NCBI GenBank assembly: GCA_030444405.1
Contig: JARFPM010000026.1
Coordinates: forward strand, 1 to 54,894
Length of the DNA: 54,894 nucleotides
Source: Nitrospira sp.
GTDB lineage: Bacteria > Nitrospirota > Nitrospiria > Nitrospirales > Nitrospiraceae
Reading direction: 5' to 3'
Made by a program: the position numbers and the translations under genes. Below the pieces are notes generated by a model that saw only the letters and a program-made list of their open reading frames with translations, was not told the origin of the DNA and did no database searches. Shown in pieces: positions 1 through 54,894 of this stretch; within the stretch, counting starts at the first letter, position 1; the number at the start of each line of letters is the position of its first letter.

Positions 1-268
1 CGGCCCACATCAAGCGGCGAAACGGTTTTAGAAAGATGGCCGCATCGACCCCCTGCGAGAACGCGCGCCGTTGATCCTTCAACGGGTCCGTGAAACGAAT
101 CGTTCGGACATAATCCACGTCGGGGTGACGATCCAAAAGAGGCGCCGTCGTAGGACTGACGAGAAACCCAATTCTCGCACCAGGCACAAGCTGCCGAAGC
201 TGCGTTGCCACAGGAATAGACAGAAGCATGTCACCGATACCGTCCGGGCGAACAATCAAGACATTCAT
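1..268 (-). CDS. Glycosyltransferase family 9 (heptosyltransferase-like), partial
   Basis: The last gene of the envelope operon runs off the left edge of the window, so only about 89 N-terminal residues are present. They show the GT-B Rossmann start of family 9 heptosyltransferases: a short strand, then RPDGIGDMLLS, then the helix that follows it. Such enzymes add ADP-heptose or a related sugar to the LPS inner core at the cytoplasmic face. The ATG at 268 overlaps the TGA of the preceding heptosyltransferase as ATGA, which implies translational coupling; an in-frame ATG at 274 is an alternative. The exact sugar donor and acceptor cannot be told from this fragment. Confidence 0.75.
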   Translation of the reverse strand, partial: MNVLIVRPDGIGDMLLSIPVATQLRQLVPGARIGFLVSPTTAPLLDRHPDVDYVRTIRFTDPLKDQRRAFSQGVDAAIFLKPFRRLMWA

Positions 269-1401
269 CGACATGTTCGGGGAGCAGCTAACAACGGCCG
301 CGCAACCTCAACGACCTGTGTCGGCTTAATGAGATGGAGACATTCGACCTCAGGATCATGTCGACAGATCCGACTGAAACAAGGGCTGCAGGACGGCTGA
401 CCGGCTAACACATGATGACCGGCTCCATATGGACCGGTCCGAATCGCGCTGGTCGGTCCAAAGATCGCGATGACCGGAACTCCAAGTGCGGCAGCAATGT
501 GCATCGGTCCGGAATCATTTGTGATCATGGCGGTCGCTTTTGACAGCAGCGCCGGTAAGCACCTCAGGGGAACCTCGCCGCTCAGGTCAATGAACGGACT
601 TTGGGTTAACGCCCTTACCCTCTCCGTATAACACCGCTCCTCCGAACTTCCGATCATCACGACCGGACCAAGATGTGCGCCATACAGTTGATCCACAACG
701 GCGCCAAAAGACGTGAGCGGCCAGCGTTTTGTCGGCCACCGTGCTCCAATGTTCATCGCCACCCATGGCTTGTCCACCGAAAGGCCTTTACTCTCACAGA
801 GCTTTCGAACGACCGTCATGTCTTCTTCCAGCAATCTGAACCCGAATCGCGGTCTGTCCGGCAAAGATACGCCCAGCGCCGCGGCAACCGAAAGGTATCG
901 ATCGACGGCATGGACATCGGGAGTGGCGACCGGTACGCGGTGAGTGTAGAACCATGGGCTTCCTTCCCTCCCGTTCGCGAATCCGATACGCGTCGGCGCG
1001 CCACTGAAACGTGCCACGATGGCACTGCGAAACAGGCCTTGCAAGTCGATGGCGAGGTCAAACCGCTCTGCTCGCAGCGCACGGCTTTCCCTGACCCAAC
1101 TTCTCACCATCGCATCCACTGGCCAGACACGATCAATCCCCTCGGCTCGTTCGACAAGCTCAGCCCACTGACGCTTCACCAGCCACGTGATATGCGAGGC
1201 CGGCCATTGTGCTTTGAGCGCCGAAACGACCGGAAAGGTGTGGACGATATCTCCCAGGGAGCTAGGCTTGATGAGAAGAATGCGGGCTCGACTAAACGCC
1301 GAGGAGGAAAGAGTACCCTGCGGCTTCTTAGATGCCACCGGACAATCTTCCGGCGAACCCCGCCCGTCGGAAACCGAAGACGAAGGAAGAGCGTGCGTCA
1401 T
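265..1401 (-). CDS. Heptosyltransferase family protein (GT9)
   Basis: About 378 residues, normal for the ADP-heptose:LPS heptosyltransferase family (WaaC/WaaF/WaaQ). Residues about 38-60 hold the family start ILLIKPSSLGDIVHTFP. The C-terminal half has the nucleotide-sugar site around NDSGPMHIAAALGVPVIAIFGPT, and a Cys-rich segment (SCSPCFSRICRH) typical of WaaC/WaaQ relatives follows. It probably adds a heptose to the LPS inner core in the cytoplasm. I chose the ATG at 1401 (AAGGA just upstream) over a GTG at 1413. It lies 25 bases after the methyltransferase gene and overlaps the next GT9 gene by four bases. SLGD resembles WaaC more than WaaF, but the subfamily is not certain. Confidence 0.85.
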   Translation of the reverse strand: MTHALPSSSVSDGRGSPEDCPVASKKPQGTLSSSAFSRARILLIKPSSLGDIVHTFPVVSALKAQWPASHITWLVKRQWAELVERAEGIDRVWPVDAMVRSWVRESRALRAERFDLAIDLQGLFRSAIVARFSGAPTRIGFANGREGSPWFYTHRVPVATPDVHAVDRYLSVAAALGVSLPDRPRFGFRLLEEDMTVVRKLCESKGLSVDKPWVAMNIGARWPTKRWPLTSFGAVVDQLYGAHLGPVVMIGSSEERCYTERVRALTQSPFIDLSGEVPLRCLPALLSKATAMITNDSGPMHIAAALGVPVIAIFGPTSAIRTGPYGAGHHVLAGQPSCSPCFSRICRHDPEVECLHLIKPTQVVEVARPLLAAPRTCR

Positions 1402-1426
1402 TAATCCTTGCACGGTCTGAATCTCT

Positions 1427-2428
1427 TCATGACCGTCTCACGGAATAGAGCGGCAGCTGAGAAGAATAGAGTTTGTCGAGCAGTGCCTTCCCGGTTGTTG
1501 CATCCGCCGTTTCACGCCTTTCCATTAGCGATCGGCAGAGGCGTTGCCAAGCACGAACGTACGGCAGCGGTGTCAAGTGGCGATGCACCTTGCTGTGCTG
1601 ACGCACGATCCTCGACACCCACTCGTAGTTGCCCGGGATGGCGGCTTCGTAATGATCCTCGATCAGCGGTTCGGCGCGCGTGAGGAACATCGTGATATTC
1701 CCACCGTCGCGGGAAATGAGATGCCTGGTTTCGTACAATCCGTGCTTCCTGGCCAATCTGCGCAATGACACAACGTTGAAATTATAGAGATGGGCTTCAT
1801 GGAACGTGCTGCAAGAGGCCTGACAGGTCGCCTCCACATTGGGAACTTCCACCACAAGCGTACCGTCTGGTTTTAGCCAGGATCGAAGCAGGGCTAAAAC
1901 TAAACCAGGATCTTCCGTATGTTCGAGTACATGCCAGATCGTGACCACATCGAACGATTCGGATGGAAACGTCGCATCTTGCACGAACCCGACCTGAACC
2001 GTGAGCCCATATTCCTGTATGGAATAGTCGGCATACCCTCTATTCGGTTCAATGCCGCTCACGCCATGCCCCAACGATTGAAGCAGATAGGCGAACTCTC
2101 CTCCGCCGGTGCCGACATCGAGAACGGCTTTTCGACTCGACAGCAACTGCTCGACCTTCTTGAATCGCGATAGGGCCACATGACCTGCTCGCAGGACATG
2201 CTTGGGTTTCGGAGCGTAGGTGTGTTTATAGGAGAGGCGATACTCCTCCTCGTAAAACTGCCTGGCATCATGTGGGCGTGGGTCCGACCACACGAGCCCG
2301 CAGGCTTGACAAATGACGGTCCGCAAGGGCTTCCCGCTTCGACTTCTATTCGAAAGAATCGACACCTCGGTACCACCACAAAGATTACAAGGAATAGAAC
2401 AAGCGTTCATTTGCCGACTCACTGCCAT
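1427..2428 (-). CDS. Class I SAM-dependent methyltransferase with N-terminal zinc ribbon
   Basis: About 333 residues. Residues 10-45 contain two CxxC pairs (CNLCGG and CQACG), which looks like the small zinc-binding domain found in front of sugar C-methyltransferases and related enzymes. A Methyltransf_23-type Rossmann domain follows: motif I is VLDVGTGGGEFAYLL, and the acidic loop GIEPN binds SAM. A later WHVLEHTEDP is the usual motif IV region. Its position among LPS-core genes suggests it methylates a sugar or glycan intermediate, but the substrate is not visible. The ATG at 2428 has GAGG upstream and is preferred to a GTG at 2449. Confidence 0.75.
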   Translation of the reverse strand: MAVSRQMNACSIPCNLCGGTEVSILSNRSRSGKPLRTVICQACGLVWSDPRPHDARQFYEEEYRLSYKHTYAPKPKHVLRAGHVALSRFKKVEQLLSSRKAVLDVGTGGGEFAYLLQSLGHGVSGIEPNRGYADYSIQEYGLTVQVGFVQDATFPSESFDVVTIWHVLEHTEDPGLVLALLRSWLKPDGTLVVEVPNVEATCQASCSTFHEAHLYNFNVVSLRRLARKHGLYETRHLISRDGGNITMFLTRAEPLIEDHYEAAIPGNYEWVSRIVRQHSKVHRHLTPLPYVRAWQRLCRSLMERRETADATTGKALLDKLYSSQLPLYSVRRS

Positions 2429-2471
2429 CTTCCTCTCTCTGAGAAACACATCTCCCCATCTCCATTACGCC

Positions 2472-4250
2472 TCACGGGCGCGCGCCCTGACGCTCGCATA
2501 TCTGTGCGGACAACCTGCTTGCATCGGACAACAGCCAGTCGGCGGCCTCCGTCAGTGAGGATGCGACCCAATCTGGAGCCGGCCCCGAGGCTTTCAGTCT
2601 TTCCGCCTCCTGCGGAGGAACGACTCCCGTCGTCACCAAGACACTTCGCGCCCCAATCCGCTTCGCCAACTCGATATCGCGGATGTGATCGCCGATCAGA
2701 TAGGATCGATCAAGATTCACGCCCCACTCTCGCACTGCTTGGTCGATCATCCCACGGTTCGGCTTTCGACAGTCGCAACCGTCGTCAGGATGGTGAGGAC
2801 AAAAATAGATTGCGTCGAGTGATGCACCTGCGCCATCGAGGAGACGCTTAAGTTTCATGTGCACGGCCTCGAGGTCATCGCCCAACAATAGTCCTCGCGC
2901 GACCCCCGATTGATTGGTGACGACGATCAATCGGGCACCAGCCCGCTTCAGGGTCGCGAGCGCCTCGGGCACTCCGGGAAACAACTCAAACTGATCGGGG
3001 GACTTGATATAGCCTGGATCGGGATTAAGCGTTCCGTCTCGATCGAGAAAAACGGTGTATCCGGAAAGAATGTTCGTTTGGTCCGTCTGGTCTGTTCGGT
3101 CTGGCTGCTCTGGCTGGTCCGCGCTGTCAGAGAGTGAAGAAAGACCAGATAGACGAGGCAGACCGTTCAGCTGTTGCACCGCCGCTTCATACACCCGGTC
3201 AACGGAGATGCGAGTCATGCAACGGTGATCGATCGGGCATTCCCTGAGGAGGCAGGGCGCACAGTCTACGGCTTCCCGAACAATCGACCGTTCTTTCCCA
3301 TAAGGGGCGGTAGTGCGCCAATCTGTGGGACCGAACACAGCCACGACCGGCACCCCGCACGCGGCGGCGATATGCATCGGCCCAGTATCGTTGGTGATCA
3401 GCAGGCGACAACGCTTCACCACCGCCATGAGCTCCCGAATGGTCGTCGCGCCGGACAACACGACCGATCGCCCACCGAGCTGGGCCGCAATGTCCTTCCC
3501 CAGCGATTCCTCTCCCTTCGCTCCAAGTATGACCACTGCAACTTGCGCGCTCTCAGACTGTTCCAATCGCCGAACCAGTCGCTTCGCGACTTCGGCAAAT
3601 CGGTCGGATAACCAACGCTTGGCGCTGCCGTAGGTCGATCCGGGGTTGATACCGACAATGAGGTCTGACGAATCGATACCGGCTGAGGCAAGCCGTACGT
3701 CGACCATTCGGTCCTCGTCTGCCGAAACGAGCAACGTGGGGAAGGTGGCTCCACCAGCCATTCCCAATGGTCTCACTAAGTTCCAATAGTACTCGACTTG
3801 ATGCAGCGGCACAGGGCCTTTGGGAACAGCGACCGGTTCGGTCAAAAACAAGACCCTTCCGTCCGTGGCATACCCATATCGCCGTGGGATGCCGGCGAGC
3901 CACGCAAGAAATGCGGCTTCGAACGCGTTCTGGAACAGCACCGCCAAATCGAAACGGTGCCGTCGCAACGTACCGGCGAGCGACCACTTTCCCGACATCC
4001 CCGCGTGCGCTCCTTTGTCATCGTACACCAGCACGGCATTAAGCCCCGGGTGGGCAATGAATAGCTCAGCGATGACAGGTTTGGCGAGCATCATCAACTC
4101 GGCCTCGGGGAACAGAGACCGCAGCCCACGGACAGCCGGCTCGCACATGACGGCATCGCCGATCCAATTCGGCGCCCGCACCAGGATTTTGTGAGGCAAA
4201 ATCTTACGCACGAGACCCCACTTGTTCTCTCTCACCGCGTAACGGCCCAT
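2472..4250 (-). CDS. waaF-gmhB: Fusion of heptosyltransferase II (WaaF) and heptose bisphosphate phosphatase (GmhB)
   Basis: A 592-residue two-domain protein. Residues about 20-370 are a WaaF-type GT9 domain: ILVRAPNWIGDAVM at the start, NPGSTYGSAKRW in the middle and NDTGPMHIAAACGVPVVAVF in the donor site. Residues about 397-570 are a HAD phosphatase of the GmhB type: nucleophile motif FLDRDGTLN, VVTNQSGVARG, the zinc-binding loop CPHHPDDGCDCRKP, and GDHIRDIELA. GmhB removes the 7-phosphate from heptose 1,7-bisphosphate, an early step of ADP-heptose synthesis, while WaaF uses the finished ADP-heptose, so the fusion joins an early and a late step of one pathway. The domains are linked by about 25 Asp/Gln/Thr-rich residues encoded by repeats. 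A GTG at 4211 would overlap lpxK by only eight bases and is a possible alternative start. Confidence 0.9.
   Translation of the reverse strand: MGRYAVRENKWGLVRKILPHKILVRAPNWIGDAVMCEPAVRGLRSLFPEAELMMLAKPVIAELFIAHPGLNAVLVYDDKGAHAGMSGKWSLAGTLRRHRFDLAVLFQNAFEAAFLAWLAGIPRRYGYATDGRVLFLTEPVAVPKGPVPLHQVEYYWNLVRPLGMAGGATFPTLLVSADEDRMVDVRLASAGIDSSDLIVGINPGSTYGSAKRWLSDRFAEVAKRLVRRLEQSESAQVAVVILGAKGEESLGKDIAAQLGGRSVVLSGATTIRELMAVVKRCRLLITNDTGPMHIAAACGVPVVAVFGPTDWRTTAPYGKERSIVREAVDCAPCLLRECPIDHRCMTRISVDRVYEAAVQQLNGLPRLSGLSSLSDSADQPEQPDRTDQTDQTNILSGYTVFLDRDGTLNPDPGYIKSPDQFELFPGVPEALATLKRAGARLIVVTNQSGVARGLLLGDDLEAVHMKLKRLLDGAGASLDAIYFCPHHPDDGCDCRKPNRGMIDQAVREWGVNLDRSYLIGDHIRDIELAKRIGARSVLVTTGVVPPQEAERLKASGPAPDWVASSLTEAADWLLSDASRLSAQICERQGARP
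3073..3123 (-). repeat. Short degenerate repeats encoding the WaaF-GmhB linker
   Basis: On the plus strand this stretch is built from imperfect copies of TGGTC and TCTGG units (for example GGTCCGTCTGGTCTG). Read on the minus strand it encodes the low-complexity linker with QPEQPDRTDQTDQT. It contrasts with the normal coding sequence on either side. It may be an in-frame insertion of an intergenic-type repeat or a slippage-grown linker. Confidence 0.6.
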
Positions 4251-5295
4251 CGATTAACCTGTGCAGCCGCTCTTCTCCGCGCACGACTTTCGTCTCAAGG
4301 CGAAGCATCCACCAAGGGTCGCTTGGCATGAGCAAGGGAAGCAGCTTCCCTCCGTCCTTCTCAGTCGTCAGAACGATCCCGCCGCCGGTGGCCTGTAGAT
4401 TGGCGCGAATCTTCTCAATATCGCTGTGCTGATAGCCGTGATGATCTTCAAAGGCGGTCTCACCCAGGATCTCAACCCCCATGGATTCGGCTGATCCACG
4501 GAATGATCGGCTATTCCCAATGCCGCTGACCAACCACGCTTTTTCCCTTCGGCACCATTCAACCGGTTGCCGCTCACCAGAAACGATCGACAGAACGGAC
4601 TCCGGTCGAAACAGAACTTCAACGGCGTCTTCGGGCAAACATGAAATCGCTCGTAATCGGCCATAGATCGCGTCCACATCCTGACGCGAATCGGCACGGG
4701 TAATCACAACCGCACTGGCTCGACCCAGCTCCATCAAGGGTTCCCGCAGTCTTCCGGCCGGAAGCAGTGCATCAAGTCCTGCGGCATCGGTGGCATCCAG
4801 CAGCACAAGATCGACATCACGATGAAGTGCACGATGTTGAAAGCCATCATCTAGAATGAGGCAGTCGACTGGATAACGATCCAACACCCACCGACCAAGC
4901 GCGACCCGATCGGCTCCCACCGCCACAATGGCGTGGGGGCAACGTTGCGCCATGAGGAATGGCTCATCACCCGCTTCCAATGGACCAGCCAAGATTCGAG
5001 AACCATCCGATACGAGAAGTTGCTGTACTCTACTCGCCCGTTTGTATCCCCGGCTCAAGATCGCCACTCGCTGCCCTTTGGCCGACAGCCGTTCCGTCAG
5101 GAGAATGACGATGGGGGTTTTTCCTGTCCCCCCGACCGTAAGATTGCCCACGCTGACCACACGACAGGGGAGCCGTGTGGTGCGAAGCCACCCTTTCCGA
5201 TAGCACCACAGCCGAAATCGGATGATGAGGCCGTACAACCCAGCAACCCAGTAAAGCCCTTTGCGGACCGGTTGGCCAGGCTGCAAGAATGCCAT
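4204..5295 (-). CDS. lpxK: Tetraacyldisaccharide 4'-kinase
   Basis: LpxK phosphorylates the 4' position of the tetraacyl disaccharide 1-phosphate to make lipid IVA, at the inner membrane. From the ATG at 5295 the protein is 363 residues, a usual length. The N-terminus has a membrane-associated helix (GLYWVAGLYGLIIRFRLWCY), then the P-loop-like motif VGNLTVGGTGKTPIV, and later LILDDGFQHRALHRDVD, a hallmark of LpxK. The reading frame extends to a GTG at 5364, but that start lies inside waaA; the ATG at 5295 begins one base after the waaA stop and leaves the typical LpxK N-terminus. The C-terminal end overlaps the WaaF-GmhB gene. Confidence 0.93.
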   Translation of the reverse strand: MAFLQPGQPVRKGLYWVAGLYGLIIRFRLWCYRKGWLRTTRLPCRVVSVGNLTVGGTGKTPIVILLTERLSAKGQRVAILSRGYKRASRVQQLLVSDGSRILAGPLEAGDEPFLMAQRCPHAIVAVGADRVALGRWVLDRYPVDCLILDDGFQHRALHRDVDLVLLDATDAAGLDALLPAGRLREPLMELGRASAVVITRADSRQDVDAIYGRLRAISCLPEDAVEVLFRPESVLSIVSGERQPVEWCRREKAWLVSGIGNSRSFRGSAESMGVEILGETAFEDHHGYQHSDIEKIRANLQATGGGIVLTTEKDGGKLLPLLMPSDPWWMLRLETKVVRGEERLHRLIDGPLRGEREQVGSRA

Positions 5296-5296
5296 G

Positions 5297-6634
5297 TTAT
5301 TGTTTGGCCATAAGAGGCCCAGGCCCCGTTGCCACACAAGAATCGGAGTACGAAGGAGCCGCACGGAGACAGGTTTCGATGAACTCCAAACTCCGTGTGA
5401 GTGCGCCTTGATTATCCAACACCGCCTGCCTTGCAGCCTGCCCTACCCGATATCGGATTTCAGGCTGACCTAACCATTCCTCAAGAAAGGCGACCAGATC
5501 CTCCACTCCCGTCACGCGGCGCCCTCCTCCGGCTTCGGATAAGAGCGTCGCGACCTCCGTACAATGGTCTGTATGGGGCCCAAACATGACGGGTATGCCC
5601 CACACAGCCGGTTCCAACAAATTATGCCCACCCACGGGAACCAGAGTCCCGCCGACGAATGCCACGACCGCTTCTCGATACGCGCGAGACAGCTCCCCTC
5701 TGGTATCCAAAATGACCACGCGTGGCCCGGATCGCTTCTCTCGAATCCGACTCCTCCGCTGAACGATCAATCCGGCTGCTCGAAGCGTCGCTTCGAGTCG
5801 TTCCGTCCTCTCGATATGGCGCGGCGCCAACATCAACACCGTTGAGGGATAGGTCTTCACGATCTGTCGGTAAGCCGAGACCAGCAGCTCTTCTTCTCCG
5901 GGATGCGTACTGCCGGCGAGAATCAACTGCTCCTGCTCATCGATCCCGAAGCCTCGGCGGAGCAACTCATCCGATCGAACGTCCGGCAGCGGTTGATCAA
6001 ACTTGATATTGCCGGTCACGTGAACCCGCGACGGGTCGGCCCCCAATGCAACTAGACGATCCCCATCCCTATCGGTTTGCATCAGACAGAGAGTCAACGT
6101 CTGAAGCACGGAGCGATAGAAGGAGCGAATCATGGGCAAATCTTGACGGCGAAACGACCGGGATGACAGCCGCCCATTCACCAATACAGAGGGCACATCG
6201 TGATCTCGTAACGTCCACAGTAGGTTCGGCCATATTTCAGTCTCGACGAACACATAGAGCATTGGACGCAGGCACCGAACCATACCGGCCACGGCCCAGG
6301 GAAAATCCAGCGGAGCGTATCGATGTTCGGCGATGCCCCCTAAACGTTGTTCGACCGCCTCACGCCCGGTCTCGGTTACCGTCGTCACGATGTAGCGAAA
6401 CTCCGGATGGCGCTCCTGCAGTGCCTTCACGAGCGGCGCTGCCGCCACCACTTCACCGAGCGAAACCGCGTGCACCCAAACAAGCGGCTGCGGCGATCCA
6501 CCGCCGTCGGAAGAGTGGCCATGCCAGCCCATCCGCTGGAACAATCCTGGCCTGCAACGTGGCTTGGCTAGGAGGACGCCCATAATCACAGGGGTCGCGA
6601 AAAGAAGGCCGATGTTATAGAGAAGCTTCCACAT
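5297..6634 (-). CDS. waaA: 3-deoxy-D-manno-octulosonic acid (Kdo) transferase
   Basis: WaaA (KdtA) transfers Kdo from CMP-Kdo to lipid IVA at the inner membrane. The 445-residue protein starts with a transmembrane anchor (WKLLYNIGLLFATPVIMGVLL). The N-terminal domain has VWVHAVSLGEVVAAAPLV, where the Glu is the family's catalytic base, and VFVETEIWPNLL. The C-terminal GT-B domain contains TGNIKFDQPLP, AGSTHPGEEELL and GGHNLLEPAVWGIPVMFGPH. The ATG at 6634 fits the family N-terminus (M-hydrophobic-LLY) better than the upstream start at 6655. WaaA can be mono-, bi- or trifunctional; the sequence alone does not say which. Confidence 0.94.
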   Translation of the reverse strand: MWKLLYNIGLLFATPVIMGVLLAKPRCRPGLFQRMGWHGHSSDGGGSPQPLVWVHAVSLGEVVAAAPLVKALQERHPEFRYIVTTVTETGREAVEQRLGGIAEHRYAPLDFPWAVAGMVRCLRPMLYVFVETEIWPNLLWTLRDHDVPSVLVNGRLSSRSFRRQDLPMIRSFYRSVLQTLTLCLMQTDRDGDRLVALGADPSRVHVTGNIKFDQPLPDVRSDELLRRGFGIDEQEQLILAGSTHPGEEELLVSAYRQIVKTYPSTVLMLAPRHIERTERLEATLRAAGLIVQRRSRIREKRSGPRVVILDTRGELSRAYREAVVAFVGGTLVPVGGHNLLEPAVWGIPVMFGPHTDHCTEVATLLSEAGGGRRVTGVEDLVAFLEEWLGQPEIRYRVGQAARQAVLDNQGALTRSLEFIETCLRAAPSYSDSCVATGPGPLMAKQ

Positions 6635-6649
6635 GAAAACACCGCCGAC

Positions 6650-6668
6650 CGTCATTCGTCATGCGTCA
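6650..6668. repeat. Heptamer direct repeat CGTCATT/CGTCATG
   Basis: The stretch reads CGTCATT CGTCATG CGTCA, nearly three tandem copies of a seven-base unit, in the short gap upstream of waaA. The same unit occurs three times near 53616-53636. Confidence 0.7.
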
Positions 6669-6715
6669 AACATAGAATGACCGGAAGCATTCGCGCTTGG
6701 GGCTGTGCTTGGCGA

Positions 6716-7389
6716 TTAACGAATAACGTCTCGTTCCGCCTGGTCCGTCAATCGATTGAGAACCGTCTCTAGCTCCATTCGAGTCGCTTCAAGTGAGGCA
6801 TCTTCGGCTTCGCGCGAGACCCAGAGCGGACTTCCGTAGAGAATCAGGCCTCTGGAAAACGGATATGGGACCATGTAGCGGTCCCAGCTCGCAAAGAGTT
6901 TTTTTTTGAACAGGCAGAGGCGGCTGGCACGATTGGAAGGCCTGTCGCCTTGGCCAGATGAATCACTCCGAGCTTTGCGATGTGACGCGGCCCCTTGGGG
7001 CCGTCGGGCGTCACCGCAACATTCCGGCCGGATCGTCCCAGCTTGATCAGGGCCCGAAGCGCGCCAGCTCCTCCACGCGTGCTCGACCCGCGAACCGCTT
7101 CATGGCCGAATCGGGCAATGATCCGCGCGATGATTTCTCCATCGCCATGCCGGCTGATTAAAACATGGGCAGCTTTTCCTTGGTGGCCGATCAGCATCAT
7201 CAACTGCTGGTCATGCCAGAAGGTCAGAATTATGTGGCGCCCCGCCCCATATAACGACGCATCAGCCTCTTCGTGACTGCGAATCTCATAGCGCATCGAG
7301 CGTGCGATACCGCGAATGACAGCGGCCCCGACCGGCGGCAGAAGAGAACGCTTCACCCACTGTGCGACACGCTTCTTCAGACTGGTCAC
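6716..7389 (-). CDS. DUF374 lysophospholipid acyltransferase-like protein, frame broken at a run of nine A
   Basis: The first about 160 residues are a DUF374/LpxL-like acyltransferase: FWHDQQLMML carries the HxxxxD-like catalytic segment, and VTPDGPKGPR is the DUF374 signature. It probably adds a secondary acyl chain to lipid A or its precursor at the inner membrane. At 6899-6907 (nine A in the coding strand) the frame is wrong by one base. As written, translation goes into SACSKKNSLRAG and stops at 6844. With one more A it continues as KKKLFASWDRYMVPYPFSRG, then for about 45 further sensible residues, to a stop at 6716. The continuation looks conserved, so this is a recent or assembly frameshift, or slippage. 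GTG at 7389 is chosen (GAGG eight bases upstream); GTG at 7407 is possible. Confidence 0.78.
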
Positions 7390-7392
7390 CCC

Positions 7393-7420
7393 CTCAGTCC
7401 TCAGCACTCAGCACCTCACG
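7393..7420. repeat. Heptamer tandem repeat CTCAGCA
   Basis: Tandem units CTCAGTC, CTCAGCA, CTCAGCA and a degenerate CCTCACG fill the gap between msbA and the DUF374 gene. On the minus strand they supply several GAGG-like ribosome-binding sequences, which makes the start of the DUF374 gene ambiguous. Confidence 0.65.
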
Positions 7421-7423
7421 TCA

Positions 7424-9169
7424 TCACACACTAGTCACATCCTGGAATTGCATAGCATGCAGCCGGCGATAGACGCCGCCCTGCCGAAGCAGTTCCTCAT
7501 GAGAGCCCACTTCAACAATAGCCCCTCGATCCAAGACGACGATTCGATCCGCGTTTTGGATGGTCGAGAGCCGATGGGCAATCACCAAGGTCGTTCGGTT
7601 CTTCATCAAATTGGCCAAGGCCAACTGCACGATCCGTTCAGATTCGGTATCGAGTGCCGATGTCGCTTCATCGAGGATCAGCAGCGGGGGGTCGCGAAGA
7701 ATGGCTCTGGCGATCGCCAGGCGTTGCCGCTCGCCGCCCGACAGCTTGAGGCCTCGTTCTCCGATGATCGTATCGTACCCTCCCGGCAGGCGAAGAATAA
7801 AGTCATGGGCATAGGCCGATTTCGCCGCCTGCTCGACGTCGGCCTGGCCGGCACCGGTCCTTCCGAACGCGATGTTGCTTCGGACGGTATCATCGAACAA
7901 GACGATCTCTTGCGAGACGATTCCAATATGGCCCCTCAGCGACGTTAACTCGTATGAGGTTAAGGGGATGCCGTCTATGACGATGCGACCCATGGTCGGT
8001 TCGTAGAAACGCGGCAGCAAACTGACCAATGTGGTCTTTCCGCTTCCGCTGCTTCCGACGAGTGCCACCACTTCGCCGGGCTTAATAGTGAGATCCACAT
8101 CGGTCAGAGCCGGGGCCGTCTGATTCTCATACCGCAGGGAGACGCCCTGGAATTCAATTGCCCGATTGATCCCCGCCAGCGGTACCGTCCCGCGATTCTG
8201 AGACCGCTCGGTTTCCAAGTCCAATACGTCGAAGACACGCTCAGCCGCTGCCAGCGCCTGTTGAATCAAATTGTTGGCGCCCGACAGTTTTTTGATCGGG
8301 GTATAGGCCATAAACATCGCCGCCAGGAACGAGAAAAAGGCCCCGGGAGTCATCACCTCATGAATGACCAGATAGCCTCCATACCAAATAATGGTCGCGA
8401 CCCCGATCACTCCGATGATTTCCATGTGCGAGTGGCCGAGCGACCAGACTTGATTGGACTTCAAGGTGGTTGAGAGAAAGGTTTGGTTTCGCTCCTTAAA
8501 TCGTTCAGCCTCCGCCTCTTCCCGCCCGAACGCTTTCACGACTCGGATGCCCGCGAACGTTTCTTGGAGCGTTGAGGCCATGTCCCCCATTTGCTCCTGT
8601 CCACTGGTCGCCAATCGCTTCAATCGTTTTCCTACCCGCACCATCGTCAAGGCCGAGAGCGGGATGACAACCAGAGAGATCGCCGCCAACCTCCAATTCT
8701 GATAGAGGATGACGCCGACCATCGCCAGGAAGGTGAGACCGTTCTGGAAAATGTCTTTGACGACGCTCGAAGCGGCGTTTGCCATCATCCCCACATCATT
8801 CACGACCCGGGAGACCAGGCGTCCCGAGGTATTGGTGTCATGAAATCCGACAGACAGCCGCATAAGCTGTTGGAACAATTGCTGTCGGATGTCCGCCACG
8901 ACCCGATTGCCGACATAGGCCATCAAATATCCCACGCCGTAGCTGAACACCGCCTTCAGCGTCGCGACCCCTAAGAGCGCCAACGGCAGCACCAATAACA
9001 TCTGTTCGTCTTTTTGGATGAAGATATCGTCCAAAACCGGGCGTGCCAGCCACGCATAGGCCCCGCTGAGTAGTGCCACCAGACCTGAACAGACAAAGGC
9101 TCCCCAGAACCGCATCCGGTACGGCTTCACATACCTCATGAGCCGCTTGAATCGCTCTAAGCCTGACAT
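7424..9169 (-). CDS. msbA: Lipid A/LPS ABC exporter, permease-ATPase fusion
   Basis: A 581-residue half-transporter of the MsbA type, which as a homodimer flips lipid A-core across the inner membrane using ATP. The first about 320 residues are the six-helix ABC exporter domain. The nucleotide-binding domain has Walker A VGSSGSGKTTLVSLL, a Q-loop region, the signature LSGGERQRLAIARAIL, Walker B LLILDEATSALD and the switch His in VIAHRLST. The C-terminal sequence VGSHEELLRQGGVYRRLHAMQF is typical of MsbA. The ATG at 9169 lies inside the end of lpxB, a 13-base overlap. Position among the lipid A genes supports MsbA rather than a drug exporter. Confidence 0.93.
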   Translation of the reverse strand: MSGLERFKRLMRYVKPYRMRFWGAFVCSGLVALLSGAYAWLARPVLDDIFIQKDEQMLLVLPLALLGVATLKAVFSYGVGYLMAYVGNRVVADIRQQLFQQLMRLSVGFHDTNTSGRLVSRVVNDVGMMANAASSVVKDIFQNGLTFLAMVGVILYQNWRLAAISLVVIPLSALTMVRVGKRLKRLATSGQEQMGDMASTLQETFAGIRVVKAFGREEAEAERFKERNQTFLSTTLKSNQVWSLGHSHMEIIGVIGVATIIWYGGYLVIHEVMTPGAFFSFLAAMFMAYTPIKKLSGANNLIQQALAAAERVFDVLDLETERSQNRGTVPLAGINRAIEFQGVSLRYENQTAPALTDVDLTIKPGEVVALVGSSGSGKTTLVSLLPRFYEPTMGRIVIDGIPLTSYELTSLRGHIGIVSQEIVLFDDTVRSNIAFGRTGAGQADVEQAAKSAYAHDFILRLPGGYDTIIGERGLKLSGGERQRLAIARAILRDPPLLILDEATSALDTESERIVQLALANLMKNRTTLVIAHRLSTIQNADRIVVLDRGAIVEVGSHEELLRQGGVYRRLHAMQFQDVTSV

Positions 9170-10287
9170 GCCGCCAACACCACCTCTGCAGCTCTGGCTG
9201 ACGCACCCGGTTCGCCCAGAGCCTCTCGCACCTTTGCCAGACTTCGTTTCATGACATCATACACAACACGATTTTCCAAAATCCGCAACGCTTCTTCATA
9301 GACACGCTGTCCGGTGGCTTCAAACTGGACCAACTCGGGCACCACGGTCCGACCGGCCACCAGGTTCACCAGCCCGATCCAGCGCACTCGAACCAAGAGG
9401 CAGGCAAGCACGAACGTCACTGGTGGAAGTCGATATACCAGAATTAGAGGTGTGCCCACGACCGCCGCCTGTAGCGTCGCCGTACCCGACGCGACAAGGG
9501 CCAAATCCGCCACAGCCATGACTTCACTGGCCTGCTCTTTGACCACAGTGACAGGAACGGAGCTTTGCCGCAAGAGGGACCATAGCAAATTATCCTGAAT
9601 CGTGGAGGCCTGTGCCAGGATAAACTGGGTTTTCGGCTCTCGACGAGCCAATTTCTCAGCCGCCTCCAGGAGGATCGGCAACAAATCTCGCACTTCCCGC
9701 GTCCGACTTCCCGGCAATAACGCGATCACCCGTCCTTCCGATGTGAGATTAAAACTCGCTCGCAAGCTCTTGGCATCATACTGAGATTCGACTGCATCCA
9801 AAAGTGGATGGCCGACGAATGTACAAGGAATCCCTGCCCGGTCATAAATGGCTTTTTCAAAGGGCAGAATCACCAAGGCGTGATCCACCCTGCTCTTGAT
9901 CAAGTGGATTCGCACGCCCCCCCAGGCCCAGATCTGCGGGGCGATATAGTAAAACACACGAAGCCCTGCTGCCTTGGCGAAATAGGCGTACCGGAGATTT
10001 AACCCCGGATGGTCAATAAAGACGACGGCATCCCACCGCTCCGACCTGAACAATCGCCGCATGGCGAGGAGCCGTTTGATCACGGCGATGATGATCGACG
10101 GACCGACCACCCCGATGACATCGAACCGCCTCGTCTCTTTCACGAGTTGCACGCCGGCCTCCTCCATGGCCGCTCCTCCGACCCCCACCAGCGAGACGTG
10201 CGGATCCTTTGCTCTCAGCGCTTTGGCGAGATTAGCTCCATGGAGATCTCCGGAGGCTTCGCCGGTAATGATCAGAATGCGTGCCAT
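9157..10287 (-). CDS. lpxB: Lipid-A-disaccharide synthase
   Basis: LpxB condenses UDP-2,3-diacylglucosamine with lipid X to form the lipid A disaccharide on the cytoplasmic side of the inner membrane (GT19). The 376-residue length is usual. The N-terminus ILIITGEASGDLHGANLAKAL and the segments VVFIDHPGLNLRYA, YYIAPQIWAWGGVRI, ALLPGSRTREV and ALVASGTATLQAAVVGTPLILVY are family hallmarks. It lies between the Gfo/Idh oxidoreductase gene and msbA in the operon and overlaps msbA by 13 bases, which suggests coupled translation. Confidence 0.96.
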   Translation of the reverse strand: MARILIITGEASGDLHGANLAKALRAKDPHVSLVGVGGAAMEEAGVQLVKETRRFDVIGVVGPSIIIAVIKRLLAMRRLFRSERWDAVVFIDHPGLNLRYAYFAKAAGLRVFYYIAPQIWAWGGVRIHLIKSRVDHALVILPFEKAIYDRAGIPCTFVGHPLLDAVESQYDAKSLRASFNLTSEGRVIALLPGSRTREVRDLLPILLEAAEKLARREPKTQFILAQASTIQDNLLWSLLRQSSVPVTVVKEQASEVMAVADLALVASGTATLQAAVVGTPLILVYRLPPVTFVLACLLVRVRWIGLVNLVAGRTVVPELVQFEATGQRVYEEALRILENRVVYDVMKRSLAKVREALGEPGASARAAEVVLAACQA

Positions 10288-10374
10288 GATGATCTACGAA
10301 GATGCAGACTGTGATGAATGACGATCCGATGAACTAAGCCGAGGCCACTGCCACGCCGATCCCCTAGCGGCGTC

Positions 10375-11322
10375 CTATGCATTGCGTTGCAGAAACTCCT
10401 TGATTGCGGACAGCACCAGATGACCAACTTCCAGGGCGGCCGCCCCGTCTTCGCCCGATACCACTGGGCAAGATTCCGTCTGGATCGCATGCAGAAACGA
10501 TTCGAGTTGTAATTTTAGCGGCTCGCCGTCTCCAGCCTTGAACTCTTCAACAGCCACCCTCGGTTTTTGGCCCGGCTCAGCCGACCGGCGTCCGATCATT
10601 CCCTGACGGGACTGGAAATCCATCGACACATAACTGTCGCGCTGGAACAGACGTAACCGCCTCATGGTGTGTAAAGACACTCGGCTCGCAGTTAAGTTGG
10701 CGACACACCCGCTTCTAAATTGGATGCGAGCATTCGCGATATCGCTGGTTGAGGAAAGCACCGGCACTCCGGCAGCCCGCACCTCTTCCACCGGCCCTGG
10801 ATTGAAGGACAAGATCAGATCCAGATCGTGAATCATCAGATCCAGTACGACATCGACGTCGGTGCCCCGCTCATTGAATGTGCCGAGCCGGTGACACTCG
10901 AAAAACACCGGCCGCTGGATATGCGGCCGCATCATCTGCATGATGGGATTGAACCGCTCGCTATGGCCCACTTGCAGCCAGCGCCCCTTGACCTTCGCCA
11001 AGTCCACAAGTTCCTGTGCCTCGGATGGAAGTACGGTAATGGGCTTCTCAATCAGGACATGTTTTCCAGCTTCAAGGCAGACTTTGGCGACAGCATAGTG
11101 AGCGGAGGTAGGGACGGCGACACTGACGACATCGACCTGCTTTAAGAGTTCGGAAAGACTGCCGAAGACCCGTGCGCTGTGCCGATCAGCGATGAGTCTG
11201 GCCCGTTCGTAGTCTTGATCGACCACGCCGACCAACGTCGAGCCGGGCAGCGTGGCATAGAGCCGTGCATGATGTCGGCCCAGATGCCCAACCCCGATTA
11301 CACCGGCACGTAGCTTGGCCAT
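10375..11322 (-). CDS. Gfo/Idh/MocA family oxidoreductase
   Basis: A 315-residue NAD(P)-dependent oxidoreductase. The Rossmann fold begins AGVIGVGHLGRHHARLYA; the substrate domain starts with the family motif EKPI (residue about 95). VVLDLMIHDLDLIL carries the HD pair seen in the active site of such enzymes. Genes of this family sit inside lpx clusters in other bacteria; in Acidithiobacillus GnnA, with the aminotransferase GnnB, converts UDP-GlcNAc to its 3-amino form for amide-linked lipid A. The same role is possible here, but no GnnB-like aminotransferase is present in the window, so the substrate is uncertain. It is flanked by lpxI and lpxB on the same strand. Confidence 0.85.
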   Translation of the reverse strand: MAKLRAGVIGVGHLGRHHARLYATLPGSTLVGVVDQDYERARLIADRHSARVFGSLSELLKQVDVVSVAVPTSAHYAVAKVCLEAGKHVLIEKPITVLPSEAQELVDLAKVKGRWLQVGHSERFNPIMQMMRPHIQRPVFFECHRLGTFNERGTDVDVVLDLMIHDLDLILSFNPGPVEEVRAAGVPVLSSTSDIANARIQFRSGCVANLTASRVSLHTMRRLRLFQRDSYVSMDFQSRQGMIGRRSAEPGQKPRVAVEEFKAGDGEPLKLQLESFLHAIQTESCPVVSGEDGAAALEVGHLVLSAIKEFLQRNA

Positions 11323-11402
11323 ACACCTCTTGGACTGAATTGGGGGGAATCTGTTGACCGATTGATTTGTTGAGTTTCGGAAATCAATAGATCTCCGTTG
11401 AC

Positions 11403-12269
11403 TTAGGTACCCGTGCTGAGTTCCTCTTCGCGAGCGAGGCCGACGACGGCGATTCCGGCTTCCTCCGCCTTGCTGATCAACAGTTCTCGATCGAGCATCA
11501 CCGACCGACCGGCCTCGACTGCAAGCACCGAGGCTTTGACGGAACGCATGACCTCGATCGTCCTGGGACCGACGGCCGGCAGGTCAAAACGGAGATCCTG
11601 CTGAGGCTTGCTCCGTTTCACCACCACCGCCCCATCCTTGGCCAACGCCCCTCCGCGCTTGATCGCCTCATCAGTTCCTTCGACTGCTTCCACCGCGACG
11701 ACGACTCGGTTCTTGATCACGACGCATTGGCCGATGTCCAGACGCCCCGTCTCTTTGGCCACATCCCAGCCGTAGCGGATGTCGACCCACTCTTTCTTGG
11801 TCGGCTGGCGTGACGTGAGCGTTCCTTCCTCAACCAAAATCCCTTCCAGGCCGAACGTCGACTCACAGATGGTGATGCCATCCTTTTCGAGTTCCGCAGC
11901 GATTGCGCGTAGGATATCATCATCCTTCCAGAGGACCAACTTCGTGGCCAGAGCCAGCACGCGAAAATCAGGACGTGCATGGCTATAAACGCGAGTTTTC
12001 TTGATCCCTCCCAACATGACCACGTTCCGGACGCCGTCGGACTTGAACGCGTTGATCAACTTATTGAGTTGGCCGATCTTGACCCAATGGATTCGATCGA
12101 CATGCCGTTCAAGCTCCAGTTCGGTTTCGCCCTCGTGAGCCACCGCGAATACCTGAAGTCCCATCTTGCGGGCATTATCCGCAAAGATGATCGGAAATCG
12201 TCCATTCCCGGCGATCACGCCGATTCGACCCTCTGGTATAGGCATGGTCAGGGGCATAGCGGCTGCCAT
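11403..12269 (-). CDS. lpxI: UDP-2,3-diacylglucosamine pyrophosphatase LpxI
   Basis: LpxI (formerly DUF1009) hydrolyses UDP-2,3-diacylglucosamine to lipid X in bacteria that lack LpxH. The 288-residue protein begins IGVIAGNGRFPIIFADNAR, followed by VVMLGGIKKTRVYS, the metal-binding region STFGLEGILVEEGTLT, and later RFDLPAVGPRTIEVM. These are the recognisable LpxI blocks. The ATG at 12269 overlaps the lpxA stop as TGATG, so I prefer it to a TTG at 12272. Its neighbours lpxA and lpxB are the steps before and after it. Confidence 0.94.
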   Translation of the reverse strand: MAAAMPLTMPIPEGRIGVIAGNGRFPIIFADNARKMGLQVFAVAHEGETELELERHVDRIHWVKIGQLNKLINAFKSDGVRNVVMLGGIKKTRVYSHARPDFRVLALATKLVLWKDDDILRAIAAELEKDGITICESTFGLEGILVEEGTLTSRQPTKKEWVDIRYGWDVAKETGRLDIGQCVVIKNRVVVAVEAVEGTDEAIKRGGALAKDGAVVVKRSKPQQDLRFDLPAVGPRTIEVMRSVKASVLAVEAGRSVMLDRELLISKAEEAGIAVVGLAREEELSTGT

Positions 12270-13087
12270 CAAATTTGTTGATCGAACTCGCGCTCCAAAT
12301 CGAGGCTGACCGCCCGCGAGATTCCGCGTTTGGTGCCCTCCATAAACGTGAGAATCTTGGCCACATCGGCCTGTCCCTTAAACTCCTTTTTTGCCAGTCG
12401 AATCGCCTCGGCTGTTCGGTGCCCCTGCCGAAAGAGGAGATCAAACGCCTTCCTGAGCAAGGTAATGCGGTCCGCTGAGAAGCCGTGCCGTTGCAAGCCG
12501 ACTGTGTTCAGACCATACAGATGTGCTCGGTACCCACCGGCTGCGAAGGTAAATGGAGGAATATCCTGACCAATGGCACAACAACCGCCGACCATCACGT
12601 AGTCTCCGACGCGCACAAACTGAAGCACACCGGTTAAACCTCCGATGACGGAATGATCCCCGATGGTGATGTGCCCGGCAAGGGTTGCCGCATTGGCCAT
12701 AATAATATGGTCGCCGAGCCGGCAATCATGTGCCACATGCACGTAGGCCATCAGAATGCCCTTCGACCCGAGAGAGGTCACTCCCCCCCCTTGGACGGTT
12801 CCACGGTTGATCGTGACATACTCCCGGATAATGTTGTCATGGCCGATGATGACCTTGGTCGGCTCCCCCTTGTAAGCCAGGTGTTGAGGAGGACCTCCGA
12901 TCGAAGCAAACGGGTGCACTTCGTTTCGCTCTCCAATTTCCGTCCACCCATCAATGTTCACATGAGAGAGCAGTCGGCTGCCTTTTCCGATTACGACGTG
13001 TTCTCCGACTACACAAAATGGCCCGATTTCCACGTCACCATCGAGGCTCGCCTTAGGATGAACGATCGCTGTAGGATGTATCTTCAC
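12269..13087 (-). CDS. lpxA: UDP-N-acetylglucosamine acyltransferase
   Basis: LpxA moves a 3-hydroxyacyl chain from acyl carrier protein to UDP-GlcNAc (or its 3-amino analogue), the first step of lipid A synthesis, in the cytoplasm. The 272-residue protein is a left-handed beta helix with hexapeptide repeats, visible as regular [IV]G-rich steps from residue 2 to about 185. The catalytic His is in MAYVHVAHDC; IGGPPQHLAYKGE and NRGTVQGGG are further family blocks. The helical C-terminal domain follows. Translation starts at a GTG preceded by a run of G; the gene overlaps lpxI by one base. Confidence 0.96.
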   Translation of the reverse strand: MKIHPTAIVHPKASLDGDVEIGPFCVVGEHVVIGKGSRLLSHVNIDGWTEIGERNEVHPFASIGGPPQHLAYKGEPTKVIIGHDNIIREYVTINRGTVQGGGVTSLGSKGILMAYVHVAHDCRLGDHIIMANAATLAGHITIGDHSVIGGLTGVLQFVRVGDYVMVGGCCAIGQDIPPFTFAAGGYRAHLYGLNTVGLQRHGFSADRITLLRKAFDLLFRQGHRTAEAIRLAKKEFKGQADVAKILTFMEGTKRGISRAVSLDLEREFDQQI

Positions 13088-13201
13088 GCATGCCCCCCTT
13101 TACTAGCGTCAAACATCACCGATCATTAGGTCAACCACCGGATCGCTGACCTGTCCACAACCCCGCCATACTCGTCAAGGTCCAGGAACGATCAGGACTG
13201 C

Positions 13202-13654
13202 CTACCGTGTTTCCGTCTTCTCTTCCATCACCATCGCCGTCACCACGGCTTCACAGACCACCTCATTGTCTACATATGCCTTCCCTTGCATTTTCCAGAA
13301 CGGTGGACGCTTCTTGAGCACCTCAATCTCAAAACGGAGCTGATCGCCCGGCACCACCAGTCGCCGGAACTTTGCCTCGTCGATACCCGTCAGATACATG
13401 ACGGTTTTTCCGACCGGCCCCCCCGATTTGAAAGCCAGAACGCCAGCCGCCTGCGCCATGGCTTCGATAATCAGCACCCCCGGCATCACAGGGCGTCCAG
13501 GGAAATGTCCTTGGAAGAACGGTTCATTCACCGTCACATTCTTGATCCCAACAATCCGCTTATGCGGTTCAAACTCCTTGACTCGATCCACCAGCAAGAA
13601 GGGATACCGGTGGGGAAGTAATGCCTGAATCTCAGCCTGCTCGACCGATGCCAT
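13202..13654 (-). CDS. fabZ: 3-hydroxyacyl-ACP dehydratase
   Basis: FabZ dehydrates beta-hydroxyacyl-ACP in fatty acid synthesis and competes with LpxA for the same 3-hydroxyacyl pool, so the two genes are commonly adjacent. The 150-residue hot-dog fold protein has [14 protein letters not shown] near the N-terminus, the active-site segment [20 protein letters not shown] with catalytic His and Glu, and [13 protein letters not shown] strong Shine-Dalgarno (GAGGAGG) lies upstream of the ATG. It sits between the Skp-like genes and lpxA. Confidence 0.97.
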
Positions 13655-13693
13655 TGGCTCTGCCTCCTCTCTGTCCCGGATAGTTCTTATGGT

Positions 13694-14236
13694 TCAAGGA
13701 TTCTGCCGATCAAATTCCCTGATGACCGACTCCGTCACGTCCAACCCGGGCTGATGATACAGGACGATGCGGATGAGCGCCTCATTCCCTTTGTCGAAAA
13801 TAGCCGTATATCCATCTTTCTGAGCCACCGCCTGCGCTGCGGCTGCGATCTTTCGTGCATATTCCGCCACCATCTCGCGCTGCTTTTGCTGAACTTCGCG
13901 ATTAAACTCCTGAAGACGGCGCTGATACGCTTCCATCTTACTCCGCAACTGCTCCTCTTTCTCTTGCCTCGCCTGGTCGGTAAGCTTGGCGTTCGGATCT
14001 TGTAAAGACTGATCCAAATCCTTAAGTTCTTGCTCATCGGCATGAATGATCTTCTGTCTGGTCATGGAATACCCCTTCACCTCCTCCAAGGCCAGCTTCC
14101 CGGCCTTCGTACGTTCCATCACCAGCTGTTGATCCATGACCCCGACCCGAATCGCCTCCCCAGCATAGAGCGGCTGAACCCACTGCGCTAGTGACAACGC
14201 GACGGCTACCACTATGACTCTCCCTGCACTCGTCAT
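13694..14236 (-). CDS. OmpH/Skp-family periplasmic chaperone (copy 1)
   Basis: A 180-residue protein with an N-terminal signal peptide (hydrophobic residues about 6-25, cleavage near YAGEA). A long charged coiled coil follows (residues about 50-125, rich in Glu, Lys, Gln and Arg), then the conserved end IFDKGNEALIRIVLY. Skp binds unfolded outer-membrane proteins in the periplasm and hands them to the Bam complex. The ATG has GGGAGG upstream. It is one of two consecutive skp-like genes after bamA. Confidence 0.88.
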   Translation of the reverse strand: MTSAGRVIVVAVALSLAQWVQPLYAGEAIRVGVMDQQLVMERTKAGKLALEEVKGYSMTRQKIIHADEQELKDLDQSLQDPNAKLTDQARQEKEEQLRSKMEAYQRRLQEFNREVQQKQREMVAEYARKIAAAAQAVAQKDGYTAIFDKGNEALIRIVLYHQPGLDVTESVIREFDRQNP

Positions 14237-14254
14237 GACTACCTCCCGCAGCGA

Positions 14255-14830
14255 CTAGGGATAGTCGCGGTTGAACTCCTCGATGACCGCCCCTGAAATG
14301 TCCAGGCCTGCTTCATGATAGATGGTCGGCCCACCTTTACTCTTGTCGACGACAATCTGCAACCCGAGTCGCTTGGCGACCTTCGCGACAGTGATTTCGA
14401 TCTTGTCACGAAACCCTTCCAGAACGTCTTTTTGTTTTTCTTGGACTTCCCGATTCAATTCCGAGGCCTTTTGCTGGTACTCTTGCATGCGCCGGCGAAA
14501 CTGTTCTTCCCGATCTCGTTTCGCGGCGGGGCTTAGGATGGAGGACTGCTTGACAAAGTCCTCTTCCATCCGTCGCAACTCCTTTTCCTCCAATTCCATC
14601 AGCGCCTGCCGATTTTTCGAAAAGGCGGTCAGATTCTCTTTGGCCTTCTTGCCCGCACTCGTCTCGTTGAGCAAGTGCTGTGAATTGATCACGCCGATCT
14701 TTCCGTCAATTTTGCCGCCGCCTCCAGCGCATCCACTGAGGCCCAGCATGATGCTGACCGCAACCGTCATCGCCGCCCATTCGATCCGCCCCGCCGATTG
14801 TTTCCACCGATGCCCATTCCAGCGAACCAC
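14255..14830 (-). CDS. OmpH/Skp-family chaperone with lipoprotein signal (copy 2)
   Basis: A second Skp-like protein of about 191 residues. It has the same architecture as its neighbour: a start strand IGVINSQHLLNETSAG, a long Glu/Lys/Gln coiled coil, and the ending LQIVVDKSKGGPTIYHEAGLDIS. Unlike copy 1 it has a lipobox, LGLSGC, directly after a hydrophobic stretch, so it is likely a lipid-anchored chaperone. The GTG at 14830 has GGAG seven bases upstream and gives a signal peptide with a basic N-region; the open frame runs further upstream only because it overlaps bamA. An ATG at 14770 would leave no basic residues before the hydrophobic core. Confidence 0.83.
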   Translation of the reverse strand: MVRWNGHRWKQSAGRIEWAAMTVAVSIMLGLSGCAGGGGKIDGKIGVINSQHLLNETSAGKKAKENLTAFSKNRQALMELEEKELRRMEEDFVKQSSILSPAAKRDREEQFRRRMQEYQQKASELNREVQEKQKDVLEGFRDKIEITVAKVAKRLGLQIVVDKSKGGPTIYHEAGLDISGAVIEEFNRDYP

Positions 14831-14843
14831 GTCAAGGCTCCGA

Positions 14844-17174
14844 CTAAAACAAGGTTCCGATTGTAAACTCAAACACACCAAATTTTTCACCGGGCCGTCG
14901 ATCAAGGTTGATCCCGTAGGCGGCACGCAACGGGCCAAAGGGAGATATCCAACGTGCTTCTACACCGACCGCGCTCCTCAGTTTGAGCGACCACAGTTCA
15001 CCGTCGTCAAAACCTTTTCCGTAGTCGAAAAAGAGCACACCGTTCAATTTCGCCTCGGAGGAGATCGTAAAGATCAACTCGTTGTTGAAGATCAATTGCC
15101 TCGCCGCGCCGTAGGGAGCCTGTGTCGTGGGGACTACGGGGCCGGCCCGGCCGAAGACAAACCCACGCACGGTATTGATGCCGCCTACGAAGAACCTTTC
15201 ATTCAGTGGAATCTGCGCCCCGTTGACTCCCTGGACCTCACCAAGGCGGACCCGTAACGACAGCCTCACATCGAACGGAAGCGGCGTGACCTTGATGACA
15301 TCCAAATAATATTTGATGAAGTTGTTGGTCCCGCCCAAATAGGGTGTTCCGACATCAAACCCTCCGCCGACACGCCAGCCGCTTCTGGGATCGAGGTAGT
15401 AGTCCCGTGTATCTCTGAACAACGTCGTCCGAAATCCTGTCGACGACTGCGTCCCCAGCTGCTGACACACGACAGGAACCAACTCAAACCCCGGAGTACA
15501 GAGACCTGCTTGAGGGTCCTTGAACGTGAGTTGCTCTCCAAAGAAAGTGAAGCTCCCCGTCACATACTCCGAAAACCACCGACCCAGCGTGATATTTCCT
15601 CCGGCTCGCTGCTCAAAATAGGAAATGTAATTCGTCTGACTGCTGTAGCCGTCTATCTGCAGCGAGGTCAGTGAATCGTACAGGTAGGGATTGCGGAAGG
15701 TGATGGATCCGAGGGTTCTTCGCTGGCCGAGTTGCCCGCGGACGCGAAGGAGATAGCCGTACCCAAACAAATTCCCTTGGGTGATATCGGCGATCGCCAC
15801 CAGTCGATCCAGTGTACTGAATCCACCGCCGAGGCTGAACATCCCTGTCGGCTTTTCTTTTACACGCACGTTTAAATCGACCTTGTCGGGTGCGACTTGC
15901 GCGGGCAGGATTTCGACCGTCTCGAAGAAATTCAAGTTGTTCAATCGTTGAAAACTTCGCTTCAGGGAGGCAGTGTCGATCACATCCTGTTCGTCTACTC
16001 TTATTTCTCGGCGGATGACGTTATCTCGCGTCTTGTCATTCCCGTAGATATTGATCTGTCGGATCCGCATCATCTCCCCTTCTTTGATGTTGAAGATGAC
16101 GGCGATCGTCCGCTCCTCATTGTTCGGATTCACGTTGGGCAAGACTTCGGAGAATGCATACCCTCTGCTTCCGTACAAGTCCGTCAGTCGCCCGATCTCA
16201 TCTCGAATCTTGGCACGTTGAAAGATCTCCCCTTCTTTCATCTTCAATCCTGCTCGAAGCTCGGGCTCCTCAAACACCGTGTGCCCTCGAAACCCTATTT
16301 CTCCTATGGTGAACGGCTCTCCCTCGGTGATGTGGAAACTGACGATGAACCATTTCTTATCTTCGGTGAGCTCCACCGACGGCTGGCCGACCCGAGCATT
16401 GAAGTAGCCTTTATTCAACAACACTTCCTTGATCCGCTCCACATCGTTGGTCAGCTCTTCACGCTTCAAGACGCCCGCGTCGGACACCTTCGAAGGCAAC
16501 TGGAGCCTCGTCACGAAGCCGTACCAGGGAACCCATTCCCGAGTCGCCATGACCTTGAACATCTCATTTTTCGTTGCCGCACGCAGCCCTTCGAATATCA
16601 CCGTCTTGACCTTGGCCTTCTCTCCCTCCGTGATATGAAAAGTCAGGCGCTTCCGATCCTCATCTAACGTCTCGATCACGGGAACAACCTGTGCATTGTA
16701 GTATCCGTCACGCTGGTAGGCCAGACGGATGGTCTCGGCGCTTTCCTTCACCTGCTGTTGATCGAGAAATGTCTGGCTCTTGATGGTCGTTTTTTCCTTC
16801 AACTTCTCTTCGGTCAATTCCTCGTTACCGTCGAAGACGATCTCGGTGATGAACGGCTTCTCCTGCACGACGAAGGTCAGAACCATTCCCTCGGGAACCG
16901 ATTCGGTTTCAACCTGCACATCCTCAAAAAACCCCGTGTCGTACAATATCCTCACTTGTCCACGCACATTTTCCGGCGTATAGCGATCGCCGACTTTCAG
17001 CGTGAGCCGACCGGCAATCGCCGGAATTTCGATTCGTTTGGCTCCCCGAATCTCAATCGAGGCGACCTTGAGTTCGGGAGTCTGGGCGAGTACTTCGAGC
17101 ACGCTCCACAACACAGAGACAACCATGACCGCGACCACGAACGACCGAGTCCTGTAGACGGCATGCTCGGTCAC
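14844..17174 (-). CDS. bamA: Outer membrane protein assembly factor BamA
   Basis: BamA folds and inserts beta-barrel proteins into the outer membrane. From the GTG at 17174 it is 776 residues: a signal peptide ending near VLAQ, then POTRA repeats over about residues 30-390, then a 16-strand barrel. The conserved loop motif VRGF is in FVGGINTVRGFVFGRAGP, and the barrel closes with an aromatic C-terminus (GVFEFTIGTLF). The open frame reaches a GTG at 17270, but the start at 17174, with AGGA upstream, gives a clean signal sequence. It is the first gene of the long envelope operon; the promoter is about 210 bases upstream. Confidence 0.95.
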   Translation of the reverse strand: MTEHAVYRTRSFVVAVMVVSVLWSVLEVLAQTPELKVASIEIRGAKRIEIPAIAGRLTLKVGDRYTPENVRGQVRILYDTGFFEDVQVETESVPEGMVLTFVVQEKPFITEIVFDGNEELTEEKLKEKTTIKSQTFLDQQQVKESAETIRLAYQRDGYYNAQVVPVIETLDEDRKRLTFHITEGEKAKVKTVIFEGLRAATKNEMFKVMATREWVPWYGFVTRLQLPSKVSDAGVLKREELTNDVERIKEVLLNKGYFNARVGQPSVELTEDKKWFIVSFHITEGEPFTIGEIGFRGHTVFEEPELRAGLKMKEGEIFQRAKIRDEIGRLTDLYGSRGYAFSEVLPNVNPNNEERTIAVIFNIKEGEMMRIRQINIYGNDKTRDNVIRREIRVDEQDVIDTASLKRSFQRLNNLNFFETVEILPAQVAPDKVDLNVRVKEKPTGMFSLGGGFSTLDRLVAIADITQGNLFGYGYLLRVRGQLGQRRTLGSITFRNPYLYDSLTSLQIDGYSSQTNYISYFEQRAGGNITLGRWFSEYVTGSFTFFGEQLTFKDPQAGLCTPGFELVPVVCQQLGTQSSTGFRTTLFRDTRDYYLDPRSGWRVGGGFDVGTPYLGGTNNFIKYYLDVIKVTPLPFDVRLSLRVRLGEVQGVNGAQIPLNERFFVGGINTVRGFVFGRAGPVVPTTQAPYGAARQLIFNNELIFTISSEAKLNGVLFFDYGKGFDDGELWSLKLRSAVGVEARWISPFGPLRAAYGINLDRRPGEKFGVFEFTIGTLF

Positions 17175-17391
17175 CGATAGGGATTCCTGTGGCGAAGTAT
17201 GGACACGGATGATGCGGCTGGAACCATCACACAGGTCCTCTCCGTTATCGACCGTACGCCGACTCCCCACGAGTCAGTCTGTCCCGCCCTGAAGAACGCG
17301 CTGGACCGCTAGAGCACGCTCGTCGGGGATCCGCAACCAGGCAGCTACCACGCGAACGTCCTCGCACCACCTGACCGCGCAAAACTTGCGG

Positions 17392-17420
17392 ATTATATTG
17401 GGGTCATCCTGCATTGTAAA
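17392..17420 (-). promoter_or_regulatory. Sigma-70-type promoter of the bamA/lpx operon
   Basis: On the minus strand TTTACA (17420-17415) is followed by a 17-base spacer and a perfect TATAAT (17397-17392). The predicted transcript starts near 17385 and leaves a leader of about 210 bases before bamA. Confidence 0.75.
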
Positions 17421-17615
17421 GGAGTGTCCCATTCTTATTTCGATGTGCATGTCTCCCGCTTGGCTCCGATCCCAACACTCCCAAGGATTGCTCGATCGTG
17501 ACCGCCACCAGCCAGGAGAAACGGCACGACACACGTCTCGTTCGTAAGAACACTCGTATCTTCTTTTCACGGAAACGAACGACGTCGCCTTCGATGCGAT
17601 GAGTTCGTCTGTTTC

Positions 17616-17644
17616 TTGACTTCACAGACCCCATCACATAGTAT
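17616..17644 (+). promoter_or_regulatory. Promoter of galU
   Basis: TTGACT (17616-17621), a 17-base spacer and TAGTAT (17639-17644) form a good sigma-70-type promoter. The expected transcription start falls at about 17651, exactly at the galU ATG, so the message may be leaderless. Confidence 0.6.
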
Positions 17645-17650
17645 CCTGCC

Positions 17651-18547
17651 ATGTCACGTCTGACTGTCAGAAAAGCGGTCATTCCCGCCGCCGGCCTTGG
17701 GACGCGGTTCCTTCCTGCCACCAAGGCCTCCCCCAAAGAGATGTTGCCGTTGGTCGACAAGCCGCTCATTCAATATACCGTCGAAGAAGCGGTGGCCTCG
17801 GGCATCGAAGACATTATCGTGATTACCGGCCGCGGCAAACGCGCTATCGAAGATCATTTTGATCGTTCCGTCGAGTTGGAAGAAAATTTGAAAGGCACCG
17901 GTAAGAGTCAGGTGCTCCATCAGATCCGACAGATCTCGAACCTCGCGAACTTCTGTTACGTGCGGCAATCCGAGGCCCTCGGCTTGGGGCATGCCGTGTT
18001 ATGCGCGCAGCACCTGATCGGCGATGAACCCTTCGCCGTCATTCTCGGGGATGAGATTATCGACGCCGATGTCCCAGGGCTCGCACAATTGATCCACATC
18101 TATAAGAAACGCCATGGGGCGGTTCTAGGGGTGCAGGAGGTTCCGAAGGCAGACGTCAGCCGGTACGGAATCGTGACCCCCAAGCGCCTCGCCCACGGTT
18201 TGCATCGGGTTGAGGATTTGGTTGAGAAACCGTCGCCGACCGATGCCCCATCCACACTCGCCGTGATCGGCCGGTATGTCCTTCCTCCCGAAATCTTTCC
18301 GATTCTGAGAAAGACCGCCCCGGGAAAGAACGGAGAAATTCAGTTGACCGACGCACTCAAGACACTTGCAAAAAAATCTCCGATGTATGCGCTTGAGGTA
18401 GAGGGACAACGCCATGATGCCGGAGACAAATTGGGCTTTTTGATCGCCACCGTTGAGTTCGCGTTGAAGAACCCGGCATTGGGATCGGAATTCCGCGACT
18501 ACCTTTCGACCAGAATGCACACCACATCGAATAGTCGTCGAGGATGA
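17651..18547 (+). CDS. galU: UTP-glucose-1-phosphate uridylyltransferase
   Basis: GalU makes UDP-glucose from UTP and glucose 1-phosphate in the cytoplasm, supplying LPS, exopolysaccharide and other glycan synthesis. The 298-residue protein has the nucleotide-binding signature VIPAAGLGTRFLPATKASPKEMLPL at its N-terminus, then IVITGRGKRAIEDHFD, GHAVLCAQ, VILGDEIID and LTDALKTLAK. No Shine-Dalgarno is evident upstream of the ATG, which fits the leaderless arrangement suggested by the promoter position. It is transcribed divergently from the envelope operon to which it contributes a precursor. Confidence 0.96.
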   Translation: MSRLTVRKAVIPAAGLGTRFLPATKASPKEMLPLVDKPLIQYTVEEAVASGIEDIIVITGRGKRAIEDHFDRSVELEENLKGTGKSQVLHQIRQISNLANFCYVRQSEALGLGHAVLCAQHLIGDEPFAVILGDEIIDADVPGLAQLIHIYKKRHGAVLGVQEVPKADVSRYGIVTPKRLAHGLHRVEDLVEKPSPTDAPSTLAVIGRYVLPPEIFPILRKTAPGKNGEIQLTDALKTLAKKSPMYALEVEGQRHDAGDKLGFLIATVEFALKNPALGSEFRDYLSTRMHTTSNSRRG

Positions 18548-18791
18548 CCCCATCGGTTGTGATGGGCACTCAGTCGCGGGGTTCCCGGCAACGACCATTC
18601 AGTACCCAGCTTGCTATTGAACGGATTATCCGACACGTTGCATTGCGCAATCCCGATCGGTCATTCAGTTTCACATGATGGCACGCTGAGGCTCGAAGAC
18701 GAGAGAGACATGTCGCTCAGACGCGTTACTGTGTCGTTGCACAACCCGGTCCGTCGAACTGTCACCTCATAGATAAAGAACAGGCAGGCAT

Positions 18792-21290
18792 ATGACCGAC
18801 CCAAACGAACAAGATATTCAGCCTCCCCAAAACATTGAAGTTCCGGGTCAACTCCCGCTGTTGCCGGTTCGAGATATCGTCGTTTTTCCCTATATGGTGC
18901 TTCCCCTTTTCGTCGGACGCGACATGTCGATCAAGGCCATCGAAGCGGCCCTTGCCGGCAATCGGATGATCTTCCTCGCGACTCAAAAAGCGCTCGATGT
19001 CGAGAATCCCGCTCCAAAAGACATCCACATGATCGGCACCGTCGGCATCATCATGCGGATGCTGAAGCTGCCGGATGAACGTATCAAGATCCTGGTGCAG
19101 GGCATCGCCAAAGCGAAGATCACCAAATACATTCAGACCGACCCCTACTACTCCGTTCGGATCGACAAGCTGATTGATACGAAGCCGACGGCCACGCCCC
19201 TGGAGGCGGAAGCCGTCATGCGGACCGTGAAAGAGCAGATCGAACGAATCGTGAGCTTGGGAAAAGTCTTGATCCCCGATGTCATGGTCGTCATTGAAAA
19301 CCTCGAAGAGCCAGGCCGATTGGCCGACATGGTGGTCTCTAATCTCGGTCTCAAGGTCGACGCCACCCAAGCCGTTCTAGAAATTTCAGACCCGATTCAA
19401 CGCCTTCGCCAGGTGAGCGACATTCTCGGGAAGGAAATCGAAGTCCTCTCCATGCAGCAAAAGATCCAGGCACAAGCCAAGGGCGAGATGGACAAGACCC
19501 AACGGGAGTATTTTCTTCGGGAACAGCTGAAGGCCATTCAAAAGGAGTTGGGTGAACTCGATGAACGAGCGGAAGAAGTCACGGAATTCCGCAAGCGGAT
19601 CAAAGACGCGAAGATGCCCGATAAGGTGCTGAAGGAAACCGAAAAGCAACTCAAGCGTCTGGAGAAAATGCACCCGGATACTGCCGAATCCGCGACGGTG
19701 CGGACCTATCTGGAATGGATGGTCGAATTGCCATGGGCCAAGCGGTCGAAGGATAACCTCGATCTGAAGGCTGCCGTCAAGGTGTTGAACGAGGACCACT
19801 ACGACCTCGAAAAGGTCAAGGAGCGAATCCTGGAGTATCTGGCCGTCCGAAAGCTGAAAGAAAAGATGAAAGGGCCGATCCTCTGCTTCGTCGGCCCACC
19901 GGGAGTCGGAAAAACATCACTGGGGAAATCGATCGCCCGCGCGTTGGGGCGCGAGTTTGTGCGTATCAGTTTGGGCGGTGTGCGGGATGAAGCCGAAATC
20001 CGCGGCCACCGCCGCACATATGTCGGCGCCTTACCGGGACGCATCATCCAGGGCATGAAGCAAGCAGGCACCGGCAACCCCGTGTTCATGCTCGACGAAG
20101 TGGACAAGGTCGGGATGGATTTTCGGGGCGACCCCTCGGCAGCCTTGCTGGAGGTCCTCGACCCGGAACAAAACAGCGCGTTCACCGACCACTACCTCGG
20201 GGTCCCATTCGACCTGACCGAAGTCATGTTCATCACCACGGCGAATCTGATCGATCCGATCCTTCCCGCGTTGCGCGATCGCATGGAGATCATCGAAATC
20301 CCCGGATATACCGAAGAAGAGAAACTCGGCATCGCCCAGAAGTATCTGATTCCCCGTCAGCTCGAAGAGCACGGGATTACGAGCAAACATGTCCGTCTTA
20401 CGGAACCGGCGATCCGCCAGATTATTTCGCACTACACGCGGGAAGCCGGAGTGCGGAATCTTGAGCGTGAGATCGCCAACGTGATGCGCAAGGTCGCGAA
20501 GAAAGTCGCCGAAGGCAAAGGCCAGGGGTTTCCGATCGATCCATCCAATCTCAACAAATATCTAGGCGTTTCGAAATATGTGCCGGAAGCGGAACTCGAG
20601 AAAGACGAGATCGGTGTGGCCACCGGCCTGGCCTGGACGGAAGCGGGCGGCGACGTACTCTACATCGAGGCGACGGTGATGAAGGGGAAAGGCCAATTGA
20701 CCCTCACCGGCCACCTCGGAGATGTGATGAAAGAATCCGCTCAGGCGGCTCTCAGCTATGTCCGCTCACGAGAAAAAACCTTGCATCTCAACCCTGGGAT
20801 GTTTAGCAAACAAGACCTGCACATCCATGTGCCGGCTGGAGCCATCCCTAAAGACGGTCCTTCGGCCGGCATCACGATGGCAACCGCCATCGCCTCGGCA
20901 TTTTCCGGCACGCCGGCAAGGCGAGATCTGGCGATGACTGGAGAAATCACCTTGCGCGGCCGCGTACTTCCAATCGGGGGACTCAAGGAAAAGATTTTGG
21001 CGGCGAAACGAGCGAAGCTCACGACGGTAATCCTCCCACGTCGGAACAAGAAGGACCTAGAGGAAATCCCCAAACATCTCCTCAAAGGCATTCAATTGGC
21101 GTTCGTCGATACCATGGACGACGTCATGAAGATCGCCCTCCGCCGAAGCGCTAGGCCTTCGCCAGCCACTAGGAAACCATCGGCTCCCCCGGCGCCGACG
21201 CGCATCCGCCCGCTGCGATCCGGAAAAGGTCGGCGGCCTCACGAACTCCCTGCCACGGTGATGGCAAACCGAATGCCCGCACGGTCATAG
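18792..21290 (+). CDS. lon: ATP-dependent protease Lon
   Basis: Lon is a cytoplasmic AAA+ serine protease that degrades damaged and regulatory proteins. In the 832-residue protein, residues about 18-210 are the Lon N-terminal substrate domain, starting [22 protein letters not shown]. The AAA+ core has Walker [14 protein letters not shown] and Walker [12 protein letters not shown]. The protease domain has the catalytic Ser in [14 protein letters not shown] and the catalytic Lys in [15 protein letters not shown]. After the normal Lon end there is an extra tail of about 50 residues rich in Pro, Arg and Ala, probably disordered. The upstream 240 bases hold no obvious heat-shock promoter. Confidence 0.97.
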
Positions 21291-21299
21291 GATAGTGCC

Positions 21300-22334
21300 A
21301 TGGCCCGTCGTCAGGCCACCCCCCCCATTCAGGAATTTGCTCTGATCCGATCTCTCGAAGGTCGGTTTGCCCGTCACGCACCAGGGCTCGTTCAGGGCAT
21401 CGGCGACGACGCAGCCGTAATTGAGACCTCCGCCCAGGCCTGGTGCCATCTTACGACGGATTTGCTTGCCGAAGGAATTCACTTTGACATGAAGTCGGCT
21501 ACCCCTGAGTCGGTCGGATACCGGGCAGCCATGGCCAACCTCAGCGATATTGCCGCGATGGGCGCCGTCCCTCGCTATCTGCTCATTTCGCTCGCCATCC
21601 CGAAGACAGTGAAGCGGTCGCACATCTACGCGTTGTACCGCGGCTTGATGAAGGCTTGCCGCCTTTACGACGTGGCCCTCATCGGCGGTGACACTTCAGC
21701 CTCCAAGGCTGGACTCTTTCTCAGCATCACCCTGATCGGCACAACGAGGGGGCGTCGGGCGCTTTTTCGGCACGGTGCCAAAGTGGGAGACCAAATCTGT
21801 GTCTCGGGCACTCTCGGAGACTCTCTGGCAGGACTCAAACTCTTGAGGAGCAGCACAACCTCGGGAAGGAGGAACACCGCTTTCTCGCGCTCCGATCGGA
21901 AATTTCTTATCCGCCGCCATACCCACCCTACTGCGAGGGTCGCCGAGGGCCGGTGGCTCAACGATAGACGACTCGCCTCCGCTGCCATTGATCTGTCCGA
22001 CGGCCTCTCCGGAGATCTTCGGCACATTTGCGAGGAAAGTCGCGTGGGCGCAGAGGTGGAACTCGAAAGGCTACCCATCTCACCAGCCTGCCGAGCCTAT
22101 GCATCGGCGATCGGCGTCTCGCCATCTCGACTTGCGCTCACCGGTGGCGAAGACTATGAGCTTCTGTTCACCGCTTCTCCGCGCGACTGCGAGACTATTG
22201 AACGGGAAGCACGAACACGAGGCTATCGCATGACCCGTATCGGAACGATTCGCCCGCAACGGTTCGGAATTCAGATGACCTCCGACGGTCTGACGCAGCC
22301 GATGCCGGTCACCAGTTACGAGCATTTCCTCTGA
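21300..22334 (+). CDS. thiL: Thiamine-monophosphate kinase
   Basis: ThiL phosphorylates thiamine monophosphate to the coenzyme thiamine pyrophosphate in the cytoplasm. The 344-residue protein has FALIRSLEGRFARHAPGLVQGIGDDAAVIE, where GIGDDAA is the family's nucleotide-binding start, then TTDLLAEGIHFD, ANLSDIAAMGA, GGDTSAS, AIDLSDGLSGDL and LTGGEDYELLF. It begins nine bases after lon and overlaps the next gene by one base (TGATG). No TPP riboswitch is visible upstream. The thiS-thiG-thiE genes lie some 15 kb away on the other strand. Confidence 0.95.
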   Translation: MARRQATPPIQEFALIRSLEGRFARHAPGLVQGIGDDAAVIETSAQAWCHLTTDLLAEGIHFDMKSATPESVGYRAAMANLSDIAAMGAVPRYLLISLAIPKTVKRSHIYALYRGLMKACRLYDVALIGGDTSASKAGLFLSITLIGTTRGRRALFRHGAKVGDQICVSGTLGDSLAGLKLLRSSTTSGRRNTAFSRSDRKFLIRRHTHPTARVAEGRWLNDRRLASAAIDLSDGLSGDLRHICEESRVGAEVELERLPISPACRAYASAIGVSPSRLALTGGEDYELLFTASPRDCETIEREARTRGYRMTRIGTIRPQRFGIQMTSDGLTQPMPVTSYEHFL

Positions 22335-22849
22335 TGTCCGATATGAGCCAGCAGCCCTCTGCTCGGGGACGACGATCATTTCGGGCGCTCTTACGCCAAG
22401 TGCTCCACTTGCAGGAGTCACCGCAACGCACCGCGCTGGCATTTGCGCTGGGCGTCTTTATCGCGTTCTCACCCGCCTACGGCTTGCACATGGCGCTGGT
22501 CGTGCTGTGCACCTGGCTGTTTGGGCTCAATTTCTTGGCCTTGCTCACTGGTGCCTTGATCAACAATCCCTGGACCATCATTCCCATCTTAGGCGCAACC
22601 TACTGGACCGGTGCATTGCTCTTGGGACGGACCGATGTACCGAATTTTGAGTGGCAGGATCTGAGTTTCAGCGGCATCTACCAACAAGTCCTTCCTTACG
22701 CAGCTCCCTTCGTACTCGGAGGACTCGTTCTCAGTGTGCTCGGAGCCTTGTTGTCCTATCCGGCCGCCTACCTATTTTTCCACAAACATCGCTCCACGCC
22801 CGTCAGACCCAAGACCGAACCGTTGCCGCCCTCCGACCAGGTGGGCTAA
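22334..22849 (+). CDS. DUF2062 domain membrane protein
   Basis: A 171-residue protein of the DUF2062 family. After a basic N-terminus (RRSFRALLRQVLHLQESPQR), the sequence has the family feature ALAFALGVFIAFSPAYGLHMALVVL, then LTGALINNPWTIIP, and at least three hydrophobic membrane segments. A Pro/Lys-rich cytoplasmic tail follows. The role of the family is not established. Translation probably couples to thiL through the TGATG overlap; the HD phosphohydrolase gene begins 14 bases downstream. Confidence 0.85.
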   Translation: MSDMSQQPSARGRRSFRALLRQVLHLQESPQRTALAFALGVFIAFSPAYGLHMALVVLCTWLFGLNFLALLTGALINNPWTIIPILGATYWTGALLLGRTDVPNFEWQDLSFSGIYQQVLPYAAPFVLGGLVLSVLGALLSYPAAYLFFHKHRSTPVRPKTEPLPPSDQVG

Positions 22850-22863
22850 GATGCCCACTGGCT

Positions 22864-24282
22864 ATGGAATCGGCAGACCGGCATGACGCTCCCTATGATG
22901 GGTCGGCACTCATCGCCGATCCCATCCACAAGTACGTCACTTTCACTGTACCGTATGCTCATCCCGATCCACATGAACATACCGAGAAAGACCTGATCGA
23001 CTCTCCCTGGGTTCAGCGGCTACGATACATCTACCAGCTACAGAGTGCCCGCTGGGTCTATCCCTCGGCGGAACATACCCGATTCGTGCATTCTCTCGGG
23101 ACCATGCACGTGGCAGGACGATTCGCCCGACATCTGTATCCATTTCTCAAGAAAACCGTCAAAGAGGTGCCATCGGCCAATTTTGTCGAAGAATTCCTAC
23201 GGGTGACGGCCTTGGTTCATGACATCGGGCACGGTCCGTTTTGCCATTTCTTCGATGACAATTTTCTCCATGCGCATGGCCTCACCCATGAACGGTTGGG
23301 CCAGATCATCATCCGGGAACACTTGGCTCCCCTCATCAGGAAAATTCGCCGAAGCCCGTCAGGCCCCTTTGCGAAAGGGGAAGAACTAAATCCCGACCAG
23401 ATCGCCCATCTGATCCTCAAGGAGAAAGGCAAGGATAATTCCAGCCTCCCCCGGTGGTTGAACATGCTTCAGCCTGTAATCTCAGGGAGTTATACCGGAG
23501 ATAATCTGGACTATGTCTTGAGGGACTCGTATATGTGCGGCGTGGCGGTAGGCCCGGTCGATCTGACGAGGTTGATTCATTACAGCATCGTGACAGAAAA
23601 AGGTTTCACCATTCACAAAACCGGGCTTCCGTCACTCCAAATGTTCCTGAATACCAGGATGTACCTCTACTCCAACGTCTATTTCCATCGCACTACCAGA
23701 GCGATCGACATTCATCTGCGGGACATCTTCGGTCAAACGATGAAGCTGCTCTGTCCCAACGATCCGCGCAAGAATATGGAAGGGTATCGTACCCTGACCG
23801 ATTGGTCGCTCTTGGAGGAAGTCCGGAGATGGAAACAGTCCCGTCACAAAGCCCGCAGGCAGCTAGGTCACGAGTGGGCACGAATTTTAGGCCGAGACGT
23901 CAAATGGAAGATGGCCTACAGCACCACATTGAAAGAAAAAGGACAAGAACGCGGCATGGCATTTCCCAGCCATCGGCATTTTGAGCAACAGATTGCCAAA
24001 GAGTTGCCGTCCGGCTTGAGGCGGCTGCCGTTTCGCGTGGACATGGCCCTGTTGGATCCACGGCCTGACCCCAAAGACCGCCGTGGAAATCCTCTCTATG
24101 TTTACGACCCCGGGACGAGTCAGGTTTCGACCGAACCGTTGGAAGAAGTCCTCGATCTTCTGCCCACACGACTTATTCAGTTTCGAATCTATTCACTGGA
24201 CCACGTTCACGACGCAGCCCTGTCGCAAGCCGCGGCGACCGTCCTCAATAAGACCCCGACCAGCCTCGAATCCAATTACTGA
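22864..24282 (+). CDS. HD-domain phosphohydrolase
   Basis: About 472 residues from the ATG at 22864; the open frame extends further upstream but there it overlaps the DUF2062 gene. The HD metal-binding set is visible: HTRFVHSLGTMHVAG supplies the first His, VHDIGHGPFCHFFDD the His-Asp pair, and SGSYTGDNLDYVLRDSYMCG the distal Asp. This arrangement is that of the SAMHD1/dGTPase-like HD family (COG1078), which hydrolyses nucleotides; substrate and oligomer state are not evident. The C-terminal third is family-specific and less conserved. Confidence 0.85.
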   Translation: MESADRHDAPYDGSALIADPIHKYVTFTVPYAHPDPHEHTEKDLIDSPWVQRLRYIYQLQSARWVYPSAEHTRFVHSLGTMHVAGRFARHLYPFLKKTVKEVPSANFVEEFLRVTALVHDIGHGPFCHFFDDNFLHAHGLTHERLGQIIIREHLAPLIRKIRRSPSGPFAKGEELNPDQIAHLILKEKGKDNSSLPRWLNMLQPVISGSYTGDNLDYVLRDSYMCGVAVGPVDLTRLIHYSIVTEKGFTIHKTGLPSLQMFLNTRMYLYSNVYFHRTTRAIDIHLRDIFGQTMKLLCPNDPRKNMEGYRTLTDWSLLEEVRRWKQSRHKARRQLGHEWARILGRDVKWKMAYSTTLKEKGQERGMAFPSHRHFEQQIAKELPSGLRRLPFRVDMALLDPRPDPKDRRGNPLYVYDPGTSQVSTEPLEEVLDLLPTRLIQFRIYSLDHVHDAALSQAAATVLNKTPTSLESNY

Positions 24283-24344
24283 ACGATCTGTGGGTCAATC
24301 GTCGTTGCGTGAACGGCGAAGCAGGTAGAGCCCCACGGCTTGAC

Positions 24345-24406
24345 AGCCCAGGCTTTCTGCGTAGGCGGGTGGATAGGCAAACTATCTGGGTTTGCAAGAC
24401 TGGGCT
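24345..24406. terminator. Nested stem-loops between convergent genes
   Basis: AGCCCAG (24345-24351) pairs with CTGGGCT (24400-24406), and inside it GCAAAC (24377-24382) pairs with GTTTGC (24390-24395). The structure lies between the convergent HD and four-Cys genes. It has no clear U tract, so a termination role is only inferred. Confidence 0.35.
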
Positions 24407-25166
24407 AGGCGGACATTTGGAGAGGCAGGCCTTTCAATAATTGAGCTTTTTTCGTCCTCATGAGCTCCCGCTGCTCATCTGATGGGAAATGGGGGCCGCG
24501 CTTCGTCGATGGGAAGCGGCTTTCGAATCGTTCGATGTTCTCAAGCGCTTCAGCCTCTTCTCCGGCACGAAGCAACAACTGCGTGAGTCGGAGGTAGGCG
24601 GGAACCAGAAACATCAGATGTCGCACTTCTTTCCCCTCGTTGACCACATACCGATAGCCTTCGATCGAGACCTCTTGATTGATCTTTTCATAGCTGAAGG
24701 CCTCGATCAGATGAACCCCCAGCCGATCCGTGTCGATGCAGCGTTCCCACTGCCCGTTCACCAAGGCCCGCACTTCTTCCGAAGACAACTGGATGCCCCC
24801 CTTTTTGGCATTGTTGCGGAGGTGCTCCAACACGCCTCTCGCTTCCAACCAAGCTCCGTACAGTCCAACCAATACCCCGATACAGGGCGTCGGTCGTTGA
24901 CACTTCCCGGTAAACGGCAAAAATTTCTTCTTCGCCACCTGGGAAGGTAAGAAGACGCGCCCGTGCGATGCCGAACACACCGCACAGACATGGTCGTCGT
25001 GAGGAGTCACGTAGACATACATGCGAATACCGGAACGATCGAAGATATCGACGGCCATGATGCGCCCGGCCATGATTTGGATCTGGTAGTATTGCCACAC
25101 GACGAGAAGTCCAAGAATGGCCACCAGGTAGACCGTGACGTCAGGAGATTCCCACCCTTCAAGCAT
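24405..25166 (-). CDS. Membrane-anchored protein with a four-cysteine putative zinc site, unknown function
   Basis: I do not recognise the family. The 253-residue protein has one N-terminal transmembrane helix (residues about 11-27). Then comes DHVCAVCSASHGRVF, with C61 and C64, and KCQRPTPCIG, with C89 and C95, which would make a plausible four-Cys zinc or redox site. The CxxC-GR-KC context resembles the small metal-binding modules at the ends of phage head-morphogenesis proteins, but that may be coincidence. The last about 60 residues look alpha-helical and TPR-like (LRLTQLLLRAGEEAEALENIERF). The ATG is preceded by GGAGGGGA. Confidence 0.65.
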   Translation of the reverse strand: MLEGWESPDVTVYLVAILGLLVVWQYYQIQIMAGRIMAVDIFDRSGIRMYVYVTPHDDHVCAVCSASHGRVFLPSQVAKKKFLPFTGKCQRPTPCIGVLVGLYGAWLEARGVLEHLRNNAKKGGIQLSSEEVRALVNGQWERCIDTDRLGVHLIEAFSYEKINQEVSIEGYRYVVNEGKEVRHLMFLVPAYLRLTQLLLRAGEEAEALENIERFESRFPSTKRGPHFPSDEQRELMRTKKAQLLKGLPLQMSA

Positions 25167-25408
25167 CAGCGCTCCCCTCCACCCTCGGTTTCATTTTGAT
25201 AAACCATGCCAACTCTCCGCCAGGTCGTCTAAAAAGCTAGTTTTCTCACATGGGTATGGAACTGTATCGGTTAATGCTTTAGAGCACTTGATCTTCCCTA
25301 TTCCCTCTAAGACATCATTTTTCCTTTCTACAGGAAGCTGGCAGGTATCCTGCAAGGATCGAATTGCTTGGAGGCGCGACTCATGATGCCAAAAGAGAGG
25401 AGGCTGCG

Positions 25409-25780
25409 ATGGGTTTGACGGTACTACTGATGATCGCTCTCTACGGGTTTTCGCTTTTGTGGGCCATTCCAGCCTCCGCTCAACATGGGAGTGGCCGGCA
25501 GGACGCGGCCAGCATCCTGAACGGCATGCCCCCTGACACCCTGGCAAAGGTGCGATCCCTAGCACAGATCCTCCAACAGGGCCTCAAAGACGGGCAAATC
25601 TCGGATGCCGAGATTCAACAAGGCTTGACGTCCGGAGAACTTGGAGAAAGGTTGAAACAGCTGAGCCCAGAGGCCGCTCAGCTCCTTGAAGAGATCACTG
25701 ACGCCTCGCGGCAGGGGAAGGGACCAGGAGAAGAAAGCTTGATGCCATTGATGGGAGGATTGGGCATCTCGCCGAATTAA
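25409..25780 (+). CDS. Small secreted protein of unknown function
   Basis: A 123-residue protein with a clear signal peptide (hydrophobic residues about 3-20, cleavage near ASAQ). It then has a polar, helical sequence rich in Gln, Leu and Glu (IQQGLTSGELGERLKQLSPEAAQLLEEI). The ATG at 25409 has AGAGGAGG six bases upstream, so it is preferred to the longer frame. It stands alone with about 240 bases of AT-richer sequence before it, in which I see no firm promoter. No family is recognised. Confidence 0.65.
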   Translation: MGLTVLLMIALYGFSLLWAIPASAQHGSGRQDAASILNGMPPDTLAKVRSLAQILQQGLKDGQISDAEIQQGLTSGELGERLKQLSPEAAQLLEEITDASRQGKGPGEESLMPLMGGLGISPN

Positions 25781-25824
25781 CCCCACGGGAATACCCGAGT
25801 GACTTCGCGGGAACTAATGAGAGT

Positions 25825-26157
25825 ATGATATCAAATATGATGGACAACCCCTCCTCCATGAGTCGCGCAGACAAGCTGGCTCTCATCACGCCATGGATCA
25901 ACCCCGAAGAACGGATCACCGTGCAGTTTGAGGATCAAAGAGATATCAACGCCGAAGTGCTCGACTGCACTGAACGGTTAGTGGATGTGAAGTTGGAAAC
26001 CACCGTGCCTCATCTGCAACAGAAACTGTCGATCCCGCTCAGCGAGGTCGAAGTCTCAGAAGATCTCAGCCACTATACACGTGACCCCGACAAGCCGTTA
26101 CAATTTAAACGGCTGCTGTTGATCATCAAGAGCAAGCGCCCGCCCATTGTGTATTGA
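25825..26157 (+). CDS. Small cytoplasmic protein of unknown function
   Basis: A 110-residue protein with no signal or membrane segment. Residues about 27-95 alternate short strands (ITVQFEDQRDINAEVLDCTE, then VDVKLETTVPHLQQKLSIPLSEVEVSED), which resembles a small beta-barrel such as PilZ or an Sm-like fold, but no PilZ RxxxR or DxSxxG motif is present. It follows the secreted-protein gene by 45 bases on the same strand. I cannot assign a function. Confidence 0.6.
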   Translation: MISNMMDNPSSMSRADKLALITPWINPEERITVQFEDQRDINAEVLDCTERLVDVKLETTVPHLQQKLSIPLSEVEVSEDLSHYTRDPDKPLQFKRLLLIIKSKRPPIVY

Positions 26158-26215
26158 GAAGCTACGCGATTTCAAAGGATTGGTTGCCCAAAACTCGACG
26201 CTGCGCGGCCAGATA

Positions 26216-26232
26216 AAGGTATCCGACACCTT
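26216..26232. repeat. REP-like palindrome
   Basis: The 17 bases AAGGTATCCGACACCTT form an imperfect palindrome with AAGGT and ACCTT ends. It looks like a degenerate REP element of the kind mobilised by REP-associated tyrosine transposases. Only one copy was found, and no transposase gene is nearby. Confidence 0.45.
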
Positions 26233-26255
26233 AAAGTTGTTCTCGCAGTATTCAT

Positions 26256-26276
26256 TTGTCAATACAGGATTGACAA
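26256..26276. repeat. Perfect 8-bp inverted repeat
   Basis: TTGTCAAT (26256-26263) pairs with ATTGACAA (26269-26276) around a five-base loop. It lies between convergent genes and has no U tract, so it may be a weak bidirectional terminator or an operator. Confidence 0.5.
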
Positions 26277-26317
26277 CGTTCACTTATTCCAGGGGTTGCA
26301 ACTCAAATGTTCCCTAG

Positions 26318-27616
26318 CTATGGGTATGGGGTCCGAATCTTATAAAATCCCCAATCGTCACTGTCCATAAAGGCCGATTCCATAAGAGCCCCAAGCCCAA
26401 GAGTAACGATCTTCGTTACTTTTGGCATGCCAATCCTATACCTGGTCCACTCGCTGACTCGGATTCTTCCGTCCTTTACAAATCGAACCCGGACTGACCA
26501 ATCATAAATAGTCGCGGGCTTCAGAGACCTTTCCAGGGTATGGCTATTTTCCTGAAGACCTTCGCGTTCGTAAGCGACCTCTCCAAGCTGTGGCCTGCCG
26601 CTGCTGCTACTCGTGGACTCTCTAGATTTCCACAGTCTTAGATCATACGTCACGTCATTTCCCATGAAGTATCCCCACTGGAAAGTAGGACGCAGGGAGT
26701 CCACCAGAATGGGAATAGGATAGGGGCCTGGTTGAATCTGGGAAGGTGAGGTGAGTCCTCTGAGGTAGAAGCTAAAGCCATGCCCGGGTCCAAATAAGGG
26801 AAACATCTCCTCCCGCTCATCGAACTCGTATTTGGTAAAGTAGTCTATGAGAATTTTTTCGCTTAGCCGGCGAGAGGCTCGGGGAAGTTCATCACGGAAG
26901 CGCCGCGCCTGGTCCTCTGTCCACTCCTCTACGGAATGAACGTCGCCCAAATCTTCGAGTACGACCCGATCATCAAGAACGGCTTGGTCGGAGGTCCGCA
27001 TAAGGCGGAGACGAACGGACAACCCCACCCGCCGGGGCGGGTCGAATTCATAGCTGGTGGGAAGCAGATTGACCACCGGCCGTTCGAGTATCAAAAGGGT
27101 GTCGAACGGCTCTTGGAGCGCACCTGTCTCCGGGTGAGTTTGCTCGCTGGCGACGGGAGTGCGCGCGATGACATCCATTGGATAGCCCCACGTCTTGGCA
27201 TTGGCCACGAGAGTACTCGCCAGCAAGTTGGACAGCTCGGCCTCGGTAATAGCCTGGACCAACATCCGTTTTGCATCGTTGGGCAGCGTCTCTGAGCCGG
27301 CCTGAAACGCCCCATAGATAGAGCCTCCCACGGCTCCAGCTGCTGCCAAAACGGGGATACAGAGAATGGCTCCAATATAACAAATGACTCCCAGACCACC
27401 GAGAGCAGAGCCACGTGCAGCCCCTTTCCCCATGCTGCTGAGCCATCCCCTTCGGGAATCCTCCATGGATTGCTTTTGCCCCTCCTCTACCACGACGCCG
27501 ATATGCTGCATGTTCTTCTGAAGCGACTCTGACAGGATGGGGCCTGTGGTGTGCGCACAGCCTTGATGAACAACAAGGACCACCGCGATACAGAGTATGA
27601 GAATAGGGTTCCGCAT
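26318..27616 (-). CDS. Putative lipoprotein with glycine-zipper segment, unknown function
   Basis: A 432-residue protein. A lipoprotein signal peptide ends in the lipobox VHQGC at residue about 20. Residues about 63-110 are a Gly/Ala-rich hydrophobic stretch (GSALGGLGVICYIGAI, then AGAVGGSIYGAF), like a glycine zipper, probably membrane-inserted. The middle contains an adhesin-like or domain-of-unknown-function region with YDLRLWKS near residue 325. The C-terminal part (TFQWGYFMGNDVTYDL, ATIYDWSVRVRF) is a fibronectin-III-like beta sandwich. No enzyme motif is seen. Base composition is more AT-rich than the flanking operons, which suggests an accessory gene. Confidence 0.6.
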   Translation of the reverse strand: MRNPILILCIAVVLVVHQGCAHTTGPILSESLQKNMQHIGVVVEEGQKQSMEDSRRGWLSSMGKGAARGSALGGLGVICYIGAILCIPVLAAAGAVGGSIYGAFQAGSETLPNDAKRMLVQAITEAELSNLLASTLVANAKTWGYPMDVIARTPVASEQTHPETGALQEPFDTLLILERPVVNLLPTSYEFDPPRRVGLSVRLRLMRTSDQAVLDDRVVLEDLGDVHSVEEWTEDQARRFRDELPRASRRLSEKILIDYFTKYEFDEREEMFPLFGPGHGFSFYLRGLTSPSQIQPGPYPIPILVDSLRPTFQWGYFMGNDVTYDLRLWKSRESTSSSSGRPQLGEVAYEREGLQENSHTLERSLKPATIYDWSVRVRFVKDGRIRVSEWTRYRIGMPKVTKIVTLGLGALMESAFMDSDDWGFYKIRTPYP

Positions 27617-27630
27617 CGATTACTGATGGG

Positions 27631-27825
27631 TCAGTAATAGTGAATGCCTGTCAACGCGCCCGTCGACTCAGGATTGTTGAAGCTGTTCGAAAAGGGAACC
27701 CATCCTTGACCCGCCACATACCATTCTCCTTGTGCCGGGGGACTGCAGAGCACGAGGGCGAGCAATCCCATAGGCACAACGCTCCATCGAGCAAACGACT
27801 TTGAGTATCTGTTGCCGCACCACAT
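27631..27825 (-). pseudogene. Truncated outer-membrane beta-barrel protein, N-terminal remnant
   Basis: Only about 64 residues remain: a signal peptide (core MGLLALVLCS, cleavage near AQG), then EWYVAGQGWVPFSNSFNN, which is like the first strand and turn of OmpW/porin-type barrels that begin EWYVxG. A stop codon follows HYY, 15 bases before the next gene. No barrel continuation is seen in other frames. I read this as a barrel gene cut down by a deletion, although a genuine small secreted protein cannot be excluded. The start at 27825 (GGA just upstream) gives a compact signal peptide; a frame to 27858 also exists. Confidence 0.5.
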
Positions 27826-27945
27826 TTTTTCCGGTCTTTCCACTGGTAATGAGGCCACCCATGCTTCAAGACCTGGCTGGAATGATAGAAACGCAAGAAT
27901 CTTGCCTGGCTACAGCGTGTTGCGCAAATGCAAGTATATTGCGAT

Positions 27946-27957
27946 CACTTGCAAGTG
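27946..27957. repeat. Perfect 12-bp palindrome CACTTGCAAGTG
   Basis: A perfect palindrome with similar half-sites nearby (TGCAAGTA at 27930 and TTGCGCAA at 27920). It could be an operator for an unseen regulator, but nothing shows which gene it would serve. Confidence 0.4.
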
Positions 27958-28260
27958 CGAGAATATGTAGGCAGGCAGATTATTGTGAAAGATGTGGCAA
28001 TTGGCGACAGGTCACAGCCCATACAGACGGGCGTATGGCAACACTTCAACTGCTTTCATTTGGCTTCAGACCACCTAGGTTAGATGAATACCAAGGCTTC
28101 CGATTTCCGATTACAATGTTGGGGTACTATGAGAATAATGTGGGCTCGATGCCTCTTTCGCCACTCTTACCCAACACAGCTCCTAACCAGCTTCGGCTTG
28201 CAAGTAGCATAAGGCGATCATCAACCCCTATGCACGGCGTGGCAAGGCCCCGTGTCCTCC

Positions 28261-28330
28261 ACCAGCTAGATGTACCGTTATGGTGCGATACGGTAAGAGA
28301 ACCGTACTGCGGTTAGCCGCATCACCTGGT
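28261..28330 (+). ncRNA. Possible structured RNA or attenuator-like fold
   Basis: GGTG (28282-28285) and CACC (28323-28326) enclose two hairpins: TACGGT-aagaga-ACCGTA (28289-28306) and TGCGG-ttag-CCGCA (28308-28321). The first TACGGT can instead pair with TACCGT at 28273-28278, so the region has mutually exclusive stems. No promoter, terminator or downstream plus-strand gene is evident, so it may equally be a DNA element. Confidence 0.3.
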
Positions 28331-28581
28331 CAACAACCCCCTCGTCGGCACAGCGACGTTGGCGACGACAGCGGAGGACGTCCCGGGGTGACAACGATGA
28401 TCGTCCGTGCCATTCGTATTTGAACGGGCCTTGGGATAGGTTAGACCCGCTGATAAATCGATTGCATCCTCTTTTGAAACTGTAGGAAATTTTGGTACCG
28501 GTGCCCGAGTGTTTTCGGAAAGAAAATTCCTAGGATTAAGAGCCAGTTCAACTGCTCCAGCCTGACGCGCTCATTGCCCCC

Positions 28582-28845
28582 TCACGATCGCTTCCCTTGT
28601 TCCTCCGAAGCATTCGCCGCACCCGGCACAGCATCGCTGCTCTCTCCTTGCTCAGGCGAGGTCGGAGACTTAGGTGTCTGACTTTCTCGATGTTCAGAAA
28701 TGAGTGCCGCAGTGATGAGCAGCTGGATGCCGATAAGGAGAAAGAACAAGGCTCCCTTGTACTGCCCGGACTGCTCGGCAATCGAGAACCGGTGCGCGGC
28801 GAGGAGAAGACAGAGCGCCGAGCAGAGGAACAGGAACATTCTCAT
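28582..28845 (-). CDS. Small two-helix membrane protein of unknown function
   Basis: An 87-residue protein. An N-terminal hydrophobic stretch (MFLFLCSALCLLLAA) and a second one (ALFFLLIGIQLLITAALI) predict two membrane helices, followed by a polar tail rich in Ser, Glu and Pro. No family is recognised. It lies upstream of the non-coding region and 115 bases from the end of the M23 peptidase gene, on the same strand. Confidence 0.55.
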   Translation of the reverse strand: MRMFLFLCSALCLLLAAHRFSIAEQSGQYKGALFFLLIGIQLLITAALISEHRESQTPKSPTSPEQGESSDAVPGAANASEEQGKRS

Positions 28846-28960
28846 ACCGAAGCCTCATCTCCCAGGGGCGCGACAGATAGGGTGAGACAGAGAGTATGCG
28901 TGGGACGGGACAAGGTCAATTGGAAATCATACGCACGGCAGGAACAGAAACCGGTCGAAA

Positions 28961-29956
28961 TTACTGTGCAGCCCCCCCCATACTGGACCCAGGATCGGTG
29001 ACTGACACGGGTGCTGCCGATTGCAGGTTCCCGTTGAAGGGAAGATCTAACAGGGCATAGGGGTTGACTCGCGCACCGTTGAGTTTCACGCCCCAATGGA
29101 GATGAGGACCGGTGGCCCGACCGGTCGCCCCCACTTTCCCGAGGATCTGCCCAGCTTTTACCTGATCGCCGTCCTTGACCCGCACCTCGGACAGATGGAA
29201 ATACATCGAATAGAAACCCAACCCGTGGTCCAGAAACACGCCCTTCCCAGAAAAGAAATGATCGACGGTGAGCCGGACGATGCCATCATTCGTCGCTACA
29301 ACATCAGTGCCAAGCGGCGCACTGATATCTTCCCCGTTGTGCGGATTCCGCGGCTGGCCATTCATAACTCTGACGCTGCCGAAGATTCCGGTTCGCTTGC
29401 CGCTCACCGGCTCCACGAAACCGGACTGCCATAGCCTTGCCGGCGAATCGCTGGCCAGTGCCGTTTTCACCTGTTCTTGCTCCGCCTTCCAACGGGCCAA
29501 ACTCTTGTCGTCAAGATCGACCTTGTCTTTAGGCAACGTGAGATGCTCGACGTGAAATTTCTCTTTGACGACTGCTACGCTGTAGCGGACGGTGCGACTC
29601 TGCTCACCGGCCTTCAGCTCGACAGTCAGTTCATGAATCCCCGGTTCGTCCTGCAGGTCTATCCCGAGCAATCCAACAAATCCTTTTGGCTCGTCAAGTC
29701 CTGTCTCACGAAAGAAACGAATGGAACGTCCGAGGAATGTTCCATGCACAGTCGCAGCTGAATCACCAGTCGGCACTTTGACGACGATAATGTGTCCCTG
29801 TTTTCCACTATAGTGGCCATTCGCACCTTGACCGGTCGGTAATGCCCCGGCAAAGAGATCGCCCGGGAGATAAACGGCGAGCAGCATGGCAATGCCAAGT
29901 AGGCACCGCGCCGGCAGAGTACATTGTGGATAATGCAGATCCAGCCTCGGCTTCAT
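28961..29956 (-). CDS. M23 (LytM) family metallopeptidase
   Basis: A 331-residue secreted protein. A signal peptide covers residues about 15-36. The N-terminal part is beta-rich and resembles domains in front of other M23 enzymes (HIIVVKVPTGDSAATVHGTFLGRSIRFF). The C-terminal LytM domain has the zinc-ligand motif HNGEDISAPLGTDVVA, plus DHGLGFYSMYFHLS and GPHLHWGV (HxH). Such enzymes cut peptidoglycan cross-links in the periplasm. All zinc ligands look present, so it is probably active. The ATG at 29956 overlaps the pafA stop as ATGA, which places it as the last gene of the proteasome operon. Confidence 0.9.
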   Translation of the reverse strand: MKPRLDLHYPQCTLPARCLLGIAMLLAVYLPGDLFAGALPTGQGANGHYSGKQGHIIVVKVPTGDSAATVHGTFLGRSIRFFRETGLDEPKGFVGLLGIDLQDEPGIHELTVELKAGEQSRTVRYSVAVVKEKFHVEHLTLPKDKVDLDDKSLARWKAEQEQVKTALASDSPARLWQSGFVEPVSGKRTGIFGSVRVMNGQPRNPHNGEDISAPLGTDVVATNDGIVRLTVDHFFSGKGVFLDHGLGFYSMYFHLSEVRVKDGDQVKAGQILGKVGATGRATGPHLHWGVKLNGARVNPYALLDLPFNGNLQSAAPVSVTDPGSSMGGAAQ

Positions 29957-31347
29957 CGATAAAACCGCCCTCCGGACACTTGAGAAATCAGTTCCTCCAC
30001 CCGTCGATTCACCGCACTGAAGGGGTCCATGCAGAGGATGGTTTCCTCCCAATATCCGTTTAGCTTCAGATACGTCCAATCCACTGTATAGGATCGATTC
30101 TTGGCCCGCGCGAATCGAATGAAATCCCCTCGGACCTTGGCTCTTGTCGTCTGAGGTGGGGTGGACATTGCCCGCTGGACCGCCTCCTCTTCGACAACCC
30201 GTTCGATGAGCCCTCGAGACTCCATCAGGTAATACAACCCTCTCGTCCGCTTCACGTCATGGAACTGCAAATCCAGGAGGAATACCCTCGGATCGTCCCA
30301 CCCGCAATTTTTCTTATCTACGTAGGATTGGATCAGATGCTTCTTCGTGACCCAATCGACCTGATGGGTAAGTTGCATCGGATCTTCTTCCAGCTGCTGG
30401 AGCATCCGCTCCCACTTGTCGTACACATCGTCGAGGATGGGTTCGTGCGCCTGTTGATTCAGGTACTCTCTGGCCCGCTTGAGATAGGCGAGTTGAATTT
30501 CAATGGCGGTCATCTGCCGGCCATCATCGAGTTTCACTCTTTTCTTCAGCGTCGGATCCCGCGAGACCTCTCGAATCGCCTTGACAGGATCCTCGAGTTC
30601 CAACCCATGAACCGTGCACCCCTCTTCGACCATCGACAAGACAAGCGCGGCCGTCCCCACTTTAAGGTAGGTGGCATACTCCGACATGTTGGAATCCCCG
30701 ACGATGATATGGAGGCGCCGATACCGTTCAGCGTCCGAATGGGGCTCGTCGCGGGTATTGATGATGCTTCGGGAAGATGTCGTCGACGAGGACGTCTTCT
30801 CGTGAATATGTTGCGCACGCTGCGAGATGAAATACTGCGGCTTTCCCGATACTTTTAATACTTTTCCTGCCCCGCTGAACACCTGCCTGGTCACGAAAAA
30901 CGGGATCAACTGTTCGGTGACTTTCCAAAAATCGACGTCGCGGCGCATAAGGAAGTTCTCGTGGCATCCGTAGGTATTCCCCAGGGAATCCGTATTATTC
31001 TTGAAAATGTAGATTTCCCCGGATAATCCCTCCTCTCGAAGCCGTTCCTCCGCCGCCGGCAAACAGGCTTCCAACAATCGCTCCCCCGCTTTATCGTGGA
31101 CCACGAGGTCCAGGATATTGTCGCACTCCGGCGTAGAGTACTCAGGATGACAGCCGGTATCCTGATAAAAGCGCGCTCCGTTGACCAAGAATGCGTTCGA
31201 AGGCCAGCTGTTCGGAATCAGCCCTTCAAAGATATACCCCAAGACTTTTTCCATGGGGAGATAGATGCGGCCGTTGGGGGAAAAGATGAGACCGTATTCG
31301 TTCTCGAGGCCGTAAATCCGTTGTTTCATAGGACCGGCAGACATCAT
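29953..31347 (-). CDS. pafA: Pup ligase family protein PafA
   Basis: PafA ligates the C-terminal Glu of a ubiquitin-like modifier (Pup or UBact) to substrate lysines for proteasomal degradation, using ATP, in the cytoplasm. The 464-residue protein belongs to the carboxylate-amine/glutamine synthetase-like fold and closely matches the actinobacterial family: IYGLENEYGLIFSPNG at the N-terminus, YSTPECD, IFKNNTDSLGNTYGCHENFL, IINTRDEPHSDAERYRRLHIIVGDSNMSE, and PPQTTRAKVRGDFIRFA, ending near FTVDW-like YTVDWTYLKLNGY. The sequence ENEYG, rather than ETEFG, and its similarity to PafA separate it from Dop. Start ATG at 31347 has GAAGG six bases upstream. It follows prcA by 72 bases. Confidence 0.93.
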   Translation of the reverse strand: MMSAGPMKQRIYGLENEYGLIFSPNGRIYLPMEKVLGYIFEGLIPNSWPSNAFLVNGARFYQDTGCHPEYSTPECDNILDLVVHDKAGERLLEACLPAAEERLREEGLSGEIYIFKNNTDSLGNTYGCHENFLMRRDVDFWKVTEQLIPFFVTRQVFSGAGKVLKVSGKPQYFISQRAQHIHEKTSSSTTSSRSIINTRDEPHSDAERYRRLHIIVGDSNMSEYATYLKVGTAALVLSMVEEGCTVHGLELEDPVKAIREVSRDPTLKKRVKLDDGRQMTAIEIQLAYLKRAREYLNQQAHEPILDDVYDKWERMLQQLEEDPMQLTHQVDWVTKKHLIQSYVDKKNCGWDDPRVFLLDLQFHDVKRTRGLYYLMESRGLIERVVEEEAVQRAMSTPPQTTRAKVRGDFIRFARAKNRSYTVDWTYLKLNGYWEETILCMDPFSAVNRRVEELISQVSGGRFYR

Positions 31348-31419
31348 GAAAGGCCTTCAGACAGATTACACCCCGTTTTGTGGATCTTCAACAAAGGAAG
31401 CCTCTACGAAAGGCAGAGG

Positions 31420-32106
31420 TCAGGGAGAGAGGATGAGTCGAACGTCGGCAATCGATACCCGGCGAAACTTTCGGCCGGCACGGGTTCGGTCCAAGACCGC
31501 GACTTCCAACCCTTCCGGCTGCAGCTTTTGATTGGCTGTCTGCTCCAGCGCCGTGACACACAGCTTCAGTGCAGCGTCCAAGGACGGCGCCTGGCTGGGA
31601 CTTTTTTCCTTCAACACGGTTTGTACCGCCTCAGACCTGCCGCCGATCACCGCAAAGTTCTTCTCGTCGATGATGCTGCCGTCAAAGGATATGCGATAGA
31701 TTTCGTTCGGGTAATTGTTGGTACCAGCCTGCACCACAAGGATCTCCACCTCAAGTGGCTTCATTTCCTGACTGAATACGGTCCCAAGGCTTTGAGAATA
31801 CCCGTTCGCCAGAGAGCGGCCCGTGACGTCTTCGCGGCTGTACATGAACCCTTTGAGGTCAGCGTGACGGATTCCCGCCTTTCGAAGGTTCTCAAACTCG
31901 CTGTACTTGCCGGCTCCCGCAAACGCGATGTTGTCGTAGATCTCGGAAACTTTGTGCAGCGAGGCGCTCGGATTGTCCGCCGTCAACAGAATGCCGTCGA
32001 CATACTCCATCGCGATGATCGAGCGGCCCTTGGCAATCCCCTTCTTGGCATACTCAGCCTTATCCTGCATCATCTGTTCTGGGGACACGTAATAGGGCAT
32101 CGGCAT
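31420..32106 (-). CDS. prcA: 20S proteasome alpha subunit
   Basis: PrcA forms the outer heptameric rings of the 20S core and docks the ATPase. The 228-residue protein matches the actinobacterial subunit: PYYVSPEQMMQDKAEYAKKGIAKG at the N-terminus (the gate-forming segment), ADNPSASLHKVSEIYDNIAFAGAGK, YSREDVTGRSLANGYSQSLGTVF and LEVAVLDRTRAGRKFRRV. The frame continues upstream of the ATG at 32106 but overlaps prcB; this ATG is two bases after the prcB stop and has GGGAG eight bases upstream. prcB is directly upstream and pafA downstream. Confidence 0.95.
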   Translation of the reverse strand: MPMPYYVSPEQMMQDKAEYAKKGIAKGRSIIAMEYVDGILLTADNPSASLHKVSEIYDNIAFAGAGKYSEFENLRKAGIRHADLKGFMYSREDVTGRSLANGYSQSLGTVFSQEMKPLEVEILVVQAGTNNYPNEIYRISFDGSIIDEKNFAVIGGRSEAVQTVLKEKSPSQAPSLDAALKLCVTALEQTANQKLQPEGLEVAVLDRTRAGRKFRRVSIADVRLILSP

Positions 32107-32108
32107 AA

Positions 32109-32924
32109 TTACGTCTCCCGTGAACGACGTGCCGCCATCACATCGTTGCACACGGCACGCATGGTGTCGTCGGATACATCGGTGATGCCTTGGGCCGTCA
32201 CGACCTTGGCCGTGGGATAAATGCCCCGCACGAGATCCGGTCCGCCGGTCCCGACATCGTCATCCGCGGCATTGTAGAGCGCCAACAAGGCTAGTTTGAT
32301 CGCGTCCCCCTCGGAGAGGTGCCGCTGAAAATGTTCGCGCATCGTGTTACGGGCATCTTTCCCACCGGAACCGATCGCATGGTAATCGGACTCTTCGTAC
32401 CTCCCGCCGGTGATGTCGTACTTGAAGATGCGGCCCTCACCACGTTTCAAGTCATATCCGACGTACAACGGCATGACGACCAGCCCCTGGAACACCATCG
32501 GAAGATTGGCCTTGACCATTTGGCCCAATTTATTGGCCTTCCCTTCACAGGAAAGCGGCATGCCTTCCAGTTTTTCGTAATGTTCCAACTCGGTCTGAAA
32601 TAACTTGGCCATCTCGATGCAAGGACCGGCCGCCCCAGCGATCGCCATAGCAGACCAGTCGTCGATCTTGAAGACTTTTTCGATTCGGCGATCCGCGATC
32701 TGAAACCCTTCCGTGGCTCGGCGGTCTCCGGCAATCACAACGCCCTGCTGATACTTGATGGCCAGCACGGTCGTGGCAGAAGGCACAGCAACCGGCCCAA
32801 CGGCGCGCACCTGGTCGGGAACGGCCGTCATGCCGTGGCTTCGTAATGCCAACTCAGGATGATGCGTTGAGACGAAGTCAAAAAAACTGGAGCCGTCGTG
32901 ATCGGTGAGATAGGGCAGCTTCAT
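32109..32924 (-). CDS. prcB: 20S proteasome beta subunit
   Basis: PrcB carries the threonine protease of the bacterial proteasome. From the ATG at 32924 (AAGGA upstream) the precursor is 271 residues. A propeptide of 50 residues ends VAVPSA, and the mature protein would begin TTVLAIKY. Counting from that Thr, Asp falls at 17 (AGDRR) and Lys at 33 (RIEKVF), exactly as in active beta subunits, so it looks catalytically intact. Later blocks are YHAIGSGGKDARN and GTGGPDLVRGIYPT, very like mycobacterial PrcB. It lies 23 bases after dop and just before prcA. The frame to 32951 is probably too long. Confidence 0.96.
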   Translation of the reverse strand: MKLPYLTDHDGSSFFDFVSTHHPELALRSHGMTAVPDQVRAVGPVAVPSATTVLAIKYQQGVVIAGDRRATEGFQIADRRIEKVFKIDDWSAMAIAGAAGPCIEMAKLFQTELEHYEKLEGMPLSCEGKANKLGQMVKANLPMVFQGLVVMPLYVGYDLKRGEGRIFKYDITGGRYEESDYHAIGSGGKDARNTMREHFQRHLSEGDAIKLALLALYNAADDDVGTGGPDLVRGIYPTAKVVTAQGITDVSDDTMRAVCNDVMAARRSRET

Positions 32925-32947
32925 CGTGATCCTTGAACCACCGTTCG

Positions 32948-34447
32948 TCAAACCTTGAGCTTCTCGATCAGGGCATCGACCGAATCGGTTGCATCAAGCA
33001 ACTCCCGCGTCAACGCCTGCGTCCCTCGATGGGGGTCCATCAGCGGCACTTTTTTGATCGTCGTATTACCGACGTCGAACAGCACCGACGTCCAACTGGC
33101 CCCATAGAGCACCTTCGCAAACTTACTGACACAGCGCCCACGAAAATAGGCCCTGGTTCCGGTCGGAGGGTTCAATTCAGCACGCTGAATCTCGTCTTCC
33201 TCAACGATCCGTTCGATGAGTCGACTACGCTCCAGGGTATAAAATAATCCCTTGTCCGGACGGACGTCATGGTATTGGAGATCCATCAGCTTTATGCGCG
33301 GATCATCCCATCCGCAGCCTTTACGCTCCATATACGACTCGATCATATGTCGCTTGGCGATCCAATCCAACGTGTTCACCAACAGCCGCGGATCGCGATC
33401 GAGCTGGTTCAGAACATCCTCCCAACGACGCAATACGTCGTGAGTGGTAGGGCTGTGATCCTGCGAGGCATAAAAAGTCTTGGCGGCGTTTAGATACACC
33501 CGCTGGACGGCAAGAGCCGTAGTGGGCCTTCCACCGGCCAGTTTCACAGTTTCCTTCACATCCAGATCGCGCGACACCTGCTTGAACGCACGAACCGGCT
33601 CATCCAGTTCGAGCTGAGGCAGATCGGCTCCTGACTCAAGCAAATCCAAGACGATGTCCAACGTTCCCACCTTCAAATAGGTGGAGAGTTCGGCCATGTT
33701 GGCGTCGCCCGTGATGACATGCAGTCTCCGAAACCTGGCCGCATCGGCATGCGGCTCGTCACGCGTATTGATGATCGGCCGTTTGACCATCGTGTTGAGA
33801 TCCATGAGACATTCGAAAAAGTCGGCGCGCTGCGAGATTTGATATTCCGTCGGGCTGGTCTGATTTTCAGCCCCGACTTTTCCTGCTCCGGCGAAGATCG
33901 GTCTGGTGACCAGGAACGGCGTCAACACCCGAGCGATCCTGTCGAACGGAACAGCCCTCGAGACCAAATAATTTTCGTGGTATCCGTAGCTGTTACCCTT
34001 GCCGTCGGAGTTGTTCTTGTACAGGACATACTGTTCGGCTCCCCTTGCCCGAGCCATTTCCTGAAGGCATTTGGCCAGAATGCGTTCTCCGACTCGTTCG
34101 AACGCCACCACCTCCCTGGCGCTCGAACACTCCGGCGTCGAGTATTCCGGATGAGCTCCGTCGACATATAAACGTCCGCCGTTCGCCAGCACCTTGTTCA
34201 GCTGCCTGTTATAGTCGGGATTGGGGCGCTCTCGTTCACCATCGACTTCAAATCCACGAGCATCCACGAGGGGATTTTCGTTCTCGTAATCCCAGAGCGC
34301 CCCCGGAGCCGGCAATCCTGGGTAATGTCCAATCACGGCGAAGGAGCCTGACACAGGGTCCATCGCAGATGGATCTCTTGACGCAATGCCGAACTCGGTT
34401 TCAGTGCCAAGCACGCGCAAGCGATTCGTGGCTGTATGGTCTGGCAT
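32948..34447 (-). CDS. dop: Deamidase/depupylase Dop
   Basis: Dop deamidates the modifier's C-terminal Gln where needed and removes it from substrates. From the ATG at 34447 the protein is 499 residues, the usual length. It begins LRVLGTETEFGI (the Dop-type ETEFG), then has HPEYSTPECSS, LYKNNSDGKGNSYGYHENYL, RPIINTRDEPHADAARFRRLHVITGDANMAE, and PPTGTRAYFRGRCVSKFA near the C-terminus. The frame upstream of 34447 overlaps the ARC gene and is a shadow. Both dop and pafA are in this operon. No ribosome-binding sequence is obvious, so the ATPase gene ending at 34455 may drive translation. Confidence 0.94.
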   Translation of the reverse strand: MPDHTATNRLRVLGTETEFGIASRDPSAMDPVSGSFAVIGHYPGLPAPGALWDYENENPLVDARGFEVDGERERPNPDYNRQLNKVLANGGRLYVDGAHPEYSTPECSSAREVVAFERVGERILAKCLQEMARARGAEQYVLYKNNSDGKGNSYGYHENYLVSRAVPFDRIARVLTPFLVTRPIFAGAGKVGAENQTSPTEYQISQRADFFECLMDLNTMVKRPIINTRDEPHADAARFRRLHVITGDANMAELSTYLKVGTLDIVLDLLESGADLPQLELDEPVRAFKQVSRDLDVKETVKLAGGRPTTALAVQRVYLNAAKTFYASQDHSPTTHDVLRRWEDVLNQLDRDPRLLVNTLDWIAKRHMIESYMERKGCGWDDPRIKLMDLQYHDVRPDKGLFYTLERSRLIERIVEEDEIQRAELNPPTGTRAYFRGRCVSKFAKVLYGASWTSVLFDVGNTTIKKVPLMDPHRGTQALTRELLDATDSVDALIEKLKV

Positions 34448-34454
34448 AGGTTCG

Positions 34455-36224
34455 CTAGAGATAGTGGCCGGTACTGATGGTTTCAATCTGCCGATGTTCG
34501 GCAGGTCCACCGCTGATGGTCCGGAGATGAATGATTTTCTCGCCCTTCTTTCCCGCGACCTTTGCCCAATCGTCCGGATTGGTCGTATTGGGGAGATCTT
34601 CGTGTTCCTTGAACTCCTCACGGATGGCGCGGATCAAGTCGTCCGAGCGCAGGCCGGCTCCCTCTTGCGCGATCACGCGCTTCACGGCAAATTTTTTCGC
34701 GCGCGAGACGATTCCTTCGATCAAGGCTCCGCTGGCGAAGTCCTTGAAGTACAGCACTTCCTTTTCGCCGTTGGCGTAGGTCACTTCGATGAACTTATTT
34801 TCCTCGCTGGCGGCATACATGGTCTCAACCGTCAGCGCCGTCAATCGATCGACAAGGGCCTGACGATCACCTCCATGCCGTTCCAACTCCTCGCCGGCAA
34901 AAGGGAGGTCCGTCGAAATATATTTGGAGAAAATGTCACGAGCCGCTGTGGCATCCGGTCGCCCCACTTTGACCTTGACGTCCAATCGCCCGGCTCGAAG
35001 CACCGCCGGATCGATCAAATCCTGGCGGTTGCTGGCCCCGATGACGATGACGTTGCGCAATCGCTCGACCCCATCGATCTCGGAGAGAAACTGTGGAACA
35101 ATCGTCGACTCGATATCCGAAGACACACCGGTCCCCCGGGTTCTGAAGAGCGCATCCATCTCATCGAAGAATACGATCACCGGATGACCGTCCTCTGCCC
35201 GTTCTTTCGCCTTCTTAAAGACCTCGCGCACCTGACGCTCCGATTCACCGACATACTTATTGAGCAGTTCCGGGCCTTTCACATGAAGAAAGTAGCTGCG
35301 TATTTCTTTACCGGTACGGTGGCCCAATTTCTTGGCGATCGAATTGGCGACGGCTTTGGCGATCAGCGTCTTCCCGCAACCGGGCGGGCCATAGAGCAGA
35401 ACCCCTTTCGGTGCGCTGAGCTTGTACTCGGAGAATACGTGCGGATGCAGGAACGGAAGCTCGACGGCATCGCGTACCTGCTCCAATTCTTTCTGGAGGC
35501 CTCCGATGTGTTCATAGTCGACATCCGGAACCTCTTCCAATACGAGCTCTTCCGCTTCGGACTTAGGCAACTTCTCGATGACATACCCGGAACGAGGATC
35601 ATACAACAGATGGTCCCCCACACTCAGCCGCTCAGCGAGCAACGGGTCGCCGAGCTCGGCCACCTTCTCCTCATCGAAATGGAGCGTGACCAATGCCCGT
35701 CCCCCTTCCAGCACATCTTTGAGTCGAACCACCTCTCCCTGACTGTCGAACCCCTTGACCTCGATCACGTTGAGCGCCTCGTTCAGAACGACTTCTTGTC
35801 CCTTCCGCAACTCATTGCGCTTGATCGTGGGATGAAGACTGACCTTCATTTTCCGTCCCGACACATAGACATTTCCGGTACCGTCCGCATTCATGCTGGA
35901 AAAAATGGCATACGCCGACGGCGGCGCCGTCAGTTTTTCCACCTCGGTACGCAACGCCTCGATCTGTGCCTTCGCTTCCTGCAGCGTGGCCACGAGTTTT
36001 TCATTCTGCTTATTGGCTTGATCGAGTTGGTAGCGTGATTGGTAGAGCCGACGGATCTCTTCCTCCATCGACTGAATCTGAACGCGAAGCTTTTCCATCT
36101 CGCGCGCGTGTTCGTCGTTCTTGTGAATCATCTCCCCATTCCCCTCGGACAGCCGCTTCGTAATTTTCTTGACAGAATCTCGGAGGGACCGGAGTCGATT
36201 TGGCTGGCCCTTGCTTTCCGCCAT
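34455..36224 (-). CDS. arc: Proteasome-activating AAA ATPase (ARC/Mpa)
   Basis: This ATPase unfolds tagged substrates and feeds them into the 20S core. From the ATG at 36224 it is 589 residues: a basic N-terminus, a coiled coil (residues about 30-95), two OB-type beta domains (about 96-245), and a AAA+ domain with Walker A GPPGCGKTLIAKA, Walker B VIVFFDEMDALF and sensor region GASNRQDLIDPAVLRAGRLD. The protein ends TGHYL, a C-terminal Hb-Y-X-like motif like the GQYL of mycobacterial Mpa that opens the proteasome gate. The promoter at 36286-36314 drives it and probably the whole cluster. An ATG at 36260 would extend it by 12 residues. Confidence 0.94.
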   Translation of the reverse strand: MAESKGQPNRLRSLRDSVKKITKRLSEGNGEMIHKNDEHAREMEKLRVQIQSMEEEIRRLYQSRYQLDQANKQNEKLVATLQEAKAQIEALRTEVEKLTAPPSAYAIFSSMNADGTGNVYVSGRKMKVSLHPTIKRNELRKGQEVVLNEALNVIEVKGFDSQGEVVRLKDVLEGGRALVTLHFDEEKVAELGDPLLAERLSVGDHLLYDPRSGYVIEKLPKSEAEELVLEEVPDVDYEHIGGLQKELEQVRDAVELPFLHPHVFSEYKLSAPKGVLLYGPPGCGKTLIAKAVANSIAKKLGHRTGKEIRSYFLHVKGPELLNKYVGESERQVREVFKKAKERAEDGHPVIVFFDEMDALFRTRGTGVSSDIESTIVPQFLSEIDGVERLRNVIVIGASNRQDLIDPAVLRAGRLDVKVKVGRPDATAARDIFSKYISTDLPFAGEELERHGGDRQALVDRLTALTVETMYAASEENKFIEVTYANGEKEVLYFKDFASGALIEGIVSRAKKFAVKRVIAQEGAGLRSDDLIRAIREEFKEHEDLPNTTNPDDWAKVAGKKGEKIIHLRTISGGPAEHRQIETISTGHYL

Positions 36225-36285
36225 ATCGGGACGACACAAATAGCTCGCCGGATCGAGCATAAACGCGAATAATTCTGGTGATCGG

Positions 36286-36314
36286 ATTCTAACACCCGAC
36301 CTAGGGGTGGTCAA
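36286..36314 (-). promoter_or_regulatory. Promoter of the proteasome operon
   Basis: On the minus strand TTGACC (36314-36309), a 17-base spacer and TAGAAT (36291-36286) each match the sigma-70 consensus at five of six bases. The transcript would start near 36279, about 55 bases before the ATPase gene. Confidence 0.7.
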
Positions 36315-36365
36315 CTCCAACGGACGAATCTCGCGCGAGTCTCGTCCCCGCCGTGCACCGCCGTC

Positions 36366-36992
36366 TCACGTTTCCAGCGCATGTTTGAACTCTCGGACGG
36401 CTTCGCCGACGTCATCACGAGCCAACAGCGCTCCGATCGCGGCAACTCCGAAAGCACCGGCTCGACGAACGTCGCGCACTCGTTCACACGTGATTCCTCC
36501 AATGGCAAGCACGGGGATGGACGATCGGCGGCAGACATCGGCCAGCAGATGAAGCCCCATCGGGGGCCCGAACCTACGCTTCGACGGAGTCGAAAAAATC
36601 GGACCAAACACGACATAATCGGCACCGCCTTCATTCGCACGTCGCACATCCTCGACTGAATGGGTGGAGACTCCAATCAATCGACGGGGTCCGATCATCT
36701 GACGCACAGTGGGGAGAGGCAGGCTGTCAGATCGAAGATGCACGCCGTCCAAATTCAGTACCATCATCAGATCGACGCGATCGTTGACGATCAAAGGAAC
36801 GGCGTGCGACCTCGTGATCGCCTGGATCTCCTGCGCCAGCGGAAGCAATTCGCCCGTCGAGAGATCCCGTTCCCGAAGTTGAACGGCGGGCAACCCGGCG
36901 CTGACTGCCTGTCGGATAAGAGATGGAAGGGATCGACCGCCTGCTTGAGTCCTGTCGGTGACGAGCAGCAGACGGAAGTTAACGGATGGCAT
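36366..36992 (-). CDS. thiE: Thiamine-phosphate synthase (ThiE/TenI family)
   Basis: A 208-residue TIM-barrel protein that likely joins the pyrimidine and thiazole halves into thiamine phosphate. Visible blocks are LLLVTDRTQAG, VQLRERDLS, PLIVNDRVDLM, GVHLRSDSLP, IGVSTHSVEDVRRANEGGADYVVFGPIFST and VLAIGGI. The usual GVHLGQ is GVHLRS here, so a TenI-type thiazole tautomerase is a possible alternative, although its place beside thiS and thiG fits ThiE. The ATG at 36992 follows a 76-base gap after thiG that contains a dispersed repeat. Confidence 0.82.
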   Translation of the reverse strand: MPSVNFRLLLVTDRTQAGGRSLPSLIRQAVSAGLPAVQLRERDLSTGELLPLAQEIQAITRSHAVPLIVNDRVDLMMVLNLDGVHLRSDSLPLPTVRQMIGPRRLIGVSTHSVEDVRRANEGGADYVVFGPIFSTPSKRRFGPPMGLHLLADVCRRSSIPVLAIGGITCERVRDVRRAGAFGVAAIGALLARDDVGEAVREFKHALET

Positions 36993-37047
36993 GTCCGAAG
37001 AAGGTACGTTCCAATCGATCTCGAACGTGAAGTCTCACGACATGTAC

Positions 37048-37066
37048 GCTGGCGGACTTTTTCAGC
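37048..37066 (-). repeat. Dispersed repeat copy 1
   Basis: Read on the minus strand this is GCTGAAAAAGTCCGCCAGC. A near copy (17 of 19 bases) lies at 47951-47969. The flanking bases form a GCTGG/CCAGC stem. Confidence 0.55.
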
Positions 37067-37072
37067 ATCCAG

Positions 37073-37846
37073 CTAGAGCATCCCCTCGATCGGACTACTC
37101 GCCGTCGCGTAGAGTTTCCTGGGAATGCGACCGGCCTTGTAGGCCAAACGACCAGCATGAACCGCGTACTTCATCGCTTCCGCCATGGCGAGGGGATCCT
37201 GTGCGCCGGCAATGGCCGTATTCATGAGTACTGCGTCTGCGCCGTATTCCATCGCCAAGGCCGCGTCCGACGCGGTTCCGACACCGGCATCGACGATAAT
37301 CGGCACCTTGACGGTTTCCATGATGATTTTCAGATTGTACGGATTACGAATCCCGAGCCCTGATCCGATGGGCGCGGCTAAGGGCATGACCGCCGGACAT
37401 CCGATATCCACCAGCTTCTTCGCGACAATTGGGTCGTCATTCGTGTAGGGAAAGACGATAAATCCTTCCTTAATGAGGATCTTGGCGGCTTCGATCAAAC
37501 CGGCCGTATCCGGGAACAACGTCCTCTCGTCACCGAGCACTTCCAACTTCACCAAATCGGACACACCGGCCGCGCGAGCTAGACGCGAGTATCGCACCGC
37601 ATCCTCGACGGTATAGCATCCGGCCGTGTTGGGAAGAATCGTGTATTTCTTCGGATCGATGTAATCGAGCAGATTGTCTTTCGAGCGATCGGTGATATTC
37701 ACTCGACGAACCGCGACCGTCACGACATCGGCACCGGACGCTTCAATGGCCTTTTGCGTCTCGACAAAGTCTTTGTATTTTCCCGTTCCGACCCATAACC
37801 GGGACTTGAATTCGCGTCCGGCAATCACTAATCGATCGTCCGTCAT
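37073..37846 (-). CDS. thiG: Thiazole synthase
   Basis: ThiG builds the thiazole phosphate of thiamine from deoxyxylulose phosphate, dehydroglycine and the sulfur carried on ThiS thiocarboxylate. The 257-residue TIM-barrel protein has [21 protein letters not shown], where the Lys forms part of the active site region, then [49 protein letters not shown] and [32 protein letters not shown]. It follows thiS on the same strand, in the standard order. Confidence 0.96.
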
Positions 37847-37916
37847 CGTTATCCTCTCCGGAACATATTCCCGGCCCCACCAACCACAGGCGGCTTAATG
37901 AAGATGAGAGAACCGC

Positions 37917-38159
37917 TCAATCCTTTGCCTTTGCCGCGGCGCCGCCGCCGATAAACCCAAGGATCTCGACCCGATCCCCACTTTGGAGCTGACGTTGACC
38001 AAACACCGCCCGATCGAGGATTTCCAGATTCAGCTCCACCGCTACCCGCTCCGTTCGTATATCCAGGTCTTGCAACAGATCGGCGACCGTTGCGCCACTG
38101 CGCCAGGTCCGTTCCTGCCCGTTCACATGGATGCGGATTGCGTCTTGCACGCCTGTCAT
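37917..38159 (-). CDS. thiS: Sulfur carrier protein ThiS with C-terminal extension
   Basis: ThiS is a ubiquitin-like beta-grasp protein whose C-terminal Gly-Gly carries sulfur as a thiocarboxylate. The 80-residue protein has IRIHVNGQERTW, a helix VADLLQDLDI, VAVELNLEILDR, and GDRVEILGFIGGG. Normal ThiS stops at that Gly-Gly. Here it continues with AAAKAKD for seven residues before TGA at 37919-37917. The extension would have to be clipped before the carrier could work, unless the stop is wrong or this copy does something else. A TTGACA at 38186-38181 upstream may be its -35 box, but its -10 is poor. Confidence 0.85.
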   Translation of the reverse strand: MTGVQDAIRIHVNGQERTWRSGATVADLLQDLDIRTERVAVELNLEILDRAVFGQRQLQSGDRVEILGFIGGGAAAKAKD

Positions 38160-38207
38160 CCTATGAGAAGGGAATTCGCCTTGTCAACAAAATGACCCCT
38201 TGCCTGA

Positions 38208-38720
38208 ATGACCGAGGAAACCGCACAATACACCTCTAAGGTCCACCGCATGAAGGAGAACAATCAACGACTGGCCACGCTCTTCAGGTCGATGGCTGAT
38301 CTTCTGTCATCTCAACGGGCGAACCCTTATCGAGTCAGGGCCTATCGGCGGGCTGCAGATGCCCTACTTGCCATCGATGAAGATGTGGCGACACTGGCCG
38401 AACGCCAGGAGCTTGAAGACATCGAGGGGATCGGAGCCGATCTGGCGAAAAAGATCGAGGAATTTCTTGAGACCGGGACCATTCGCGCCTACGAGGAGCT
38501 TAAAACCCCGCTCCCGACAGAGGTCACAAGTTGGGTGAGCCTTCCGGGACTCTCCGAATCACTCGTGGCCTATTTGTACTTCCGCCTGGGCATTCGGACG
38601 CTCCCTGATCTCGATCAGCTCATTCGATCTCACCTGCTTCGAACCCTGCCGAGTTTCTCAGGATCAGAGGAGCAGTTGTTGCAGGCCGTCCGACAACGGA
38701 TCCAAAATCACGAGCCTTAG
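38208..38720 (+). CDS. Helix-hairpin-helix protein related to the PolX N-terminal domain
   Basis: A 170-residue protein. Residues about 20-95 resemble the N-terminal 8-kDa domain of family X DNA polymerases: NQRLATLFRSMADLL, NPYRVRAYRRAADAL and the helix-hairpin-helix LEDIEGIGADLAKKIEEFLETG. A second HhH-like region is SLPGLSESLVAYLYFRLGIRTLPDLDQL. The nucleotidyltransferase and PHP domains of PolX are absent. It is likely a DNA-binding protein, role unknown. It is divergent from thiS; its stop overlaps that of the S41 peptidase on the other strand by three bases. Confidence 0.7.
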   Translation: MTEETAQYTSKVHRMKENNQRLATLFRSMADLLSSQRANPYRVRAYRRAADALLAIDEDVATLAERQELEDIEGIGADLAKKIEEFLETGTIRAYEELKTPLPTEVTSWVSLPGLSESLVAYLYFRLGIRTLPDLDQLIRSHLLRTLPSFSGSEEQLLQAVRQRIQNHEP

Positions 38721-40072
38721 GAACTCTTGAGTTCCTTGAATATCTTCCAGCTCTTCAGCAATTCCACCGCCTTCTGCAGCTGGACGTCCTGCTCAAGTGA
38801 AAGCTCTCCGCCCATTTCCGGCAAGGCCGACGGAGGCGTCCCGCTCTTCGAGCCTCCTTCGTCCGGAGACTTCCCATTCTGTGGTGCGGCATCTTTCCCC
38901 ATTGGAGGCTTCACAGCCTTTGACTCCGCCTCCTTCTCAACAGGCTTCCCATCAGCCGCTTTGGCCACTGAGGGCGCCGGCAGTTTCACCGCGATATCAG
39001 GAGTAATCCCGGTCGACTGGATCGACCGACCCTTTGGCGTATAGTACTTCGCGGTCGTGAGGCGAAGCCCTGAACCATCGCCTAAAGCCAAGATTGTCTG
39101 CACCGACCCTTTTCCGAACGAGGTTGTCCCAACCACGACGCCCCGCCCCCAATCTTGCAGCGCCCCGGCTACGATCTCCGACGCACTCGCCGATCCCTCG
39201 TTGACGAGAACGATGACCGGGAGGTCTTCCAGTTGATCCTTGGACTTCGCAAACCATTCGTCCTTTTTCCCTTCCCGACTCTTGGTATACACAACCAGCT
39301 TCCCGCTGGGAAGAAATTGCTCGGACACATCGACGGCCGCGGTCAGCAAACCGCCGGGATTGTTTCGTAGGTCGAGAATAGTTCCTTGGACCTTCTGTTC
39401 CTTGAACTGTTTGATCGCTTTGGAAAGGTCTCGCCCGGTCGCTTCCTGAAACTGAGTGAGCCGGACATAGCCGAGGTTGTCGATGACCTTCGACTTTACG
39501 CTTTCAATCTTGATGGTGTCCCGGACGAGGGTGAATACCAATGGATCCGGTGTCCCATCCCGTTGAATGGTGAGATTGACCTTACTGCCTTTCGGCCCGC
39601 GCATCTTCTGAACGGCATCCATCAACGTCAGGTCCTTCGTGGAGTCGTCGTTGACTTTAATGATGAAATCGCCGGCTTTGATCCCAGCTCGATACGCGGG
39701 AGTACCTTCGATCGGCGCGATCACGGCCAGCCGGTTGTCCTTCACACCGATTTGGATACCGACTCCCCCGAATTCTCCCCTGGTTTCAACCTGCATCTCT
39801 TTATACATTTCAGGCGTCATATAGGCTGAGTGCGGATCGAGCGTCGACAGCATACCGCGAATGGCCCCTTGGATCAGATCCTTCGGCTTCGTCTCGTCGA
39901 CATAGTGCTTTTGAACCTGATTCAGGACCTCGGAGAAGGTTTTGAGCTCCTCATAGGTTTCCCCGGCATGACCGGTCCGCTCCCAACCTTTTCCGATGAC
40001 TACTCCACCGAGCAGCGCAAGGGCAATCATCGGCACGACCACCCAAGACTTCTTCCGAGGCTGCTGATCCAT
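38717..40072 (-). CDS. S41 family C-terminal processing peptidase (CtpA-like)
   Basis: About 451 residues. An N-terminal membrane helix (VVVPMIALALLGGVVIGKGW) anchors it or serves as a signal, followed by a PDZ domain (GGVGIQIGVKDNRLAVIAPIEGTPAYRAGI, residues about 90-165) and the S41 protease domain. The Ser is in VNEGSASASEIVAGAL and the Lys in GTTSFGKGSVQT, the usual Ser-Lys dyad. LDLRNNPGGLL is the family's hallmark strand. CtpA-type enzymes trim cell-wall hydrolases and other envelope proteins. A Pro/Lys/Ser-rich spacer near residue 375 precedes the end. The ATG at 40072 fits the signal; the frame continues upstream. Confidence 0.88.
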   Translation of the reverse strand: MDQQPRKKSWVVVPMIALALLGGVVIGKGWERTGHAGETYEELKTFSEVLNQVQKHYVDETKPKDLIQGAIRGMLSTLDPHSAYMTPEMYKEMQVETRGEFGGVGIQIGVKDNRLAVIAPIEGTPAYRAGIKAGDFIIKVNDDSTKDLTLMDAVQKMRGPKGSKVNLTIQRDGTPDPLVFTLVRDTIKIESVKSKVIDNLGYVRLTQFQEATGRDLSKAIKQFKEQKVQGTILDLRNNPGGLLTAAVDVSEQFLPSGKLVVYTKSREGKKDEWFAKSKDQLEDLPVIVLVNEGSASASEIVAGALQDWGRGVVVGTTSFGKGSVQTILALGDGSGLRLTTAKYYTPKGRSIQSTGITPDIAVKLPAPSVAKAADGKPVEKEAESKAVKPPMGKDAAPQNGKSPDEGGSKSGTPPSALPEMGGELSLEQDVQLQKAVELLKSWKIFKELKSS

Positions 40073-40136
40073 AATCTTCACATCCCTTCTTTCCTGCGTT
40101 TTCGGCCGCTCAGACTCGATACCGACAATGCACGTC

Positions 40137-41321
40137 TTATCGTTTTGCCAGCCAGTGGAGCGGATCAACCGGCTCGGCCCCTTCACGCAACTCGAAGTAT
40201 AGAGTATTTTCCCCAATCATGCCCGTATCACCGGTCTCTCCGATAGGTTGACCTTCGGCAACTTGCTCACCCGCTTTGGCCAGAATCTTGGACGCATGTG
40301 CATACAGGGAGAAAAACCCGTTCGCATGATCTAAGATTATAACGAGTCCGTATCCTTTCAACCAGTCCGCATAGACGACGCTTCCGGTCATGACGGCATG
40401 GATTAAGCTTCCCTCTGTAGTTCGGATTTCAATGCCTTTGCGCTGGACATAGGTATTGAACGTCGGGTGTTTCTGACGCCCGAAGAATGACACGACTTTT
40501 CCATCAGCCGGCCAAGGCAGTGTTCCCCTCACTCCATGAGCCAAAGGTGAAGACGTCGGAGGGTGCACGGCGATGGCACGTCGGCGCGTTTCCAAATCGT
40601 GCAACAAGCCATCCACACGTGAAGCGGAACGCTCCAGTTCTTCGACTGTGCGATTATAGGAGTCTTTTTCGTGCGTGATCTTCGCCAGATAGACCTTTTT
40701 CTCCTTCTGAAGCCCTCGGATGTCGGCCAACTTCTTCTCGATGTTCAGCTTGAAGGCGACCAGTACGGCTCTGGCCTCGGCGCGCTGATGCTCAGCCTGC
40801 TCCATCCGCTCCATATCGGCTCGAAACGTCTCCAGCAATTCGTAGTCCTTGTGTGAAACGGCAGAGAGGTATTGACCGCGACGCTGAAAATCACCGTACG
40901 AGTCCGCAGTTAAGAGAGTCTTCACACGCCCAAACCGTCCTTCCATATACTGCACGCGAAGCCGGGCAAGAATGGCCTCACGTCTTGCATCAATGCTGGT
41001 TCGCATCGCCCCCAGCTGGTCCGTAATCTCTTCGATTTCCCGATCCTTCCGTCGCAGCTTTTTGCTGATCTCATGATGATCTTGCCGATGCCGGACCAGT
41101 CGTTCATCCAGGGATTGGATACCTTGCAGGACCGACTCTCGCTTTTTCTCTGCTTCCTCGGCCCGTTTTCGCTTTTCTTCGATCTTGTCCTTCAGAGTCT
41201 CAAGAGTCTTTCTCTCACGCTCAATTTTTTCGGAGATCGGATCATTCGCCGCACCCGCCACCGATGCCCACCCTCCTCCCACCGCAAGGCACCAGAGTAG
41301 GATGGCAAAGGAAATTCTCAT
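40137..41321 (-). CDS. EnvC-like murein hydrolase activator
   Basis: About 394 residues with a signal peptide (ISFAILLWCLAVGG, cleavage near GAA). A long coiled coil follows (residues about 27-245, rich in Glu, Lys and Arg), then a C-terminal LytM domain. In that domain, GVRGTLPWPADGKVVSFFGRQ and LDHANGFFSLYAHASKIL are visible, but the zinc ligands look incomplete (GIEIRTTEG in place of HxGxD, TLYFELREG in place of HxH). This matches EnvC, which activates amidases through FtsEX rather than cutting the wall itself. Its ATG at 41321 overlaps the ftsX stop as ATGA. Confidence 0.9.
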   Translation of the reverse strand: MRISFAILLWCLAVGGGWASVAGAANDPISEKIERERKTLETLKDKIEEKRKRAEEAEKKRESVLQGIQSLDERLVRHRQDHHEISKKLRRKDREIEEITDQLGAMRTSIDARREAILARLRVQYMEGRFGRVKTLLTADSYGDFQRRGQYLSAVSHKDYELLETFRADMERMEQAEHQRAEARAVLVAFKLNIEKKLADIRGLQKEKKVYLAKITHEKDSYNRTVEELERSASRVDGLLHDLETRRRAIAVHPPTSSPLAHGVRGTLPWPADGKVVSFFGRQKHPTFNTYVQRKGIEIRTTEGSLIHAVMTGSVVYADWLKGYGLVIILDHANGFFSLYAHASKILAKAGEQVAEGQPIGETGDTGMIGENTLYFELREGAEPVDPLHWLAKR

Positions 41322-42217
41322 GTCCGCCCTTCCCCAACACGAAGAAGCGATACCACGCTGCCGGCAAAGCCAAGCCCCATTCCCGCCATGACGAGCGCCA
41401 GACACACCGAGAAGGGAAAGAAAGAGATCATGCCTTCGATCCCGCTGAAACGGCCCGTCAATTGAATCTGCTGCCGGAACAGTTCAAACGCGAACTTGAG
41501 AATTCCTAACGACAGCGCGCTGCCACAGACTCCGAGCACGGCTCCTTCGAGAAAATATGGAATACGGATGAACGTGCGCGTGGCTCCGATCGAGCGAAGG
41601 ATTTCAATCTCCTCCCGTCTGGCCAACAGCGCGAGCCTGATGGTATTCCCGATGATCGTCACTGCGGCCGCGGAGAGGAGGATACCAACCCCGATCGCCG
41701 CCAGCTCGATATATCCGATAAGTTCGGCCAGCAGACTGAGCCATTCTTGATTATAGTCGACCTTGGCGACACCTTCCATTGTTTGCACTCGTTCAACCCA
41801 GCCTTTCATGGCGTCCGGAGACCGGAAGTTCGGCGCAAGGGTCACCACGAACGAAGCCGGCAGCGGGTTCTCACCGAGCCCTTCGAGCAAGTGAGACTCA
41901 CTGGGGAATTGAACTCGAAATTCTCCCAACGCCTGTTCTTTCGAAATAAAAAGCACCTCGGCAACCATACGATCGATCTTGAGTTTTCGCTCCAGTTCCT
42001 GCACCCTTTCTCTGGGAAATCGATCCTCCAAATAGACCATGACCTTGACATCTTCCTGGAGCGACCCCGCTGCGTTGCGTAGATTCACATAGAGCAACAG
42101 AAAGATGCCCACACAGGCCAAGGCAAACGCCGTGGTCAGAACGGCAACGATCGTGGTCGTGCGATTGGTCCGCATGTTCGCCCACGCTTCGCGAACGAGA
42201 TAAAATGGTTTTCTCAT
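41318..42217 (-). CDS. ftsX: Cell division ABC permease FtsX
   Basis: FtsX is the membrane part of the FtsEX complex that links the divisome to peptidoglycan hydrolysis through EnvC. The 299-residue protein has a first membrane helix (TTTIVAVLTTAFALACVGIFLLL), an extracellular domain (residues about 45-160, with VMVYLEDRFP and LGENPLPASFVV), then three helices near residues 170-280 with RREEIEILRSIGATRTFIRIPYFLEGAVLG between. That motif is the FtsX/MacB permease signature. It overlaps ftsE by four bases and the EnvC-like gene by four bases. Confidence 0.95.
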   Translation of the reverse strand: MRKPFYLVREAWANMRTNRTTTIVAVLTTAFALACVGIFLLLYVNLRNAAGSLQEDVKVMVYLEDRFPRERVQELERKLKIDRMVAEVLFISKEQALGEFRVQFPSESHLLEGLGENPLPASFVVTLAPNFRSPDAMKGWVERVQTMEGVAKVDYNQEWLSLLAELIGYIELAAIGVGILLSAAAVTIIGNTIRLALLARREEIEILRSIGATRTFIRIPYFLEGAVLGVCGSALSLGILKFAFELFRQQIQLTGRFSGIEGMISFFPFSVCLALVMAGMGLGFAGSVVSLLRVGEGRT

Positions 42218-42903
42218 ACTCCGACCCCTTGCCCGATCCGCCGCTCCGACAACAACACCCCTTGCACCAACGTAATCACCCGCCGATTCACTTGATTCAA
42301 GACATGAGGGTCGTGCGTCGCGACGACCACGGTCGTCCCTCGGGCATTGATTAATTTGAACAACTCCATGATCTCTCGTGTGCGTTCCGGATCAAGATTG
42401 CCCGTTGGTTCGTCGGCCAGGAGCACCACCGGGCCGTTGACGATTGCCCGTGCAATGCACACACGCTGCTGCTCGCCCGTGGAGAGACTGTTCGGCAACT
42501 GATCTTTTTTGTGATCGACATCGACCGCGCGCAATGCCTCCGTGACTTTACGACGGATATCTTTCTCGGAGGCACCTTGAACGATCAACGGAAGCGCCAC
42601 ATTGTCGAAGACGGATTTCTTCGGCAAGAGACGAAAGTCTTGAAAGACCGCGCCGACTTTGCGTCGAAGATAGGGAACCTCGGTCGGTCGGAGCTTCGTC
42701 ACATTCCTGCCGTGAACGAAAATCTGTCCTTCGTCCGGCTGCTCCTCACCGATCAGCATACGCAGCAGAGTAGACTTCCCGGCCCCGCTTGATCCCATAA
42801 GAAGGACAAACTCCCCCTTTTCGATCTCGAGCGTGACATCGGACAGTGCGGCTTTTCGGTCATGCCATTTGGACACATGGATGAGTTGAATGATGGCATC
42901 CAT
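42214..42903 (-). CDS. ftsE: Cell division ATP-binding protein FtsE
   Basis: FtsE is the ATPase of the FtsEX complex. The 229-residue protein has Walker A LLMGSSGAGKSTLLRML, a Q-loop at VGAVFQDFRLLP, the signature LSTGEQQRVCIARAI, Walker B VVLLADEPTGNLD, and the switch His in VVVATHDPHVLN. The VFQDFRLLP segment is characteristic of FtsE. The ATG at 42903 has AAGGA upstream. It stands 21 bases after yraN and overlaps ftsX. Confidence 0.96.
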   Translation of the reverse strand: MDAIIQLIHVSKWHDRKAALSDVTLEIEKGEFVLLMGSSGAGKSTLLRMLIGEEQPDEGQIFVHGRNVTKLRPTEVPYLRRKVGAVFQDFRLLPKKSVFDNVALPLIVQGASEKDIRRKVTEALRAVDVDHKKDQLPNSLSTGEQQRVCIARAIVNGPVVLLADEPTGNLDPERTREIMELFKLINARGTTVVVATHDPHVLNQVNRRVITLVQGVLLSERRIGQGVGV

Positions 42904-42924
42904 GGAAATTCCTTCGGAGAAGGG

Positions 42925-43314
42925 CTAGAACCTTCCGTGTTCGACGACGTCAAACGCGTTCTGGAGATGTTCGATCCGTCCCTGGTCGGGAGGTCTCCCC
43001 TGGACCAACACCACATCGAATCGACAGGCCTTATCGGACCAATGTCGTCGCGCTAAATACTGTGAGGCCAGTTTCGTCAGCTTCACCCGCTTGCGCTGAT
43101 TCACCGCCAGCAGAGCACCACCGAAGGCTTCCGTGGTCCGACCCTTGACCTCGACAAAGACCACAACGCCCTGGTCTTCCGCCACGAGGTCCAATTCGCC
43201 GAGAGAGGTCCTTACGTTGCGATCGAGAATTCGATAACCCTTGGCCAGCAAGAACTGTTCGGCCTGCATTTCGCTGGCTTGGCCGAACTGATGGCGCGGG
43301 TCGGGAGTGGCCAT
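42925..43314 (-). CDS. YraN family (UPF0102) nuclease-fold protein
   Basis: A 129-residue protein of the restriction-endonuclease-like UPF0102 family. Blocks seen are ASEMQAEQFLLAKGYRILDRNVRTSLGELDLVAEDQGVVVFVEVKGR, with the D and E-x-K metal-binding set (GELDLV, VEVKGR), and KRVKLTKLASQYLARR. The biological role is not settled. It starts five bases after rnhB and is commonly adjacent to it in many genomes, which fits here. Confidence 0.9.
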   Translation of the reverse strand: MATPDPRHQFGQASEMQAEQFLLAKGYRILDRNVRTSLGELDLVAEDQGVVVFVEVKGRTTEAFGGALLAVNQRKRVKLTKLASQYLARRHWSDKACRFDVVLVQGRPPDQGRIEHLQNAFDVVEHGRF

Positions 43315-43318
43315 GCGC

Positions 43319-43978
43319 TTATTGTTCGAACAGTGTGGAGAGCATCCGTCGGGCCGACTCCCTCTTCGCGGCGATGATCAGCTCATGCACCGGCATGAAT
43401 GTTCGTCGATGAATGGAGCACGGGCCATAGCGCGCCAATCGTTGCAGATGTCCTGTCGTGCAATATCCCTTATGCGAGAGAAAATCGTATTCGGGGAACA
43501 TTTCATGGTATTTCGCCATGAGACGATCTCTCGTGACTTTGGCGATGATGGAGGCAGCCGCAATCGATAGGGAGAGGGAGTCTCCCTTGATGATGGACCG
43601 TACAGGGATTTTGCTTCCTGGAAGAGTAACGGCATCAATGAGTAGATAATCAGAGGGGGGAGTCAGTTGATCGATGGCTCGCCGCATCGCTAGCCGGGTC
43701 GCTTTGAGAATATTGAGCCGATCGATTTCGCCGACGTCGGCCGATCCGATTCCCATCCCCACGGCTTGCTCAAGAATAGCGGCATACAATCGGTCTCGCT
43801 CCCCTTCAGAAAGCTGCTTGGAATCATCGATTCCTGACAGTCGACACCGGGTCGGTAGGACGACAGCAGCGGCGACGACCGGACCGGCTAACGGACCGCG
43901 TCCGGCCTCATCGATACCGGCAATACGACGATACCCACACAGCCTGGCCGCCCGCTCGAACTCTTCGGTGGGTCCCAT
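43319..43978 (-). CDS. rnhB: Ribonuclease HII
   Basis: RNase HII removes single ribonucleotides from DNA and degrades RNA in RNA-DNA hybrids. The 219-residue protein has the acidic-site motif GIDEAGRGPLAGPVVAAAV (the D-E pair), DSKQLSEGERDRLY, LLIDAVTLPG and ASIIAKVTRDRLM, with further metal ligands. The ATG at 43978 (AAGG eight bases upstream) is preferred to a GTG at 43993. It lies between rplS and yraN in the translation operon. Confidence 0.95.
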   Translation of the reverse strand: MGPTEEFERAARLCGYRRIAGIDEAGRGPLAGPVVAAAVVLPTRCRLSGIDDSKQLSEGERDRLYAAILEQAVGMGIGSADVGEIDRLNILKATRLAMRRAIDQLTPPSDYLLIDAVTLPGSKIPVRSIIKGDSLSLSIAAASIIAKVTRDRLMAKYHEMFPEYDFLSHKGYCTTGHLQRLARYGPCSIHRRTFMPVHELIIAAKRESARRMLSTLFEQ

Positions 43979-44041
43979 CAAACATCCCTTCACCGATCAC
44001 GCCATCGCATTGTCGTGAGGGAACACATACCTGGAAGCAGT

Positions 44042-44455
44042 CTAGGCCGTCACAGCCTCCTCCTCAGAAGCCGTAGAAGCCGTCGGTTGGGTCGACGGTT
44101 TGCTCTCTCCGACAAACTCGCGCTCTTCGACCTTCGCGAATCTCCCCTTTTTGCCGCGCAGATAGTACAGCTTCGCGCGTCGAACGCGCCCCTGCCGCAC
44201 CACATCGACTTTGGAGACGATGGGAGAATGCACCGGGAAAATCCGTTCAACCCCGACCCCGTATGAAAGTTTTCGAACCGTAAACATTTCGGTATTCAAG
44301 CTTCCCTTTCGCGCGATCACGGTTCCTTCATAGACCTGAATGCGCTCCTTCTCACCTTCGACGACTTTGACGTGCACCCTAACGGTATCCCCGATCTCAA
44401 AGCTCGGCACTGATTTCTTCGTCAACGACCGCTGAATTCGCTCCAACTGATTCAT
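44042..44455 (-). CDS. rplS: 50S ribosomal protein L19
   Basis: L19 lies at the 30S-50S interface of the ribosome. The 137-residue protein starts MNQLERIQR and has [34 protein letters not shown], then [40 protein letters not shown], typical of L19. A Thr/Ala/Glu-rich tail of about 20 residues follows. GGAGG lies upstream of the ATG. It starts five bases after trmD. Confidence 0.97.
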
Positions 44456-44459
44456 GGAC

Positions 44460-45245
44460 TTAACCCTCCTCCCGGCGTGATGTCGGGCCCGTCAAAAGGC
44501 CTTCGCTCATCAATTCATCCAACAACTGTTGATCTTCCTTCGCAAACATCCGACCTTTGAGAAGATCGGGGCGTCGCAAATACGTGCTGTGCAACGCTTG
44601 TTTTCGGCGCCACAACCGAATGGCCTCATGATGGCCCGAGAGTAAGACATCGGGCACACCGATTCCCCCGATTTCTGCCGGCCTTGTGTACTGCGGATAC
44701 TCCAGCAACGCGTCAGAAAACGACTCTTCCAAGACGGAACTGGGGTCGCCCAAGACGCCGGGAACGAGTCTGGCCGCTGCATCGATCAATACGAGCGCCG
44801 GCAATTCGCCTCCGGTCAACACATAATCTCCGAGTGAGACTTCCTCCGGAGCCAATGTCAGACGGACACGCTCATCCACTCCCTCATAGTGTCCGCACAG
44901 AATGACGATTCGGCGACGCTCACCCGCCAACTGCTGTGCATGATCTTGCGTAAAAGGCCGCCCATGAGGAGTTGGAAACATCATCCGAATGTCCTCATCG
45001 CTCGCCCGCGCTTCATTTCGAAGCGCAGCCACCGCACGAAGGATCGGCTCGGCCTTCAGAACCATACCGGCCCCACCTCCATACGGCATATCATCGACCA
45101 CTTTGTGGCGATCCACCGTGAAGTCCCGCAAATTATGCACCTTCACGGTAAGAAGCCCCTTTTCTTGGCCGCGTTTGAGCATGCTGTGAGCCAAGACCGG
45201 CGCAAACATGTCGGGGAACAGTGTCAGCACGTCGAACCGCAACAT
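44460..45245 (-). CDS. trmD: tRNA (guanine-N1)-methyltransferase
   Basis: TrmD methylates G37 of tRNAs next to the anticodon and keeps the reading frame. From the ATG at 45245 it is 261 residues. The SPOUT-fold blocks are [56 protein letters not shown] (the deep-knot SAM site) and [12 protein letters not shown]. The ATG is one base after the rimM stop; a GTG at 45254 would overlap rimM. Confidence 0.96.
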
Positions 45246-45246
45246 G

Positions 45247-45765
45247 TTAATCACCCAATCCGTCGATCAACCGGACGGTCATTGTTCGAGCTGTCAGGTC
45301 GACGGCCCTAATCAGTTCTTTCGCGGCCGGGATCAAGATCTCTTTGGCTCCTTGGCGAACAACAAACAAGGGATTTCCCGGCAAATCCCAGATCTCCTCC
45401 AGCACACCGATTGGCTGACTCTCCTCGGTGGAGACGGCAAGACCGATCAGATCGCACTCATAATATTGGCCATCCGGAAGCTCGGGCACGGATCCACGAA
45501 GCGTCCGAATGAATCCGCCTCGCCAGAGTCTCGCGTCCTCCGGCGTGGTCAAACCGGTCAATCCAAGAATAAATTCAGCCCCCACCCGCCGCACATGGGT
45601 GACGCTGGTCTCAAGAGTCTGTCCGTTCCTTGCGAGGAGACTCACACTCCTCAACCCTTCAAATCGACCTGGAACATCTGACAGCGGCCGCACCTTCACT
45701 TCCCCCTTGACGCCAAAGGGCCGTTCGATCCGTCCCACCGTCACTGTTTCCAGTTGATTCACCAT
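45247..45765 (-). CDS. rimM: Ribosome maturation factor RimM
   Basis: RimM helps 30S subunit assembly near S19. From the ATG at 45765 it is 172 residues: the first domain has VGRIERPFGVKGEVKVRPLSDVPGRFE, and the PRC-barrel domain has YYECDLIGLAV, IGVLEEIWDLPGNPLFVV and EILIPAAKELIRAVDL. The frame extends upstream to 45819 but overlaps rpsP. It sits between rpsP and trmD, the standard order; a KH-domain gene, often found between rpsP and rimM, is missing here. Confidence 0.93.
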   Translation of the reverse strand: MVNQLETVTVGRIERPFGVKGEVKVRPLSDVPGRFEGLRSVSLLARNGQTLETSVTHVRRVGAEFILGLTGLTTPEDARLWRGGFIRTLRGSVPELPDGQYYECDLIGLAVSTEESQPIGVLEEIWDLPGNPLFVVRQGAKEILIPAAKELIRAVDLTARTMTVRLIDGLGD

Positions 45766-45772
45766 CGTGGTG

Positions 45773-46066
45773 TCACGATTTTCCGGGCGTTTTTTTCTGC
45801 GTGGCCTTTTCTGCTTCAAACTGCTTCCAGACGCCCGCCCTGCGCAACAATGTCCGCACGGTCACCGTAGGCTGAGCGCCGTGCCTCAGCCAGGTCAGAA
45901 CCCGTTCCTGCTTCAACTCCGGCATGCCCGCTTCTTTCAACGGGTCAAAAATTCCAAGGATCTCCAGGAACCGTCCGTCGCGCGCTTTTCGTGAATCCGC
46001 GGCTACCAGCCGATACATCGGTCGTTTGTGTCTTCCCGTTCGAGCCAGTCTCAAATGTACAGCCAC
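45773..46066 (-). CDS. rpsP: 30S ribosomal protein S16
   Basis: S16 is a small-subunit assembly protein. The 97-residue product starts AVHLRLARTGRHKRPMYRLVAADSRKARDGRFLEILG and ends in a Lys-rich tail. Translation starts at GTG, with AGGAGG upstream. It follows ffh by 45 bases and precedes rimM. Confidence 0.97.
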   Translation of the reverse strand: MAVHLRLARTGRHKRPMYRLVAADSRKARDGRFLEILGIFDPLKEAGMPELKQERVLTWLRHGAQPTVTVRTLLRRAGVWKQFEAEKATQKKTPGKS

Positions 46067-46111
46067 AACTGTCCTCCTTTACGCTCAATTCGCATTATCT
46101 GTAATCATCGC

Positions 46112-47458
46112 TTACCGGGATCGCATGAGTTGGGCGAGCTGTCGACGCCCTCCCGCGCCGGTCATCGCCTTTGCCAACTTCTTTGCGGACAAGAACTGCT
46201 TGATGAGACGATTCACATCCTGCACCGTCGTGCCGCTGCCACGGGCGATCCGTTTCTTCCGGCTTCCATTGATAACCGTATGATCGCGGCGTTCTCGCGG
46301 GGTCATCGAATCGATCACGGCGATCACACGGCCGATCTCTCGCTCCGGCTTATCGCCTTCGATCGCTTGTTTGAGTTTTTGCCCACCGGGGAGCATGCCG
46401 AGAATTTGCTCGAACGAGCCCATGCGGTTCATCTGGCCGAGCTGAGTCCGAAAATCTTCCAGGGTGAAAGTATTGCTGGTGAGCCGTTTCTGGGCTTCCT
46501 CCGCCTGCTCCCGAGTGATACTTTCTTGGGCTTTCTCAATGAGCGACAGCACGTCGCCCATCCCAAGAATACGGGAAGCCATCCGGTCCGGATGAAACGG
46601 CTCCATTGCATCCAGCTTTTCCCCGACACCGAGAAACTTAATGGGCTTGCCGGTTGCGGCCCGAATCGACAAGACCGCGCCTCCGCGTGCGTCCCCTTCG
46701 ACCTTAGTCAGAATAATGCCGGTCAACCCGACCTTTTGATCAAACTGCCCGGCCATGGTGACCGCATCCTGTCCGGTCATCGCGTCGGCAACCAATAGCA
46801 CCTCATGAGGAGACACGGCTGTTTTCACGGCGACAAGTTCGTTCATTAACTCGTCGTCGATATGCAATCGGCCGCCGGTATCCAGGATGATGAGATCAAA
46901 ACCCTGATCGCGTCCTCGCTCGACCCCCGCACGGCAGATACGCACCACATCCGCTTGAGCAGCCTGAACGTGATCCGCACGGTGAACCTCCACTCCAAGA
47001 TCCCGACCAAGGGCACTCAGTTGCTCACCGGCCGCAGGACGACGCGGGTCGGCAGCAACCAGAAGCACGCGCTTGCCTTGATTCTTAAACAGGCGCGCAA
47101 GCTTGCCGCTAGCCGTGGTCTTTCCCGCTCCTTGCAATCCAACCATCATCAAGATCGTCGGGGGCTTTGAGCTTAGGGCAAGTCCCGCCCGCTCATTCCC
47201 CATCATCAACCTGAGCTCATCCCAAACGACTTTGACGACCTGATGTCCGGGAGTCAGGCTCTGCAGGACTTCCTGACCGACGGCCTTTTGACGGACGCGA
47301 TCGATGAACTCCTTGACGATCTTAAAATTGACGTCTGCTTCAAGAAGCGCAAACCGCACCTCTTTCAGTGCTTCCGTAATATTCTGCTCCGTGAGCACAC
47401 CCTGCCCTCGGAGTTTCTTCAAAATTTTCTCGAACTTATCGCTTAACCCATCGAGCAT
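46112..47458 (-). CDS. ffh: Signal recognition particle protein Ffh
   Basis: Ffh binds 4.5S RNA and signal sequences and directs ribosomes to the membrane with FtsY. The 448-residue protein has the N-domain (MLDGLSDKFEKILKKLRGQG), the GTPase G-domain (VGLQGAGKTTASGKLA, DPRRPAAGEQL, LDTGGRLHID, TKVEGDARGG) and the Met-rich M-domain, with LGQMNRMGSFEQILGMLPGG, ending GTTVQDVNRLIKQF. It is the first gene of the ffh-rpsP-rimM-trmD-rplS-rnhB operon, with a promoter at 47548-47576. Confidence 0.97.
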   Translation of the reverse strand: MLDGLSDKFEKILKKLRGQGVLTEQNITEALKEVRFALLEADVNFKIVKEFIDRVRQKAVGQEVLQSLTPGHQVVKVVWDELRLMMGNERAGLALSSKPPTILMMVGLQGAGKTTASGKLARLFKNQGKRVLLVAADPRRPAAGEQLSALGRDLGVEVHRADHVQAAQADVVRICRAGVERGRDQGFDLIILDTGGRLHIDDELMNELVAVKTAVSPHEVLLVADAMTGQDAVTMAGQFDQKVGLTGIILTKVEGDARGGAVLSIRAATGKPIKFLGVGEKLDAMEPFHPDRMASRILGMGDVLSLIEKAQESITREQAEEAQKRLTSNTFTLEDFRTQLGQMNRMGSFEQILGMLPGGQKLKQAIEGDKPEREIGRVIAVIDSMTPRERRDHTVINGSRKKRIARGSGTTVQDVNRLIKQFLSAKKLAKAMTGAGGRRQLAQLMRSR

Positions 47459-47547
47459 GACGCCGTATCACCACAAAGAAAGAGGCCATCGAAGCCTTGC
47501 GCCAGACCTCCGATCGCCTCGAAAATCCTTGGAAAAGAGCATCGAGG

Positions 47548-47576
47548 AGTGTATCGGACCGAGCAGGGCAAGTCAA
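47548..47576 (-). promoter_or_regulatory. Promoter of the ffh operon
   Basis: On the minus strand TTGACT (47576-47571), a 17-base spacer and TACACT (47553-47548) form a sigma-70-type promoter. The transcript would start about 80 bases before ffh. Confidence 0.65.
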
Positions 47577-47600
47577 GATCATCACAAGTCAGTAGTTTTA

Positions 47601-47629
47601 TTGACATGCTGAAAACCTTCGGATATGGT
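47601..47629 (+). promoter_or_regulatory. Promoter of the DUF4321 gene
   Basis: TTGACA (47601-47606), a 17-base spacer and TATGGT (47624-47629). It is back to back with the ffh promoter. An in-frame ATG at 47625 lies within the -10 box, so the true start must be downstream, at 47688. Confidence 0.65.
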
Positions 47630-47687
47630 GCCCTTCGGCCACCAAGAACCGCTGTACGGAAACTTATTAAGAAAGAAGAGCGGCCGC

Positions 47688-47948
47688 GTGAGAAAATCGC
47701 CCTGGGTTTTGCTCATTTTCGTGCTGATCGGAGGGCTCCTTGGCGGGATACTCGGGGAGATTCTCCACGTCATGGCACCTCAAGGCACCATTCAAAGCAT
47801 TTTCGCGACGCACTTTAACCCTGGTATCAACCCGCCGTTCACCATCGACCTTATCCTGATCAAACTTGTCTTTGGATTCAACATTCAAGTTAACATTCTG
47901 AGCATCCTCGGGATGTTCATCGGGATCTACCTCTACAAACACGTCTAG
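47688..47948 (+). CDS. Small DUF4321 membrane protein
   Basis: An 86-residue protein from a GTG with GAAGAG seven bases upstream. Two hydrophobic segments are present: VLLIFVLIGGLLGGILGEILHV and, near the end, IQVNILSILGMFIGIYLYKH, joined by a loop with NPPFTIDLILIKLVFGFN. This is the pattern of the DUF4321 family, whose function is unknown. It is divergent from ffh and convergent with uvrB. Confidence 0.75.
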   Translation: MRKSPWVLLIFVLIGGLLGGILGEILHVMAPQGTIQSIFATHFNPGINPPFTIDLILIKLVFGFNIQVNILSILGMFIGIYLYKHV

Positions 47949-47950
47949 CA

Positions 47951-47969
47951 GCTGAAAAAGTCGGCCGGC
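47951..47969 (+). repeat. Dispersed repeat copy 2
   Basis: GCTGAAAAAGTCGGCCGGC, just after the DUF4321 stop. It matches 17 of 19 bases of the minus-strand copy at 37048-37066. Confidence 0.55.
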
Positions 47970-48007
47970 TTCGTGCAGGGAATCACCTTTCCATCCATCT
48001 GGAGAGA

Positions 48008-48031
48008 CTCAAGCTGCTCCGGCAGCTTGAG
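48008..48031. terminator. Stem-loop between convergent DUF4321 and uvrB genes
   Basis: CTCAAGCTG (48008-48016) and CAGCTTGAG (48023-48031) form a perfect nine-base stem with a six-base loop. It lacks a U tract on either strand, so termination is inferred from position. Confidence 0.4.
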
Positions 48032-48112
48032 TGAGGTGAAGAACGACGGCCTTTTCGACCGTTCTGCCTGAAGCTTCCGTGGACGAAGTTCCGCTCCTCC
48101 TTCCACGATTTC

Positions 48113-50110
48113 TTAGGACTTGGCGTTCAAAGCTTGAAGCCGGATCGATCGAATTTGATTGCGCAGCTCAGCCGCTCGTTCAAAAGCCAGCTCTTTGGAG
48201 GCAGCTTTCATTTCTGACTCCAGTCGTTCTATGAGCTCATCCGTTGATTCCGAATTCTCGTATGGCTTGATCGATTCAGCCGCGAGATCCAACCGGACAT
48301 AGTCCATGTCGGCCACCGCATACTCCAGGGAAGGAATACCTTTCGTAATACCGACCGGAGTAATTCCGTGGACGCGGTTGTACTCGGCTTGGATCCCGCG
48401 GCGGCGGTTTGTTTCTTCAATCGCCTGTTTCATCGAATCCGTCACAACATCTCCGTAAAAAATGACCCGTCCTTCGAGATTGCGCGCGGCTCGCCCGGCC
48501 GTTTGAATCAACGCACGGTACGAACGCAGATAGCCTTCCTTATCGGCATCAAGAATGGCCACCAGGCTCACTTCGGGGAGATCCAGCCCTTCGCGCAGTA
48601 AATTGATCCCGACCAGCACGTCAAACGTCCCGCGCCGGAGGTCGCGGACGATCTCGGCTCGCTCGAGTGTCTTAATATCGGAATGCAGATAGCGCACTTT
48701 GACTCCGAGGTCGTGATAATACTCGGTCAAATCCTCGGCCATCCGCTTCGTCAAGGTCGTCACGAGAACCCGGCCACCCTTGGCGACCTCCGAGCGGACC
48801 TGCCCGAGGAGATGGTCCACCTGCCCCTTGGCCGGCACGACATCGATTCGCGGGTCCATCAGACCCGTCGGGCGAACGATCTGCTCAACCACATCACAGC
48901 CGGCATGCTCCAGCTCATAGCTCCCGGGGGTTGCGGACACATACACCACCTGATTGAGACAACTCTCGAACTCCGAAAATTTCAATGGACGGTTGTCGAC
49001 CGCCGACGGGAGTCGAAATCCGTACTCCACTAACGTCCGTTTTCTGGAATAATCTCCCTCATACATCCCACCGACTTGTGGAACCGTCGCGTGAGACTCA
49101 TCGACGATCAACAGAAAATCCTTCGGAAAGTAATCCAACAATGTGGGAGGCGGCTCACCCGGCCTCCGCCCGCTGAGATGACGCGAGTAGTTTTCAATCC
49201 CATGGCAGTAGCCCATGGCTCGGATCATCTCCAGATCGAACTTGGTACGCTGCTCGATCCGTTGAGCTTCCACCAGACGTCCCGTTTTCCTGAAATACGT
49301 CATGCGTTCGTCGAGTTCCTCCTCGATACCGGTAATGGCCCGCTCGTAGCGATCGGGAGCAATGAGATAATGGGTGTTCGGATAGACCGCGATCTTGGGA
49401 AGTTTGCCCAGTGATTTCCCGGTGAGTGGATCAATCTCATGAATGGCATCCACCACATCTCCGAACAGCTCGATGCGCACCGACTTGGCCTCAGACGAAG
49501 CCGGAAAAATCTCGATCACGTCCCCACGTGCCCGGAACGTCCCCCGATGAAAATCCACATCATTGCGCTCGTATTGAATCTCCACGAGTTTCGACAATAT
49601 CTTTTCTCGCCTCGTTTCGACGCCTTGCTCCAAATAAATCAACATGTCATGGTAGACCTCCGGTGACCCAAGTCCATAAATACAGGATACTGAGGATACG
49701 ATCAGCACGTCGTTTCGTTGCAACAGCTCGGTCGTGGCGGAGTGGCGCATCTGATCAATAGCATCGTTGATCGAGGCATCCTTCGCGATATACGTGTCAC
49801 TCTGCGGGATGTACGCCTCAGGCTGATAATAGTCGTAATAGCTCACAAAGTACTCGACGGCGTTGTATGGAAAGAACTGCTTGAACTCCTGATAGAGTTG
49901 GCCGGCCAACGTCTTGTTGTGGACCAGCACGAGCGTCGGCTTCTGAACACGCTCGATGAGATTCGCCATCGTGAAGGTTTTGCCTGACCCCGTCACTCCG
50001 AGCAAGACCTGATGTTTCTTCCCGGATTGCACCCCGGCAGTCAACCTTGCGATGGCTTCCGGCTGATCCCCGCAGGCTTTAAAGGGAGCCTCTAATTTAA
50101 AGGGTGGCAT
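48113..50110 (-). CDS. uvrB: UvrABC system protein B
   Basis: UvrB is the central damage-verifying helicase-like subunit of nucleotide excision repair. From the ATG at 50110, with GGAGGGGG upstream, it is 665 residues; the open frame upstream of it is not coding. Motifs: Walker [11 protein letters not shown], the beta-hairpin region [12 protein letters not shown], helicase motif [53 protein letters not shown], and the C-terminal UVR domain [26 protein letters not shown], which contacts UvrC. No other uvr gene is in the window. Confidence 0.97.
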
Positions 50111-50191
50111 GGTCCCCCTCCGGTGAAACAATGTGAACGACAATCCAGATAGCCTTCGATGATAATTGACGTCGCAATCCAAAAGTAAAAA

Positions 50192-50216
50192 GGGCTGCCG
50201 GAATGTCCGGCAGCCC
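50192..50216 (-). terminator. Rho-independent terminator of the RRM gene
   Basis: GGGCTGCCGGA (50192-50202) and TCCGGCAGCCC (50206-50216) form an 11-bp GC-rich stem with a three-base loop. On the minus strand it is followed by TTTTTACTTTT. It lies just after the RRM gene and before uvrB. Confidence 0.85.
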
Positions 50217-50241
50217 TTATCACAGCGGAACAGATCTGAGG

Positions 50242-50541
50242 TTAACCGCGACCGCCTGCGAATCCTCCACGCCCTCCTCCACCAGAACGGGGCTCCTGAG
50301 GACGAGCTTCGTTCACCGTTAATGTACGACCACCGAGCTCCGTACCATTCAAGGCGGTAATCGCCGCTTGCGCTTCCGCATCGGACGACATCTCGACAAA
50401 CCCGAACCCTCGAGACTGCCCGGTGAACTTGTCCGTAATAATTCGCGCCGAGGCAACGGCCCCATGCGCCGCAAACAGGTCGCTTAGTTGTTGCTCGGTC
50501 GTTGAATAGGGCAATCCACCGACATAGATCTTCGCACCCAT
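50242..50541 (-). CDS. RRM-type RNA-binding protein
   Basis: A 99-residue protein with one RNA recognition motif: RNP2 is KIYVGGLPY at residue about 3 and RNP1 is RGFGFVEM at about 43. A Gly/Arg-rich tail follows ([14 protein letters not shown]), as in cyanobacterial and other bacterial cold-inducible RNA-binding proteins. It probably binds single-stranded RNA. The ATG at 50541 has AAGGAGGA upstream. The 260 bases upstream hold no confident promoter, and a strong terminator follows the gene. Confidence 0.88.
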
Positions 50542-50803
50542 CGGATTCCTCCTTTGACACAATGATGTTGTCTTGGACTCGAGAAAACAACGAGGAAGGA
50601 ATAGGCCGAAGACGTCAACACAGCGGCGGCTTAGCTCTGGCTTCCGATCAGATTCCCGGGCTGGCCCAACACAACATCCATTCAGGCCTTGTCACTTTCC
50701 ACGCCGGCCTTGCCAGGCCTTTCGCAAACCGGCTGCTGCATCCTACTCCAGACAGACAAGAAAAGGCAAGTTTTGAGGCCAAAAAGACTCTGGTGAGCCC
50801 ACG

Positions 50804-51610
50804 TTAATAAGCCGGCGGAGCGGAAAGCGGCCGGTGAGAAAAAAGAGGAACCGCATGGAAACTGTCGAATAACACGGAAGACGCTCCACGAACGACGAGT
50901 CCAATCTGCCCCAATCCCAAGGCTTGGTCTTCAACGGAAAGAACGAGCACGCCGTCTACAAACACTTCAATAAAATCCTTGCTGATGATGGTGTTTCGTT
51001 GCAGCCTGAGCGAATGCCAGTCAACCGGTTTCAGATTGATCGATGCCTGCGCAAGGGGCAGTTCGCGTCCATTCGAGAGGCGAACGAGCTGCACCTTTTG
51101 ACCGATCGGATCGACGACCGCCGCGTAAAAATTGCGAGTGTCGCGCACGCCAAACACCACGCCTCCGAGCCCGGCCGTTCCTTCCTGCGCATGAAAACGA
51201 ACGCTGAGATCCGGATACTCATACTCCAATCCATCGGCCAGCAGCACCTGATAGCAGAACTGCGTACAACTCGATGAACCAGCGATAATGTTGGGCGGAG
51301 AAGGCGCCGTCGCATGCCCCTGGACAATCCAATCAGCAAGTGGCTCGTCAGTAGAAACTCCTTTGGCGAACCCGCGAGGCGGCGTATTGGGTTGATCCTG
51401 GTCGAATATCCACTTTTGGAAAAGCCCACCTGTCGCTTGCTTCTTCAGATTGGCGGCCTTTTCCTCCTGTGTTTCTTTCTGAACTCCGTAACTCAGGTTG
51501 TACCCCATTGTGAGACCCAGGCCGGTCACCAAGAGAACGGAGAGCCCTGTCCGAGCTTGTCTGATGTTGGAACGTCTTCGAAACTTCTTTAACACAGACG
51601 GTCGCAGCAC
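50804..51610 (-). CDS. Secreted or membrane-anchored LamG/DUF1080-like protein
   Basis: A 268-residue protein. A basic N-terminus and one hydrophobic helix (GLSVLLVTGLGLTMGYNL, residues about 22-40) suggest a membrane anchor. Residues about 65-255 look like a concanavalin-type beta sandwich: YEYPDLSVRFHAQEGTAGLGGVVFGVRD, NFYAAVVDPIGQKVQLVRLSNG, DWHSLRLQRN, and DFIEVFVDGVLVLSVED. This pattern fits the LamG/3-keto-disaccharide hydrolase (DUF1080) fold. The substrate is not evident. Its GTG start shares a base with the stop of the preceding gene (TAGTG). Confidence 0.6.
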   Translation of the reverse strand: MLRPSVLKKFRRRSNIRQARTGLSVLLVTGLGLTMGYNLSYGVQKETQEEKAANLKKQATGGLFQKWIFDQDQPNTPPRGFAKGVSTDEPLADWIVQGHATAPSPPNIIAGSSSCTQFCYQVLLADGLEYEYPDLSVRFHAQEGTAGLGGVVFGVRDTRNFYAAVVDPIGQKVQLVRLSNGRELPLAQASINLKPVDWHSLRLQRNTIISKDFIEVFVDGVLVLSVEDQALGLGQIGLVVRGASSVLFDSFHAVPLFSHRPLSAPPAY

Positions 51611-51864
51611 TACCTTACGCTTCCTGATTTCTTAATGTGAAGAATCTCTCGCTGCAGACGGTCCCGCTCGGCCAAGATCTTCTTCCGTCGTTGCCATCGA
51701 TCCCAAGTCCACCAACGCAGCTTTTCGCCGAACGTCACCACCGGTATTGGAGCACTGCCGCCGGGAGCCTGCTGAAACGAATAGCCGTCATGGCTGTCAC
51801 GTTGCTCGAAAAATCGCCGATACAGATGATCGTATAATCCCTTTCCTGATTCACCACCCGCCAT
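51610..51864 (-). CDS. Small basic protein of unknown function
   Basis: About 84 residues from the ATG at 51864, with GGGAG upstream. The sequence is polar and rich in Arg, Lys, Trp and Glu (LRWWTWDRWQRRKKILAERDRLQREIL), and the last third is likely a helix or short coiled coil. There is no signal peptide. It couples by a TAGTG overlap to the LamG-like gene. No family is recognised. Confidence 0.5.
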   Translation of the reverse strand: MAGGESGKGLYDHLYRRFFEQRDSHDGYSFQQAPGGSAPIPVVTFGEKLRWWTWDRWQRRKKILAERDRLQREILHIKKSGSVR

Positions 51865-52043
51865 ACTCACTCCCTTACCCCAGAAACCGTTTTAGTCGCT
51901 TCCAACGTTGCCCGAACATGCGACAGCATCTTCCGACCGTCCGTGGAGATAGTACCTGGGCTCAATGCGCCTCTGCAACCTGCTTTCCCCCATGCTATGA
52001 TCCTCCATCCTTAATGCAAACCTGACATGATCAGGCTATTACT

Positions 52044-53585
52044 ATGAGTCTCGTCTGCTTCCCCAGCGATGCCAAGGCCCGTTGCATCGTGGTCCTCGCC
52101 GTCGTCTTTCTTCTTCTCCCACTTCAGCGAAGCTTGGCTCAATCGCCTGAGACAGTTCTCCAGGTAGCCATCGATTCGCTCTCCGCAGAACGGATGCTTG
52201 CCGACATCCGAACACTGAGCGGACCTTCGTTCAATGGACGTCAGAGCGGCACGAAAGCAGATCTCGAATCAGCGCGATGGGTAGCGCAGGAGTTTCTCTC
52301 GGCCGGATTGCATCTGCCACTCATTCGCAATGGCTCACTGATCGTGCCTTTCTTGACGGGAAAAGATGGTACTTCATCAGGCGCGATGGCCACCCTGATA
52401 TCGACTCCTCTGATAGCACTGGATCCAATATTCCGAGTCGGTCCGACAGATCAGTTGGCCACCAACACTCTTGGCTCAGACTATTTTCCCGTTTTCGATT
52501 CGCCCTCCGCAGATCTCCAAGCCCAAATCGTCTTCGTGGGATATGGCATCGTCGATCCTTCTCAAGGACTCGATGACTATGCGGGCGTCGACGTGAATAA
52601 TTGCATCGTGCTGTTTCTGCGGGGCAAGCCGGAACACTACCCACGACCCGTCAGCCACGCCGACAAAGTTCGTTTTGCACGAGAACGTGGAGCGATCGGC
52701 TATCTGACGGCGACCGGACCCATTCTCCACCCCTATGAAATCCGCCGCGGCGTAACCGGTAGCCCCAGCGCCTTTTACGGGCAACTGCCCCTTGACGAAG
52801 CTATCCCCGGTGCTTGGATCAGCACAGAACAGGCAGCACGTATTCTCGCCGACCAAGACGGCACACCTTCTGATCGTCTTCGCCTTCTTCAAGAACGGCT
52901 GAACCAGGCTCCTGCACCACAAGCCGCACAAACGAACCACGTTGCACTCCTGCAGTGGAAGACGACGGTTGAGGATGGGATCTTAGTCAATATGATAGGA
53001 ATGCTTCCCGGAACCGGAACAGAGACGGTGATCATCGGAGCCCATCGAGACCACTTCGGTCGTCCGGGAGGGATTCTCTTTCCCGGCGCGGATGACAACG
53101 CCTCCGGAACAGCAGTCGTCTTAGAGGTAGCACGGGCGCTTGCAAGACTTGAGGTGCGGCCCTCCCGAACGATCCTCTTTGTCTCATTCAGCGGCGAGGA
53201 ACGTGACTTACTCGGCTCACGCCTTTATACGTCGCGGCCCATCGTTCCGCTCAACTCAATCAAGACCATGATCAACATCGACCACGCAGGCATTGGAAAC
53301 GGACGGCTCACCGTAGGCGTGACAGGACTAGAAAAGGATGTCCCATTGGAGGCCGGGAAGACGGCGGGCATCACCAAGAAACTTGATCTATATGGATTCT
53401 TCCCCGGAGGCGATCACGTTCCGTTTAAGGAAGCCGGCGTGCCGACAGTGACTGTGGTAAGTGGCGGAGTACATCCCCACTTTCATCAACCCAGTGACAC
53501 CGCCGACACCATCGATCCGGAAATCCTAAAAACCGTGGCTCGATATGTATTGGCAGTGACGTGGCAGCTGGCGTATGAACCGTGA
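52044..53585 (+). CDS. Secreted M28 family metallopeptidase with PA domain
   Basis: A 513-residue protein with a signal peptide (hydrophobic residues about 14-27, cleavage near LAQS). Residues about 155-290 are a PA-type insert (QIVFVGYGIV at its start). The M28 catalytic domain holds the zinc ligands: GAHRDHFG, GADDNASG, FSGEERDLLGS, INIDHAG and HPHFHQPSD, so it is likely active with two zinc ions. Such enzymes are aminopeptidases or carboxypeptidases of the periplasm or exterior. It has AGG eight bases upstream of the ATG. Confidence 0.9.
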   Translation: MSLVCFPSDAKARCIVVLAVVFLLLPLQRSLAQSPETVLQVAIDSLSAERMLADIRTLSGPSFNGRQSGTKADLESARWVAQEFLSAGLHLPLIRNGSLIVPFLTGKDGTSSGAMATLISTPLIALDPIFRVGPTDQLATNTLGSDYFPVFDSPSADLQAQIVFVGYGIVDPSQGLDDYAGVDVNNCIVLFLRGKPEHYPRPVSHADKVRFARERGAIGYLTATGPILHPYEIRRGVTGSPSAFYGQLPLDEAIPGAWISTEQAARILADQDGTPSDRLRLLQERLNQAPAPQAAQTNHVALLQWKTTVEDGILVNMIGMLPGTGTETVIIGAHRDHFGRPGGILFPGADDNASGTAVVLEVARALARLEVRPSRTILFVSFSGEERDLLGSRLYTSRPIVPLNSIKTMINIDHAGIGNGRLTVGVTGLEKDVPLEAGKTAGITKKLDLYGFFPGGDHVPFKEAGVPTVTVVSGGVHPHFHQPSDTADTIDPEILKTVARYVLAVTWQLAYEP

Positions 53586-53615
53586 AATGCTGCCAACCGT
53601 TCGCAATGGACCTTC

Positions 53616-53699
53616 CGTCAGTCGTCATTCGTCAAATGTAAAGAAGGTTGGATATGGAAACTTCGGTCACTCAACCCACAGCGGGTGACGATTGACGAA
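53616..53699. repeat. Heptamer repeats forming a long stem-loop
   Basis: CGTCAGT CGTCATT CGTCAAA (53616-53636) is a triple heptamer. TCGTCATTCGTCA (53622-53634) is complementary at 12 of 13 bases to TGACGATTGACGA (53686-53698), so the two arms could form a hairpin of about 77 bases between convergent genes. The unit matches the repeat near 6650-6668. Confidence 0.6.
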
Positions 53700-53744
53700 G
53701 CTCAGTGAGATAGCACAGCGTCGCGCTAACGGTGTTTTACTTCC

Positions 53745-54200
53745 TTACGGGATCTCGTCAAGTAGCGTCGGTTGAATCTCCGCCAATGGAGATGTTTCGC
53801 GCGGTGGGGGGGGGAGGACGGTCGGAGTTCCCACTTGGTTCGCCCCTTGGATAAGCCCAATGGAGAGTTGCGGGCCGAATGTCATCACGGCACCGCTCCA
53901 TGCCTGCCCCGTCGTCGGGTTTCGAAAGCTGTACGATTGGAAATTTTGTCCCGGCGTGTAGAGAAAACCCTGTGTTCCCTGGTTGTCGATGTACAGACTA
54001 CCCCCTGGCAATTTGAATAGGGGAGCGACCCCGCCAGCGAGCGACCGCACAGCCGATGCTGTCTGCGCCACCGCAAGAGAGCCCGTGCAGAGTACCGCGA
54101 TTGCCAACGCACATGACACCCCTCTCCTCATAATACTGAGCCATCGCAACCGACCTCCTGCTTTTTCAATTGCAGGAAAAGTCACAATATTAATATTCAT
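53745..54200 (-). CDS. Small secreted protein of unknown function
   Basis: About 151 residues from the ATG at 54200, which has GGAG six bases upstream. A signal peptide with an extended N-region precedes a hydrophobic core (VSCALAIAVLCTGSLAVA), cleavage near AQT. The mature protein is Gly, Ser and Pro rich (GGSLYIDNQGTQGFLYTPGQ) and ends in a Pro-rich tail. No family is recognised. It is divergent from the TolC-family gene, with which it shares a 64-base promoter region. Confidence 0.6.
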   Translation of the reverse strand: MNINIVTFPAIEKAGGRLRWLSIMRRGVSCALAIAVLCTGSLAVAQTASAVRSLAGGVAPLFKLPGGSLYIDNQGTQGFLYTPGQNFQSYSFRNPTTGQAWSGAVMTFGPQLSIGLIQGANQVGTPTVLPPPPRETSPLAEIQPTLLDEIP

Positions 54201-54227
54201 GACAGACTCCATAAGACCTATTATAGT
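54199..54227 (+). promoter_or_regulatory. Promoter of the TolC-family gene
   Basis: ATGACA (54199-54204), a 17-base spacer and TATAGT (54222-54227), five of six matches each. It overlaps a minus-strand TATAAT (54225-54220) that may serve the divergent secreted-protein gene. Confidence 0.55.
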
Positions 54228-54264
54228 ATGCGCTCGTTTGTATGGTGGATCAAGGAGGAATGCC

Positions 54265-54894
54265 ATGGATGCCAGATCTTCGGCTCACCGCTGTCTCGCA
54301 GCCATTGTGATCATCGGCTTGTGGTGCATCTCGTCACCATCTCAGAGCTGGGGCCTCGATGTGACCCAACCGATTTCAGCAGAACGGCGTGAAACCGTGT
54401 CTCTAGCAGATGCGGCGGTTCGCGCGCTGCAGAACAATCTCGACATCAGTATCAGCCGTCACAACAAAGAAAGCCGGTTGGCCGACATCATCATCGAACA
54501 ATCCAAGTTCGACCCCAACTTGAGCCTCAACGGCCAACTTAACCGGACTGTGAACCCGCTCAATCGACCCGTGTTCGGTTCAACGATATTTGTGCTGAAT
54601 GAGATTCAGGTTTTCGACCAGCGCAACAGTTCCATAACCTTCGATGCAACAACAAACCTCATTACCGGCGGCAATTTCGACGTGAATTATAGCCCTGCAA
54701 GAAGTAGTGTGAACGCAGATCGCGCCAGGGGATTTTTATTCAATCCGGCATGGACAGGCGGCCTGGCCTTCACATTGACCCAACCATTGCTGAGGAACGC
54801 CGGCATCGAGATCAATAGGACCTTCATCAAGGTCGCCCAGAATAATGCCGAGATCGAACAGCATGTCTTTCGAGACCGAGTGCTGACCGTCATC
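54265..54894 (+). CDS. TolC-family outer membrane efflux protein, partial
   Basis: The gene continues past the right edge; 210 codons are present. It starts with a signal peptide (AAIVIIGLWCISSPSQSWG). ETVSLADAAVRALQNNLDISISRHNKES is the conserved opening of TolC/OEP channels, and SLNGQLNR and FTLTQPLLRNAGIEINR are further repeats of that family. Such proteins form trimeric outer-membrane channels for efflux pumps or type I secretion. AAGGAGGA lies six bases before the ATG. No partner pump is seen, as it would lie beyond the window. Confidence 0.85.
   Translation, partial: MDARSSAHRCLAAIVIIGLWCISSPSQSWGLDVTQPISAERRETVSLADAAVRALQNNLDISISRHNKESRLADIIIEQSKFDPNLSLNGQLNRTVNPLNRPVFGSTIFVLNEIQVFDQRNSSITFDATTNLITGGNFDVNYSPARSSVNADRARGFLFNPAWTGGLAFTLTQPLLRNAGIEINRTFIKVAQNNAEIEQHVFRDRVLTVI

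Follow-up and report, generated by a model that had tools for sequence, protein, structure and literature searches.

Thiamine gene thiS and its C-terminal extension

In the textbook account the sulfur carrier ThiS has Gly-Gly as its C-terminus and requires no maturation, and it is the free carboxylate of the last glycine that E1-like enzymes adenylate. A thiS gene from Nitrospira sp. runs past this point and raises the question of whether its product has to be trimmed and by which enzyme. The gene is located at 37917..38159 on the minus strand of the window, the 54,894-nucleotide stretch of contig JARFPM010000026.1 analysed here, and encodes 80 residues ending GFIGGGAAAKAKD. Residues 1-73 form a core that closes with FIGGG and are followed by the tail AAAKAKD, which bears out the first-pass annotation of seven residues past Gly-Gly. 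The cap codons and the TGA stop occupy 37917..37940 on the minus strand. This part contains a repeat of the GCAAAG codon pair (Ala-Lys), and the nearest relative (L012/L153) has one unit more, as slippage would give.

Judged by its sequence the product is a bona fide ThiS, with 71.3 bits against TIGR01683 (cut-off 37.45) in a profile search and 52.1 bits against PF02597, and the ThiS family was the sole Pfam match. The 64-position TIGR01683 model stops at residue 73, the last glycine of GGG, leaving seven residues over. The solved ThiS chains of B. subtilis (1tyg_B, 87/87), E. coli (1f0z, 66/66) and 2cu3 (64/64) stop at the same position, while chain 2k5p_A reads GGGK. In the AlphaFold model the beta-grasp core was confident, with pLDDT values of 88-97 for residues 11-70 compared to 46 in the last block and below 50 at residues 72-74 and 77-80, and the tail is thus predicted to be disordered. 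The encoded protein lacks a Gly-Gly end, and mature ThiS would have one only if the cap is cut off. Since it is the carboxylate of the terminal glycine that is adenylated the cap must probably come off, and its removal from ThiS is regarded as very likely. The product is probably the normal ThiS of the thiazole pathway, translated as a precursor with a cap.

Extensions in the order and the phylum

ThiS-like matches were identified in 284 of the 295 genomes of the phylum sample, which includes 98 genomes from the order of the window (40 from the same genus including its own, 39 from the same family and 19 from the same order). A tail was present in 94 of the 95 order genomes with a readable thiG-linked ThiS and ranged from 1 to 34 residues past GGG. 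The earlier statement that such carriers must end in Gly-Gly is therefore not true of this order, and the suggested comparison with related genomes found the tail to be common to them. The nearest relatives carry AAAKAKAKD, AAAKD, TAAKD, TSTKA, GAAKS, ISVKD and TSTNA. Named relatives, nearly all titled Nitrospira or Nitrospiraceae/Nitrospirae, have at least one residue past GGG in 80 of 80 loci. The single order genome with a thiG-linked ThiS that ends at GGG is G229 (L308), which also carries a JAMM protease gene, so the tail is not obligatory. That the tail is never lost had held across 82 genomes and was ruled out by G229 once the remaining readable order genomes were added. In the other three order genomes (G208, G199 and G202) the ThiS matches were cysteine-synthase-linked copies only. 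Outside the order, 70 genomes with thiG-linked cases, in addition to unlinked ones, were chosen from 197 by match rank and family spread. A tail or fusion was present in 37 of these and 33 ended at GGG.

Close relatives ending at Gly-Gly, together with a sequencing error in this genome, had been put forward as the outcome that would overturn the first reading, and the relatives turned out to carry tails instead. Nothing was found in favour of a sequencing or annotation artefact or a decaying gene; the assembly (G000) is in 170 contigs. Differing tails occur in independent assemblies, among them the complete chromosomes of N. moscoviensis, with a 20-residue tail, and Ca. N. defluvii, where ThiS ends GGGAR. 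The core is also strictly conserved, with 28 columns invariant among 28 aligned ThiS including F69-I70-G71-G72-G73, and with nearly every order genome tailed an artefact or decay is scarcely credible.

The tails themselves changed frequently. On a ThiG tree of 82 order genomes at least 34 changes of tail length were counted by parsimony. Twenty-seven loci with no thiG within reach of ThiS were omitted from the tree, being cysteine-synthase-linked copies and others such as those of G003, G013, G022, G031, G005, G240 and G024. Among 56 loci with tails of at least 10 residues 37 end at or inside thiG, suggesting for many of them read-through into the region around the thiG start. Both the sequence and the length of the tail vary freely, the first residue after GGG being the exception. 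A tail that is kept and used, for example in regulating ThiS or in blocking premature activation until a cleavage signal, would fit with its absence from just one of 95 order genomes despite the many length changes. This is improbable given lengths of 1-34 residues and no conserved sequence past the first residue.

The first residue after GGG

The first tail residue (P1') was Ser, Ala, Thr, Cys or Gly in 79 of the 82 order genomes used for parsimony. These were 82 of the 95, and in the last 13, added later, all 12 tails begin with Ala, Ser, Thr or Gly. At least 25 residue changes were counted at P1', of which only three left the small set, while at the next position (P2') 20 of 76 residues were small and 16 of 39 changes crossed the boundary of the set; these counts are approximate as they derive from a quick tree with many weak branches. 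Under a null of single-mutation codon neighbours 53-65% of the P1' changes would be expected to leave the set (binomial p 2e-5 or less), and the two positions differed by Fisher test (p 0.023). Proline was found in none of 161 distinct tails at P1' and in 17 of 144 at P2'. A bias to small P1' residues was not significant outside the order (20/37 vs 10/30, p 0.14). A rule of small residues and no proline that applies to the first tail residue alone fits a site-specific cut after GGG.

Gene neighbourhood and the proteasome operon

Downstream of thiS after a 70-base gap is thiG, encoding thiazole synthase (37073..37846; PF05690, 377.6 bits), followed by thiE for thiamine phosphate synthase (36366..36992; TIGR00693, 172.3 bits). 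Adjoining thiSGE is the gene for the Mpa/ARC proteasome ATPase (34455..36320; TIGR03689, 736.5 bits), an open reading frame whose true start is probably further in. The genes for the depupylase Dop (32948..34447; TIGR03688, 550.7 bits), the proteasome subunits PrcB (32109..32951; PF00227, 131.1 bits) and PrcA (31420..32151; PF00227, 72.6 bits) and the Pup ligase PafA (29953..31347; PF03136, 525.4 bits) follow in this order. The Dop start at 34447 is a Met chosen ahead of the first aligned residue. All eight genes from thiS to pafA are on the minus strand, and no riboswitch or other RNA family reached the gathering score in 28000-43500. About 220 extra bases separate dop and prcB in six of the compared loci (L160, L163, L164, L167, L177 and L178). 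Divergent from thiS is a gene (38208-38720, plus strand) for a stand-alone helix-hairpin-helix protein that resembles the N-terminal part of DNA polymerase X and was matched near thiS in 13 of 13 stretches fetched from relatives.

The first-pass annotation had noted the nearby proteasome operon, which lacked a visible modifier, and offered a link to ThiS as speculation. The proximity is real, as thiSGE precedes mpa in 62 of 62 named Nitrospira loci with at least 7 kb downstream, and a tailed ThiS acting as a protein modifier for the adjacent proteasome might be read into this conserved arrangement ahead of mpa-dop-prcB-prcA-pafA (mpa being the gene counted). However, a standard Pup gene, apart from the proteasome operon, was identified on another contig (G000:C64:3251-3439; L297 1411-1692) with 77 bits against a cut-off of 27, and its product ends QKGGE. 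Its domain begins at residue 31 of the open reading frame and the true start is therefore probably internal, and its neighbours, as read from translations, are a membrane pyrophosphatase and RecJ. Dop and PafA are present as well, and ThiS has no Pup-family match in Pfam, is followed by ThiG and matches the sulfur carrier as an equivalog. A role of ThiS as the missing modifier was rejected once Pup was found and is regarded as extremely improbable; the conserved neighbourhood implies no functional link. The UBact literature consulted offered nothing useful for this locus.

A JAMM protease and E1-like enzymes in the genome

Only two ThiF-family genes were detected in the genome at E 0.001, both on a contig of 8169 bases (G000:C163). 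Both products resemble MoeB, and neither reaches the ThiF equivalog cut-off TIGR02356. Also encoded on this contig is a JAMM protein (6220-6729) with a PF14464 domain (6238-6681) of 67.3-67.9 bits against a cut-off of 25, in which the HSHPHDPARPSVTD stretch, which we take to be the JAMM motif, is intact. The region 1522-6729 (L041) consists of genes for a ThiS-like protein, cysteine synthase, MoeB, threonine synthase, a SAMP1-like MoaD, a small protein with no NCBIfam match, a second MoeB and the JAMM protein. As both E1-like genes of the genome are in this cluster the E1 serving ThiS, whichever it is, would come from there. The ThiS-like protein ends GGGR and the MoaD ends GG, the latter suggesting possible protein conjugation besides sulfur transfer. 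In all 21 loci read, the cysteine-synthase-linked ThiS-like protein carried a cap or was part of a fusion.

Fusions were observed elsewhere in the phylum, with in-frame ThiS-like/cysteine synthase genes in L135 (G264), L137 (G001) and L145 (G185) and in-frame ThiS-ThiG genes in L084 (G107) and L133 (G243). The G243 fusion, in which ThiG is very divergent, comes from a contig of 4 kb and could be foreign DNA. Both types of fusion would likewise need a cut after GGG.

The proposal that the precursor needs cleavage is supported by tails common to relatives and by the JAMM and two ThiF/MoeB genes in the genome. The search that had been advised for an associated protease or ThiF found the JAMM and the ThiF-family genes, on a contig unlinked to thiSGE. 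The JAMM of contig C163 is the candidate protease for ThiS and is considered the probable one. Alternatively, the cap might be removed by a general protease or carboxypeptidase, the JAMM serving only the cysteine-synthase-linked ThiS-like protein or desampylating targets of the SAMP1-like MoaD. The lack of linkage to thiSGE would suit this alternative, as would the closest NCBIfam match of the JAMM, a desampylase, although this was at 46.6 bits below the cut-off of 130. It is weakened by the strong constraint at P1' alone, by the grouping of both E1 genes with the JAMM in one cluster and by a Streptomyces case in which one JAMM is described as serving capped carriers (PMC6006322).

Co-occurrence of the extension with JAMM genes

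PF14464 was detected at E 1e-5 in 276 of the 295 phylum genomes and in 96 of the 98 from the order, a search that cannot separate processing JAMMs from other JAMMs. Three genomes without a JAMM (G234 and G018 within the order and G076 outside) also had no ThiF hit at E 1e-10, so that their cluster is probably unassembled. In G118 and G122 there are E1 genes and a tail on ThiS but no detectable JAMM (nothing at E 5 in G118 and a best value of 0.07 in G122), and the JAMM-negative G243 carries its ThiS-ThiG fusion plus a tail-less ThiS.

Of the genomes outside the order with a thiG-linked ThiS, 60 were JAMM-positive and 10 JAMM-negative; tails were present in 33 of the former and 4 of the latter, with no significant difference (Fisher p 0.50). 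The p value was 0.14 when four JAMM-negative genomes of the f14 family, whose ThiS ends GGG and was not thiG-linked in the fetched stretch, were added, and 0.064 when G076, with no ThiF, was dropped as well. The ThiG tree held only three supported independent tail/JAMM pairs, too few for an association to be demonstrable on it. Co-occurrence as proof of a JAMM role was not significant and was dropped; it neither proves nor excludes the JAMM. The lack of a significant association across the phylum, together with the tailed G118 and G122, would fit removal of the cap by a general protease, a reading that in view of the P1' constraint and the clustered genes is nonetheless rated as rather unlikely.

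Proposed maturation of ThiS

Under the preferred reading, cleavage by the JAMM, maturation would start from the beta-grasp core ending FIGGG with its seven extra residues, the form seen in the gene. From known chemistry the cap would be taken off before adenylation by an E1-like enzyme. The JAMM metalloprotease may cut after GGG whatever the tail, provided that its first residue is small; the candidate is G000:C163:6220-6729, clustered with both E1-like genes, the second capped ThiS-like protein, cysteine synthase and the SAMP1-like MoaD. One of the C163 MoeB-type E1 enzymes would then adenylate ThiS, and the ThiS thiocarboxylate would feed ThiG. Removal of the tail would let its sequence and length drift, often to whatever precedes or opens thiG.

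A wider and more tentative possibility is that the core thiamine pathway of an entire bacterial order depends on precursors in the style of ubiquitin. One trans-acting JAMM and two E1 enzymes would then be a common hub in which several carriers, namely ThiS, the cysteine-synthase carrier and those of the MoaD set, are uncapped and charged. Such a hub would leave thiS tails free to evolve, even into the in-frame polyproteins (ThiS-ThiG and ThiS-CysK) of other parts of the phylum.

If true, an order-wide capped ThiS would bring precursor maturation into a core vitamin pathway and the JAMM protease would be conditionally essential for thiamine in Nitrospira. It would also illustrate how variable tails and fusions are accommodated in ubiquitin-like precursors, and cloned ThiS of these organisms would be inactive unless trimmed.

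Comparison with known systems

Capped carriers matured by JAMM enzymes have already been published, and the apparent novelty here is that ThiS of the thiazole pathway is capped across an order and served in trans. A literature search found no report of capped ThiS in Nitrospira, which is weak evidence of absence as 'ThiS' is inseparable from 'this' in such searches. QbsE of thioquinolobactin synthesis is, like the ThiS described here, a capped ThiS-like carrier and is uncapped by the JAMM protease QbsD, but it belongs to a specialised siderophore pathway and its protease is encoded in the same gene cluster.

Capped sulfur carriers are described as typically needing a protease such as QbsD (PMC6006322). 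In Streptomyces platensis these are PtmS2 (cap MV) and PtmS3 (cap C) with the JAMM protease PtmS1, and deletion of the single JAMM gene abolishes product, the capped carriers being left unused (PMC6006322). Shared with Nitrospira are a short cap after GG, the presence of one JAMM in the genome and an E1-type enzyme, in that species a MoaZ homologue (PMC6006322). In contrast to the carrier described here PtmS2 and PtmS3 feed thiocarboxylic-acid antibiotics and one of them is clustered with the JAMM (PMC6006322), whereas in Nitrospira the carrier is a ThiS encoded next to thiG and apart from the JAMM, and its caps reach 34 residues in relatives.

MoaX of Mycobacterium tuberculosis requires a cut between Gly82 and Ser83, made by a protease left unidentified in that report (PMC4326299). 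The GG-Ser cut frees the Gly-Gly end of a MoaD, and its P1' residue, Ser, is also that of many tails described here, although MoaX, unlike this ThiS, is a MoaD-MoaE fusion (PMC4326299). ThiS-ThiG fusions have been described in proteobacteria and Rubrobacter, and JAB cleavage was suggested for fused ThiS/MoaD in a 2006 survey, which reports thiamine operons to be free of JAB genes (PMC1779556). As in those fusions the Gly-Gly of the Nitrospira ThiS is not at the protein end, the difference being that they are full fusions while ThiS in the window carries a short tail (PMC1779556).
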